This document shows, one piece after another, positions 1-64,000 of a stretch of DNA of 64,000 nucleotides; within the stretch, counting starts at the first letter, position 1, and each line of letters starts with the position of its first letter. Source of the DNA: Hydnum rufescens UP504 (lineage: Eukaryota; Basidiomycota; Agaricomycetes; Cantharellales; Hydnaceae); NCBI GenBank assembly GCA_014904985.1, contig MU128981.1, forward strand, positions 186,230 to 250,229, written 5' to 3'. Under the pieces are notes generated by a model. It saw only the letters and a list, made by a program, of their open reading frames with translations. It was not told the DNA's origin and ran no database searches. The position numbers and the translations under genes are program-made.

Positions 1-140
1 GAATAGTGAGGCCAGAAGTTCTCAGAAAACCTTGAAAGTGGGTGTGTTGAAAAGCTGTGATTTGGGTGCATAGAATGCACCCACACACAGCCTGAACAAC
101 AACACCTAGCCCCCAGGGGGGGCACATGAACCCAAAAGGA
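1..140. repeat. Dispersed copy of the 0.3-kb repeat found at 40.7-41.6 kb
   Basis: The first bases of the window match the unit repeated in tandem at 40757-41590. They share a 'gttgaaaagctg' stretch, a 'catagaatgcacccacacacagc' block (here around 69-91) and the C-rich and G-rich run that follows. The copy is cut by the window edge. No coding potential is evident. Confidence 0.7.
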
Positions 141-176
141 AAGATTGAGGATAGCACAATGGAAAGTGGTTGGTTC

Positions 177-901
177 TATGGTTGCTGAAGTTAGGTTACA
201 AACCTGGAAAACCTGAGTTTGAACCTGAACCTGACCCAAGTCAGGTTCCATTGGGGTCAGGTTTCATGTAATTTTCCTCAGGTCAGGTTCAGGTTTTGGG
301 CCCCCATGTTTTCAGGTTCAGGTTAGGTTCAGGTTTAACCCAGGTTCAAACCTGAAATCATGAGCCCCTTCAGACATGAGAAATATCTGAGCTCAACACT
401 GATTTTAACCATAATCCAGAATGAGTCATTAATTCTGGCAAGTTCCAGAATTATGTAAGCAGGTTTTTTGGTGGAGAAATAGGTTACTTTGAAGTGAAGT
501 TAAACATAAAACCTTGTACAAAGTTTATATTGACTATACATAGACTATGTATAGTCAATATAAACTGTTCATGAGGTTTTATGTATAACTTCACTTCAAA
601 GTAACATATTTCTCCACCAAGGAACCTGCTTACATAATTCTGGAACTTGCCAGAATTGATGACTCATTCTGGATTATGGTTAAAATCAGTGTTGAGCTCA
701 GATATTTCTCATGTCTGAAGGGGCTCATGATTTCAGGTTTGAACCTTGGTTAAACCTGAACCTAACCTGAACCTAACCTAAGATAGGTTTTCTTCAGGTT
801 AGGTTCAGGTTTTGCCAATTGAGAAGATTCAGGTTTTGGTTAAGTTCAGGTTTTGCCCAACTGGGGCAAAACCTGACCTGAACCTGACTTTGGCAACCAT
901 A
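177..901. mobile_element. Foldback MITE, copy 1 (hAT-like ends)
   Basis: A 725-bp element that starts TATGGTTGCTG and ends GGCAACCATA. The outer parts are packed with alternating AGGTTCAGGTT and AACCTGAACCT subterminal repeats. The inner 400 bp is a near-perfect inverted repeat of two arms of about 190 bp centred near 540, so the strand can fold into one long hairpin. It encodes no protein. An identical-length copy in opposite orientation lies at 16189-16913 and has an 8-bp target duplication, which points to mobilisation by an hAT transposase. The flanks here (GTTGGTTC and GTTGTGCC) match at only 5 of 8 positions. Confidence 0.85.
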
Positions 902-931
902 GTTGTGCCAAGGGAGAGAGGTTAATTGCAG

Positions 932-1236
932 GAATGATGCTTCAGGGAATGATGATTCTGGGAATGATGATTCCGGGAATGACAATTGAGGGAATGACAA
1001 TTGAGAGAATGACAATTGCAGTAATGATGATTGTGGCAATGACAATGTGGAGATGGATGACTGGGGGACAAACAACTGGGGGATGGACAACTGGGGATGG
1101 ACAACTGGGGGATGGACAACTGGGGGATGGACAACTGGGGGATGGACAACTGGGGGATGGACAACTGGGGGATGGACAACTGGGGGATGGACAACTGGGG
1201 GATGGACAACTGGGGGACAGATGACTGGGGGACAGA
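932..1236. repeat. 15-bp minisatellite
   Basis: Two adjoining blocks share a 15-bp period. The first (about 932-1046) has degenerate units like GGGAATGATGATTCT. The second (about 1050-1236) has roughly twelve nearly identical GGATGGACAACTGGG units. Because 15 is a multiple of three, repeat-peptide ORFs stay open on both strands. I treat these as artefacts. Confidence 0.9.
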
Positions 1237-2043
1237 TGATTGGAGAATTCCCCCCATCTGAAAGTCTTCAGGCTGGGGGTGTGGGGTTCAGATGCATCAA
1301 AATGATTGGACCAGCCTAAAGAAACAATGTAGATTAGTTGCAATCTATATTTCACAATGATTCATAGTGATACATATGCCAGAAGCAACATCCCCCACTT
1401 TCGCACTTCCAAAACCATTGCCCCATGTTTTGGTGAGTCCACAAACAAAGCAAAAGAGCTAATGATGAAAAGAAAGATTAATGCTTGGGGATGATACAAC
1501 CTTCAGTACTTATGAGGTTTAGCACAGTAACAGACAAACCTCCCCTCCACAAAATAGGGCCAGTTGTTTGGCATTTTTGTCACAAAGGTAAGTATCTATG
1601 TGGTATCCAGCTCCATGGGTCAGGGATGCTTTGAACACCAGCAAAAGTGGGATCCCTACAGAACACTGAACACCAGTGAGACCAGTGTTCAGTACTGAGC
1701 AGCAAATGGCATATAGAGACGCAACAACAGTCTTAAGGAGGTCCAGAGGTTGGTGCTGTGCCAACCCTCTGGTTCCTGTTTTTTGTCTGTTGCATTGCAT
1801 CTCTCGAATTGTGTGGTTGCAGACAAAAGGCATGGATATTCCCAATTGACTCACCATAAAGGTACAGTGTACCTATGCTAATTGCCGGACTCCATAAGCT
1901 TGATGCTGCTCCAGTGTGGGAAGAATTTTGGCAGTTAGCATGACAATGGCATTACCATTCACTGGTAAGTATTATCCTCTAGATACATCCATGCAAAAAG
2001 ACTCTTTTTGCATTAGTTTATGCTTTAACTGACATTATCCTAG
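1237..2043. other. Upstream of the MDH remnant; no supported gene
   Basis: No ORF here resembles a known family. A plausible 79-bp intron lies at 1965-2043 (GTAAGT donor, TCCTAG acceptor) just before the recognisable MDH exon, so an eroded first exon may lie upstream. The N-terminal glycine-rich nucleotide-binding loop of MDH cannot be read in any frame. A short inverted repeat around GAACACTG and CAGTGTTC lies near 1662-1695. Confidence 0.4.
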
Positions 2044-2365
2044 GTCATTGCCTGAACCAGAACCAGGAAATGAATGCCCCAAACAACAATCCATGGAACA
2101 AGAATATGCCAAATGACAACTTGAGTACAACACACTCCCTTGGTCTGTACGATATTAGTGGGGCTCCCAGCATCATTGCTGATATGAGCCATGTTGCTAC
2201 TGCTGGAGAAGTCAATGGGTATACATCAGAGAAGCTTGGCAATGCACTCCAGGGAACCAAGATCATCATCATTCCTGCTGGCATCCCATGGAAGCCAAGC
2301 ATTGCACAGGTTGATTTATTCAACACCAATGTGCCTATCATCCAGAACCTCACTCAGGCTGTCGG
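2044..2365 (+). pseudogene. Malate dehydrogenase pseudogene, 5' part
   Basis: The + strand reads through typical NAD-dependent malate dehydrogenase blocks: GLYDISGAPSIIADMSHV, then a GYTSEKLGNALQGTKIIII stretch, PAGIPWKP (normally PAGVPRKP, so the substrate-binding arginine is tryptophan here), and DLFNTNVPIIQNL. The reading is cut at codon 'VG' by the LTR retrotransposon and resumes at 15952 as EDAPEAHILIIS, an exact continuation of the MDH fold. The N-terminal dinucleotide-binding loop is not recognisable. MDH normally oxidises malate to oxaloacetate with NAD. This copy cannot encode a full enzyme. Confidence 0.88.
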
Positions 2366-3747
2366 TGTTGGAGGGATAAATCCCTACACCATAGAAATCC
2401 TCATCCGAGGCCATTTTCCCTACGAACAAATCAATTATATGTCACCACGCTCATTTAATTTTATCGCCATTCGTTTATTCAAGAAATCAATTGGATTCCT
2501 ACCCCTTTCCAACCCATAATATCACCTCATTCCTTTACCATGTCTACCAGTCAATTTATTGACTATCCGTCGGACTCAACAGTCTCATCAAAAAGGGCAG
2601 TTTATGCCCTACTTCAAGTCCATTTTCTTTGGACAAGGCAATTCAACTTGCCATCTTTCTTCAAGTCTGGATGACTTGCCTGCTCTTCCAAGCCATCCTA
2701 TTGCCTTAAGGCGATGAATTGTGATTATGTAACGACGCGGACCGGGCCTAGTTCCAATTCTGGACTCGCGGATCCATCACATGATCCAGATAGGGGCTGC
2801 ACTACTCTGAAGGAGTATTTTTCGAATTTCTCCGTCATTTTGATCGGATCGACTCGAAACGACCGCGCCCAGAAAGATACGAATCGTACCTATCGAACGG
2901 TACCAAACACGAAACGAACGGATCAAAAATGCGGTCCCTGTAACAATATCTTGCCATGATTCATACTCTGAAGGAGTATTTTTCGAATTTCTCCGTCAGT
3001 TTTGATCGGATCGACTCGAAACGACCATGCCCTGAAAGCTGTTAAAAATGCGCATCGAACGGTACCAAGGGCAAAACGAGCGGACGCGAACTCCATTTTC
3101 ACAAGACAACTCCCTCCCCATGACTCCCCCTTTGCTCCACCATTCAAAATAGCGAATTACTTCCGGCCCTCTTATGTCCGATGGAGAAGACCCTCAGGGC
3201 GACCTATTCCACTTTTCCTTAAGGGAACTTGTCCAGGTTTGAAGGAGGAATAGCATGTAATGTGTCAATCTCCCCTTTTATCTTGAAATTGGAATATCTC
3301 CATCAGTTTTGAAGATTTTAACTTGATTTCTTTTTCTCTGTGTGTCCCTTAAGTCCGACTTTTTCACTTTCTATTGAGTCGAAGTCTGGATTGTATATTA
3401 GGTGCAGCTAGCACACAAATTCATTAGTTCTCCCCTCCCTCCAGTTTTGAAGCTCCTTGAACAGCTGCTGGTCCCTGGGTGATTTCTCACTACAAAAAGC
3501 GAATTCTAACTACACTTTGACTAAAGGTCTCAAGAAGAGATTCTTAGGGTGTGGTAATTTGACTGAAAGACACATTCTCACTTAATTGCTTGGGCTTTGT
3601 TGGCTCCACTGCAATTTCCCCCTGTTAAAAAGACCTTCCCTCGAACCTGATACATCTGGATTTAGATCTTGTGATCCCCTCTTTCGTCCCCGGCTCAACA
3701 TCGGTGGAAGTAAGTTGGGATTGGATTTAATAACCAACCTGCTTACA
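2366..3747 (+). repeat. 5' LTR of the Gypsy element
   Basis: Starts TGTTGGAGGGATAAATCCC and ends AACCTGCTTACA. It matches the 3' LTR along its whole length apart from small indels and a few substitutions. The next bases (from 3748, ATTGGTGGTCC) occupy the usual primer-binding position, but I cannot name the tRNA. Confidence 0.92.
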
Positions 3748-3831
3748 AATTGGTGGTCCTTGACAGGGAATTTCAAGTATCTCAATTCGGACCCCTATTA
3801 CCAACACTTGCAACAATTTCTCACGTCTCAA

Positions 3832-4053
3832 TAATGTCCTTCACCGACATTCACTCGCATGCCCTGACTCGTTCCAGAGATGCCCCCCAGGTTTACTGGA
3901 AAACCGGATCTTACATTTCCTCGCGGAATACGAGTTTTTGTACGTCCGCGGCGGGCCTTAACAGCCAGCCCAAATGGTCCGCAAATCACTCGTTATTGTG
4001 ACACTAAGTCCGAGTGGTTCATCGAGACACTCGATGAATACTCTGGCGACGAC
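3832..4053 (+). pseudogene. gag N-terminal segment, broken by the assembly gap
   Basis: An ATG at 3832 opens a short frame. After a probable frameshift, the frame starting at 3880 reads PRFTGKPDLTFPRG and continues to FIETLDEYSGDD, where the 25-N gap begins. This looks like the start of a capsid-like gag protein. The continuation in the same style (WTVFKTRLLEYYPSEEEKPYY) appears only at 5148, beyond an LTR fragment, so gag was probably one reading frame before a misassembly or rearrangement. Confidence is limited because only about 60 residues are visible on this side. Confidence 0.6.
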
Positions 4054-4078
4054 NNNNNNNNNNNNNNNNNNNNNNNNN
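4054..4078. other. Assembly gap (25 N)
   Basis: Twenty-five undetermined bases inside gag, directly followed by LTR sequence in mid-unit. The run may be a placeholder, so its length need not reflect the real distance. Confidence 0.99.
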
Positions 4079-5128
4079 CAGTCCTCATCAAAAAGGGGCA
4101 GTTTATGCCCTACTTCAAGTCCATTTTCTTTGGACAAGGCAATTCAACTTGCCATCTTTCTTCAAGTCTGGATGACTTGCCTGCTCTTCCAAGCCATCCT
4201 ATTGCCTTAAGGGCGATGAATTGTGATTATGTAACGACGCGGACCGGGCCTAGTTCCAATTCTGGACTCGCGGATCCATCACATGATCCAGATAGGGGCT
4301 GCACTACTCTGAAGGAGTATTTTTTCGAAATCTCCGTCATTTTGATCGGATCGACTCGAAACGACCGCGCCCAGAAAGATACGAATCGTACCTATCGAAC
4401 GGTACCAAACACGAAACGAAGGATCAAAAATGCGGTCCCTGTAACAATATCTTGCCATGATTCATACTCTGAAGGAGTATTTTTCGAATTTCTCCGTCAG
4501 TTTTGATCGGATCGACTCGAAACGACCATGCCCTGAAAGCTGTTAAAAATGCGCATCGAACGGTACAAGGGCAAAACGAGCGGACGCGAAACTCCATTTT
4601 CACAAGACAACTCCCTCCCCATGACTCCCCCTTTGCTCCACCATTCAAAATAGCGAATTACTTCGGCCCTCTTATGTCCGATGGAGAAGACCCTCAGGGC
4701 GACCTATTCCACTTTTCCTTAAGGGAACTTGTCCAGGTTTGAAAGGAGAATAGCATGTAATGTGTCAATCTCCCCTTTTATCTTGGAATTGGAAATATCT
4801 CCATCAGTTTTGAAGATTTTAACTTGATTTCTTTTTCTCTGTGTGTCCCTTAAGTCCGACTTTTTCACTTTCTATTGAGGTCGAAAGTCTGGATTGTATA
4901 TTAGGTGCAGCTAGCACACCAAATTCATTAGTTCTCCCCCTCCCTCCAGTTTGAAGCTCCTTGAACAGCTGCTGGTCCCTGGGTGATTTCTCACTACAAA
5001 AAGCGAATTCTAACTACACTTTGACTAAGGTCTACAAAGAAGAGATTCTTAGGGTAGTGGTATTATTGACTCTGAAAGAACCCATTCTCACTTAATTGCT
5101 GTGGCTTTGTATGGTCCACTGCAATTAC
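4079..5128 (+). repeat. Displaced internal LTR fragment within gag
   Basis: From 'cagtcctcatcaaaaagg' to the 'ccactgcaatt' block this stretch repeats the middle of the LTR (compare 2579 onward and 14786 onward) in direct orientation. It has neither LTR end. It sits between two halves of gag and directly abuts the N run, which points to mis-joined repeat reads more than to a real insertion. Confidence 0.8.
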
Positions 5129-5147
5129 CTCTTCTCTCCTCTCTTTT

Positions 5148-6990
5148 TGGACGGTATTTAAGACTCGATTACTCGAGTACTATCCGTCTGAGGAAGAAAA
5201 GCCCTATTACAAACTCGACCATCTCATCAAACTAGCTAGGAAGAGTCGTAATTTAACGTCTATCCAAAAGTTTGATGAATACATTCGCGAGTTCAAAGTT
5301 ATCGCAAAGGCGCTTGAAGACCGCCGGTCTCTATCTGAGACTGATAAACACGACTATTTTTGGAGAGGTTTAAAGCCTCGTACCTTTCGTGAAAACGTTG
5401 CTAATGTCCTCATGAATCTTGAATTATGGACGGACTTGACGAAACCCCCGCCTATGAATGAGGTTATTAGTACCGTTAAAACCCGTCTTAAGCGAGATCT
5501 TTACCGTGTTGTTGATGATGACGAAAGCCCAGAAGTCTCGAGCGAGACGGGCGTAACGAGTTCCTTGGATTCGGACGACGAGTCCTCGATATCTGATTCG
5601 GATGTCGAGAAGGATAGTAGTCGATCTAAGTCTAAGAAACGTCGCATTAGACTTGAGTCGAAAGTCAAGAAAGAAGAACCTACTACAAAACTCCAACAGG
5701 AAGCTAAGCCCCAGGCGCAGGAGCCCGGGGACTCGTCTAAGTCGAATATCGACGACCTTGTCGATAAGATCGGCCGTTTGACGATTGCGATCGAGGCGGA
5801 TAGGTCAACAAAGAGGCCTCCTAGGCCTTCTGGATCATCAATAACGTGTTTCATGTGCACAGAGAACGGGCACTCACTGAGGGACTGCCCGGAGACCAAA
5901 GCTTTTATTGCGAAGAAGATTTTGAAGTTTTCGCATGAGGGACGTCTCGTGAAGTTTGATGGCTCGGATTTGCCTCGTGGTGACGTGGATAAAGGAGGCG
6001 TCGCCCGAGTTCTGCAGGAACAAATAGCGAATGCCTCTAACGTTGAAGCGGATGGCTTACCAAGGTATAACTCCTTTAACCACGAGTTCGCGACGTTTGG
6101 GGAATACGAGTATGATGTTTTCCCGGCTGAGCAAGCCCAAAACCGAGGTCAGAAGCGAACAGAACCGTATGATAAGGACGATCCAAAGGGAAAGCGACCT
6201 GAACGATCCGAACGGCCTAATCGCGCTTATGTTGAAGTGCCTGTTAAAGATGCAAGTCAGCAAAAGCCTATGTTGCCACAAGATATGACGCCTAGCTCGT
6301 CCAAACGCGATGCCCGTGCATCTGATGAACAGAAGGGCTTATCAGAGTCTGCTAAGCAGCCCGTGACCATCTTGAAGCGGGATAAAGCTCTTCCTGACGA
6401 AGATGTCGTGATGGGTGATGGGACGCCGACTAGTCCTCGTGTTCACAACCCGCCAGGTATCGGATTTGCGGAAGGAAAAGGAATCCAAGTCAAAAAGGAG
6501 GGTTAGACCTACCCTCGAAGATGTTGTCACGGTCCACGAAAAGAATGACGTACCAAGAAAGCGAGCTTCGCCCGCGTACCGGTTTGCCAGCGAGTTACAA
6601 GAAGCCGTTAATGTCGAGGACTTATTCAAGTCTTTGATGGAGAAACAAGTATCCGTTAGGCTCGGCGATGTCCTTGGGTCTTCCTTTGAGCTGTGTAGGC
6701 GGCTGCAGATTGCTACTAAAACCCAGAGGGTGCCAGTCACGGCAGAGGATCCACGAGTCAAGAACGTTGAGGTTTCGATTAGCTCAGCGGAGTACGGAAT
6801 CAAACCGCTTGATGCCAAAAAGGGACCTAAGCGCCCATATGTCAATCGTCCTCCAAAAGACATACGTACTATTGGTTTAATCCAAGTCGACTCTGATAAC
6901 GAAACATCAGATGAATACCTTTCTGATGATACCGAATACACGTCGAATACCGATGAACAAGCTGAAGAATATTATAAAACGTCAGCTTAA
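5148..6990 (+). pseudogene. gag main part with CCHC zinc knuckle and DUF4100-like region
   Basis: Open in one frame from 5148 to 6506. It begins with a capsid-like helical stretch (FKTRLLEYYPSEEE ... FDEYIREFKVIAKALEDR), then an acidic Ser/Asp-rich linker. A zinc knuckle CFMCTENGHSLRDC (C-x2-C-x4-H-x4-C, near 5848-5890) would bind the RNA genome during particle assembly. After a frameshift near 6490 the next frame (to 6990) reads VPRKRASPAYRFASELQEAV and VSISSAEYGIKPLDAKKGP. This resembles the DUF4100 segment that lies between gag and protease in basidiomycete Gypsy polyproteins. The family assignment is from memory of its features. Confidence 0.75.
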
Positions 6991-7362
6991 AATTGAACAT
7001 GACCGCGTCTTCAATACGAAAAATTCGGATTATTCGTTTAGCCCGTCCTTTTTGGCTATGGTAACGGCTAAAATCCAAGGCACAATTATGGTCGACCATG
7101 TACAATGTTAATCGATAATGGAAGCGAGTTGAACATGATGGGACAGGCGACTCAAGTCAAATTGGAGCTCCCGATGGATCCTTCAGGAAAAGACTGGCAT
7201 CTGCGCGGAGTGTCTGGCCACCAAGTTAATCTTGTTGGGCTTTGTCGCGACGTTCCGGTACACATTGGAGGAGTTCCACTCCACCACAATTTCTTTATAA
7301 CGCCCGACGACATTGGGTCCAAAGAAGTAATTCTAGGACAACCATGGTTATTTTCGTTTTAA
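6991..7362 (+). pseudogene. Retropepsin-like aspartic protease
   Basis: Two frames are stitched by a shift near 7105. The first reads AKIQGTIMVDHVQC. The second starts LIDNGSELNMMG and ends VILGQPWLFSF. The active-site loop reads D-N-G-S where D-T-G-S or D-S-G-S is usual, and the conserved hydrophobic-hydrophobic-Gly block near the end is present as VILGQPWL. The protease would cut the Gag-Pol polyprotein. It follows directly after the DUF4100-like region, as expected. As read, the domain is frameshifted. Confidence 0.72.
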
Positions 7363-10300
7363 CTCTGCCAGAATCGATTACCCACCTCACCGGATCTGGA
7401 TATCTCCCCGCAAAATATGGCGCAAGATTGGAATCGATGGGACCCACGGACCGTTTCCATTAAATGGGACCACGGCCAAATAATTGTCGGGCACCTAGGA
7501 ACGTCCCTTTTTTCCTATCGAACGTAGTCAAATGTCGTGGAATCCGCTTCAAAAAACAAGGCTTTCGCTTTAAGTGGGAAACCTTTTCTGAAAGACTAAT
7601 TCCCCGGAATTTCCTACAAAATATTCTCTTCCAATTCTCGTCTGGACTATGGGAGGCAAGCTTATAAAAAGCTGGAGGCCTGTTAACCCACGATTCCGGG
7701 ACTCTCTAATTCAGCTTTAAACCACCGGGCCACCTTGTCATTCTTGGACGCCTCCGAAAAGGCATATCATTTCAAAAACCCTTGAATTTCCAGGACAAAA
7801 ACCAATGGAGCGGCTTCCAATTAAATGGGAAAACGCCCTTATTTAAATTAACGGTTCTTTCATTTCGCCCGTTACAATAGGTTCCCGGCGACGCGATACG
7901 CAACGCTTATATTTCCATCGAGGGCAAAACCCCGAAATACCAAAACCCGTTTGGGAACAAAAAGTCCAAATCGGTAGCTCGCTATATTCCGGGATTTTCG
8001 CGCTTAGTTTTGCAAATCGTTGAACACTCGGGGGAATTCATCCCCTGCCGACTAAATCCTATCCCAAAAGGCCTCAAGAGCAGGGATACTTGTCAATATT
8101 ACGGAACGAATAACAAAAGAACGTTCCTTTAACAAAAACCATACTTTCTTGGAACAAAGATTCCTACGGGTTTTCACAAACCAAAAACTGGAACAAAAAC
8201 TGAAGGGCTATTTCCTCACTAATCGTCAACCAACACGCGATGGCCCTTTTGCGTTTGGGGGAAACGAAACACAAGAACCCTTTTAATAACGGGGAATTTT
8301 TCTTCCTCCCGTTATGGAAAAAATTGGCCGAAACCTTAACCTCATGAAACCCTTGGATGAGGAAAAAACATAAGAAATTTCCTCCTCGGCTCGAATGGCA
8401 CGAGGTTTCGAAAATGGCCTTTCCCAGAACGGTCTTGATAGGCGGAAAGGTATGAGCGAGAATTTCCGCTTCATCCTATCGTTTCAAGCTATCTTTTGCC
8501 CAGTCGAAACAAAGAAGGGTTTTTCCGTTTCTTTGCGGAACTTGTGCATGTTACACGCCCCCCCTGAACGCTCTGTGGGACTTTCCGTGGACGCTGGTCT
8601 TCCCACCTTCGTATCGGACGAAATGATAGAACAAAATTTCACAGGGAAACGAACCCTGTTACTGTCTTTCGTGACAATTCTAACGAGCGGATTCATTGTA
8701 CACAGCCTATTTAATTGGCCTGAGAAAATCCCGCCGACCTTCACACGACCTTCCATGGGGATACGGCTTCTGGGGCCCCTTTATGACTTACCCCCAGATT
8801 ACTTTTCAAGGCTACCCAACCCAATTCTATGCCAACAGTTTTGTCGCGCGACCTTCACAATATGATTCGGATTCTACTGGCCAACCAATTCAGTTCCAAT
8901 GTCTTGTAGGACGAAACCTGTCGGAAATGGACCCCGGTTCTGGGACTTATGGCAACGTTTTTCCAAACCGAGAACAAGGCCCAACATTCCGCCGCTTTAT
9001 TTGAGTTTGCTACGATGTTACAAGACGCTTTTAATACGAGTTAAAGTCTCTGTCGCTACGTATCGCAGGCCAGAAGGCCATTATTGCACACCCCGACTTG
9101 CGCTTCTTGGACAGGCCGCGTCTCTAAAGAAGCAGCCCAGTATCGCATGAGAGTAATGCCCAAACTTCGAAATGGCCCACTGTGACAACTTCACGGAAGT
9201 TCGAGGATTCCTCGGATACTGTTTAGTTGTAAGACGTTGATTACAAGACTTTGCGCAATAATAGCAAAGCCTCTTACGTTGTTAACTCGGAAAATGGCAC
9301 CTAGCGAGTTCTGCTTGGAGCAGGAGCACAGTGCCTCCTTAGACGATTGAAATGACTAGCGCGACGGCTGACCAATAGTCAAATCGACTGACGATCTTGC
9401 GCGACGCTGCGTTATCGAATATCGCAACGAAATGATGGACTATGCCTCTCTCCTCGCAGTGACTGTCTACTATGGACTGTGCTGGGCTAGTCAGCCAACA
9501 ATCGATAACTTCGAATTATCCGATTAACTTATCGGATCACTTACCTCTCAACACATAGCTCGAGAGTCGCTATTCACAGCCACATTGGGAAACTGTATCG
9601 GGGTTTTTCGTGCCTTGAATGGCCGAACGATACAGACTACCACAGAATCCACTTCCGCCTTGCTGCTAGACTCAACGCTACATAGCAAAGATATCAACCA
9701 AATCCGGCCTTACCAATGCTGCAATGACAAGACTGGATCTACATTACTGCTTTCCTTGATTTTGAAAAGTGATGCATTTCGCCTCGCTTCAAGACATCGA
9801 CGGCCCCAGACGGTATTGCGACGTCCACAAGCGAGTCAAACGATCTCGGAATCGAATCTGAAGCAGACGTCTCTGATATTAGCGATACTATTCAAAGCTG
9901 GTCAACCATACCCCAACAAGACCGACTTATCTGAAACCTCAGACACTGTCGGAACGACCCGATCTGCCTGATTAGACCTTTGAATCGATTTATCGGGAGA
10001 AAGCAAACTCTCTTGACAGTCGACTTGGTGTGCAACCCGATTGTGCTGTCTACGAAACTCCGATGGATGAATCTCGCTCGAACGCCTTCTGAGGGCGAGC
10101 ATTCGTACCTGCTGAAAGACGACGCGTCAACAAAGATTAATCATAAGCCATAAGATCTATGAGTACGCACACTCCCGAAACTGGATAAAATCCTGCGTAC
10201 CCTTTCACGAGTCTAAACTCCAGGTTGAAAACGCGAAGGAACACATAGTCCAACCAGCTATGCACCTTCTCTTATTCTGGACACAAACATGCTCGCGACT

Positions 10301-10380
10301 CAATGTGACAAGCCCGCCTCTTCCAAGTTGTATTGAGCAAAGAATCCGTATCTAGGATTTTCGTCGAATCGTGCACGCAC
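7363..10380 (+). pseudogene. Decayed reverse transcriptase and RNase H region of pol
   Basis: No frame stays open for more than about 150 codons, but fragments in all three frames fall in the expected order. Around 8730-8870 the sequence resembles the RT core. Around 9060-9150 comes AGQKAIIAHPDL-type text in alternating frames. At about 9190-9235 TEVRGFLGYC matches the well-conserved block at the end of Gypsy RT, followed in another frame by IIAKPLTLL. RNase H should lie after this, but I cannot place its acidic residues. Frame changes come every 50-150 bp, too frequent for an active element. Confidence 0.55.
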
Positions 10381-11540
10381 GAACCCGGGACATCGGAGGG
10401 CGAGACCCGACCTTTCTAAATCAGAGACTCTACTGGTGGCCCTACACCATGTACAATTTTGTCGGCTTCAGTCCTTCCTGACTTGCATGAATGCCAAATG
10501 CGACTCGACTTACAGAACTACGATCCTCATTCAACTGCCGAGTATACTCGCATCTACTCAGGCGATCTCCGATCATGGACTCGGCTGCCATATGCTAAAG
10601 GAAAACACAGTTTAGATATGTTTGTATCTAGTTGACATTCCTTACCGTGGTTTCTTGAGGCCACGAAGCTTAAACGCCTTTACTCGTCGGACAAGAATTT
10701 GCGACTTTTTATTCGACATCATGTGTCTGTTACGGCTGCATCTTTCCAGCTTACAAATCGGATAACGATTGAGTTTCACAAAGGAGCTGTTTGAGGGCCT
10801 CAGCAGAAAACTATAAAGGTGCGTTGTTAAAATCATCACCTTATAACTCAACCAAACGGAAAATCCGAACCTGGACATGGCCGTCATGGATTAACGCGCT
10901 ATGGAAGATATCGTCGATCCGAATCTACGATTGGCCCGCTATTTATGGCCTGCTCTATCTTGGGCGATCGGGTGACGTTAAACGAAACACCGGGATACAC
11001 CTCCCTACTATTCTGCTGTCATGCCAGCACCCGCTTATTGTCCCCACGACTGTTAACAAGACGCACTTTCCCACTCTTTGGATCGGCCTTTCCTGATAAC
11101 AACAGTACCGAACACCTTCTGCTTAAGGTTTGCAATCACGTCAAACAAGATCATGTACTTAGACAAGGCGTCGTTCAAGCAAACGAAAACTCAGCGAAGG
11201 AAAGCAGCGCTGCCTTCAATTTCGAAACACAGCAGGCGCAATGCACATTCCGGGGAATATCGCCAGATGAATGGGTTATCCTTTATAATGACGGCCCTAG
11301 AATACTCAGCCATGGTCACAAAAACGGAACTGGCTAAATGTACGGACCGTTGTATAATCGCTCCACACAACGCCGTCTGGCGCGTATATTCGGTACATAC
11401 AACCCGATGGTGTCGTCTGGCAGCAATAGCCTGCAAAAGATTAAAGCTCTTAACCACTTTCGAGACAAACACGGAACTCTATCATTACCGACAACCCGTA
11501 TGTAATATTTATGAGGAACGATCTTGTTATAATTCCCTCT
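10381..11540 (+). pseudogene. Decayed integrase region of pol
   Basis: Across shifting frames I read the integrase core order: CYGCIFPAYKSDN (second catalytic Asp region, about 10730-10760), KGALLKSSPYNST and a MDALWK-like ending (third catalytic block). Further on come GDVKRNTGIHLP, LDKASFKQTKTQRRKA, WVILYNDG and HGHKNGTG. The last of these correspond to the C-terminal nucleic-acid-binding part of DUF4100-type Gypsy integrases. The N-terminal HHCC zinc finger is not readable. Integrase would insert the cDNA and make the 4-bp duplication seen at the ends. This copy has several frame breaks. Confidence 0.6.
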
Positions 11541-13194
11541 GCATCAGACCGGGTGACCGACGCAGGCTTAGGCCTTGGGAGATAACGGATCCAGACGAAC
11601 AAATTGAGTTCTGGAAGTTGAAATACGAGGCGGCCAAACGTCGCGCCTTAGGTTATGAACCTATAAAGGAAGAAGATGACGATCTAGACCCGTTTATCGA
11701 AGAAGAATGCGAGTTATGGGATTACAGCCGCGGAAAGCTAAACGAGGAAAACGATCAGACCCGATTCCGAATGGGATTAACTTCGTACCTGAGCTGTTTA
11801 ACTGGTTGCCTTGGGGCACAACATCGAAGCGTCTTTGTGCGAATCTTTGGTTAGGAACTCCGATGATGCATACTGAAGTATCGAGTTCTGTGAAATCGGA
11901 GCATTCCTACATTGAAGGAACACATCGACTAATTGGGAACGATGGGTTAACTGAGATCATAATGACGACTAGTGATTTAACAAACCCCGAATTCCTTACC
12001 TTCGACTGCAACATGGCAGAACGTTTTCCGCCCCGCTGTTTCAACTCGTACAGGCCTAGTGAGAAGAAAGGATCTTCGCATCGTACATCGGAACATACGT
12101 CGGATAGAGCGACTAGCTTCGAGAACTGGCGTTCCCGTCTGCCTCCGAGTAGGGGCGTGGAAAAGCGCTCAAGTAGGAACGCAGATAGGCATTCGTCTAG
12201 TAAGAAGCCGGTTTCGAGATCCGATATGCCTGAACCAGTTGGAAGGCCAGAATCTTCCGTTCCGACTGTGGATCGTACCAAGCTTCTTGAAGCCTTGAAA
12301 GACTTGAGCAAAACCGGCGATATTAACCTCGGGTTGCCAAGTCTTCCTGAAGAAAGGCCTGAGAAGAGACCAGAAATAAGACCCGAGACATCGACTGAGG
12401 ACAGAACTACCTCAGTTCAAATCGTAAAACGCGACCCGTTTATTAGCGTATCCGACCAAGTCTTGAAAAACGTCGGAATTGTGGGTTCTCGATTGGCATT
12501 CTACGAGAAGGAATGTCACGATCTCCAGGAAACAACCAAAGACGCACTGGAGATCCTGAATCGAGAACTTCTGCATATGCATGATGCGGCGGATGTTCTT
12601 ACGAAATGAACGGAGGATCTAATCAAAGACTTCAAAAGGACAACATCCGGGGTGTACAAACGATTTGATTCTATTAGCGTTCAGCAAATGCACACAGTCG
12701 AGACGACTCATGCATTAAAAGACGTCCTATTAAGGATCCACTCTGATTCCTTTTCAATGGAAGATTATTACCTCGCGATCAACGAGTTATTTCGCGGGGC
12801 ACTCACTTTGATGTCCGTTAAAGTCGACAACGAGGACCCGAGGTTCCTGGCTTTGAAGGCTGAGATCCAGAGTGTTTTTCACCAATGGAACTCGATAATT
12901 CCAACCACGCCGAGTCACGCCATTTGGATGGCCGAAATAGCGAACATCATCGGCCAGAAGAAGAAAGAACTGTGGAAGGAGCCAGATTTGGCGAACAGAC
13001 CTACGCCACTTGTGTTTAAACAACCGGAGGTCTTAGTCGAAGAACCGTCTTCCCAGTCGAACGAACAAGAACGAAGCGAACCTGTTGTCGTCGGCAATGC
13101 CCATCAGAGCTTTAATCACATGACGGCGTATTGTACAACGAGAATATATTTTTGGATGCCTGTCGCGAGGGACCACGACTTAGCTGAGGCCTAA
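11541..13194 (+). pseudogene. Extra ORF between integrase and 3' LTR
   Basis: The frame open from 11707 has one in-frame TGA at 12607-12609 and then stays open to 13194, together about 495 codons. Just upstream, a second frame (ITDPDEQIEFWKLKYEAAKR, EEDDDLDPFIEEE) overlaps its start, suggesting a one-base shift between pol's tail and this ORF. The middle is basic and Ser/Arg/Glu-rich (EERPEKRPEIRPE). The second half is helical and charged (VGSRLAFYEKECHDLQETTK; IHSDSFSMEDYYLAINELF) and looks coiled-coil-like. I see no signal peptide or membrane segment, so it occupies the env position without looking like an envelope protein. The stop codon lies three bases before LTR sequence, with no clear polypurine tract. 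Confidence 0.65.
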
Positions 13195-13196
13195 TA

Positions 13197-14570
13197 TGTT
13201 GGAGGGATAAATCCCTACACCATAGAAATCCTCATCCGAGGCCATTTTCCCTACAAACGAATCAATTATATGTCACCGCGCTGTAAGCAGGTTGGTTATT
13301 AAACCAATCCAACTACTGTCCACGATGTTGAGCCGGGGACGAAAGAGGGGATCACAGATCTAATCTGGATGTTCAGGTTCGAGTGGGGGAAGGTCTTTTG
13401 AACAGGGGAAATTGCAGTGAGCCAACAAAGCCCAAGCAATTAAGTGAGAATGTGTCTTTCAGTCAAATTACCACACCCTAAGAATCTCTTCTTGAGACCT
13501 TAGTCAAAGTGTAGTTAGAATTCGCTTTTTGTAGTGAGAAATCACCCAGGGACCAGCAGCTGTTCAAGGAGCTTCAAACTGGAGGGAGGGGGAGAACTAA
13601 TGAATTTGTGTGCTAGCTGCACCTAATATACAATCCAGACTTCGACTCAATAGAAAGTGAAAAAGTCGGACTTAAGGGACACACAGAGAAAAAGAAATCA
13701 AGTTAAAATCTTCAAAACTGATGGAGATATTCCAATTTCAAGATAAAAGGGGAGATTGACACATTACATGCTATTCCTCCTTCAAACCTGGACAAGTTCC
13801 CTTAAGGAAAAGTGGAATAGGTCGCCCTGAGGGTCTTCTCCATCGGACATAAGAGGGCGGAAGTAATTCGCTATTTTGAATGGTGGAGCAAAGGGGAGTC
13901 ATGGGGAGGGAGTTTTCTGTGAAAATGGAGTTCGCGTCCGCTCGTTTTGCCCTTGGTACCGTTCGATGCGCATTTTTAACAGCTTTCAGGGATGGTCGTT
14001 TCGAGTCGATCCGATCAAAACTGACGGGAAATTCGAAAATACTCCTTCAGAGTATGAATCATGGCAAGATATTGTTACAGGGACCGCATTTTTGATCCGT
14101 TCGTTTCGTGTTTGGTACCGTTCGATAGGTACGATTCGTATCTTTCTGGGCGCGGTCGTTTCGAGTCGATCCGATCAAACTGACGGAGAATTCGAAAATA
14201 CTCCTTCAGAGTAGTGCAGCCCTATCTGGATCATGTGATGGATCCGTGAGTCCAGAATTGGAACTAGCCCGGTCCGCGTCGTTACATAATCACAATTCAT
14301 CGCCCTTAAGGCAATAGGATGGCTTGGAAGAGCAGGCAAGTCATCCAGACTTGAAGAAAGATGGCAAGTTGAATTGCCTTGTCCAAAGAAAATGGACTTG
14401 AAGTAGGGCATAAACTGCCCTTTTTGATGAGGACTGTTGAAGTCCGACGGATAGTCAATAAATTGACTGGTAGACATGGTAAAGGAATGAGGTGATATTA
14501 TGGGTTGGAAAGGGGTAGGAATCCAATTGATTTCTTGAATAAACGAATGGCGATAAAATTAAATGAGCGC
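13197..14570. repeat. Rearranged LTR: 85 bp forward plus inverted remainder
   Basis: Bases 13197-13281 are the first 85 bp of the LTR in forward orientation, ending ...gtcaccgcgc. Bases 13282-14570 are the reverse complement of the rest of the LTR, starting TGTAAGCAGGTTGG and ending ...aaatgagcgc. The two pieces add up to one LTR (1374 bp) and share the breakpoint at GCGC. A complete forward LTR follows at once. Confidence 0.88.
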
Positions 14571-15951
14571 TGTTGGAGGGATAAATCCCTACACCATAGA
14601 AATCCTCATCCGAGGCCATTTTCCCTACGAACGAATCAATTATATGTCACCGTGCTCATTTAATTTTATCGCCATTCGTTTATTCAAGAAATCAATTGGA
14701 TTCCTACCCCTTTCCAACCCATAATATCACCTCATTCCTTTACCATGTCTACCAGTCAATTTATTGACTATCCGTCGGACTTCAACAGTCCTCATCAAAA
14801 AGGGGCAGTTTATGCCCTACTTCAAGTCCATTTTCTTTGGACAAGGCAATTCAACTTGCCATCTTTCTTCAAGTCTGGATGACTTGCCTGCTCTTCCAAG
14901 CCATCCTATTGCCTTAAGGGCGATGAATTGTGATTATGTAACGACGCGGACCGGGCCTAGTTCCAATTCTGGACTCGCGGATCCATCACATGATCCAGAT
15001 AGGGGCTGCACTACTCTGAAGGAGTATTTTTCGAATTTCTCCGTCATTTTTGATCGGATCGACTCGAAACGACCGCGCCCAGAAAGATACGAATCGTACC
15101 TATCGAACGGTACCAAACACGAAACGAACGGATCAAAAATGCGGTCCCTGTAACAATATCTTGCCATGATTCATACTCTGAAGGAGTATTTTTCGAATTT
15201 CTCCGTCAGTTTTGATCGGATCGACTCGAAACGACCATGCCCTGAAAGCTGTTAAAAATGCGCATCGAACGGTACCAAGGGCAAAACGAGCGGACGCGAA
15301 CTCCATTTTCACAAGACAACTCCCTCCCCATGACTCCCCCTTTGCTCCACCATTCAAAATAGCGAATTACTTCCGGCCCTCTTATGTCCGATGGAGAAGA
15401 CCCTCAGGGCGACCTATTCCACTTTTCCTTAAGGGAACTTGTCCAGGTTTGAAGGAGGAATAGCATGTAATGTGTCAATCTCCCCTTTTATCTTGAAATT
15501 GGAATATCTCCATCAGTTTTGAAGATTTTAACTTGATTTCTTTTTCTCTGTGTGTCCCTTAAGTCCGACTTTTTCACTTTCTATTGAGTCGAAGTCTGGA
15601 TTGTATATTAGGTGCAGCTAGCACACAAATTCATTAGTTCTCCCCTCCCTCCAGTTTGAAGCTCCTTGAACAGCTGCTGGTCCCTGGGTGATTTCTCACT
15701 ACAAAAAGCGAATTCTAACTACACTTTGACTAAGGTCTCAAGAAGAGATTCTTAGGGTGTGGTAATTTGACTGAAAGACACATTCTCACTTAATTGCTTG
15801 GGCTTTGTTGGCTCACTGCAATTTCCCCTGTTCAAAAGACCTTCCCCCTCTCGAACCTGAACATCTGGATTAGATCTGTGATCCCCTCTTTCGTCCCCGG
15901 CTCAACATCGTGGACAGTAGTTGGATTGGTTTAATAACCAACCTGCTTACA
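14571..15951 (+). repeat. 3' LTR of the Gypsy element
   Basis: Complete forward LTR from TGTTGGAGGG to CTGCTTACA, followed by the target duplication TCGG. It differs from the 5' LTR by scattered substitutions and homopolymer indels, for example AAAAAGGGG against AAAAAGGG. Confidence 0.92.
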
Positions 15952-16188
15952 TCGGTGAGGATGCCCCTGAGGCACATATTCTCATCATCTCCAGTTTGTC
16001 CTCTCTCTTGCACTATACTTGATCCCTCTGTCAATTTTTATATACATAGATCCTGTGAACTCCACCATCTTGATCATCACTGAAGTCCTGAAGAAGGCAA
16101 GCAAGTTCAACCCCACAAAGGTGTATGGTATCACCCCTCTTGGTGTTGTTTGCCTTCTTGTCTACTCTGGTGGCAACAAGGGAGTGAT
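15952..16188 (+). pseudogene. Malate dehydrogenase pseudogene, middle part
   Basis: Resumes the MDH reading after the retrotransposon: EDAPEAHILIIS, a 56-bp GT-AG intron (15994-16049), then PVNSTILIITEVLKKA and FNPTKVYGITPLGVV. NPVNST is a hallmark of MDH. About 110 codons are then missing. After the Gly-Ile-Thr-Pro-Leu stretch the text jumps to GGNKGVI, which in MDH lies near residue 240 of the mature enzyme. The lost piece contains the catalytic histidine loop (GGHSG). The reading stops at 16188, where the MITE is inserted. Confidence 0.87.
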
Positions 16189-16913
16189 TATGGTTGCCAA
16201 AGTCAGGTTCAGGTCAGGTTTTGCCCCAGTTGGGCAAAACCTGAACTTAACCAAAACCTGAATCTTCTCAATTGGCAAAACCTGAACCTAACCTGAAGAA
16301 AACCTATCTTAGGTTAGGTTCAGGTTAGGTTCAGGTTTAACCAAGGTTCAAACCTGAAATCATGAGCCCCTTCAGACATGAGAAATATCTGAGCTCAACA
16401 CTGATTTTAACCATAATCCAGAATGAGTCATCAATTCTGGCAAGTTCCAGAATTATGTAAGCAGGTTCCTTGGTGGAGAAATATGTTACTTTGAAGTGAA
16501 GTTATACATAAAACCTCATGAACAGTTTATATTGACTATACATAGTCTATGTATAGTCAATATAAACTTTGTACAAGGTTTTATGTTTAACTTCACTTCA
16601 AAGTAACCTATTTCTCCACCAAAAAACCTGCTTACATAATTCTGGAACTTGCCAGAATTAATGACTCATTCTGGATTATGGTTAAAATCAGTGTTGAGCT
16701 CAGATATTTCTCATGTCTGAAGGGGCTCATGATTTCAGGTTTGAACCTGGGTTAAACCTGAACCTAACCTGAACCTGAAAACATGGGGGCCCAAAACCTG
16801 AACCTGACCTGAGGAAAATTACATGAAACCTGACCCCAATGGAACCTGACTTGGGTCAGGTTCAGGTTCAAACTCAGGTTTTCCAGGTTGGTAACCTAAC
16901 TTCAGCAACCATA
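16189..16913. mobile_element. Foldback MITE, copy 2, inside the MDH pseudogene
   Basis: A 725-bp element in opposite orientation to copy 1, from TATGGTTGCC to AGCAACCATA. It is flanked by a perfect 8-bp duplication GGAGTGAT (16181-16188 and 16914-16921), the length typical of hAT transposition. It has the same subterminal AGGTTCAGGTT repeats and the same long inner hairpin with the TTGACTATACATAG core. The perfect duplication fixes both ends of this family and shows that the insertion occurred as a single event in MDH sequence. Confidence 0.93.
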
Positions 16914-17187
16914 GGAGTGATCACACCATCCTTCATCAAGTCTCCTTTTTACAAGAGCAAGGGTGTCACATGCTTCTCCAGCAATGAGTGTAAGCAGTCC
17001 ACTAGCCCCCATTTGCAACCAATGTTTTTGATTTTTATTATTATTTCTTCCCTACTTGCAGCCAGAAGGACTCACCAAGATTCACCTGTTGGGCTAGCTT
17101 TCTGCCAAGGAGGAGAAACATATCCAGGCTGCTCTCCCTGAATTGAAGAAAAACATCAAGAAGGGTGTCAACTTCCTTGGCGCTTAG
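16914..17187 (+). pseudogene. Malate dehydrogenase pseudogene, 3' part
   Basis: After the MITE the MDH text continues with GVITPSFIKSPFYKSKGV and TCFSSN. A GT-AG intron (16990-17061) follows, then the C-terminal helix SAKEEKHIQAALPELKKNI and KKGVNFLGA, ending at TAG 17185-17187. An in-frame TAG lies early in the last exon (HLLG*LSAKEE), so even without the two insertions the gene would be broken. The spacing and order match the end of mitochondrial-type MDH. Confidence 0.85.
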
Positions 17188-18059
17188 AACTAGATTTGAC
17201 TTTTACCAGCTAGTTTGCAAGCTATATAATCAGATCATTGCTAGAGCCAGTTGTGTGAAAGCCATATGATCACCTGCACCAATGGTGGCCCCCAACAACC
17301 CACACAATGTGACAATGGAGTAAGATGCTCCAATAATGTGCCAAATACCTGCACAGTGGTGCATGCATGGGTGAGCCCCTTAGGCAAGCAGGAGTGTGTA
17401 CTCTAAATAAGTTGTGATAATAATAGGGTGTTTCATGATAGAACTCAAATGAACCCAAAAACAGCATTTTCGAGGCCAACTGAATTGGTTTTGTGTGCAT
17501 TTTTGCCTCATTTTTGTTATCATGAAAGACCTTAATAGTAATATTCAACAATAGATAATTAGATATTACATAGTATGATTGGTGTGCTCCCCAGTGTGAT
17601 AATGCCTGTGGATAAATTTGGATCTGTAATGAAACTGGGATGTGCAAAGTGACCCCAGTGGGGTCGTGCTAATTGCTGAAAATGATGTGGTTGGCTTGAC
17701 TGCCAAAGTTGACTTGACTTGGGTTGACTTGACTTGAGCCAATGACTTGTATATTTTATACCATGAATTAGGCTGAATCCGGATCAAGTCCTTTCAACAA
17801 AAGACTTGACTCGACTTGGCTATTTCAAAGGGAGCCTTTTCATAGTTTGCCAGGGTCTGTGACACATGACACCATGCCTGGGGTTCAGTTCACAAGCCCC
17901 TGTGACCTGTGACCAAACCTACCACAGGTTTGGTCACAGGTCACAGGATTCTACTCAGTGGTTTTTGAACCCATGGGGGAGGTCAAAAAATCCCTGTGGG
18001 ACCCCATGCAATAGCCTAAACTGAAATGTATTAAACCACTAGAATTATACATGGGTATC
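17188..18059. other. Intergenic: TTGACTTGACTT motifs and a hairpin
   Basis: No gene recognised. Around 17690-17815 there are several TTGACTTGACTT repeats like those at the end of the hAT remnant (29640-29740), possibly a fragment of a related element. At 17899-17947 there is a perfect 22-bp inverted repeat (see next entry). Confidence 0.5.
17899..17947. repeat. Perfect 22-bp inverted repeat with 5-bp loop
   Basis: The arm 17899-17920 (CCTGTGACCTGTGACC...) is perfectly complementary to 17926-17947, with loop ACCAC. Each arm contains two CTGTGACC-type submotifs. I cannot assign a function. It may be the core of a small MITE or a cruciform. Confidence 0.9.
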
Positions 18060-18401
18060 CTAACACTCAAAGAATACCCAGTCCTCAATAATATGTGGAC
18101 ATGGGGGATGGAAATAATTTGGAATCACCACAGTGTCATGAGCCTTGCCCACATCCCCAGATCCAGATACTGGGAGTTCATCAATGTGTATTCCATCATC
18201 CACAGGTGGAGGGTCAGGGGCATGGGCTGGTGAGGCAGGAAGCTTGTCCACAGTGTCTTCGTGAGCCTTGTCAGTGTCCCTAGTTCCAGGCATTGGCAGT
18301 TCATTGATGTCCATTCCATCCATTCCATCATCCGCTGGTAGAGGGATGGCAGCATGACTCAGCTGGGCAATGCAGGTTGGGGAGGTAGGAGAAGTGTCCA
18401 T
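18060..18401 (-). CDS. Hypothetical acidic protein fragment
   Basis: A 113-codon frame, unrecognised. It contains two imperfect copies of a Pro/Asp-rich unit (DGMDINELPMPGT and DGIHIDELPVSGS, each followed by a KAH motif), which suggests a short internal duplication. The underlying DNA repeats the same way, so an open frame alone is weak evidence for a protein. It may be a low-complexity part of a decayed transposon gene. Confidence 0.25.
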   Translation of the reverse strand: MDTSPTSPTCIAQLSHAAIPLPADDGMDGMDINELPMPGTRDTDKAHEDTVDKLPASPAHAPDPPPVDDGIHIDELPVSGSGDVGKAHDTVVIPNYFHPPCPHIIEDWVFFEC

Positions 18402-19400
18402 GAAGTCACTACCTCCCTCTGTTCAGGCGTGTTTGTATGAATGCAGATTGTCACACAGCCTAGCTTTGTCTAACACATCAGACTCAGCTTCTTTATGTTT
18501 CCCACCAGATCCACCCATCCAACAATACCACCAAAGGCCTTGCAGTGGTTGGTTTGTGATAGGCTGGGGGAAAGGGTTCAGAAGGTCAGAGAGGCTTCTC
18601 ATGAGATCTCTCCTCCTCTCTGGGACACTGACATAGTCAAACGAGGTTTTGCACTTCTGTCAATGATCAGACCAACGAGACCAAACCAAATTTCTTGGTA
18701 GTTTTTGAAAGCCTGGGGGATGTAAGCTCATAGGAAGGCTAAAACCACAATAGATCATGACTTACCTAGAGTCTCGACTTCCTCAGTACTGGTAGCACAG
18801 CATATGGAAACATGAACCATGCTTTCCCTTCCTCAGACAGTAAGTTTGTGTTTGCTGACAAGGGTGTCCATGGCATGTTTGATATCTTCATCAGTGATGA
18901 GGGCAACAATGTAGGGATTCTAGTTTGTATCAGTCAATGTTTTTTTGCAATACAATGAGACATTCACATACATCAGCTCGAGTGTAAATATCTGTGATGT
19001 GTACTTGGGTGGCTGCAAACCAAGCAAGAAGGTGGATGATCCCAATGCTGAACATAGTATCTATGTCACCACACCAATTCAAGGCCTTGAATCCAGGATC
19101 AACACCAAGTATTCCCAATGTTACAATATACTTGTGTTGTATGGTTGACATGATGCAATGCAGGAATGATTGACCATGAAAATTTAGTGGAAGTATCGAA
19201 GGAACAAGGTTTGGTGCTGTAGGTTTAATTGTTAGGACACAGATAAATGTTTTGAAAAAGAAAGATGCTTAATGGTTGGTTAGATCTTGATTATGAAGGT
19301 AGTCAGGGCCTGTGCAACCAACAATCAACAAAGACAGTACCAGCAAGATTTAAACTCATTGTTAGAGCTTTTGATCAACATGTAGAAAGGGTTCTCAGGG
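18402..19400. other. Unassigned, coding-like fragments
   Basis: Short stretches such as KFVFADKGVHGMFDIFISDEG (near 18840) and CDVYLGGCKPSKKVDDPN (near 19000) look like decayed coding sequence on the + strand, but I recognise no family. They could be the start of the A' gene remnant that follows. Confidence 0.3.
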
Positions 19401-21164
19401 TCTGCTGAAAATACTCCAATCCTGCTGTTTCAATGGTGACTACTGGCCAGTCCAATGGTGCACTGTGTGATTCCCCTGGTGGAGTGGATTGTCCTGAGAC
19501 ATGTCAGGGGTTTGGCAGCCAGCTCGAGGGCAGTCAGGGTGACTCCACCATAGGGTCATTTTGGTGCCTTGCTGCAGAAGGTCAAGCCATGACATGGGAT
19601 GAAAATGGTGTTCTTATGCCATCTCCATCACTGACTGGACTGGTAGACTGGGCCTCCCTCCACAAGGATGAGCTCTTGAGGCATGTGATTCAGAATATGC
19701 ATGTGTATACTGATTTTTGCATCTCACTGCTCTGCATTCATGCTGATTTCCATTCCAGGTCAAGGGAATCAGGTGCATAGTTTTGATAGATATGAATGGT
19801 CATTAGCATATACAAACAGTCGCCATCCATTCCAGTTCTTTGGTCATTGGGAACATGGAAGGACTACCAATGATATGTACATGCTGGCGCAGTATGGCCC
19901 CAAAGACACCATACTTAAAGAACCTCCTGGTGTGATGCCCCAGGACTTCACCCATATCCCCATGACTTACAATAAATCTGCTCCATACTGACCTTACATC
20001 CAATGACTGCCCAGTGATCCCAAGCCCTTTTCAACAGAGCTTGCAGTCAAAACTTCTAGTGGCTACCTCCTATCATCACCTTACCACAAGAATGTTACAT
20101 ATTTCCTGGAGAAAAACAGAGCTCTGTACATGGATTGGAAATTAGTTGCTGAATCACTCAGTATCCCCATCAGCAAAGACTTCATGCCTCATCTACCCCC
20201 ATCCAGTACTTCCCTTGATACTCCCTGTTCTTTGTCTGTGCATCACACACAAGCTGTTTATGATAATCTCTGATGTGCATATGAATTTGGAGGCTATGCC
20301 TGTTTACTGGCTTGCCAATGTGTCCAGCAAGTTTCCCATACATTTGGAGTGTCACTCCCCAAAATGGGTGTGGATGAAACCCTTATTGGCACCATTCTCG
20401 TGTATCCAGTGTCACAGGCTGATTCGCAGTGGTTAGAGGAATTACTGGAGGATGGGTCCTGACCTTTGGTGTAGTCAAAGGTCCAATGCAGTCAGGGGTT
20501 AGGAGCATCAAAGAGTTGCCAGAAGGGGTGTGGGTGGCTGCTCCAGAAGGCAGAGTCCTCCCTACTAGTCGGCATATTGTCTGTGTTGAACACCATCTGG
20601 CACATATCCTGCATCCTGAACCCTGGCAGGCTCGACCCCCCAGTGGATATCCTGGAAATAGACTTCCAGGAAGTCATGAGCCTTTGGAACAATGCCTCCT
20701 CCACGAACTCTTTCCTGACCCCACATCAGTGAAGCTGGACCCAAGAATGATTGTGACAATCTGACATATCCTGGGAAGTGGTCCATTTCCTCCAAGCATG
20801 ACTGAAGTGGAAATTGCTTCTCAAATTGATCAGTTATCCCTTGAAGATAGCAATCCTTCCACACACATTCCTTCTGTACCAATCAATGATTCGGTGAATG
20901 ATGCAGAGGATCCATATGCCAAATTCTGGGATCAGTTGTCTAAGGGCCTACCTTACGATGACAACTCTGACATATCATCATATGATTTGACTCCCAGTGA
21001 TGGTGTGGTCAAGTCTGCTAGGGTGGCCAAGATAGGAGAGAGACAAAAGCAGAAATGAGTAGAAGCTGAGGCAATCAATGAAGCCACCCAGCTGCTTTCC
21101 AAGGCACAGAAAGGTGATTGGGAAGCCAAAGCTGAGATTATTCGGAAGATCAATGCTGAGCATG
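19401..21164 (+). pseudogene. A' - decayed copy of gene A of the A-B module
   Basis: Coding fragments in several frames: FDRYEWSLAYTNSRHPFQFF (about 19783), NVTYFLEKNRALYMDWKL (about 20090), LPKMGVDETLIG (20355-20390), DPYAKFWDQLSKGLP (about 20910). They line up in order with gene A at 51.1-47.2 kb. There the corresponding blocks are [29 protein letters not shown] and [13 protein letters not shown]. In both places this gene lies upstream of a B-type gene on the same strand, which supports the match. Stops and shifts separate the fragments, and an MITE variant cuts the 3' end. Function unknown. The LP-x2-GVD-x2-L-x-G match is the strongest single piece of evidence. Confidence 0.45.
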
Positions 21165-21839
21165 TATGGTTGCCATGGTCAGGTTTTGGTCAGGTTTTGC
21201 CCAATTTGGGCAAAACCTAAACCTGACCAGGTTCCAAAATCACCCATGAGGGCAAAACCTGAACCTGACCTGAGGTTTGGTCTCATTCAGGTCAGGTTCA
21301 GGTTTAAACCTGGTTTAAACCTGAAACCTGAGGTATGAGGGAAGCCAACATTTTCAGGGGGTACTACAGAATATCTACACCCTCTGCTCAAGTCTCTGCC
21401 TCTGCCACTCCCTTTACATCCTGCTTTACATCCACATCTCCTTCCTAGCCCCCTTTCACTTCAATTTACTGCTCACACATCTTCTGGAGATGGTATTTAG
21501 TCACTACATTCTGTCATGTGACTTGTGACCTGCACCAATTACCTCATTTGATGGCCAAGTCATGTGACTTCTGACTCCAGAACTATAGTCACATGTGTAA
21601 ATTGCCAGATTTGGTGCCAGAATAGTGGTCAATTTACATGGAATGGAAGCTACACCCTACCTTTCAGGTTCAGGTTTAAACCTGGTTTGAGACTGGTTTT
21701 TGGATTCAGGGCAAGGGCAAAACCTGAACCTGACCTGAAGAAAATGAAATGAAACCTGACCCCAATGGAACCTGACCTGGGTCAGGTTCAGGTTTAAACT
21801 CAGGTTTCACAGGTTTAAACCTGAACTGCAGCATCCATA
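21165..21839. mobile_element. Variant MITE with the same ends but a different core
   Basis: Begins TATGGTTGCCATGGTCAGG and ends CAGCATCCATA, with the AGGTTCAGGTT and AACCTGAACC subterminal repeats of the foldback MITE. The middle (about 21346-21660) is unrelated and lacks the palindromic core. Flanking 8-mers (TGAGCATG and ACCACAAG) do not match. It is probably an older relative that uses the same transposase ends. Confidence 0.65.
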
Positions 21840-22092
21840 ACCACAAGCATCGATTTCATCTCATTCACATATTTGTAAGTTAAAGTCAGTTGAATCCAGT
21901 TCCGAATGTCACTCTAATGACCTTATGGTGCTTTCTGTATCAAACTTTCATCCACTCCGGTACTGGTTGTCAACACATTCAGACATCCAGTCTCCTGTCT
22001 GGCATCCCTCGGGAAAACCATCCTTGTTGAGCTCAGTGCTGGAGGTCAGCATTCTCTGACCTCTGGTATCCTGTCTGACAGTATCTGTCAAC
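21840..22092. other. Short gap before B'
   Basis: No motif recognised. It may hold the promoter or first exon of the B' gene. Confidence 0.3.
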
Positions 22093-25000
22093 ATGGTTAG
22101 AACATGGGCCCACCCTGAATTGTTAGATTCATCACAATCATCCACCAAGCACCCACACCCCTCTATGAAAGGTTCCTCATCTAATCCAAAGCCACCCTCA
22201 CCTAAAGCTAAATGCCCTCTATCAAAAGCAAAAGTTCTTTCATCCAAAGGAACACCAGCTCCCTCTAGTGCAAAGACAGCTTCAAATGCACCAGCCTCTT
22301 CCTCCCCAGTGGTACCATCCAAGGCCTCGGATCCTCTATGGGCTGTTGCCAAGGCTCTGACATTTGCATCTACCAGCAGACAAGCACTTGTCTCTGTCAA
22401 CATTCATTCTTGTATCTCCACAAACCCACCCTCAAAGGACTCCACATCCTCTGTCCAGCATATTCTACCCTCATCTTCACCCAACTTGCCAAATCCCCTG
22501 GATATTACATCTGCAAAGAAAGACTGTGCCCTCACATCTGCTGATGTATTACCATTGCTTGATCAAGGCCGGAAACTATCCCACCAACTTCCTCTGAATG
22601 TCCCTGAATGGGATCAGAAGGATGATAGGGCTACATGTCTCTGGGATGTGAGACACCTGGAGACTATACCTTTGTCCTTCACAGGTGGTGGTGAAGACTG
22701 CGATGAGGACTGGGAGAATATGGATCCAGTTCTTAATCATGTGCTCCATGTGGACATACCAATGGATGTACTTGTGAAAGGGATCAGGAGAGGATCCAGT
22801 GGTACTCTTGGGATTGTAGAGGGGCTCACTTTTGTTGTTGAAAAGTGTGGCTTGAATCCAGTCTACTTTGGAACCAAGTTACAATGTCTTGTGGAGGCCC
22901 CAGAAGTGTGAATTAAGTGAGTAGTTTATTGGAGATTATATCTACACTGTTGCTTATTATCTGGTACTCCAGACTAGAGACCACCAATGTGACAAGTGAT
23001 AAAATTATGGCTCAGGAAGTCACCCCACCCTCCAATCCAAGTTTCAATTTGCAGGATGGATGGTCCCCTGAGTCCCCAGTCAACCACTCTGTCCCCATTC
23101 ACCAACCATCGCTGGAACCCCCTGACTGCCCTAGGGTGAAAGACTCCAGAGGACATCGAGACCATGATTCTGATGAATCGAACCCTAATTGGCAATCACC
23201 CCCTTCCCAGTCTCAAAAATCTCAACACCAAATGGTGTCATTTGATGATTCCCTTGATGATTGCAATGAGGATGATGATCATAGTGATGAAGACAGTGAG
23301 GATGGAGATGATACTGCAGACATACAACATTGAAGGTGAAAATTCTGGAATGATGAAATTGATGAAGTTGTAGAAATGTTCCAGTTTGAAGAGATGAAAG
23401 TTAAACCATGTGCCCAGCGCCTGGGTTGTACTGTCACATGCTTGATGAGAATTGGGAAATGGTCACTGAATATGAGTGAGTGCCGACAGCATGGGAATCC
23501 TTGGAATGCATACCTCAACCTTCTCAAAAGTTCATGATCTTGATGTCACAAGTTCCCTTCATTTCTCATTCTGATCTCTGGAACATAGAGAAAGATGAGT
23601 TTGTGTCAAAGTCAGAAGTGTGCAACTCATATGCAAAACTCAAAAATGATATGGGTGGGAGTGATACTGAAGCCTGGGTGGCAGAGATGGAGCATTTGAC
23701 ATCTGAACTTTGTGGGAGGAAGACTGTGGTAGGAAAGAAGAAAGGAGAATCAGGAGGGAATGTGGCAAAGCTCATGGAACAGACACAGCACCAGTGGAAT
23801 GCAGATGGAAAAACTTTGCTGAACACTGGCATCCATACCTTCTACATGATGGTCTCCGATATGGCATCTTCATTGGCTGCTCATAGTCAGAATACCTCCT
23901 CTATGAACTCACCCCAAATGGAATCATGGTACAAGTCTCACTTTGACCCCACCCAGCACATTGGTGATGTCTACAAATACATTCTTGCTCAGCAACTGCA
24001 GTCGAAGGAGGTTGAGGCCTTGGAAGAAGGAGAGTCACACTGGTGGCATATAATGGAAACACAAGACATGCACCATATGAAAGCTGCTTGTGCACAGAGA
24101 ATCCACAAGCTCCTGGGCCCCTATATGCTGGCAAAGGTCAAAGTAATGAAGTGGATGGAGATACCAAAGTTGTTGAGGCTTAATTGACTTCAGTTGGAGG
24201 GGCCTCCTACTGTGGATGAATTCCCACTCTTAGGGAGTTGGATAGCTGATAAGTACCAAATGTCCCACTGGAACAAGATGTACAAGGCCTTTACTTGTCC
24301 TGAAGATCGTTGGATCTGCCTAGAAGAACTCCCAGAGTCTCCTCTTGACTCTGATGAGTCCATGTTGCTGGTCATGATTGATCACCATGGGCAAGTCCAG
24401 CATACCATTGGGAGTGTAGATCATGCTAGAGCTTCAAACGACTGGTCTGGGGGTGCCACACTGGGGGGAGAAGGAATCAACAGTCCAGTTCTGGATGAAG
24501 TCCAGGAGGAGAATGTGGAGAGCACAATGGGGAAATGGAAGTATAGTGAATTGGGTAGAAGTCAGGAGTCTACAGGAATTGGGCCTGGTCATGCAGCTGA
24601 GGATGCTGGGGAGCATGACAGTGATGTAGAGGAGGATGAGAGGCCAGTGAGAAGGAGAAGGAAGTTATGACTCCCAAGAAGATCAACATCTACAATTCCA
24701 GACGAACTCGACAAGTTGCCAACTCCTCTTTCTCCCAACTCACTCATCTGTGCTCAGGCTAACCAGAGCCCTCCACCTTTTCTTGCAACAACTTCTGCAT
24801 CAAGCCATGTAGGAGCCACAGTACCTTTGGTCAACAGCTGGGTTGTGCAACTACATAGGATGCCAACATATTCAATGAACTCAGGGGCCTCAACACCCTT
24901 GGATAATTTCCCTACATCTATGTCTCCACCTATACAAGTTCTTGGGGATAGCTCAGCATCATCATCTTCCACTCCCAACTCCAGTCCTGACATGATGAGC

Positions 25001-25132
25001 ACTCACCTGAATGGACCCTCACAGGCCTCATTTTCACTGCCCAGCATGCAGGTTCATCTCAGTGCTGCAGACTTTGACACACTTCAAATGAGCTTTGCTA
25101 CTTGGGCAGGAAATGGTGGTGGGCTCTTGTAG
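22093..25132 (+). pseudogene. B' - copy of gene B of the A-B module
   Basis: Four successive open frames (22093-22911, 23480-24187, 24194-24670, 24716-25132) with an acidic linker between them match gene B (46531-43246) block by block. The order is a Ser/Pro/Lys-rich N-terminus, LLDQGRKLSHQL, RRGSSGTLGIVEGLTF (22785-22832), a charged helical region (DTEAWVAEMEHLTSEL ... PQMESWYKSHFDPTQHIG), LLVMIDHHGQVQHTIG, a basic RPVRRRRKL, and a Ser/Pro-rich tail. Gene B has RRGPCGALGIIKGLAF and VVLIIDRNNDTVY at the matching places. The breaks may be introns or decay. I do not recognise the family. No membrane segments or zinc-binding clusters are seen. Confidence 0.6.
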
Positions 25133-25869
25133 ATACGAGACTACTCATGTCCATATCATTCCATTCCTATCATAATACATTGCTCTTGTCATCATTAATA
25201 GTGTTCTAAGTTTTCAACATGAATGTTAGGTTTCTAGTGAGGTTTAAGGATCTGCCATTCAAGTGTGCAAGTTCCCCAAGTTGGGCCCAAAGACTGTAAG
25301 CCACTGGGTATCAAAGACCCTGAGTTGGACCCAATTATGTTCCATATTGCTTGGGACCTAGTTAGGTATTAAAAATGCCTCATTTTTCAACCTAAGGTAG
25401 GTGTCATAACTGGCTGACTGAGGTGGTTGCCACATTGAGGTTTGGCATAAAAAGGTGGAATTTAGGGTGGCCTGGTGAAGTGCTGTGGAGGAACAATAAA
25501 TTGGCTCATGTGTAGGTAAAGGAATGATGTGGATTCATGGATTCTAGACATATGGGATTCAGGCTTGTTCTCAAATGAATGATGGCATGGGAAGTGATGT
25601 CCAGATTGACATGGAAATTGGTTCATTTATTTGAAAAATCATCCTTGGATAGGGTTTGCATGTAGTAGGGATTTGTCCCTCCAACACTGGATGAGGTTGG
25701 ACGAGGCTGGATGAGGTCACATGAGGTTGGATGAGGCCAGGCAAGGTTGGATGAGGCCAGATGAGGTTGGATGAGGCCAGATGAGGTCATATGCATGGGA
25801 AGTGGGCATGAAAAGAGCAAGGTCATATGAGGTTCCATGAGTAGAGGGGTGGGAGCTGGACATACTGAT
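25133..25869. other. Intergenic with a 10-bp minisatellite
   Basis: No gene seen. Bases 25688-25790 are a tandem array of 10-bp units such as GGATGAGGTT and GGATGAGGCC (about ten units). The array lies where the 3' end of the hAT transposase gene and its terminal repeat should be, so the hAT element is truncated here. Confidence 0.7.
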
Positions 25870-26801
25870 GGCAATCACATATGTAGGGCTCTTCCCCACC
25901 TTATCATGATACTTATTCAGCCATTCCATTCCCTCATACACATACCAACTAATGTCATGTTGTTTAGCAGCATGATCTTCCCAGCAGTTTTGAAGCCACT
26001 GGAAGGTGGGAAAAACTCCACTTAGGGTGGGAGTGGCCTTGCCTGACATTAGCTGTTGAACAGAATGGGGGAACTATAGAGATAAATCAGAATTTGAACA
26101 ACAACTGGTGTAGGAACTCACTGATAATATCTCACATATCTTATCTGCCAAGTTCCACTGTTCATCACTGAGATTTTTACTTTGAAGTTTGTGAAATTTG
26201 CACTTTCTGAGCATGGCTTTAATGGCCTGAAACTGGGTCTGAGGTTCAAAAAGAGAAACTCAGACATTGCACTTACAGGCTGTGCTGCTATTGCTCTCTC
26301 TAGCATCCTATGGGACAAATCCCATCTAGTTTTGACTCCCAAAGCAGCTCTTTTTCTGGAACTGGTTTCTCAAATTCATCTGAGTTGTTTCCCTCTTGTA
26401 TGGTTTCCATGAAAGCAATGTGGCAATCACCAGTAGATCTGACATTGTTGACCAATGCACAGACTTTTGCCACAATATCACCCTCTTTGGCAGTCTTTAG
26501 GAGGGCTAGGATGTGCTGAACTGAAATATTTATGATGTGGGGGAAACACCTAGCCATGAACCAATTTTAATCATGTTCAAGATGAGGAGAGCTTGCTGAT
26601 CCTACTTACCAAATTCTATTTCCCTCTGCTGAGAACAGAATGCCATCACTTTTCAATGCCCTTTCCAGCTCAGCCATAAAAGTTGTGTTGTTGGATGCAT
26701 TATCAAGAGTCCACCAACTAATCTATCCATAAGCTAGTTTAGATAGGTTCTATTAGGGAATATCAGACATACCTTATTAAGAACATTTGCATGTTCAAGT
26801 A

Positions 26802-28406
26802 CAGTGACCCACAAAACTGTTGCAATGTTTGCCACTTTTGACCTTCTTTGGTTATTCCTCCCCAGTCAGGCCTTCAAAAAATTTGGAAAAATATGTCCAA
26901 GATATGTATGCTTCTTGTCTACATATGTGCCAAATTTCATGGCAATCCATTAACATTTGACAGAGATATGCCCTCAACAAGTCACCTATGTCATTGCAAC
27001 AGTTTTGTGGCTGACCTTTCAGATCAGAGAAACATGTCATTACTGTCATGTGACATTGTTTATACCCAAAGGTACAAACACAGCCAAATAAATAAACATC
27101 GGAAAAGCATAAATACCAGCAGTCCCAAGGCTATATGCCCCCCAATCAACCATGTGTGCTTTATCAAATGCACAACTTGACAATGTCCTTCATCTCATTG
27201 ACTCCAAGCACTCTGCCCACAAAATCTCCTCCATTACTGGTCTCCACACTTCTACTATCACCCGTGTCTGGTCCAAACATCGCCCCCATGTTTCCAAGTC
27301 CTCTGGTGGTCGTCCATCAAAGCTTTCCCCCACTGATGTCCGCCATGCCATCCGTCTTATCCACACTGGGAAGGCTACCACTGCCACCCAAGTTGCCCAT
27401 TCCCTCCAATCCATCACCAACCAGTCACTCTCCAATGAAACAGTCCGCCGCCATCTGAAGAGTGCTGGTTTAAAGGCTGTGGTGAAGAAGAAACGTCCCC
27501 TGCTCTCCCAGCGCCACAAGCGTGAGAGACTGGACTTTGCCCTAAGCCATAAGGACTGGACTGTGGATGACTGGAAGCGTGTTGTGTGGTCTGATGAGAC
27601 CAAAATTAATCGCCTGGGCTCTGATGGGCGAAAATGGGTGTGGAAAAAGGCTGGGGAGGGCCTCTCTGATCGTCTGGTGGAAGGGACTCTGAAGTTTGGT
27701 GGTGGTTCCTTGATGATGTGGGGTGTATGACATGGGAGGGGCCTGGATATGCATGCAAGATTGATGGCAAGATGGATGCCAACCTCTACTGCCAAATTCT
27801 GGAGGATGAACTCCAAGGATCCCTCGAATTTTACAACAAATCACCTGGCGATGTGGTTTTCCAGCAGGACAATGACCCCAAACACACCAGCAAAATGGCC
27901 CAAGCCTGGTTCAAAGACCATGGTTTCAATGTCATGAAGTGGCCTGCCCAGTCCCCAGACCTCAATCCAATTGAACACCTCTGGCATCACATCAAAACAA
28001 AGCTTGGAGGATATGAAGAACCCCCCAAAGGCATCCATGAGCTATGGGAGCGAGTAGAGGCAGAGTGGGAGAAGATTGAAGCAGGGGTGTGTCAAAATTT
28101 GATAGAAAGTATGCCTAGGAGGGTGGAAGCAGTGTGGAAGGCAAAGGGGGGTACACAAAATACTGAACTGTAATGATTTGTGTCACAATTTCATGTGCCA
28201 CAAAACCGTTGCAATGATATAGGTGGCTTGTTAAGGGCATATCTCTGTCAAATATTGATGGATTGCTGTGAAATTTGGCACATGTGTAGCCAAGAAGCAT
28301 ATACAGCTTGAACATATTTTTTCAAATTTTTTAAATGGCTGGTTGGGGAGGTATAAACAAAGAGAGTCAAAAGTGGCAAACATTGCAACGGTTTTGTGGG
28401 TCACTG
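26802..28406 (+). mobile_element. Tc1-type DNA transposon nested in the hAT remnant
   Basis: A 1605-bp element flanked by TA duplications (26800-26801 and 28407-28408). Terminal inverted repeats are about 210 bp (26802-27011 and 28197-28406) and start CAGTGACCCACAAAAC. Each terminal repeat carries near its inner end a second, inverted copy of the outer CCACAAAACTGTTGCAATG motif, so transposase sites probably occur twice per end, as in IR/DR-type Tc1 elements. One transposase gene with a single frameshift lies between them. Confidence 0.95.
27152..28173 (+). pseudogene. Tc1 transposase, DD34E, one frameshift
   Basis: The first frame (27152-27730) has an N-terminal helix-turn-helix region (KISSITGLHTSTITRVW, then GGRPSKLSPTD and a second helix-turn-helix) and the first catalytic Asp in VVWSDETKINRLGSDG. 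Near 27720-27730 the frame shifts, and 27718-28173 continues with EGPGYACKIDGKMD, the second Asp in FQQDNDPKHTSK, and Glu in SPDLNPIEHLW. Exactly 34 residues separate Asp and Glu, as in Tc1. Joined, the protein has the usual length of about 340 residues. All three catalytic residues are present, so a single-base indel (real or sequencing) is the only visible defect. Confidence 0.93.
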
Positions 28407-29516
28407 TAAGTGTTTTGTAGCCACACATATAGACTTCCCATCATGACTTCCAGGAAGATGATGGAATGCAATTAGATCAGCACAAAGGATCAGGGATCTA
28501 TCCCCTTGTCACTGTATCCAGTGGGCAGTGATGGCTAAGTATGGTCAGAGTACACTGTTGGTCCAAATGTCTGCTGTGAACAAAATCTTCTGCAGGGATG
28601 CCTAGGAGACAAATATGGTATGAGATAAGGAAAATTTTGTCCCCAACTGAGGTACTTACAGCCATCTCTCCCTTCAACTTTTTAAACTCCTTCTGCCACA
28701 TCTGAATAATTGCCTTTTGTATGGAGGTGCAGCCAGGAATATCTTTTGCTGATAAAGAATTACACAGGTAGAGCAAAAGGGTCTTAAACTCAGGGCACTT
28801 GACAGCATTCACAGACTGTGGATATCAGTGATATACTTGCATGTGATTAAGAAAAACACTGAACTTGATCATCAGCTGCAATCCAATTAACAAGGTGCTG
28901 AATAAGACCTTCAACAGTAACCTCCTGCCACCTGTGTGGTTGCATTTTTTGAACACTCTCATTGCACAAGGAAGCAATTGCAATCAGCCAGCTGTGTGTG
29001 GCACGTGCCTCAATATATTCATCTGGATGGTCCATCTCTAGGTGCTCCTGGAGTGTCATTGTGCTTGAGTTCCCATACACCCAGTTACAGCCATCATTTG
29101 GGAGTTTGGATTCCTCCTGTAGTAGTCTGACCAAGGATTACATATCATGGGCATATTCAATATTCCCAGATATGGAAATATACACACCTGCATCACTTAC
29201 ATTCTGCCCACAGCCCCCTAGATTCTGATATATATCTTCCAAAGAAGTGATCAACATCCATTGTCTTTGAGGTGCCCTTTTTTAACCATTTCTGCCAATT
29301 GCACCCAGAAGGTGTGCTCCCTGCCTGAGGTGAGACAGTTTTAGAGGAGAGTTTGCTTTGCTTATTCCATCCTGGAGCTGGGGTCCTGGGTAGTGCAGGC
29401 ATAGTCTCTTTGGCCTGCTGTTCAGTAGGTATCTGGGCATCAGATGGTGACTCAGCTCTGCACTTTGAGTTTGACATGGCATAACAGCAACACCAGTAGT
29501 TTTTTTTTATGCACAT

Positions 29517-30251
29517 GATTTTCTAGAACAACACATTTGACACCCCCTGACCTATATCACACTATACATGAGCCATTCCTATCACCCCTCATTCTATTCA
29601 GTTTCAAGTCTTTTGGCTGACTTTTTGACTCAAGCTGACTTGTAGTCAAAGCCAAGTCAGTTAAAGTCATGGTCAAGTCATAAAATTAATTGACTTGACT
29701 TGACTTGAGATGGCTTGACTCTGACTTAAGTTAACTCTGAGTCTGAGTCATGGCAACACTACTCCACAGCACACCCCCCAAAACAACAATTTCCTCCCCA
29801 GTGCCTTCCATCCATGCAATGGCCCTGAAAATTCACCCTTGGGTCATCCAAATACATTTATAACATCCCCCAAACTTTCAGATTCATGACTCCAGTGTGA
29901 GAGTTTCCATAATATTTTCAAGTTTCACTGACATACCCCCTCTAATTGGGGCACTTCCAGAGCTCCAATCACTGCCATTTCTTGTAGGCCACAGCTGGTC
30001 ACCATTTGAGGCTCAGGCCCAAATTTCAGCCCATTCTAAGCACCTTTGACATTGATCACATGACCAAGATCCTCCCCTCCCCCTGCTTCACTCAGTGATC
30101 CAATCTGTATGAAAGTTGTTTCTATCTGTAGTAGTAGTATGTAACAGTGTATGATTCAAATTTCAGAACATTCCATGTAATATTGATTGAGTTATTCAAG
30201 AAATATTCTAGATCCATTCAATTTGGGGGTTAAAGGTATGGTATGTAGTGA
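29517..30251. other. hAT 5' flank and unassigned intergenic sequence
   Basis: From about 29620 to 29760 there are TTGACTTGACTTG repeats ending in GAGTCATGGCAACACT, a likely hAT subterminal region and terminal repeat (reverse complement AGTGTTGCCATGACTC). No partner terminal repeat is found on the left side, where the element is truncated. From 29760 to 30251 nothing is recognised. Confidence 0.5.
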
Positions 30252-30908
30252 AAGGAGTGGTCCATCACCCGTGAAGAATTCATTGAATGCTATAAAGGCT
30301 TGACGCGTGTCTACCAAGAAGTCCTTTCACCAGCTGTCTATGCAGACTTCTGTAGATATCAGCGTCATCTTTTCCTTCATGAATTCTTTGACCATCCCAA
30401 TCTGTTCAGTGTCATATCTTGGTTTGATTCATATATCCGGTGGACATGGCTCGAGCCTCATGGCCGATTTGCCATGGACAGTGATGACACCTTCTATGTC
30501 ATGGAGAGGTTTGATAGGGAGGTTAAAGAGGAGAATGATGAGAGGATGTGCAGGTGCCTTGATGGAGTTGGTTCTCTTCTGGGGAGCTCTCGGGATGGTG
30601 GCCATCCTTTTCAACAACGCCACAGTGCCTCCCCTCCAAGCTTGAGGTTTCAATCAGGCAATGAGCAGTACCCCTCCACTGCGCGTTGCGTCCTCTGTGC
30701 TGGAGTGGGACACCTTGCCCCATCCTGTTCTGTCCACTCATCCAAGTGCAGATACAGGAATGGTTCCCTTGTTTCCAAAGCCAACAACCATCAGGTCTGC
30801 TTCACTTTCAACACTCCAAAAGGATGCAACAAAGGACGTGAGCATTACCATGTCTGCTCCATCTGTCTTGCATCCACCCACAATGCTCAGAAATGCTCCT
30901 CTCTCTGA
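30252..30908 (+). pseudogene. DIRS-like gag with zinc knuckles
   Basis: Open from 30252 without an obvious start (first ATG at 30477; the open frame reads EWSITREEFIECYKGLTRV). It contains a helical region (FCRYQRHLFLHEFFDHPNLF; WFDSYIRWTWLEPHG), then CVLCAGVGHLAPSC (a perfect C-x2-C-x4-H-x4-C knuckle) and, near the end, CSICLASTHNAQKC (C-x2-C-x5-H-x4-C). Such proteins package the element's RNA. It overlaps the next reading frame from 30661. Its length of about 219 residues is short for the group, in line with 5' truncation. Confidence 0.72.
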
Positions 30909-32954
30909 GCATGCTCACACTCCTCTCTGGGCCAATGCCTTTGCTTCTGCCCTTGCCAGAAATCACCACACAGTTCAATATCCTACTCTTGTTCACAATA
31001 TCATTCATGGTTTTCCTATTGGTCTTGACATGCCCTGTATCTCACAAAATTTCCTTCCACCCAATCATTACAAAACTTCTGAAGAAGATGAAATCATTCA
31101 GGCCAAGTTGAAGGCTGAGGTTGCCCTTAGGCATATGTCTGGCCCTTGGTCTATTCAGCAAGCAGAGTCCTTCTATGGTGGGCCCTTCCAGACTGCCCCC
31201 CTTGCTCTTGTTCCTAAGCTAGGTGCTGGTCCTGATTGCTGGTGCATGGTTCAAAACCTCTCATTTCGTGATGACTTTGGCATGTCAGTCAATGACTTCA
31301 TTAATTCTGATGATTTTCCAACCACTTGGGGTACCGCTCAAATAACTGACTGGGTGAGTGTCCCCTCTCTTGACTGAACCCCCCTTCCTTTTGGCTTTAG
31401 TCCTTTCATGCCTCATTGGCTGTTCTTTTTTGGGCATTGGCCACTGGCCTGCCTGGTGTCACATCTTGTGCACCATCACTTTGAACCCATATGGCTTCTG
31501 TCATTGGTTGTTCTTTCATTGGCATTGGCCCATGGCATGCTGGGTGTTACTATTTGTACACCCTTTCTTGGCCTTGCCCTTGGCAGGCTGTTTGGCATTA
31601 GCCTTTGGCATGCCTGGTGTTACTTTTGTATGCCATTGCTTAGCATTGCCTATGGCATGCTCCTCTTTTGGCCTTTTGGCTCCTCTGGTGTCCTCTATTG
31701 TGCACCCTTTCTTGGCATGGCATGTTTGCCCTCTTTCAGTTGCTTACTTGGTTCCTTTCTTAGGTTGCCGCAGCTCCCCCTGGTGCTCAGGCAGCTCAGC
31801 TTGACTTTGCAGCAGCCTATTGTCAAATGGAGGTCCTATGGTCCCACCAGCCTTTCTTGGCTGTTCACACCCATTCTGGCATTTTTGTTGATCATTTCAA
31901 TCCCTTGGGTTTGTCCTCCGCTGCTGGCACCTTAGGAGTTGCAACAGATGCCACTGTTGACATTGCCAAATTGGTTCTTAACATCCCCTTTTTCATCAAA
32001 TGGGTTGATGATCTTCTCCCCACCCGCATCCCTTCCTCTCAATCTTCTCCTGGTGTCTACACCTTTCCCTATCAGCTCTCTGACATCCTCCAAGTCATCA
32101 CTTCCCTTGGTTGGATCATCAATGACATCAAGACCCTTGATTTTGCTTCCACTGTTACCTATGTTGGTTTCACCTGGGACATCATGGATAAACGTGTTTC
32201 TCTTCCTGAAACAAAGTGTCTCAAACATTTGTCCAAACTCACAAGTGTTTTATCTTCCCTTCAAACAACTTCTTGATGTTCCCTTCCACCTTTGGTGAAC
32301 CTTCAAGGTTCCCTCTCTCATTTGTGCTTTGTATATCGTGAAGGCCGGTCCCGCATGCCATCTCTTCATCGATTCATTGCCTCTTTTCATGCCAATGCCT
32401 TTATCTGCTGCTTTCCTCCCCCTTCCCTCCTTTCTGACCTTCACTGGTGGCATCAGGCCCTTCAGGATCCATCATACTTTCGCACTATCTCCTTTCGCCC
32501 TTTGGTTGACCCTGGCATCTTTGTGGATGCTTCCACCTCTTGGGGCATTGGCCTCACTGTCACTTCCCTCTGGCAAGCCTGGTCCTTCTTGCCTGGTTGG
32601 CAGTCTCATGGTCACAATATTGGCGGGGCTGAAAGAATTGCTTTAGAGCTTGCAGTCAATGAGATTGCAGCCTGTGGTTTCCATGATGTCCGTGTCCTGG
32701 TCCACAGTGACAACAAAGGCTCGATTGGCCAGTACATTCATGGAAGAAGTCACAATCCCTTCATTAATGAGTCCATTATCCGCACCTCTTTGATCACTCG
32801 AAATGCTAATTTCGACATTGCCCTTGATTATGTGGAATCCTCCAGGAATTCTGCTGATGCAGCTTTGTGTGGAATGCTGCCAGGCAATTCCTTATGTCTC
32901 CCTGTGGTATTCCGGTTACCGGATGCCATTACCCCCTTTCTTACTGATGTTTAA
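30661..32954 (+). pseudogene. Reverse transcriptase and RNase H of the DIRS-like element
   Basis: Exon 1 (30661-31353) ends at a complete codon. A 410-bp GTGAGT...TTAG intervening sequence follows. Exon 2 (31764-32276) keeps the frame: LDFAAAYCQMEV (RT, first catalytic Asp), WVDDLL (the second and third Asp, usually YVDD), and SLGWIINDIKT. An in-frame TGA at 32274-32276 interrupts it. The same frame continues to 32954 with RNase H blocks: FVDASTSWGIG (Asp), AERIALELAV (Glu), LVHSDNKGSI (Asp). The active-site residues are therefore largely present, but the stop, if real, kills the protein. Confidence 0.78.
31354..31763 (+). other. Putative intron inside a retrotransposon gene
   Basis: GTGAGT donor at 31354 and CTTTCTTAG acceptor ending at 31763. 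Splicing joins two RT segments in frame (phase 0). The intron consists of roughly five degenerate units of about 70 bp containing GGCATTGGCC- and ATGGCATGCTGG-like motifs. Confidence 0.6.
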
Positions 32955-34207
32955 CATACCTTATGACTTGCCAGCCACTGCTGGCCCCTCTGTGATGCAA
33001 GACAGTTCCCCTTTGCCCCCAACCATGGCTATCACGGATCTGTATCCACGCCTTGCTTCACGGCCCAAAGGTCAAAAACCTCGGTCTTCTGCTCCCTCTA
33101 TTCTCCCTCACCCCCATCGTCCAAATGTTCAAGCTCGTGACCGCCTTGCTTTCTGGTCATCTCCTGCTGCAAATGCCCATTGGAGGTCCATTCTTTCCTC
33201 TGCAAATCCTGCTGATAGGGTTGCCCTTGACACCTTGATTGAAGAGTCTCTTGCTGCTGGCACTCTTTCAACTTATGGTTCAGGGCTTCTCCATTGGCAT
33301 GCATGGTGTGACTCATGGGGTATTTCAGAGGATGATTGTTTGCCTGCATCAATGAATCATTTATCACTTTTCATTGCCTACCTTGCCCATTCTTCTCCTT
33401 CCAAAATCAGCAATGCACTTAGTGCTCTTCATCATTGGCATGATCTGCATTCTCAGCCCTGGCATGGCAGTGAACCCTTTGTTCTCAAAATCCGCCATGC
33501 TGCTGCTAAATCCCTCCCCCCTCCATCCTCCCTTTCTTCCAGGCCCCCTGTCTTGGTTGGCCACCTTCTTGCTTTTCACCGGGATTTGGATTTCAACAAC
33601 ACCTTTGACTCTTCTGTGTTTGCCATTGCCACATGTGCCTTTTGGGGTGTATGTCACCTTGGAGAAATCACTGTCCCCAGCCTTGCTTCCTTTGACTCCT
33701 CGATTCATGTCACAAGACATTGTGGCCTCAAGTTCTCCCCTCCCCCTCCCCAGCCATCACGTTCTGCCACTTTCCACCTTCCCTGGACAAAGTCCACAAG
33801 GTTGGCTGGGGCTGATATTTCTCTCACTGCTGTTTCTGGGCCCACATGCCCAATTACAGCCCTTCATCATCACCTCCTTTCTAATTCTGGTTTGCCCCCC
33901 CATGCACATCTTTTTGCCTTCAAAACTCATGATGGGTTTCTTTCCATGACTAAAAAGTCCTTCCTCAATTGGTGTGGCAAGATTTTCTCATCTGCTGGTC
34001 TTCCATCTATTCATGGACACAGTTTCCACATTGGTGGAGCAACTGAGCACCTTCATCGAGGCCTTTCTGTAGATCTACTTAAAATTCCAAGGCCACTGGA
34101 AATCTGATGTCTTTCAACGCTACATACAAAGGACAGATGATATCTTGTCGGCCACCATTACTGGCCTTGATGCTCATGTTCAACCTCTATTGCCTAGCAA
34201 TTCATGA
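32803..34207 (+). pseudogene. Tyrosine recombinase of the DIRS-like element, active site mutated
   Basis: The frame 32803-34107 overlaps the end of RNase H. Recognisable parts are a SAM-like N-terminal domain (TLSTYGSGLLHWHAWCDSWG; LSLFIAYLAH; ALSALHHWHDLHSQPW) and the catalytic domain. Box I reads FWGVCHLGEIT where FWGLRHLGE is expected, so the first catalytic Arg is Cys. Box II reads GHSFHIGGATE where HSFRIGG is expected, so the second Arg is His. After a one-base shift near 34083 another frame gives FQGHWKSDVFQRYIQRT with the nucleophilic Tyr, ending at 34207. The enzyme would integrate circular cDNA. With both arginines lost it should be inactive. Confidence 0.85.
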
Positions 34208-34348
34208 TTCTTGTCTGTCTCTTGCTTCTCTTTCTCCTTACTTTGTTCCTCCTTATCCTACAATTCAATTGATATTCCCTCAGGTTGGCTTTGTGGGCCT
34301 TAGTCATGAGCACACATGACTTTGGGTGCAACCTTCGGCTATTCTTGG

Positions 34349-34685
34349 GCTTCACAGTCGTGTGTGTTACATTTCACGCTCCGAGGATCCGGCCCAATTG
34401 GCCTGGACCCCTAATCCCACTTAGCTGTGACCAGGGCGAGCAATGATCTAACTGCCAGAGTCTGAGAGCGAGGCATGAGCCTCAGACTCACAGTTAGATA
34501 AGCGAGTGGATTGAGTCACGTTATTGTAACTTCCTCCCATCCTTGAGACTCAATCTGCTCGGACATCCCAAGCCCGTTATTAGTTTTTGATCACCCTCCC
34601 TCCTCCCTTTTGTTTCCCTTTGGTCCACAAAACAATGCGCCTAATGTAATGCTTCACAGTCGTGTGTGTTACATTTCGTGCTCCC
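34349..34685 (+). repeat. DIRS-type split direct repeat
   Basis: Copies at 34349-34383 and 34651-34685 (GCTTCACAGTCGTGTGTG...) surround about 267 bp that contains no gene. This is the expected arrangement of the 3' terminus of Ngaro/PAT-like YR retrotransposons. Confidence 0.7.
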
Positions 34686-34686
34686 A

Positions 34687-35017
34687 GAGAAATAGGTTAC
34701 TTTGAACTGAAGTTAAACATAAAACCTCATACAAAGTTTATATTGACTATACATAGACTATGTATAGTCAATAGATGACTCATTCTGGATTATGATTAAA
34801 ATCAGTGTTGAGCTCAGATATTTCTCCTGTCTGAAGGGGCTCATGATTTCAGGTTTGAACCTTGGTTAAACCTGAACCTAACCTGAACCTAACCTAAGAT
34901 AGGTTTTCTTCAGGTTAGGTTCAGGTTTTGCCAATTGAGAAGATTCAGGTTTTGGTTAAGTTCAGGTTTTGCCCAAATGGGGCAAAACCTGACCTGAACC
35001 TGACTTTGGCAACCATA
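34687..35017. mobile_element. Foldback MITE, copy 3, truncated
   Basis: Starts in the middle of the MITE at GAGAAATAGG, right where the DIRS-like element ends, and runs to GGCAACCATA. A deletion after the TTGACTATACATAG core removes most of the right inner arm. The orientation is as in copy 1. Confidence 0.82.
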
Positions 35018-36514
35018 GATCTGCCAAACTATAATCTGATTGGCATGATAAATAGTGCTAGTGCAACAGCTGAGCAGCACACTGACATGTTTAAAGAATT
35101 ACTGGCTGGTGAACAGGATGTGGGGCTGAAGGTTGATGTGGGGGGTTTGCTGGCTGGGGATGGGCTGGATCATGAAGACAAATAAGAAAATCTGGAAATT
35201 GTAAGTCACCCAGGTGGACCATAAGCAGTACACTGATTTTTGGCCTAGGATTTCCTCTTGCTGCCACCATCTTTGACTCATACCCACACATGCAACCCCT
35301 CAACTGCATCCTATTCTCACTCACCTTCCCCAGCACTTATACCTGAGGGTGCCAGTTCCACATCAGCTTCATCTCAGCCCATGACTCCAAATGCAGCAAC
35401 TCCAGGTGCATCAAAGAAGACCTCCACATCACATCACATGCTCACTCCTTTAGAGTGGTTTGAAAAATCCCAGGCAGGTGATCAAGATTTATTCAAGATA
35501 AAGCAGGAGTCAGAGGCAAGCATGAGGCTGGCCAAGATAGAGGCAAGGGAGGTTGCATATGGAGGAGTTGAAGGCACAGGAACATAGGGATATCTGCCAA
35601 CTTGAGTTCCAGTGCGAGTTACAGGTACACAAGGATAATAGGCAGTGTGAGGAATGTGAGTATGAGTCTGCCTGGATCCAAGCCCTCCTCTCTCTTCAAA
35701 GGGGAGTTGAGCCTTTGGGAGGATTTGGTTTCCCATGGACAAGTGGGGGCCAGTAGTTAGATTTATTACACAACTATCTACTGAATGTGTAGTCAACTGT
35801 CTCGCTAAAATCTTTATCCAAGCAGCAGATATCATGTGACAGCAGCATTGCTTAGACACCCCGTATACAGCATTCATCCTTCATCACCACATCACTCCTG
35901 CACTCATAAAGTTATCTGAATCCCTCTGTGCTCCACACGATCTTGCCCCTTCCATCTTGACCGATGACTGAGCCATTGAATATTATAAGAAATACATGCA
36001 TGACATTCAGTACAACCTAAAGGATGATGAATGGGCTGAATTCAAGGACACCCCAACTGCGTATGAACTAATGGAACTTCCATCTAACCTGGCAACTGAT
36101 GAATCAGACAATGATGTGAATGGTTGGTAGCCCATCACCAGGACTCATCCTCATCTCGCTGTACATATGCCTCACCCAATGCAGTCCCCTATCCTCTCCC
36201 CTTCTTCCATCCTCTTTCCTCTCTCTCATTAAAACAAAAAGAAATATGTGCTCGTCCCAATGTACCATCTCTCTTGCCTGAAGGAAAAAACCCCTCCTTT
36301 GCCCTTCTTTCTCTCCATGTAAAAACTATGTTGCCTGTTGGCAAAACAATGTCCATTTCTCCTGACTCTCATTTCTCTCAAAGTCTGAAAGCCTTTATGT
36401 CACTTGAATCTTAAGACTGACCTCACCTGGTGATGTGAACCTGTCAAAAAAAAAAAATCAATCAAATCAAAAACAAAAAACAAAAGAAAAATAAAAAGAA
36501 ACAAAGTCATAGCT
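35018..36514 (+). pseudogene. Unassigned coding-like region with coiled-coil ORFs
   Basis: Fragments read in order on the + strand: SASATAEQHTDMFKELLAG (about 35055), a Ser/Thr/Pro-rich stretch, QDLFKIKQESEASMRLAKIEA (about 35488), after a frameshift LEFQCELQVHKDNRQCEECEYE, and later EYYKKYMHDIQYNLKDDEW and PTAYELMELPSNLATDESDN to a TAG at 36128-36130. The highly charged helical part resembles the DNA-binding accessory ORFs that accompany some DNA transposons, but I recognise no defined domain. It lies between two MITE copies. From 36131 to 36514 I see only A-rich low complexity. Confidence 0.35.
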
Positions 36515-37225
36515 GATGGTTGCTGAAGTTAGGTTACAAACCTGGAAAACCTGAGTTCGAACCTGAACCCAACCCAAGTCAGGTTCCATGGGGTCAGGTT
36601 CATGTAATTTCTCTCAGGTCAAGTTCAGGTTTTGGGCCCCCATGTTTCAGGTTCAGGTTAGGTTCAGGTTTAACCAAGTTCAAACCTGAAATCATGAGCC
36701 CTTCAGACATGAGAAATATCTGAGCTCAACACTGATTTTAACCATAATCCAGAATGAGTCATTAATTCTGGCAAGTTCCAGAATTATGTAAGCAGGTTTT
36801 TGGTGGGAAATGGTTACTTTGAAGTGAATGTAAACATAACTCATACAAAGTGTATATGTATACATAGACTATGTATAGTCAATATAAACTGTTCATGAGG
36901 TTTTATGTATAACTTCACTTCAAAGTAACATATTTCTCCACCAAGGAACCTGCTTACATAATTCTGGAACTTGCCAGAATTGATGACTCATTCTGGATTA
37001 TGGTTAAAATCAGTGTTGAGCTCAGATATTTCTCATGTCTGAAGGGGCTCATGATTTCAGGTTTGAACCTTGGTTGAACCTGAACCTAACCCAAACCTAA
37101 CCTAAGATAGGTTTTCTTCAGGTTAGGTTCAGGTTTTGCCAAGTGAGAAGATTCAGGTTTTGGTTAAGTTCAGGTTTTGCCCAACTGGGGCAAAACCTGA
37201 CCTGAACCTGACTTTGGCAACCATA
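36515..37225. mobile_element. Foldback MITE, copy 4
   Basis: Nearly full length (711 bp), from (G)ATGGTTGCTGAAG to GGCAACCATA, in the same orientation as copy 1, with small deletions around the core (about 36810-36860). No clear 8-bp duplication remains. Confidence 0.87.
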
Positions 37226-37261
37226 ATTCCAATTTGAAGACATTCCAGGGAATATTCATTA

Positions 37262-37394
37262 GGGGTTTCACACTGCAGGAATTTGGTGGGAATTTGGCAG
37301 GAATCAACACTGGAATCAGGCAAGAATCAAGATGAGAATGTCAAATTCCAGAGTGAATTCTGGGTTCATTCCTGGCTCAGCTTGAAACCCCCCT
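37262..37394. repeat. Small foldback repeat
   Basis: About 130 bp from GGGGTTTCACACTG to CAGCTTGAAACCCC, inverted ends of about 14 bp, with a TTA at the left end (37259-37261) and a TAA close to the right end. It could be a PIF/Harbinger-type MITE, but the duplication is not exact. Confidence 0.4.
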
Positions 37395-37688
37395 TGTAAA
37401 TACCAGCAGAAACTGTCCTAGAAGTGCAACAGAGAACCCTCTGAATCTTGTCATGTGGATCTTTGGAATGTCCTCTATGCCAGCACTGTTGCCTCATGAG
37501 GCATTGATTGCACATGTCTTCAGTCACATGGAGCATGTCTGCTGCCAGTTTCATCAGTCCTTCTTTCCTGCTGATGAGCCTGGAGCTGACTCATCATCCT
37601 CTATATCTGGTTCATTGTCATCATTCTTTGACTCTTCCACTGACTCAACTACTCTGCTGAAGACCATCTTTGTACCTACCTTGCATCT
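37395..37688. other. 5' flank of the Harbinger transposase
   Basis: An antisense frame is open here, but only as a shadow. The + strand may hold an upstream exon of the transposase, which I cannot delimit. Confidence 0.3.
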
Positions 37689-38834
37689 ATGGATTGCATA
37701 CATCAATTCCTCTCTGTAATATGGAACACCCAAGTCCTTTTTTTGAACAATACTGTCCCTAAAGTTGGACAGCTTGATCTCATCCTCAATTTCTACAAGC
37801 TTGAGCATACAGCTCACTTTTGGAGGAACCTTCATGTGGCTCCAGATACCTTTGATGCCCGACTTGGTATGATTGAGGATCATGACAGCTTCCAGACCAC
37901 AAATGATCTCCAACCCCAGCAGCAGCAAATCCCTGTTTCCTCCCAACTTACTATAACACTATATTGACTAGGGCATTTTGGGAATGCTGCCTCTGTAGAA
38001 TCTATTGCACAATGGGCTGGGTGTTCTGCCAGCACAGTTGTTGTATGTATGCAACAAGTCTCTGGTGCTGTCACTTCATTACATGACACTGTGATATGCA
38101 AACCCACTGCAGGGGAGAAGGAAGCAGCACAGAATTGGGTGGAGGAACAGTCATGCTTGGCATGGCATGGTGGCTACTGTATGGTTGACAGGATGTTAGT
38201 CCCATTGTCTGATAAACCAGGAATGCATGGCAAAGCCTATTTTGATTGTAAGTCACACTACTCGCTTGGCCTCCAGGTACATCCTTCATGTGGGGTGGTT
38301 TGATGACTTCAACTCATACTTTACACAGGTTATAAACATGCCCAACCTATGTATTATTGACTATGTTCTTGGTCCAACAGGTAGCATGCATGATGCCACA
38401 GCATTTGAGCTTTCTGATATGGCCAAGGACCCTACTGCCTGGTTCACCAATCACAAGTGGGTATGGGCAGACTCAGCATATGCTCTCCAGCCATGGTGTA
38501 TTGTACCATATAAGAAACCACACTCGCTTATCCAAAACAACAAGACATTTAATTACTACCTCTTGAAGGTGTGCCATCAGTCATTAGCTTGCCCATAGTG
38601 GCTTGAGCATTCACCTCATTTTTTTTTCAGATTCAGATTAAATCTGAGCACACCATGGGGATGCTTAAAGGCCACTTCTCTTCACTTTGTGGCCTCCATC
38701 AACAAATCACTAGTGTGTGTGACCACCTCCTTGCACTCAAGTGGGTGGAGATATGTCTGGTGTTACATAATGCAATCCTTGATATCAAGCAAGGTTGTGA
38801 AGATGAAGATGCTTTCACAGCACATATGCTCTGA
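37689..38834 (+). pseudogene. PIF/Harbinger transposase, one premature stop
   Basis: Exons 37689-38276, 38329-38568 and 38631-38834, with two short GT-AG introns, give one continuous frame. It reads LHVAPDTFDARLGMIEDH, LGHFGNAASVESIAQWAG (helix-turn-helix-like), YCMVDRMLVPLSDKPG (first catalytic Asp, normally DGT), GPTGSMHDATAFELSDM (second Asp), WADSAYALQPWCIVPY and IKSEHTMGMLKGHF (catalytic Glu), ending VEICLVLHNAILDIKQ. An in-frame TGA at 37965-37967 falls where Arg or Trp is expected (ITLY*LGHFG). This is a DDE transposase that would insert at TTA/TAA sites. Apart from the stop and the D-R change it is nearly complete. Confidence 0.88.
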
Positions 38835-39079
38835 GAAGGTATGACTGCAAATGGAGATGATGGGCATAACCCTGATGCTGAGGAGAATGTGCCTGCCCCC
38901 CACCAGGTCTCACCTGGAGAGTGACAATGACATTGATTAAAGGGGGAACTATTTTATGCACTTGGGTAATGTGGTGATACGTATATGGATATAGTAACCA
39001 ATCATGCCAATTGGTTACACACTGTTCATGTTGTAAGAGTTTGAGATCACATCTGTTGAGGTCCTTGGCTTTTGCCTCA

Positions 39080-40014
39080 AGGTCAGCTTCTCATTGATGT
39101 AGGGTTGCCAAAAGAAGAGAGAGAGGTGGTGTGAGAGAATCCATTTGAAGGTTGTGATTGGTGATGGTATGACTTAACTGGTCAAGAAGTTCTGCATTGT
39201 CCTTTATATCCTCCTTTCACTTCTCTTCATACTTGTGTTGGATCTCATCAAGTTTCTGTGCTGCATTGTACTCACGATCTATAATTGCTTGTCAATAGGA
39301 TGGCCATGTGCAGTAAGAGTTGGCATTTTTACCAGGTCACAGTATACTGATTTTTCGAAGGCTGCAGGGTGCATGAGGAGGCTGGGAAGGAGAGTAGGAC
39401 CAATGGGAAGGGTGATACAAAGAACAGGTGCTTTTCAAGGTGAGAGATCCTGGGGAGAGTCTGAGGATTCATGCAACTGCTGCATGGTAGGGGTTGTCTG
39501 GTGACTGACAATGTTCTTCTGAATCAATTCAGGTTCTTTTGAGGGTTGAGTGGGAAGAGGAATGGATGGAGGAAGTATAGTGCATGGTCTGGGGATGCAA
39601 TGTGAGGTGAGGGTCAATGGTTCACTGGGTTTCAAGCCCTGCAAGTGGCTGCACATTGGTAGAGGATTCATTGATATTGTAATTCTTGACAATAGCATGC
39701 AAGGAGGAGATAGAGTTGGGCCAAAAGGTCTGATTTGTTGTTAGTGATGTCCTTTTCAGTTGACCTGCATTCCATACCTCATTGGTTATGTTTTGTTCCT
39801 TTTTGACTTGAGATGAAAGGAAGATGTCCCCATCCAGGTTGAGTTCTACAAGTGGCATGGGTGGAGTTGGAGAGGGAGCAGGCATTTGGATGTATTCAAA
39901 CATGTAGCTTTGAACAGAGGTCATGGTTGAATTGAAATGAGCAGAGTCAGACATGTTGAGAGAGGATGGCTTTGATGAGGTACAATGGATGTGGAAAGCG
40001 GGCTTAGGTGTCAT
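39080..40014 (-). pseudogene. Accessory ORF convergent to the Harbinger transposase
   Basis: On the minus strand from 40014: DSAHFNSTMTSVQSYMFEY, a Pro-rich part, DIFLSSQVKKEQNITNEVW, then frames 39698-39435 and 39511-39329. Further on comes a charged helical tail (NAAQKLDEIQHKYEE near 39270-39215). Frames change twice, by introns or decay. Harbinger elements usually carry a second gene for a Myb/SANT-like protein that helps the transposase enter the nucleus. The position fits, but I see no clear Myb tryptophans, so this is inference from context. Confidence 0.35.
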
Positions 40015-40756
40015 TGGTTAGTCATTGTGCCATTTTTATACTTGTAGGGGCTTACTATACTTGCATTTGATGTTATTTGGCCATTCCTTGTTGTAGTTCA
40101 GATATCAGCTGGGATAATTTAGTCAACAGGTTGATGGAGTTGTTGTGTGTGGATGATAGATACTGAATGGAATGAGAATGAGAAGATGAATGGTTGCCAG
40201 AGTTTGTTACACCATATTATTAAGTTAGACTTCACAGCAGTCAGTCAGGAGTGCAGAGGATTACATAGCCATATAGAGAGAGGAACCAGAAGGGGAGGGG
40301 TGTTGATTTTTGATGTGGGTGCAGGCAGGCAGGTCAGCCATATAGCCTTAGCTCAAAAGGAGTACCATTTTGACATGTTGTCTGGGCCTGAGAGGCTTAA
40401 ATTGGGGTTGATGTCAAGTGATGATCAAAAACTGAATTTTGACCTTGGATGGATGGTTTTGACATCAAATTTGACATTAACCAATGTCAATGGCCTCAAC
40501 CTCAAAGACTTAACAAGATGGAGTTCAACACAAGGGCTATACACATTAAAGGATAAGAATTCAAGTACATTAATCTTCACTATCTATGAGGGCTCTATAT
40601 AGACATGACCAAGGGCCTCTACTTCACAATCCCAAGTGATTGTCTGGGGTGTTGTAAATATATTTCATAGATCCAGGTGAACAAGACAAATCCAACAAGC
40701 CCATGAGCACCCAAGTGGGGCAAGATATGAGGGATATTGAGTGGGAGGGGAGGAGA
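40015..40756. other. Unassigned; one unrecognised open frame
   Basis: A 151-codon + strand frame (40147-40602) has no recognisable motif and I do not support it as a gene. Confidence 0.35.
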
Positions 40757-41590
40757 TGAGGAACAGTGAGATCAAAAATTGTCAGAACACCTTGAGAGTG
40801 GGGGTGTTGAAAAGCTGCAATTTGGGCACATAGAATGCACCCACACACAGCTTGAACAACAACCCCCTTCCCCTTGGGGGACCACATGAGGGCAGGGGGA
40901 GAGGATGGAGATGGTGAGATGAGGAGTGATTGGACTGTTTTGTAAATAGGCTTGAAAGATGTGGACGAATGAGGCGATTCCAATATTTGAGGATTCCAGG
41001 TGATGTTGAGTGGGAGGGCAGGAGGAGATGAGGAACAGCATGGCCAAAATTGTCGGATCACCTTGAGAGTGGGGGCATTGAGAAGCTGCGATTTGGGCGC
41101 ATAGAATGCACCCACACACAGCTTGAACAACCACCCCCTTCCCCTTGGGGGACCACATGAGGGCAGGGGGAGAGGATGGAGATGGCATGATGAGGAGTGA
41201 TTGGACTGTTTTGTAAATAGGCTTGAAAGATGTGGACAAACAAGGTGATTCCAACAAGCCTATGAACACCCAATTTGGTTAAGATTTGAGGATTCCAGGT
41301 GATGTTGAGTGGGAGGGCAGGAGGAGATGAGGAACAGCATGGCCAAAAATTGTCAGACTACCTTGAGAGTGGGGGTGTTGAAAAGCTGCAATTTGGGTGC
41401 ATAGAATGCACCGACACACAGCTTGAACAATGACCCACTTCCTCCTGGGGGACCACATGAGGGCAGGGGGAGAGGATGGAGATAGTGAGATGAGGAATGA
41501 TCAGATTGCTTTGTAAATAGGCTTGAATAATGCAGACAAACAGGACAAATCCAGGCTGGTCAGTCACGGGGGGACCTAATTTAGGTACCA
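40757..41590. repeat. Tandem repeat, about 272-301 bp unit, three copies
   Basis: Units begin near 40757, 41029 and 41330 at 'gaggaacag' and share CATAGAATGCACC, CTTGGGGGACCACATGAGG and TTTTGTAAATAGGCTTGA. The minus strand stays open through the units, which explains overlapping ORFs of similar sequence. Another copy lies at the window start. No coding function inferred. Confidence 0.85.
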
Positions 41591-43085
41591 ATTTCGGGGC
41601 AGAAAATGGTACCTAAGAGGTCCGCCCAAAACCTTATGGCCGAAATCAGGCCATTTCAATTCAGTTTTTGGGCCATCTGTCGGCCAATCCATGGCTGTGC
41701 TAGATTATTTATTATTATTATTATTACTACTATTATTATATACATATTATCCCCCCTGGGGTCTGCCACCACAGGGGGGGGGGGCGTGGTTCCTGCCAGT
41801 CACGCACCTGCATATACCCACCACACCTGCCGCAGCAGGTGGGGTTCATATGCCCTGGTCAGGGCTGTTCCATTTGGGCGCTCCCTCGAGGGAGCGGGTT
41901 TTCATTCATGGGCTCGTTCGCGGTTTTTGTTTGCAAAACCAGGGTGTCATTTGCGGGTTCCACGGGGGGGTTCCGTGTGCGTTCTGAGTCAGGTCTATAG
42001 ATCAATACCAGAGATTCCACAGTGTCTATGAGCAACATTAATGGCCAACACGAAAAAGAGGGCAGCCTTATGCTGCTGCTTTTCTCGCGGCACAAGAGCT
42101 ACAAGAGACGCCGACTAAGAAAAAACAGATACACACATACCTTCGTAACCCCACAACCCTGCAGGTGTAGGGTACGGACCATGCCATGCGCCGCTCGATC
42201 CATAAGCCCGGTGATACATATGGCGGCTCGTACGCACCGAGCGGTTCATATGGGTCCACCCGTCATTCAGGGGTCGATAGGCGGCGGGGTTTAGCGCACA
42301 CGGGGGTTCTTTGTCCGGCCGGTATTCATGTCACAAGGCGCGAGTTGAAACCTACAAAATATTGATTTTTCAAATTAGTTTTACGGAAATAAGGGGCCAT
42401 GGCAAAAGAGCAGCTTTCAACGTGGCTCTTTTGGCGTGGCTGTAGCTACTGAAGGGTGACTTTACCTGATATAGAACCACCACACCTCTGGGGCCGGGTG
42501 TGTGATTCCTGTGCCCTCGTTTGGCGCCGCTGCATTTGGGTTTGGTGTGGCTTCGTTCATCTGGCCATTGCTGTGTCGGAATTGGGTACTTGTGGCTGCA
42601 TCGTATCCGCGTTTGCTGTGTCATGATTGCTGCTGTGCACACTCGCTGTTTGGGCTTCTCATCGTTTCATGCGGTTATCGTCCTGCACTTGGAGGGCCCT
42701 AAGTCTAGAATAATGCATGTCAGCTGGAAAAAAAAAATTCCAAAGCAGCGCAAAAAGAGCAGCTTACGCTGCTCTTTTTGCGTGCTGTAGCTACTGGGGG
42801 GGGGGGGGACTCACATTATATAGTACCACACACCTGCCGTGGCAGGTGTGTGTTCCTGGGGGCCTCATTTGGCGCATTGCTGAGTAGTCGCGTTGCCATG
42901 TGTCACATTACCGTGTATCATGTCTTCGTTTGGCCATTGCTGTGCAAACCAGTCAGCCTAATTGTATATCTAGTTAGGCCTTTTGCCTTGCTTTTATTCA
43001 ATCTAAGAGCGGGTTTTTAGGTGGGGGCCCCTGGGGCCCACTGGGTGATTTCATGGCATGAGACAAGGGGCCCCATGGGCCCCTT
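41553..43085. repeat. Double-hairpin mosaic repeat, copy 1
   Basis: The order is: a 70-bp module with GGTACC palindromes (41553-41622), an (ATT)n run (about 41702-41745), hairpin pairs, a 'tctagttagg' block, and a GC hairpin (43023-43084, GGGGCCCCTGGGGCCC pairing with GGGGCCCCATGGGCCCC). Type 1 hairpin: 42749-42782, CGCAAAAAGAGCAGC, loop TTAC, GCTGCTCTTTTTGCG; a decayed one is at 42401-42435. Type 2 hairpin: 42827-42852, CACACACCTGCC, loop GT, GGCAGGTGTGTG; weaker ones are at 41821-41844 and 42479-42504. It shares all modules with 54831-56532. No protein-coding signal. Confidence 0.8.
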
Positions 43086-43245
43086 GCTCTGAACTTGCCT
43101 TCGGGTATCAGCCCATGTATGAGACCAAGAGATTCAAGGCCTTGTTCAAGACCAGTCCAAAAAGGTACCTTCAATCAATATTGATTGCATGGGTAGGACC
43201 TAATTACAAGGTTATATTATATGTGGATTAATAAAATTGGAAGTA
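43086..43245. other. Gap between the hairpin repeat and gene B
   Basis: Short AT-rich stretch containing TATTATATGTGG. It could hold the gene B terminator. Nothing specific seen. Confidence 0.3.
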
Positions 43246-46200
43246 CTAGGGTTTGGAATGACGAAAGGAAGGGATTGTTGAATGGGAGTAATTATTGTAG
43301 AGAATTATTGAAGATACGAGTCCCAGGCACTTCCTGATTGGAATCCATTTGGGTCGTACATGTCCCCAAGGCCCATAGCCTGAAGTATCAAAATTGTTGA
43401 TGCCAGAGGGGAACATTCCAATGTTGGACTGCAGAGTGCCATTGTCCAAATGTGAACCCATTGCTGCGACGTCTGAATCAGATACAAAGAAATCATGAGG
43501 GTTGAAGGCCGAGGAACTTGAAGCATGAATATTGCCATTCGATCCTGCTGCAAAATTGGAGTGTAGAGGGGCAGCATGCCAACTCGTACTTCCTGTATTC
43601 AGGTGGACAACGGCGGATGAACTCAAGGGTCCAGCACCAATATTGGTATTAGGTGCAGTGCGAAAATCGGGATATGACGAAGATGTGGCACATCCACTTG
43701 TACTCGCAGGATTGGAGTTGAAGTTTCCAGGGCGAAGGATGGGCATGGCTTCTGCATTGGCCTCAGAGTCACTAGACTCATCATTTGTAGGTACCGATAT
43801 AGCACGAAGCCTTTCCCTTTCCCTTCGAGGGCTTTGAAGATACATTGCAACTGCTTAGACCTGCCACACGGCACAGGCAATACACCAGGCTGCTCTGTTG
43901 CTGCTCTGGATTCTCCCATAGAGTCGACTGCACTACCCGCATCTCGCACACAGTAGACGGTATCATTGTTCCGATCAATGATCAACACAACGTCATCATC
44001 AGCCATCTTTCTCATGCGACACCCCATGCCTCCACCTTGATCAGGCAATCGATTTCCCTTGTGGAACTGAGTCACAAGAAACCTCCACTGGGATGCATCC
44101 CATTGCTTGTTCGTACGTCGCGGATGTGGGGCAGGGCATTCAGTTTCAAGAGGCCATCCAATGATTCGGATACGGTATTGAACAAGGAGGCTGAGAAACC
44201 GTACCCAAGGTACGATGGATGGAAACCAGGTGTAGCTGTTGGAAGTGAACAAGTTCTTGATGTATTTCGAAGCCGCGGAGTATGCTGAGTCACGTCGCTT
44301 GAGTTCGTTATCGCGCTCTTTTTTCTCTGCCTCTTGATGCCACTTTGCAAGACTGCTTCGATCGAGCCTCCGATGCAACACCTTCACGAAAAGCTCATCG
44401 AGTGATTTTTGAAGATTGAAGCCGCCCTCGATCAAGCTCTCAATCTCGGGGGAGCTGCAGATGATGGCATTCTGGGCATGTGCTGCATGTGCATTGGACG
44501 TCCACACACCATAATCATGATGGTGTGAATATCGAACTTAGACATGTGTCCCATCTCGCCCTTGAAGTACTTCTTTTGCCGACTCATGAACTTGGCCACC
44601 TTAGTGCCGCTCGTGAGTTTGACATCATTCTCCACCCTTGAGGATTGAGCGACAGTACGGAGTTCATCAAGCCAATTTTCGAGGGCCTGAGAGTCGCCAT
44701 TGAATGATTCCTTTTCTTTGATATACGCATCCGTGAGCTCGGCTTGGGAGACTACGAGACCAATGGAGAGTAGTGAATTAGTACATTAGTTATACACCAA
44801 AAACTTTGAGGTCTTACGTTTAGGAAGTCCGTCCATTTTTCGTTTCCTAGCATACCCATTGAACGGATTGGGTGATCGCCTAAGGGGTATAACCGTGCTG
44901 AGATTTGCCAAACGTTGGAGTTGGTGAAGTGGACGATTGGACTTGTCTGCCAACGCCTGCAGAGCATCATTAAAGGCCTTGCAAAGTGTTGCCACAGAGT
45001 CACGAAGGTCGTTAGGAATTGGACCCCCATTATACGGCTCTCGCGGCGGTTTAGGTGCATCTGCACAGTTTGCATCGGTCTCATCGTCCTCCCAATTACA
45101 ATCCGCATCGTCATCAATGTCGCTGCTGCCGCCATCGTCAGAGTCAGACTGAGGGCCGTTGATGCTCGTTTCGCCGCGGCGCTGCATTTGGCTGGCAGAA
45201 ATCATTCCAACCCTTGGAACCTTGGGCACCAATGCTGTTGGAGCTGCTGGCCGTGCCAAGTCCAAGGTATGCGTTGGAGATGGCCCAGATGGAACGAGCG
45301 GGCATCTGCGAAGCGCCTTCAGCAGCTTCAAGATCTTGATCTCGAACTGCTCTAAGTTGAGACCCCGCTTGTCGGCGAAGAATGCCAGCCCTTTGATGAT
45401 GCCAAGAGCACCACAAGGACCTCGTCTCATCTCCTCCACAAGGCGGGATACGGACACCGCTTGGAAGACACGGTTCAGAGTACGGTCAACGTATTCATAA
45501 TCATCCAGGGATCTGCCCCTTCATCGGGTAAGGCCAGTAAAATATTATCGAGGGCGTCGGCATCCCAGACATTAAGGAAGTCACCAGGACGTGCCACACG
45601 AATACTAGGGTGTAGGCGGTGCGCTAACTCTTGGGCGTCATCAAGGATCTTGCGAGGATCAGAGATCCTTCGAGCCTCTTCTAGCAGAGTGCTGGGTGTG
45701 TCCGATACTGGCGAATGAGGGCGGATCTCAAGATTGATGAGTTCTGGTCCGGCAATATCGGGAGGTGAAAGATAACGGGGAGACGAAAGATGATGTTGGG
45801 GCGAGAGGGCTTTAGGGGGCTCAATCCGCCTGGGTGGGATCCTGACATAGGGACGAAGGCTGTGTATAGCAGAGGATTTCGGACCAACGATGCGATAGTT
45901 CGATTTCGCTTGCTTGCCACCCGGAGGTCCAGACTTGCCAGACTATAGGTAACTCATGAGACAAAGATGATAAATTAGAACCTGAAAAATCCGTACCTTG
46001 GGCAACTCCTTGTCATTTGAGCTGGTGTGCCCATCGGAAGACTTCGAAATAGCCAAGCGTTCGGCGGCGGGGCGTCTTAGCAACTTCGGTTTTTGGGAGC
46101 ATTCTCAATCTGCGATGGACAGTATAAGTCCGAGGTTGTAGGCGTAGAATAGAAAAGACGTACCACGTTCAGTGCCTCATATGTCTCATTCCGAGATGCG

Positions 46201-46531
46201 CCCATGACAGCAAAGTGTTTGATAGTACGACGAGGTGGTGGCTCCACTTCTTTATGAGTTCTCTAATGCAGAGCATGAGAACTGGACTGTAGAAGACCAA
46301 AAGTCTGAAAGCACTTACAGTCTTCAGAGCTCTATCTGCATCTGAGGACGTTGGCTCCTCAGATGAGCTGTCAATAACCTTGCGTTTGGTAGCACGGGTT
46401 GGCAGCTTCGACACCTTCGTTTTCGGAGCTTCCTCATCTGAGGCCCCGTTGGTAGAGTTCCGTCTGACAAGACGTCCTTGATATGTCTTTAGGTTTGCCT
46501 TCGATGAGGCCGGGACAGATTTATTCGCCAT
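43246..46531 (-). CDS. Gene B of the A-B module, unknown function
   Basis: Starts at ATG 46531 (MANKSVPASSKANLK). A basic, Ser/Lys-rich N-terminus (KRKVIDSSSEEPTSSDADR) is followed by several short introns (for example donor GTAAGTGC after RALKT). Main blocks: ILDDAQELAHRLHPSIRV, RRGPCGALGIIKGLAFF (near 45427-45380), an acidic Asp/Glu linker, SYSAASKYIKNLFTSNS-type helices preceded by KWHQEAEKKERDNELKRRD, VVLIIDRNNDTVYCVRD, and a Ser/Asn-rich tail, in all perhaps 700-800 residues. It matches B' (22.1-25.1 kb) throughout. I do not recognise a named domain. Gene A lies upstream on the same strand with about 0.7 kb between. A few frame changes are not explained by introns I can define. Confidence 0.6.
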
Positions 46532-47220
46532 TGGATCCAAGGGTGCTATTTTTCCAACTGCAACGTCTAAGTATTTCAGAAACGTTCCAAGTAGAAATAT
46601 CGCAGTTGAACGGCCTCCACGAAGGGTCGAATCGATGATGAGTGTATGATGAAGTACGAAGATGGTGATGATGAGGGAATCGAGAGGCGTAGGGATGAGG
46701 AAAGAACGGGAGGTGTATATAGGGTGAAAGTGTCGATATGCAGAAGTGAGGGTTGAGACACGAGAAGAAAACGAAGGCAGTTGATGCTTCCTGAATGACC
46801 TTTGCTCCCAATCGCACAATCCGAGAGGTCCAAGGAAACCAGGAACCTCCCAAGATGCAGTGTGAGCGGGTGGTGCAAGCAGTAACTCGTTGAGTTGTGA
46901 GGATTGTTGAAAAAGTGAAGCCAAGCCTTATCACTCTATCCGAGGGGCACAAGAAAAATCAGGTGCCTCTCAAGACCGAGTGAGACAAGGTCGCGAGGTG
47001 GTGGTTCGCTGAGAAACCTTCTGGAACTTGCCGGCCCACTTACGACAGTAACTTATAAGGTATGCAATTACAATTCTATTAGTCGAACATCTGTACATAC
47101 ACATATATGAAGAGGAAAATTTAAAAAAAAAAGAGGATAAAGAGGTGGGGAGGCGGAGAGGCAAAGAGGTAAAGAGGCAAAGCTATCATCTCGCCCCACT
47201 GAATATAGCCTCGTCCGTCC
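46532..47220. other. Intergenic between gene A and gene B
   Basis: The minus strand has open frames (46952-46521) without recognisable motifs. This stretch should contain the gene B promoter and 5' leader. Near 47110-47170 there is a purine-rich run with AAAGAGG repeats. Confidence 0.4.
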
Positions 47221-50200
47221 TCAAAAAAAGAAATGGGGCGGGGGAAGAACGGTCCCAATCGATGTACCATAGTCCAGACTCAAGGTACCCAAACGATTCC
47301 ATATGGCGGGGGCGGAAGGGCGGGAATACTGCACGTCGGGATCGAGCATTGCGCTTTGGCCAATCACACGAACCAGATCATCGTATGGACCATTTGTGCG
47401 GTAGAGTGGCACCCAGAATGGTGTAGTGCTCCGATCGTCACGAATAGCATGAGCACGCACAAATTGCGCCAACTGACGTCGCGTAGCGGTGTATTCCTCA
47501 TCAAGGGTGCGCACTAGCCATGCTGTGGTGAATTCGATTCGATCCATGATTTGTGGTGCACCAAGAGTAAAGCCCTCTACAGCAATAGGAGGGTACCGAT
47601 TCAATTCCAGCAGAGAGTATCGAAGGAACGTTTTTACGCTGGTCGCTGCAACCGGCAGGGGGAACGGATGGAACCGCCGCAAATCTCCAAGGTCCCTGTA
47701 TGGAGGTGCATTCTCCATCATTTCCGCGAGGTCCACAGGGGATTGCTGGTGCAAGTAGCACATCTGCACGTACTCTGGACACAGCACATAACGAAACGAA
47801 TCCAGCGCTTCCTGGCGGTCTACATGGACTGTGTTCGCTTCGTTGAAGGGCCACGGCCTGTGCTCAGGCGAGTTGCGAAGAAGGCTGAGCACAGCATCGC
47901 GTCTCTGCTCAGATTTGAAAGAAAGAAGAACCTTCTTCTTGTTACGAGCAGCACCTTTTGCCATCTTGTTCTTCTGCACCCGAACTCCTATCAGGCCAGT
48001 TGCCTGGAACAGCTCGAACAGCCGTGGAATGTCCACATCTTCAGTCACACCTGATAATTCAATGCGAAACCAGGTGGCCAGAGGGACAACTGGATCAACG
48101 ACAGCTGATCAACGACAGCTTGATCAACGACAGCTGGATCAATGACAGCTGGATCAACGCCAACTGGATTGACAACAGCTAAGTCGGTGGCAATTGGTTT
48201 GGTGGTGGCTGGATCGGCGGCAGCTGAATCGGCAGCAGCTGGATCGGCAGCAGCTGGATCGGTAGCAGCTGGATCGGCAGCAGCTGGATCGGCAGCAGCT
48301 GGATCGGCAACAGCTGGATCGGCAACAGCTGGATCGGCAACAGCTGGATTGGCAGCAGCCGGATTCGGCAGCAGCTGGATGCTGGATTGGCAGCAGCTGG
48401 ATCAGCGGTCTCTGGAATAGCACCTCCAGGAAAGGTAGAAAGGGTGGAAGGGCGACCAGGAGGCATTTGGGGCGCCTCGAATGAATCACTAGGAACGACA
48501 GGAGGGGCAGAAGGGTGAATCTGGAGGCAGTTGGAGTGCCTCGAATGAATCACCAGGAATGACAGGAGGGGCAGAAGGGCGGCCTGGAGGTGTTTGGGGC
48601 GCCTCGAATGAATCAACAACCTTGGTTGGACCATGAGAAGCACTCCACGAACGCTGGGCATGCCAAGAGCCAGAAGGCTCTGGCATTCGAGAAACAGGAC
48701 GACCACGAGAGCCAGCAAGATCGCTTCCAGGAGAGCAAGAATGGCGATGGCTGGAAGAGGGAGGGTGACGATCATGGGAAAGAGGCCGGTGACGATCGCG
48801 GGAAGGAGGGCGACGACGATCATGGGAAGGGGAGCGACGACGATCATGGAAGGGAGCGACGACGACGAGCGAGCGGAACGGCGGAAGGGAGATGAACGTG
48901 GACGAGGGCAGAAATGGCGAGGAGAACGCGAACGAGGGCGGAAACGGCGAGGAGAATGCGAACGAGGCCGATCATAACGACCACGACCATGCTGACCAAC
49001 CACAGTAGGAGAACGGGACCGAGTTGAACGCTGCTGTGTATATGATGGTCCCACAGTGACACGCAAGGACGAGGCCACACAACTGTCTTCAGGTTGTGGA
49101 AGCTCAATGCACGGAGTGGGTGGTGCACGCCGGTGCCATTCAGTCCACTCCGCAAGGAGATACTCCTCCAGGGGTGTGCGCCATACCCTACTCTTGTTCT
49201 GGGCAACTTGGATCATGGGGACAATGCGACCGTACTCAGCTGAAGCCCGGTCCGCGCCGCAACAGGAAGGTCCTTCTGCACAGCATCCCAAAGGGGGTCT
49301 GCCTGTGCTGCCGCCGCAATACGGGCCTTCCTCCTCTGCAACCTTGGATTCCAGTCATCGATAGACCCTTCTTCATCAGATGAGGAAGGGTCGGCGTTAA
49401 AGTCAGGCATGACGGCATCAACCAAATTCAAGTCCATTGAGCCAGTGGGTAGAGTTGGTTGTGGCGTGGGATCTTCGTGGCGGGGACAGCGAGGCAGCAC
49501 GTGGGAGAGGTACTGTGTCGCGAAGCGTAATGGTACCAGGACCCAAGACACGGGCGAGTGCTCCAGCCATATGACTGTCCACATCTCGAAGACAGGACTC
49601 AAACAGATCATTATAGAGGGCCCTGGATTGCTGGGATTCGTCCCCCCAGCCCAATCGGGAACTTGATGATCCAGGGTGATGGACGTTTAACCTCAGCCAC
49701 AGGCCACATCCTCCAGATTTCCAAAAATTCGCCACGAGCATCGCCAGTATCATGTTCGGTAATCTCTTTAACAATCGCCTGATATTCCAGGGCCGTAGCG
49801 GGTGGACAAGGATTAAGAGGACGAACGTCTTTCCCGTCCAAGATTCGAATGCCTTGGAGGGGGACACCATGGCGTTCTAATTCCTCGAAAGGAAAGTCGA
49901 CCTCAGCCATAGAAAAGAAAGCTCCCACAAGAGCATGATCGACTCCAAATCGTGGGAGCTCCAGACCAGCGACGAGAGCAATGTGGTCGATGGTCCGATG
50001 CATCAGAAGTCGACTAACAGCACGTAACTGGGCCTCTGCATCTTCGAGTTTTATAATCTCGAGCGGCATGTGGAATTTTGAGAAACTGGACGGGGTGGGG
50101 AGAGCACCATCACGTCCGCTCTGGATCAAAGAGTCAATGACGTCAGAGGCGCCACAGATTGATGATGAGGTCGGAATATCGTCGAGTCGTAAATTGAAAA

Positions 50201-51087
50201 ATTCTGCGGCTCCAAACCACAGCTGATGTAACTCGAATGCGTCGACGATGAGGTTCCGGATGTTCCGTAACCATACATTGTCGAAATACCAATCCAAGTG
50301 GTACGTGCTCTTTTTCATGGGCTGACGTGCTGGATATTGATGTTCAAGGAGATAGGGAAAATGTGGCGAGGCGTGATTGTACATGCGTCGCACGCACAGA
50401 ATGTCACCGTACGACCAAGTGGGAGAACGTGATGGCAACCATGACCTAGTGAGTCGGATAGTGTTGAATACGTCCGAGTCCCAACATCGATACAGCGACT
50501 CCTGGTATTTTGGATTAAACTCTGGGAGGCTGGGAAACAAAAGGCCAGAGAGATCGTCCACGTTCACGGGCCTGGGTCGGACGCCAATAAGGACGTCAAT
50601 TGAGCGGACAGATCTGAATCGTGGACAGTGTTGTTGTACTCGAGCACCCAGTCCTGAATGCAAACGAAGTGCTTGGAAGAGCTGGGGTGATCGCCTCTGA
50701 GAGCTGGAGATAATGTCACTATTAGTCCTTGAAACAAATTCTTGCCATGAAAGGAAGAAACTTACAAGACTGAACTTCCTTGAAATGATGATAGTATCGT
50801 TTGCCCATGGACGAAAATGCCTTCAGCACGTTAGCTGAACTAAGTGGCAGGGCAGGACCAAGGGATTCACCAAATCGCCACTGCGAGGGTTGGCCATCAT
50901 CATTGAGCTCGATGGGGTTGGGAGGAGGTGCTGGCAGAGAAACTTCAGACTTCTTTTTGAAGCTCAGGAACTTCTTCGTCCCCCTAGATGAGGAAGCAGA
51001 AGGGACAATGGAAGAGGACGATGCTCCCACAGTCGAGGGAATTGAGCTATCCATCGACGCAGTCGACTTCTTGGTCTTGGACTTCAT
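47221..51087 (-). CDS. Gene A of the A-B module, unknown function
   Basis: Probable start [15 protein letters not shown] at 51087. A Ser-rich basic N-terminus leads to [17 protein letters not shown], and an intron is likely near 50765-50704. A long frame (50663-49611) follows with [35 protein letters not shown] and [15 protein letters not shown]. After frame changes come [13 protein letters not shown], an Arg/Ser-rich stretch ([16 protein letters not shown]), a 15-bp minisatellite coding Leu/Pro/Ile/Gln, and a last frame (48048-47221) with [18 protein letters not shown] and [18 protein letters not shown], ending at 47221. Roughly 1100 residues if all are one gene. No family recognised. Frame breaks around 49.6, 49.25 and 48.1 kb may be introns, errors or decay. 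Confidence 0.5.
48093..48418. repeat. 15-bp minisatellite inside gene A
   Basis: About twenty units of AGCTGGATCGGCAGC and variants. The period is a multiple of three, so a gene A reading frame can pass through as a repeated five-residue peptide. Shorter imperfect repeats of about 70 bp (CGCCTCGAATGAATCA) follow at 48474-48612. Confidence 0.92.
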
Positions 51088-52229
51088 TTTGCGAGGAGGT
51101 GCATGCGGGGTAGTACTGTAACCCAAACAGACTCCTACGACTCAGAACAGACAGATGTGCTGCTCAAAAGCGCACAAGTAAGATGGGGGAAGGGGGTGGA
51201 GAGGTCGATCCCTGATTGCAGGTTTCAAGATGGAGGAAGTTGCACTTCGACCAATCCAGATACCACATGCGTGCGAATGACTGCTGGAAAAATCCGGATT
51301 GTATGCTTGAGCTCCCGCAGTGCGGGAACGCCACTTGCCGAGGGACCTCGTGACCATACCCAGCAACCCCCAGAAATCGGTGAGCTAATAGGGATTCAAA
51401 CTACAGGAAAACTTGTGCATCGTTTGGTGCATCATTCCAAAGCTCAAGACATCGTTATTTTTTCTGCAATTCTGTGGATCGTGACGTCTGTCTCAAAGTC
51501 TTCAAGCCCATGTTCAACCCGTCACGAGATCTTTACTGCGTATCAATCTGACTATCACCCCTGACTTTTAATGGGAACAAGAGATTCATGGCAGCTCAGA
51601 ATTTTTTTGGATTATGGTTGAAGATATGGACTGGCGAGATCCTTCTGCTCCGTCATCAATTCATTCTGCAGCAGTGATTTTCAGAAGATGAACATACTGT
51701 TACTTTCACTGTCCTGATGTACGAGCCCATCCCACCTAACTACTGTATGCGCACAAAGTCTAGCAAAGGGATATTTTTGTGACGTGACATTTGTGCTAAC
51801 TTCACTAGCAAAGTGACAGCCACTACTTAGCTTCTGCGCATGGCCATATTCTCTGTCAGCAATAAATCCAGTTCTCTATTACTGCATCTGACAGGTCTCT
51901 GAATACATCTCTATAGTTGGATCGCGAGAAATGCCCACCCCCTCCCTCATTTCTTCTTGAAAAACTACTGTATGACAGTTTCCCCATTCTCATTCGTTCG
52001 TTTATTCCTGTACCTTCGAGTCACGCGTCACACACCCCCTAAACCGCTTTGTCACGCGTCACAGAAAGGTTGCTGAACTAAGAAATGTGGGTGTCACACC
52101 CCAAAGGGGTAATTTTGCTTTTTTTTCGGTCCTATGGTGTACGAACTTGGGTTTTCACGCGTCACAAAGGCCCACGAACTTAAAAAAATTGTCACATGAT
52201 TTTTGATCGAACCGTACTTCATGCCATTA
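51088..52229. other. Upstream of gene A; three GTCACGCGTCAC-like motifs
   Basis: No gene seen. TCACGCGTCA occurs at 52021, 52052 and 52155, each containing ACGCGT, the core of the fungal MBF (MluI cell-cycle box) site. The function here is speculative. The repeats may simply belong to a decayed element. The gene A promoter should lie near 51090-51300. Confidence 0.4.
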
Positions 52230-52372
52230 GGGCCACTTTCGGCTGCATGAGAAATATTTCTGCGAAATGCATTTCTCAATATAAAAATGGGGAAACGTTT
52301 CTAATCGTTTCACTACTTTTATATTGAGAAACGCATTGCCTAGAAACGTTTCTGGTGCAGCCGAATCGGCGC
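52230..52372. mobile_element. 143-bp palindromic MITE, Harbinger type
   Basis: Flanked by TTA on both sides (52227-52229 and 52373-52375). The terminal inverted repeats extend over about 55 bp per arm: the left arm includes CGGCTGCA and TTTCTCAATATAAAA, mirrored on the right as TTTTATATTGAGAAA and TGCAGCCG. A 3-bp TTA duplication and long inverted repeats are typical of PIF/Harbinger MITEs. No coding capacity. Confidence 0.78.
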
Positions 52373-52499
52373 TTAAGTTTCGAACCGTTGGCTCCACGAG
52401 GAGACTCGGCTGCCAATCTCATTCAAGCACTTGATCCCTCCCGAGAAATTCCCACCCACAACTCCTCTCCTCTCCCTTCAGCCACTCCCTCTTGCCTCT

Positions 52500-53360
52500 T
52501 GCTGCGTTGCACAATAAAGAGTTTGAAGTATTGTATTCCAGAAAATTACAGCCATTCAACAAGATACAGACTCAAGTCTTCCAAGCCTTGTACAACTCGG
52601 ATGACCAACGTCTTCATCGGTGCACCTACTGGTATCGGCAAAACCATATGCACTGAATTTTCTTTGCTGAGGCTCTGGTCAAAGTCTGATGCGCCTTGTG
52701 CTGTATGCATCGAGCCATATCAAGATGTGGTGGACCAACGAGTCTCTGAATGGCGGAAAAAATTTGGTAACCTGCAAGGGAGGGAGGAAATAGTCGGCCT
52801 AACCGGCGTGACAAGTGCAGATCTCCGCATATTGGAAAAAGGTGCCCGTGTATTCGTACATCCCGTTAGTGCCTCCGGAGGTTCGTTATGGAATGCTGAT
52901 CATCTTCGTTTATCAAGTGGGATATTCTCTCCCGCCGGTGGAAGCAGCGGAAGCATGTTCAGAACATTGGATTATTGATTGCAGACGAAGTGCAACTCAT
53001 TGGGGGGGGGAAATAGGGCCGACATGTGAAGTTGTTATCTCGGACGCACTACGTGTCTGCGCAAACCGAGATCAAGACTCGTATCGTTGCGTGTGGCGTT
53101 TCTTTGGCCAACGCTCGCGACTTAGATGAATGGATGGGCATAAGTACGCATACGATTTTCAACTTTGCCTCACGAATATATATCCTCATGATATTTATTA
53201 CCATTCCTTATGACAAACCCAATGCAGCGCCCGCCCACTTCCTCTCGAGGTTCATTTGCAAAGTTTCGGCATCCTGCACTTCCCATCACTGATGATTGCC
53301 ATGGCTAAGCCTGCGTATTTGTCAATTGTGGAATTTTCCTCCTCCAAGCCCGTTGTCATG
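52500..53360 (+). pseudogene. Fragment of a Brr2-like Ski2-family RNA helicase
   Basis: Readable blocks: [20 protein letters not shown] (Walker A, normally APTGSGKT), CIEPYQDVVDQRVSEW, EIVGLTGVTSADLRILEKG, then in other frames VSRTHYVSAQTEIKTRIVA and CGVSLANARDLDEWMG, and AMAKPAYLSIVEFSSSKPV. Their order matches the C-terminal helicase cassette of Brr2, the U5 snRNP helicase that unwinds U4/U6. The DExH motif II region is missing or scrambled (about 52870-53030), and stops and shifts interrupt the rest. It is a decayed partial copy, not a functional gene. Assignment to Brr2 over other Ski2-like proteins rests on SLANARDL and AKPAYL. Confidence 0.75.
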
Positions 53361-54323
53361 TTCGTCCTGTTAAGAGTTATAGTCTTTTAGGTAGAAACTA
53401 CTTGTATTCCGCGAGATATTTCTCGCTATATATACACAATCTAATATACTAGAATATACGAGTCTTGGTCAACTACACTCTATTAGCATTGACGCGCTAG
53501 ACGGACATAGGGGCTTCCGGATCTTTCCGGGAGATTTCCTTATCGGGATGGATCATTCCAATGTCAACAATGTCGATTGACTGCGTCTGATGTCTTGACT
53601 TACTGCTTGCTGGCGGCAACAAGGATCGGTTCCTGAATATCGAGGCTTCTGATCTGGAGCCGCACTTGAATCATATCACTGATAGTGGTCGCTGTTATGA
53701 TCCGGATGCAAATCTCACTACGCTATTGAACACCTCGTGAAATCTGTGGGCATCCATTCTGCTGTCTGTGTGCCCCAGATTTGAGCGGTCTGTATTCCTG
53801 TTACCACACGTGCCGGTGTCTCGTCAACGCGCTTCATTCCTCAATTCGAGTTCTTCGCAGAGTCTGTGGGCCAACATTCGGTTTGTCTGTAGGCCCCAGG
53901 TTCAAGCGACTTGCTCTTTCTCGCGATTTCCTGTTGCATCCTGGCTTTCTCTTTGACACCGACTTCCACATATCAGGTGCGTTTGGTTCTTCAACATTCG
54001 AGCTCGACATCTAAAGCCCTTCCACAGTGTTCCCGTCTCTCGTGTCCCACCTCTTGTGTTCCGCCTCGCGTTTTCCGCTTTTCATGTCCTCACCTCTCGA
54101 ATTTCCCAAATATCTCGCCTCTATCACAAACTTTGTGGACGAGCATTCTTCCTAGTCTGCAAATCCCATAATTAAGCGATCTCACCTATGTCCCCCAAGC
54201 ATATGGGCGATGCTCCAGGTGGATCGACAAAATGACTTCCGAGGCTCACGGAAGTGTAGATGAAGCCCCAGTGCATCAAATCCTCATCCCTCTTCATCAG
54301 CCCCTTCCAACACATACTCCAGT
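53361..54323. other. Unassigned
   Basis: No gene or repeat recognised. A TGTTAAGAGTTATAGTC start at 53368 with a TATATATACA box at 53434 resembles the beginning of a Copia-type LTR, but no matching end or target duplication is seen. Confidence 0.35.
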
Positions 54324-54833
54324 ATGCTCAAGAAGGGCCTGAAAACCTTCCAGGCTGTGATTGCCAAGGAGACTAGTAGTCATAAGGTTTTGAAGAAACC
54401 GATGACTGCCATCAACACTGCCAACCCCAGTCAACTTCCAACCGCAATGCTCTCTCAAGCCAGCATGAAACCCATTACAAGTGCAGCGACAGCTTGGAAA
54501 TTCCATGGTGGAACTGGCACCTTCATAGCTACTGTACCGGTAAATCAGCTGGCAGCACCACAAGCAAGCATCACCAAGCCACGCTACCATCAGAAAGTCC
54601 GGATTTCCGAACCTTCACAACCTTCCCATGGTACCCATCCATCTCTATTTTCTTCTGATGGATTTGAAGATGAATTGGGATCGGGTGGCGATGAACCATC
54701 TGGAGCACCTTCGCTGATGGCAACTGAGCAGCACTTTGTCATACATTATCCTAACTATGCGACATGTTTGGATAACTTCTCAGTTGAGAACAAGCTGTCC
54801 TGCCATGCACAATTCAGTCAGCCACAAATGTAG
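54324..54833 (+). CDS. Hypothetical protein
   Basis: A 169-codon frame. Lys/Thr/Ala/Ser-rich N-terminal half (MLKKGLKTFQAVIAKETSSH), then DGFEDELGSGGDEPSGAPSL and an ordered-looking end (HFVIHYPNYATCLDNFSVEN). I recognise no family. It stops exactly where the second hairpin mosaic begins, and its stop (TAG, near 54831) overlaps that repeat's first block. It might be a fragment cut by the repeat. Confidence 0.3.
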   Translation: MLKKGLKTFQAVIAKETSSHKVLKKPMTAINTANPSQLPTAMLSQASMKPITSAATAWKFHGGTGTFIATVPVNQLAAPQASITKPRYHQKVRISEPSQPSHGTHPSLFSSDGFEDELGSGGDEPSGAPSLMATEQHFVIHYPNYATCLDNFSVENKLSCHAQFSQPQM

Positions 54834-56532
54834 GTCTAGTTAGATATTATGAGCCTTGCATTTATATAGTCTAACTAGAGGTTTTGATGCTGGGGCCCCT
54901 GGGGCCGGCTAACCTGATTTCTGTGATTCAAGCAGGGGCCCCCAGGGGCCCCTGTGTGGGACTTAGACTGGCCACAGAACTTCAATATATTGGGTTAGGC
55001 ATTGGTCAGTCACCTAAGCTCAGACTTGCACAGTGGGCCATACGGGCTTATCGGGGATGATCACAATTATTTATTATTATATTATACCCCCTCTGGGGTG
55101 ATGTTTCATCTATAATTATTATTTATTATCATTACACCACCTGGTCATGGGTGGTAGGTTCCATTCCTATTTACTTCTTTATTTATTTATTTATTTAAAA
55201 ATTCAATTTAAAAAAAAACATACCACACCCCCCTCAGCGGGTGTGGTACCGGCCAATTCTCCCTTGGGGGGTTGGGCGGGGGTTCGACCGGCTCATCAGT
55301 GGCCATTTGGGGGCTCGGCGGTCCACCATTGCGCAGATTGTTTCGACTGGCCACGCGTGTCCGTCGGGGGTGGGTTGTTGTTTCGGAGCTTTGGATTTGA
55401 TCCTAGAATAATAGCGGACATTAGTAAAAAAAATTCGAAGTGATGCAAAAGGAGCAGCTTGCGCTGCTCCTTTTGCGTCACTGTACGTATAGAAAATTTT
55501 AAAAAAATACCTTATGGTACCATACACCCGCCTGCTGAGGCGGGTGTGGTACTCGTTTTGGCCCCCTGTCGCGTAGTTTGCATATGGGGGCAGGTGGTGT
55601 GTTTCGCGGGTTTCGGTTCGGATCCTAGAATACATTAGTAAAAAATTCAAAAGCAATGCAAAAGGAGCAGCTTGTGCTGCTCCTTTTGCATCACTGTATG
55701 CATAGAAATAAAATAAAATTTAAAAAAAAAACCATGGTACCACCCACCCGCCGAAGCGGGTGGGGGTACTCGTTCGTACCGCTTCCACTCTTGGTTTTTT
55801 GTATGGAGCTCACGTGGGTTTGGGGGTTTTTGGGGGAGCAAGATCCAGAATAAAAAAAGTTAGGTTAGTAAATAGTTAAAGGCGACGCAAAAAGAGCAGC
55901 CTTCGCTGCTCTTTTTGCACTGCTGTATCTACGGGGGAAAGGAACTCATCTTAGGTGACCACACACCCGCTGCAGCGGGTATGTGGTCTGGCTCGTTTCG
56001 GTATCATGCGTTGGCACAGGGTGTCGTTTGCTGTCGTGCATTCGTAGGGGGTATGGTGGGCCTTTGGTTGCCCCTTTGTGTGGGTCCTATTCGCATGGTC
56101 GCGAGGTGGCATTTGGGGCTTCCGCGTTGCGTTCGTTGTTGCGGGTTTGCGTTTGTGGCTGCATGGTTTCACGGGTTTAGGTAGGACATCTTAGGCTAGA
56201 ATAAAAATAAAGTGTCAGTTGAAGAGTAACAACCGCGCAAAAAGAGCAGCAACTGCTGCCCTTTTTGCACATTTGTAGCTATTAAAAGAAGACTTACCAA
56301 ATATGCCACACACCCGCTGCAGCGGGTGTGTGGCACTCTACATTCCTGCTGTTCTTCTCCTTGTTTTGTGATTACCACACACCCACCGAAGTGGGTGTGT
56401 GGTTCCGTCTGCACTTTGTGGTCTTGCATCACGGGTTTCGTCTGGTTAGCTGATCGTGGCAGGCTGGTCAGCCATATTTGATACCTATGATAGGTATCAA
56501 ATCTCGGGCACTATTTGGTACCTAAGTAGGTC
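54831..56532. repeat. Double-hairpin mosaic repeat, copy 2
   Basis: The order is: a 'tctagttaga' block, a GC hairpin (54891-54953), (ATT)n and (ATTT)n runs, alternating hairpins, and a GGTACC module (56461-56532). Type 1 (GCAAAAGGAGCAGC/GCTGCTCCTTTTGC family): 55445-55476, 55657-55690, 55887-55918, 56237-56268; loops TTGC, TTGT, CTTC, AACT. Type 2 (CACACCCGC/GCGGGTGTG family): 55221-55248, 55524-55547, 55743-55764, 55957-55988, a perfect 30-bp palindrome at 56305-56334, and 56374-56403 with stem CACCCAC/GTGGGTG. Stems differ by compensating changes. Spacings between type 1 hairpins are 212, 230 and 350 bp. Confidence 0.85.
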
Positions 56533-59500
56533 TAATAGTGATGGGGTGCCATAGGGGTGCAATCAATAATTCAATATTGGAGAATCATTGGAATCAGCCC
56601 CAATGGGGCTCCAATAGGGCATATGGGGCCGCCATTTATTGGTTTAATTGGGGCCCCGGTGGTTATGGCCGCAGCTGGCCTCCTCCGGCTTCGTCTTTTT
56701 TGCAATTTCACCAAATGGGGACCCCGTTATGCAAACTTGGAAACCCTCTTTGTTGCGGCCACTGTATATTGGGGGTTCTTCCGTCTTGTCTAAGGAGGGC
56801 GGCTTTAAAGCTTTTTAATGAGACATTTGTGAAACCAGTGTGCCTGGTTTTTTTTTTTTCCCTTCTGTTTCAGCAAAACCAGTCAGGGGGTTTAGAATTT
56901 GTGGGTTCCTTCCGGCGCTTACGGTCCCTTCTCTCGCGAACTCCTGTCATTTCATTCAGTCAGAAACTTGCGCTTTCTTCAGCACTTTCGTTCCCACGGT
57001 TTAACAAATCTTCTCGACTTGTGATTTTACTTGCTGGTCGGACGCCGATGCCCTTTCTGTAATCGGAGGCATTGGTTGGAATTGTTTCTCCCAGTTCAAC
57101 CAAAACCCATCCTAAAGCCCGGAGGCAGGTTTGCCTGGCGTGTGATGTTTTGCAGTTGTTGAACAAGCGTCCATTCGCCAGTGATGCTTCCATATCCGTT
57201 AAGCACGCAAGGGACGTGTGGAACATCTTGCCGGTTCGTCTCGCCGAGCGCCCCGGGAGCGTCTGTGGTTCAGGTTTACACTTCACGTTTTCACAGGTGG
57301 AAGCAGGCTCAACTGCCCCTTCCCAGTTGCATCACAAAAGGCTGGGGCGAATTTTAACTTGGCTTTGTGAACCAGCACGGAACTTAGTTGGAGGTTACGC
57401 GTTGCGGGCCCTAGCTCTCCTCTTTTTGCGTCTTGCCAGGTCCTGGGCTGTTCGGATCCTGCCTCGGAACTTTCTTTGTTGCTTGGCAGCACGGCGGGAA
57501 TCCCTTGTCGCCCTCTGGCGGAATCTCTCGTTGTCTGCATTTGATGAGGCCTTGCCAAATTCTTTCATGTTCCATTTTTCCACTTGATAAAACGATTTGG
57601 AATTTTCTGGTAGTGTATAATGCGTCTTTGCAGCTTTCTTTTTCTTAGTTTTTCATCAATTTCTTTTGGTGTTTCGGTATTTCCTCTTATCGGGCTTGCG
57701 TCGTTGCTGATTTCGGAACTCAACCTTATTGCTTCTTCCCACATTGCGCTCCTTGCTCTTGTGACATCAGCTGGTGGGGAGTTGTGTTTTCAGATTGGCT
57801 CCAGCCCAGGCAAGCTCAGAATTTACCAGCTGGTGCGCCGCACGCGAGCTTCGGATGTCACGGCGAGGTGCTTGGCCGGTCCGCTCACCTGGCTTTCCAG
57901 CTTGGCGCCGGGGAGTGTGTGCTCCGGGCTAGGTCTGGTGGCGCCGTGTGGGGTCTTTGGAACTGCTCCAAACTCCCTTTGTGGATTTCTGTCTGAGACA
58001 TTGGAAAGTTTTTTCCTGGGTTCCTTTCTGAATTATTCCTTTCAGGCGCTCGCACTTTAAGCCGGTATTTTTCTCTGTTTCTTCAGACGTTAGCTTCATC
58101 TCCAAACTGCACTGTTTTTACGTTAATCCGTTGCACACCTGCAGTCGTCCTTAAGTTTCCTTTCCGGTCGCGACCGGAGTGGTCTGGCAGGAACTGGGGA
58201 ATAGGACCAGGGATGTTCTGTATTTCTGGCGGTTCCCTTGTGTCTTTTGACTGCGGAAGGGCGACTAGTTTCCTGCTTTGAAAAGAGCGCTTTGTTCTTG
58301 ACAACTGGCCCAAGGATTTTACTTGGGAACCTCTGGGCCCCTCCAGGTTTTTCTTCCCTGAGCCTGAGCTTTCACTGATTCTTCCTTACACGGTGCGCGT
58401 ACCATGTCACGAGCCATTTTCCCCGCACCCTCTTGGCTTGGCCTCATTTATGGCCTTTCGACCTGACATTTCACTTTTGAGAGACCAGATCGCGCGATCG
58501 GCTAACTTTGGAAAAGAGTTGAACCTCAGTTCTTACTCTCCGTTTCAACTTCGCGCGTTGAATTGTAAACCGATGACCACCCGTTGACCTTAGACCTGGG
58601 AATAGTCGTCTTGAGCTTCATTCCGAAACCCTCTCCACCCCTTCACTTGCAGACAAGAACCCCATTTTTTATTGGAACTTTTCCGGGCGGCCGTGTTTTC
58701 CAACAGTTCGGCAAGTTTTCATTGCGCTTGGCCGTAAGCATGGGAAAACGGACAACAAAACTTCACACTCCATCCGTCTTCCTTTCGGCATTATGTTTTC
58801 CCACCTTAAGGGGACTACGATGGATTTCGCACATGCATTTTACTTTCCATAACACAGCCTGACTGTTCCAATTTCTTTTCGGTCGCTTTTGAGACGTGCC
58901 GAGATCAGGGCAAAAGTTAGAAAATTGTTTTGCGCGTAGAATATTGGCATGTAGTTGGAACTATCTTTTGCGGAACATAGCTTTTTGCATTAGCTTGCTG
59001 TTTCATCAAAAGCGCTGGTGGAAGGCCTGTGTGCACTTTTCAACGTCGCTGCAGCATGAATGATTCGCACAGGTGTCACCGAAACGGATTTGGAAGATTT
59101 ATTTCATGTCCTGGTCCTACTGGGGATCTCTCGCCATCGCCGTTTTTCTATTTTTTCCCTCCACCAAACTCATTTGCCTTTTCTATCCTTCTGCTTGTTT
59201 CCAAGCTGGACTTCTTCTTGCTTTTGGTGACCTCATTGATTTTCCCTGGAAGCCATTTCTCAGGGTCTTTTGGCCTGCAGCAAGCTCAACTGTCTCTTTG
59301 GGACGAGATCTCTCTGGGGCCGGGGCACCTGTTCCTGACCCTCAAAAGCCTTTTTCTCGGTCTTTGTCATGGTTTGCGTTTGAGCTGAATGTTTTGCATT
59401 CCTATGCAGATCAATGACGCTTGGCCTGATCGATTTTTCAGCGCATGCCTTCCCTTCCGAAGCAAAAGAGGCACAAGCGTGACTGCAAAGTATTTTGCGC

Positions 59501-60769
59501 TTGGGACACTTTTCCGGGGGCACCTTTCAAACGTTTTGCTAGGCCCGGTTTTGACAAATCTTGTGCGCATTTCGCTATTATTCTAAGCTTGGAGATCGAG
59601 TTTCTTCCAATCGGAGTGCAGGGGCTAGGAAGGGCGCAATCAGCAGGGAAGAACAGGTGGAGTTCCTATGATTTCAACGAACAAGAAATTCTGATTGTTT
59701 TTTGTGTCATCCTCTGCCTGTCCGTTCTTAACAAAGAATTGTCAGCTGGGCGGGATGTGGCAAATTCGTCGACGAAGTGATCTCCCCAAGTGCAAATTCA
59801 TGGGCCCACAGCCTTTCTAGTCCTTCTAAGGTTTGCCTTGCCTCGGCCTCTTTCTATAGGTCGCCATCGACTTTACAAGGAGCATCTGAACTAAAAACTT
59901 CCAAAACATCACTATTCCATCGGCTTTTCACAAGCAACAGGTGGAACGGACCAATGGACGGAGCATTCGTGAAAATCCCTGGGTCAAGCACAGACTGGAC
60001 TTTGCCTTTCCAGCGGGTGACGGAGCAAACACAACACCAAATCAATTGTTTCCTCCAAATTTTTCCATATGCACACAAACGATCTCTCTCAGGTATGTGG
60101 TGGAACACCTTTGGCACACACTCAGGGTTCTATTCGGACATCTCAACCCTGCGGCCACTGTTATTTCGGTTTTCTCTTCTGAAACCTTCTAAACAAGGAC
60201 GGATTCCGTTGAAGGCGGGAGTGACAGTCCTCCAACCCACGACGTGCCTGTGGTTGTGGTTTCTCCGCCGTGGCCATGCACGGGATAGTTTGTCTTGGGA
60301 CAAAACACCTATCACATTGGCCTTCACTGGTTTTTTGCCATTTTTCGTGGCTCGCAAATTGACGTGTTTAAGTGGTTGGCGTTCGCATAACATTTGTTGA
60401 TGCTTTCAGTCACTCCTCGACAGCCAGGAAGATTGCGATTTGTTCTGCTGGTCTTGACGTGTGGTATTACTTCCATTTGGCCCTGAGCTTAACAACTCAC
60501 GCGATCATTTGGTTATTTTGGACGCGTCGTTTGGACGAGAGTCGCATGAGGAAGAAAATTGGCAGACAGAATTTCTCGGGAAGACACATGGCGGAGGGAA
60601 GCAAGAACTTGTTCATTGCGAATCAAAAAATCGTCTGTTAAAGGTCGAGTGCCATTCTTTGCGAATTCAAACTTGGGCAACAATTCCCGGGGCTTAATCC
60701 GAGTGACGGGAACACAACTAGTTTTTCGGGGCCATGTGCAGAACTTGCGTATGTGCTGGCAAACCCGGG
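56533..60769. other. 4.2 kb without recognisable content
   Basis: Open frames up to about 207 codons exist on both strands (for example 59777-60400 +), but none shows a family motif, plausible composition or consistent introns. I see no terminal repeats, LTRs or simple repeats. The text has abundant CG, unlike the old transposon region at 17-41 kb. It could be decayed non-coding repeat or unannotated intergenic DNA. Confidence 0.5.
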
Positions 60770-61435
60770 GTGTTAACAGGAGCCGTGTGAGACCACCGCG
60801 CGGGCAGGCCGCTGATCAGTGAGTTGGGGATTGGAGTAGAGAATGCAGAACAAGGACGTGCCCCGAACGCAGGCAGCACTGGCCGATCAGCAGTTGACTT
60901 TGCGGTAAGAACACAGGAGGAGGCGTGCCCAACGCAGGAGACTGCGATCAGAAAGTTGGGTTTGAGGTAAGCACAGCACAGAGAGAGGAGGGTGCCAATG
61001 CAGGAGCCGTTGATCAGCAAGTTTGGTTCAGGATAAGAACACAGAGGGAGCGAGTCGTGCCCAATTGCAGGCAGACTGTATCAGCAAGTCTTGTTGTGGA
61101 GTAGGAACCGAGGAGGAGGTGCTGCCCAATGCAGGCAGGCTGCGATGCGAAGTGGTTTCGGAGCGAGACACACAGCAGACAAGGAGGTGCCCAAAGCAGG
61201 CAGGCTACATAGTGAGTTGGGAGGAGAGCCAGCAGAACAAGGATGGATCGCGCCAACGCAGGCAGCCGATCAGCAACTGGTTTGGAGTAAGAAGCACCAG
61301 ACCAAGGTGGTGCTCAACGCAGGCAGGCTGCGATCAGCAAGTTGATTTGGAGTAAGAAGGCGGAACGAGAACTTCGAGAAGGGTGCCCAACGCAGGCAGG
61401 CTGCGATCAGCGAGTTGATTTGGAGTGAGATGCGG
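60770..61435. repeat. Degenerate tandem repeat, about 64-bp unit, ten copies
   Basis: Units centre on AACGCAGGCAGGCTGCGATC followed by AGCAAGTTGGTTTGGAGTAAG, with starts near 60869, 60925, 60997, 61061, 61127, 61193, 61257, 61317 and 61389. The two right-most units are the best conserved. The same unit recurs twice at 63780-63900. Confidence 0.85.
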
Positions 61436-61589
61436 ACGCGTAGTGTTGATTTGTAATTTGGATCCATCACCGCGTTCAACTCAGGAGGTCACCGAACTCT
61501 CTTTGTTCTCACCTCAGTTGAGTCGATAGTACTACCCGGCCTGCCTGAGTTGTGCCATCGACCGAACGAGTCCATTGTACAAAACTGAA

Positions 61590-62162
61590 ATGCCCGACCA
61601 CAATTCGCAGCTGAGGTACCGTTCTGGCCAGCTTGTCTGCCATTGTGCAGAAGACCCCCAGCCTCGTTCGATAAACTGATCAAATTTCCCCTCACATGTC
61701 ATTGATGATTCACTGCAGCGGCCCATTATCGCTCCAAAAAACCGGCAACTAGGGGCAGGGGATTTTTTAGATGTGCGAAGTCTAACCGATGTGGATTCTG
61801 GGGTAAGTAACAGGATGTCTTCCCTAGTGTGTTCTAATGGCTATGGTGTTTAGCCTGGTCTGGCCTTGATGATGTCGCTGCTACCTGGCCCCTTGCGAGT
61901 GATGAACCGCCCATCCTGCCTCCGACTTGTTGACCTCACCCGTCTTCTCTCCCAATCTCCCCCACCCTCCCCCAGTGCTTCCCAAGCGGAGACACGTGAG
62001 GGAGTCAGGGTCCGTCGCTTGGAGGCAGAGAATGCTGCACTTCGCATGGAACTTAGTAGTCTTCAGGGCAAACTCAGTCAATGCAAGGATGACTTAAGTC
62101 TTGCAGAAGAGAAATATGATAGATTGGTTGCTGGAATTGGCAGGTTGCTTGCTGCGGACTGA
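61590..62162 (+). pseudogene. Small spliced coiled-coil ORF with one in-frame stop
   Basis: From ATG 61590 (MPDHNSQLRYRSGQ) the frame meets TGA at 61677-61679, then stays open to 61802 (DSLQRPIIAPKNRQLGAG; DFLDVRSLTDVDSG). A 51-bp GTAAGT...TTTAG intron (61803-61853) joins in phase 0 to 61854-62162: PGLALMMSLLPG, a Ser/Pro stretch, and a leucine-zipper-like coiled coil (RRLEAENAALRMELSSLQGK, then LAEEKYDRLVAGIGRLL). The consistent frame across the intron supports a real gene, or one recently alive. No family recognised. The coiled coil suggests a dimerising protein. Confidence 0.5.
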
Positions 62163-62336
62163 TTTTCATGGTTTCTGTATTATGCAACGCACCCCTTGCT
62201 TACAATCCATGTGTGTGGAAATATATGCTTTACTTTGGATTCGGAGAGCCAGGATGACAGACAAACACATATGGTGAACTACTGAGGAAGAAAAAGAAGT
62301 GGTCGATGTATGAGAAACCCCCACCCCATCACTGTA

Positions 62337-63303
62337 TCAGCGAGTGCGGCTCATTGGGAATATACGCGAGGAAAAAATGTATGTCGGAGAAGGTCTTGGT
62401 TCAGTCGTGCTGTCGGGACCACAAAGGGGAACCATGTTAACCATGAAAACATCACAAAAGAAATGAAACTGACCTTGTTGACTATCAATATCCATCCCAT
62501 TGTTTGACCCTCGTCCCTCGCTATACTCTAATTCGACACGTGTATTCCCCGATGGGACTGAAGTGCGGAAGACGGTATGGACAATAGGAACGAAGCAAGG
62601 ATGCACCAGTGACTGGCGTATGGCTTGATGCACGGCTTCCTGCCTTACTCGTCCACACTCCAAAGCTGGTCTGCTCAGTGGACCGAGTACATAGTTTGTT
62701 GGGGATGTCCACAAGGTATCGAGAGTTAACTCTTGCGAGAAGTAGCCTGTAAGGGAGATGTGAAGGGATTGGAGCGGATGAGAGGTCGATGATGAATCCG
62801 TCGACACAGGGGAAGGTTGTCGAGGTAGTCCATGTGTTGAGGGTGGCGCTGACCACAAGGATTGCAGGGGTGGCTGGGCGCAGCATTCCCATAACTCGAT
62901 TCCGACCACCGTGAACATGCTCATCAACACCCATAGATTCGGCAGGTGTGGTAGGAGGACCAGATACTGGCGGGCGAGAGTTTGATGGTCCCACCGTAGA
63001 CGTGGCGGCACACGTCCAGATCGCGTAGAACATATGCGCGTAACGAGGCTCTGGGTTAACTGGGCTGTTGGGCCTGGCGATGTTGTGCCAGCATCGGTAC
63101 TTCGCTTTTCTGCATCTCCAGCACTTGGCAAACTTGCGAGGAGTCTTCTCCCATTTTCCATAAGTCATATTTGCGCATTGCCTAATACCACCTTCGGCCC
63201 TCATCCTTGCGACATGCGTTGCGCATAATGACGCCGCCCCAGTATTGGATCTCGTTGGGAAGATGGGGTAATTGCGGCTCTGAGGGAGATGGTCTGAAGG
63301 CAA
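62337..63303 (-). pseudogene. MYND-type zinc finger remnant
   Basis: In two frames near 63240-63100 I read GVIMRNACRKDEG and GIRQCANMTYGKWEKTPRKF, then AKCWRCRKAKYR. This is the MYND finger common in mushroom genomes (typically CANxxCGKWE ... AKCRRCRKAKYCGKECQ). Here the second Cys is Tyr, the Arg after the first Cys of the CxxC is Trp, and the frame leaves the motif after KAKY, so the zinc site is incomplete. The downstream frame to 62337 (LTLDTLWTSPTNYVLGPLSR) has no recognised domain. MYND fingers mediate protein-protein contacts. This copy is broken. Confidence 0.6.
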
Positions 63304-63779
63304 AGCGTTCGACGAGGGAGAATATATTCATCGAAGGACGCGAAGGGTCTGAAGGAGGATCAGATTGAGACGAAGTGGAAGATGAATGTGTCGGCGTGGG
63401 ATTTGGCCACGGCTTGTAAAATGCCTGACGTAGATATGGAGATTTCGAAAGATATCCCAGGAGTTGAAGGGATAGAAGAAGAACATCCTGTCTTTGTAAG
63501 GCCCTTGCTTTTGGGATGACGAGTTCACTGCAACTCCGCTCTGACTAGGGAGTCAGCTGGCTCGGGCACGTGCCGCTTGAGTGGTGGCTTCTATTCCCAT
63601 AGTCGACCGCATCTAGCAAGTTTTCAGGCAAGGTGATGGGTCCGTTAACGTCGATTGGACCAGTGAACGTTGCGTTTTGCCCTAATTGGGATGAGTGGTC
63701 TGCCAGTGTAGCGAGAGCAGCACGAGGAGTCACATCAACTGTCTCAGCCATTGTGGGATCGTGGCAATGACCTTGGGAA

Positions 63780-63900
63780 CACAGCAAGAGGGTGCCCAAC
63801 ACAGGCAGGCCGCGATCAGCAAGTTGGTTTGGAGTAGGAATACAGAAAGAATGTGCCCAACGCAGGCAGGCTGCAATCAGCAAGTTAGGTTGGATACGAG
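63780..63900. repeat. Two more units of the 64-bp repeat
   Basis: Two units (GTGCCCAACACAGGCAGG... and TGTGCCCAACGCAGGCAGG...) in the same orientation as the array at 60770-61435, 60 bp apart. Confidence 0.85.
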
Positions 63901-64000
63901 CTCTGCGAGATAATTTGGTTCCGTGATGGTCAGGTTTGAGACTGACTCAACTGAATTGAGCCAAGTCAACTACAATCAATACATTGGGGCTGTTTTTTGC

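Follow-up and report, generated by a model that had tools for sequence, protein, structure and literature searches.

A two-gene accessory module associated with KDZ-superfamily DNA transposons in Hydnum rufescens

Our analysis of a 64,000-nucleotide stretch of the Hydnum rufescens UP504 genome (hereafter, the window; C73, positions 186230-250229, with the contig ending at 250229) indicates that two adjacent genes, A and B, are almost certainly an accessory gene pair carried inside KDZ-superfamily DNA transposons of this fungus. It is also quite likely that the pair occupies a set place in these elements, following the plan terminus - B - A - (divergent) CxC1/KDZ transposase - terminus, given that the copies share termini, that 8-bp target duplications flank two of the four elements read at both ends, that gene order is fixed, and that both proteins are constrained between subfamilies. 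Neither A nor B has a recognised domain. The coordinates of all features discussed below are collected in Table 1.

Table 1. Features of the two A-B pairs and the surrounding elements in the window
Feature	Position	Strand	Supporting evidence
A', recognisable part of N-domain	19944..20456	+	A of contig C6: 25% over 182 aa, E 6.9e-11
B' RRGSSGTLGI block	22705..22869	+	42% over 55 aa to B, E 4.6e-9
B' main conserved region	23480..24445	+	Best E 2.5e-36 versus B relatives; whole-genome match C73:209805-210698
B'-side KDZ terminus (CACCTCAGTCAGCCA)	25411..25425	-	Exact terminus motif; outer end 293 bases past the B' open frame
B-side KDZ terminus (CAAACCAGTCAGCC..., one motif mismatch) and GGGGCCCC-rich subterminal stretch	42945..43085	+	Ends of relatives; ~71% like the 54810 terminus
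B, decayed multi-exon copy	43246..46531	-	129 match rows (C-terminal piece, fragments included, own genome); relatives P0001-P0032 and P0042-P0059
A, decayed copy	47221..51087	-	113 (C-terminal piece) and 108 (N-terminal piece) match rows, fragments included, own genome
A C-terminal domain	47224..48096	-	Ferredoxin/RRM-like strand/helix order in a low-confidence model
A Arg/Ser/Pro-rich (RS-like) middle	48490..49040 (limits approximate)	-	P0033 and P0039 sequences; shifted frames in window ORFs
A N-terminal domain, most of	49614..50564	-	Includes the 12-residue stretch singled out in the preliminary description; codon-position constraint between subfamilies
Captured BRR2-type RNA helicase gene fragment, inside element	52574..52867	+	Pfam DEAD E 5.2e-9; PDB BRR2-type best E 1.5e-24; also in L061-L064
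KDZ transposase gene start, cut at 54810	54176..54810	+	91% identical to first 212 residues of the L063 frame
Terminus of second KDZ-type element interrupting the first	54810..54964	+	97% to ends of second-tier B loci L036 and L040; exact motif

Results

Anatomy of the element and its termini

The preliminary description of this DNA had suggested that the two genes move or function together, and did not connect them with KDZ transposons. The A-B pair is real, and the unit to which it belongs is larger than was claimed, running from 42945 to beyond 54810 as part of a KDZ transposon, the transposase gene of which retains its start and is cut at 54810 by the end of another KDZ element. In relatives of the window copy, homology upstream of A continues through a BRR2-type helicase fragment into a divergent CxC1+KDZ gene. 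In one of these relatives (C264), the main part of that gene matches the KDZ domain (PF18758) with an E of 9.2e-50 and the first part matches CxC1 with an E of 1.7e-7. CxC1 occupies residues 294-358 of the L063 frame, and the KDZ domain lies in L065, on the same contig as L063; both CxC1 and the KDZ catalytic domain are absent from the window copy. By simple arithmetic on the window and C264 combined, an element of the first identity tier measures ~15.5 kb. No hits came from searching the window with Rfam or for tRNAs, and Pfam likewise found nothing in ten other window frames.

Element ends on both sides are close to CA-N4-R-GTCAGCCA, with CA-N4-R-GTCAGCC as the motif of the B side and the KDZ side. 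Alignment of the flanks of several copies, which had been suggested as a way of finding common ends, did uncover a shared terminus: among 17 fetched loci with a match of at least 85% to window B, the match ends at 42943-42945 in 8 and stops short in another 8, while in one (L034) the terminus is present, yet the match runs on to 42799. Comparison of ten flanks over the 200 bases outside the terminus revealed mostly unrelated sequence. The sole sizeable likeness, 78% over 114 bases, is between the window and L034, and therefore these two copies are not independent in their flank; L027 and L034 share 28 bases.

Four elements could be read at both ends, and a perfect 8-bp target duplication was found in two of them (C249 and C90) and no target duplication in the other two (C374 and C200). 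In C249 and C90, with their identical 8-bp flanks, listed matches to B, A, and KDZ all lie between the two ends. In both C264 and C25, homology past A stops at a matching terminus beyond the KDZ gene. The third-tier element on contig C6 was readable on the KDZ side only, where a terminus is recognisable by eye.

Genome-wide distribution of A, B, and KDZ sequences

The whole H. rufescens UP504 assembly (63.19 Mb, 539 contigs) was searched for A, B, and KDZ sequences. Matches to A and B fall into rough identity tiers of ~62-97%, ~40-64%, and below ~35%, with third-tier B and A queries yielding 116 and 137 match rows, respectively. After merging, the lists comprise at least 183 A, at least 168 B, and at least 185 KDZ places, all of which are lower bounds since the search scores best candidates only. 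This merged count adds later searches, omits 2, 6, and 5 fragment rows at listed places, and takes in 33 places seen as new from one earlier search.

B lies on the same strand downstream of A within 8 kb at 90 of the 183 listed A places, as compared to 6, 3, and 0 for the other orientations. Likewise, a divergent KDZ is found upstream of A within 20 kb at 48 of the 183 places (other orientations 9, 9, and 5). A listed divergent KDZ accompanies 28 of the 90 A-B pairs within 20 kb, and KDZ is otherwise oriented in 4, 2, and 2 of them. An earlier and smaller count, for which 69 of 113 A, 88 of 129 B, and 51 of 93 KDZ rows were used (small fragments at listed places and lower-identity KDZ rows were left out), gave 40 of 69 for B (versus 0, 0, and 0) and 19 of 69 for KDZ (versus 1, 0, and 0). 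The suggestion that A and B move together is thus well supported by the ordered pairs, by the common repeated end, and by units that have termini and, in two of four cases, 8-bp duplications. As to whether B routinely occurs without A, which the preliminary description had named as evidence against a joint module, the outcome was partly favorable: for 78 of the 168 listed B places, the 8 kb upstream contain no listed A. Many of these cases may stem from truncated copies, contig ends, or the limit on the number of scored candidates. Conversely, no B is listed at 93 of the 183 A places.

The many A or B places that have no listed KDZ nearby, together with a window copy that is devoid of the KDZ catalytic domain, would fit a different reading, according to which A and B are an independent transposon or a pair of host genes, and simply neighbor KDZ elements or have been hit by them. 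We regard this as highly improbable, given that in C249 and C90 all of B, A, and KDZ lie between one pair of termini flanked by identical 8-bp sequences, and that KDZ orientation near A is so strongly biased.

Properties of gene A

In the window, gene A is a decayed copy with an ORF split among several frames. Its main exon forms a single open frame of 1192 codons in a close relative on contig C131, and P0033, an annotated A protein of 1350 aa, matches the C131-derived query with 100% identity. Given this uninterrupted exon and the annotation as a single protein, A is one gene. The protein consists of an N-domain, an acidic linker, an RS/Pro-rich region, and a C-domain. The same plan recurs in P0039, a 1218-aa JGI metagenome protein with 43% identity over the A N-region, and the RS-rich region is seen directly in the sequences of both P0033 and P0039. 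Among the matches listed at E ≤0.001, relatives of A were found in Hydnum (8) and in one JGI metagenome protein; ~7,990 best candidates were scored in this protein-database search, and distant relatives may escape it.

Pfam analysis of ten A/B pieces gave no match above cut-off, in keeping with the preliminary view that known domains are not evident in either protein. The predicted model of the A C-domain (mean pLDDT 42) has the order strand-helix-strand-strand-helix-strand at residues 10-89. The best Foldseek match of this model is a PII-like protein (E 8.4e-3), and many of its matches are ferredoxin-like. With low confidence, then, the C-domain may resemble the ferredoxin/RRM fold. An outright RRM identity for A was not supported by Pfam or PDB profiles, neither of which gave a match.

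Between tiers, the changes in both genes follow codon position. For A (window versus L054), positions 1, 2, and 3 differ at 0.38, 0.30, and 0.53 per site, and for B (window versus L036) at 0.35, 0.19, and 0.54. It follows that A and B are under amino-acid-level constraint between subfamilies. Among close copies inside one tier, the codon-position pattern is unclear.

Properties of gene B

Gene B is likewise a decayed copy in the window, where it is split over several frames. Two protein-database searches, each scoring ~7,990 best candidates and therefore liable to miss distant relatives, revealed B relatives at E ≤0.001 in Hydnum and in unnamed ENA/JGI metagenome proteins, among the matches listed. 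All listed proteins that match A and B are unnamed and 'hypothetical'. Gene models P0017 and P0022 fuse the A C-terminal domain to B. Ten B proteins subjected to Pfam yielded nothing at cut-off except a KDZ match in P0012, the gene model of which also includes a piece of B.

The predicted B model has a mean pLDDT of 52, with block means of 63-92 from residue 251 and helices at residues 250-261, 271-289, and 296-322. On the basis of this model, B may carry a three-helix, HMG-like region; Foldseek with the same model gave a best E of 1.1. A 'divergent HMG domain' protein has reportedly been described in fungal KDZ elements by Iyer et al. in 2014, and if B were that protein, half of the pair would already be known. 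We consider such an identity possible but doubtful. By eye, the spacing of the three predicted helices is like that of an HMG box, and in profile-profile comparison the first HMG helix came into register (P 0.076; control P 0.49). That same comparison, however, assigned HMG a probability of 0.7%, a Pfam HMG match was absent from the 10 B proteins and 7 region slices scanned, none of the genome's 5 listed HMG_box matches falls at a listed B place, and the PDB profile search with B returned no HMG chain. The Foldseek and VIA-align lists for B are also free of HMG chains, which we do not count against an HMG fold. Formal HMG_box membership of B found no support in the Pfam, PDB profile, or profile-profile tests.

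The second pair in the window

The window holds a second pair, A' and B', in the same order. The claim that A followed by B on the minus strand is matched by A' followed by B' on the plus strand was confirmed for both order and strand. B and B' had been said to match over their whole length; two blocks do match (E 4.6e-9 directly and 2.5e-36 via relatives), and the likeness is not even over the full length, with the second block giving 24% over 110 aa and a weak E of 0.003 when the window copies are compared directly. A and A' are weakly alike in direct comparison (E 0.043 over 51 aa). By way of the C6 intermediate, their likeness exceeds the GVD motif and is confined to the N-terminal domain, the one part of A' that is recognisable; a C-terminal domain of A' was not found in the window. 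A search of the window for a KDZ gene belonging to A'-B' found none.

CpG loss in element copies

Seven tier-1 copies were compared with L043, and 12.6-37.4% of CpG bases were found converted to TG/CA, as against 0.07-2.5% for other C/G. Since this is the loss that deamination of methylated CpG would leave, the KDZ elements appear to be methylated at CpG. We also observed by eye that in-frame stops are mostly TGA. A whole-genome search for TET/JBP (PF12851) produced one match of 24 bits, which is under the Pfam cut-off of 34.9.

The CpG-biased loss in tier-1 copies, in a genome with no TET/JBP match above cut-off, leaves room for the idea that A-B is an anti-silencing system guarding KDZ from CpG methylation, a job that has been proposed for TET/JBP in other fungi. 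We think this unlikely, as an enzyme-like domain was not found in A or B, no link connects either protein to methylation, and the decayed copies imply that any protection is incomplete.

Discussion

Returning to A and B as accessory genes of KDZ elements, we can outline how they might act. The KDZ transposase would carry out cutting and joining, and A and B, expressed from the other side of the element, would be its helpers. They would most likely act as nucleic-acid binders, B by means of a helical and possibly HMG-like region and A as an RS-rich, possibly RRM-like protein. Their target could be the GGGGCCCC-rich subterminal DNA, or they could act against silencing of the element. Assistance of this kind to transposition or silencing escape is a tentative proposal, somewhat short of an even chance; in Foldseek searches with the low-confidence models, binding of nucleic acid was not confirmed by any fold match.

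More speculatively, the Hydnum KDZ lineage might have swapped a TET/JBP passenger for the A-B module (A with an N-domain, RS region, and RRM-like part; B helical and HMG-like). Selection would maintain this module in subfamilies that are deeply diverged, and KDZ elements would need it to transpose or to escape silencing by CpG methylation. We rate this combined scenario as doubtful. KDZ passengers, chiefly TET/JBP, have been linked to how DNA methylation evolved in fungi. In H. rufescens, at least 185 KDZ places are listed with no TET/JBP above cut-off, and in several diverged subfamilies the transposase is accompanied by two unfamiliar proteins. If A-B does the supposed work of TET/JBP, it would be a second route by which eukaryotic transposons deal with methylation; if it aids transposition, KDZ would be a multi-protein system. 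In addition, tens of Hydnum 'hypothetical proteins' are explained as transposon genes.

KDZ passengers as such are already known. A literature search, mostly at the level of titles, did not turn up the A-B pair or a paper joining KDZ, Hydnum, and an A-B-like pair. A resembles SR-type RNA-binding proteins in its RS-rich stretch and, in a weak model, in its ferredoxin-like strand order, but differs from them in having no Pfam RRM and in possessing a large N-terminal domain of an unfamiliar kind. Membership of the element in the KDZ superfamily is indicated by the transposase domain with CxC in relative C264, the termini at both ends, and the 8-bp duplication in two of four elements. With basidiomycete KDZ transposons that carry accessory genes, it has in common the CxC1+KDZ transposase gene and a large size, and fungal KDZ elements are described as often carrying accessory genes (PMC12477816).

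TET/JBP is described as a known KDZ passenger in other mushrooms (Kojima 2025, PMC12730594), and the TET/JBP-positive Kyakuja and other transposons of that account are like the Hydnum element in having a passenger gene besides the transposase. The Hydnum element differs from them in that it carries the A-B pair, with TET/JBP not above cut-off. Kyakuja elements are given CA..TG ends there, as in the Hydnum element, but 7-bp duplications and no TIR, in contrast to 8-bp duplications and short TIRs in Hydnum (PMC12730594). By these features, assignment to the Kyakuja subgroup was not supported: the CA..TG ends fit, whereas the 8-bp duplication and short TIRs do not. Zisupton, as described in the same source, shares the 8-bp target duplications of the Hydnum element (PMC12730594). 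According to its published description, KDZ1 of Cryptococcus neoformans shares both the 8-bp duplications and CxC1, and its TIRs of 241 bp set it apart from the Hydnum element, the TIRs of which are short and imperfect (PMC12810828).

Sequence decay and contents of the KDZ elements

Among relatives of the window A and B genes at about 62-97% identity, replacement of CpG by TG/CA was the main class of difference between copies. In a comparison of two such loci from this genome, L043 (contig C131) and L045 (contig C133), 26.5% of CpG bases were changed to TG/CA versus 0.07% of other C/G bases. Judged from the sequences, this excess appears to be a mark of methylation decay. The window KDZ element and its relatives have in common a captured gene fragment (see table), and the additional terminus motifs in the window perhaps belong to nested truncated or non-autonomous elements.

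Features in the window and on its contig
Feature	Position	Strand	Remark
Repeat (about 1.1-1.4 kb), four copies	window 2363-3747, 4079-5132, 13279-14573, 14571-15955
BRR2-type splicing helicase gene fragment	window 52574-52867		by eye reaching about 53400; within KDZ element
Further KDZ-type terminus motifs	window 40326, 41552, 56460	+	41552 with one mismatch
Further KDZ-A-B set	C73:8764-30114	KDZ (-), A (+), B (+)	window's own contig

Arrangements at other loci

The four-copy repeat interrupts A at locus L007, where both junctions are visible and about 3 bases of A are duplicated; it also adjoins A at L010, L013, and L045, with a single junction visible in each. At C131:37097-44375, two copies of A are inverted relative to each other, tail to tail, and no B was found on that contig among the matches listed.

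TET/JBP, a passenger gene known from KDZ elements of other mushrooms, gave no match above the cut-off in the search of the H. rufescens genome (a single match fell below it), as against at least 185 KDZ places counted there after merging.
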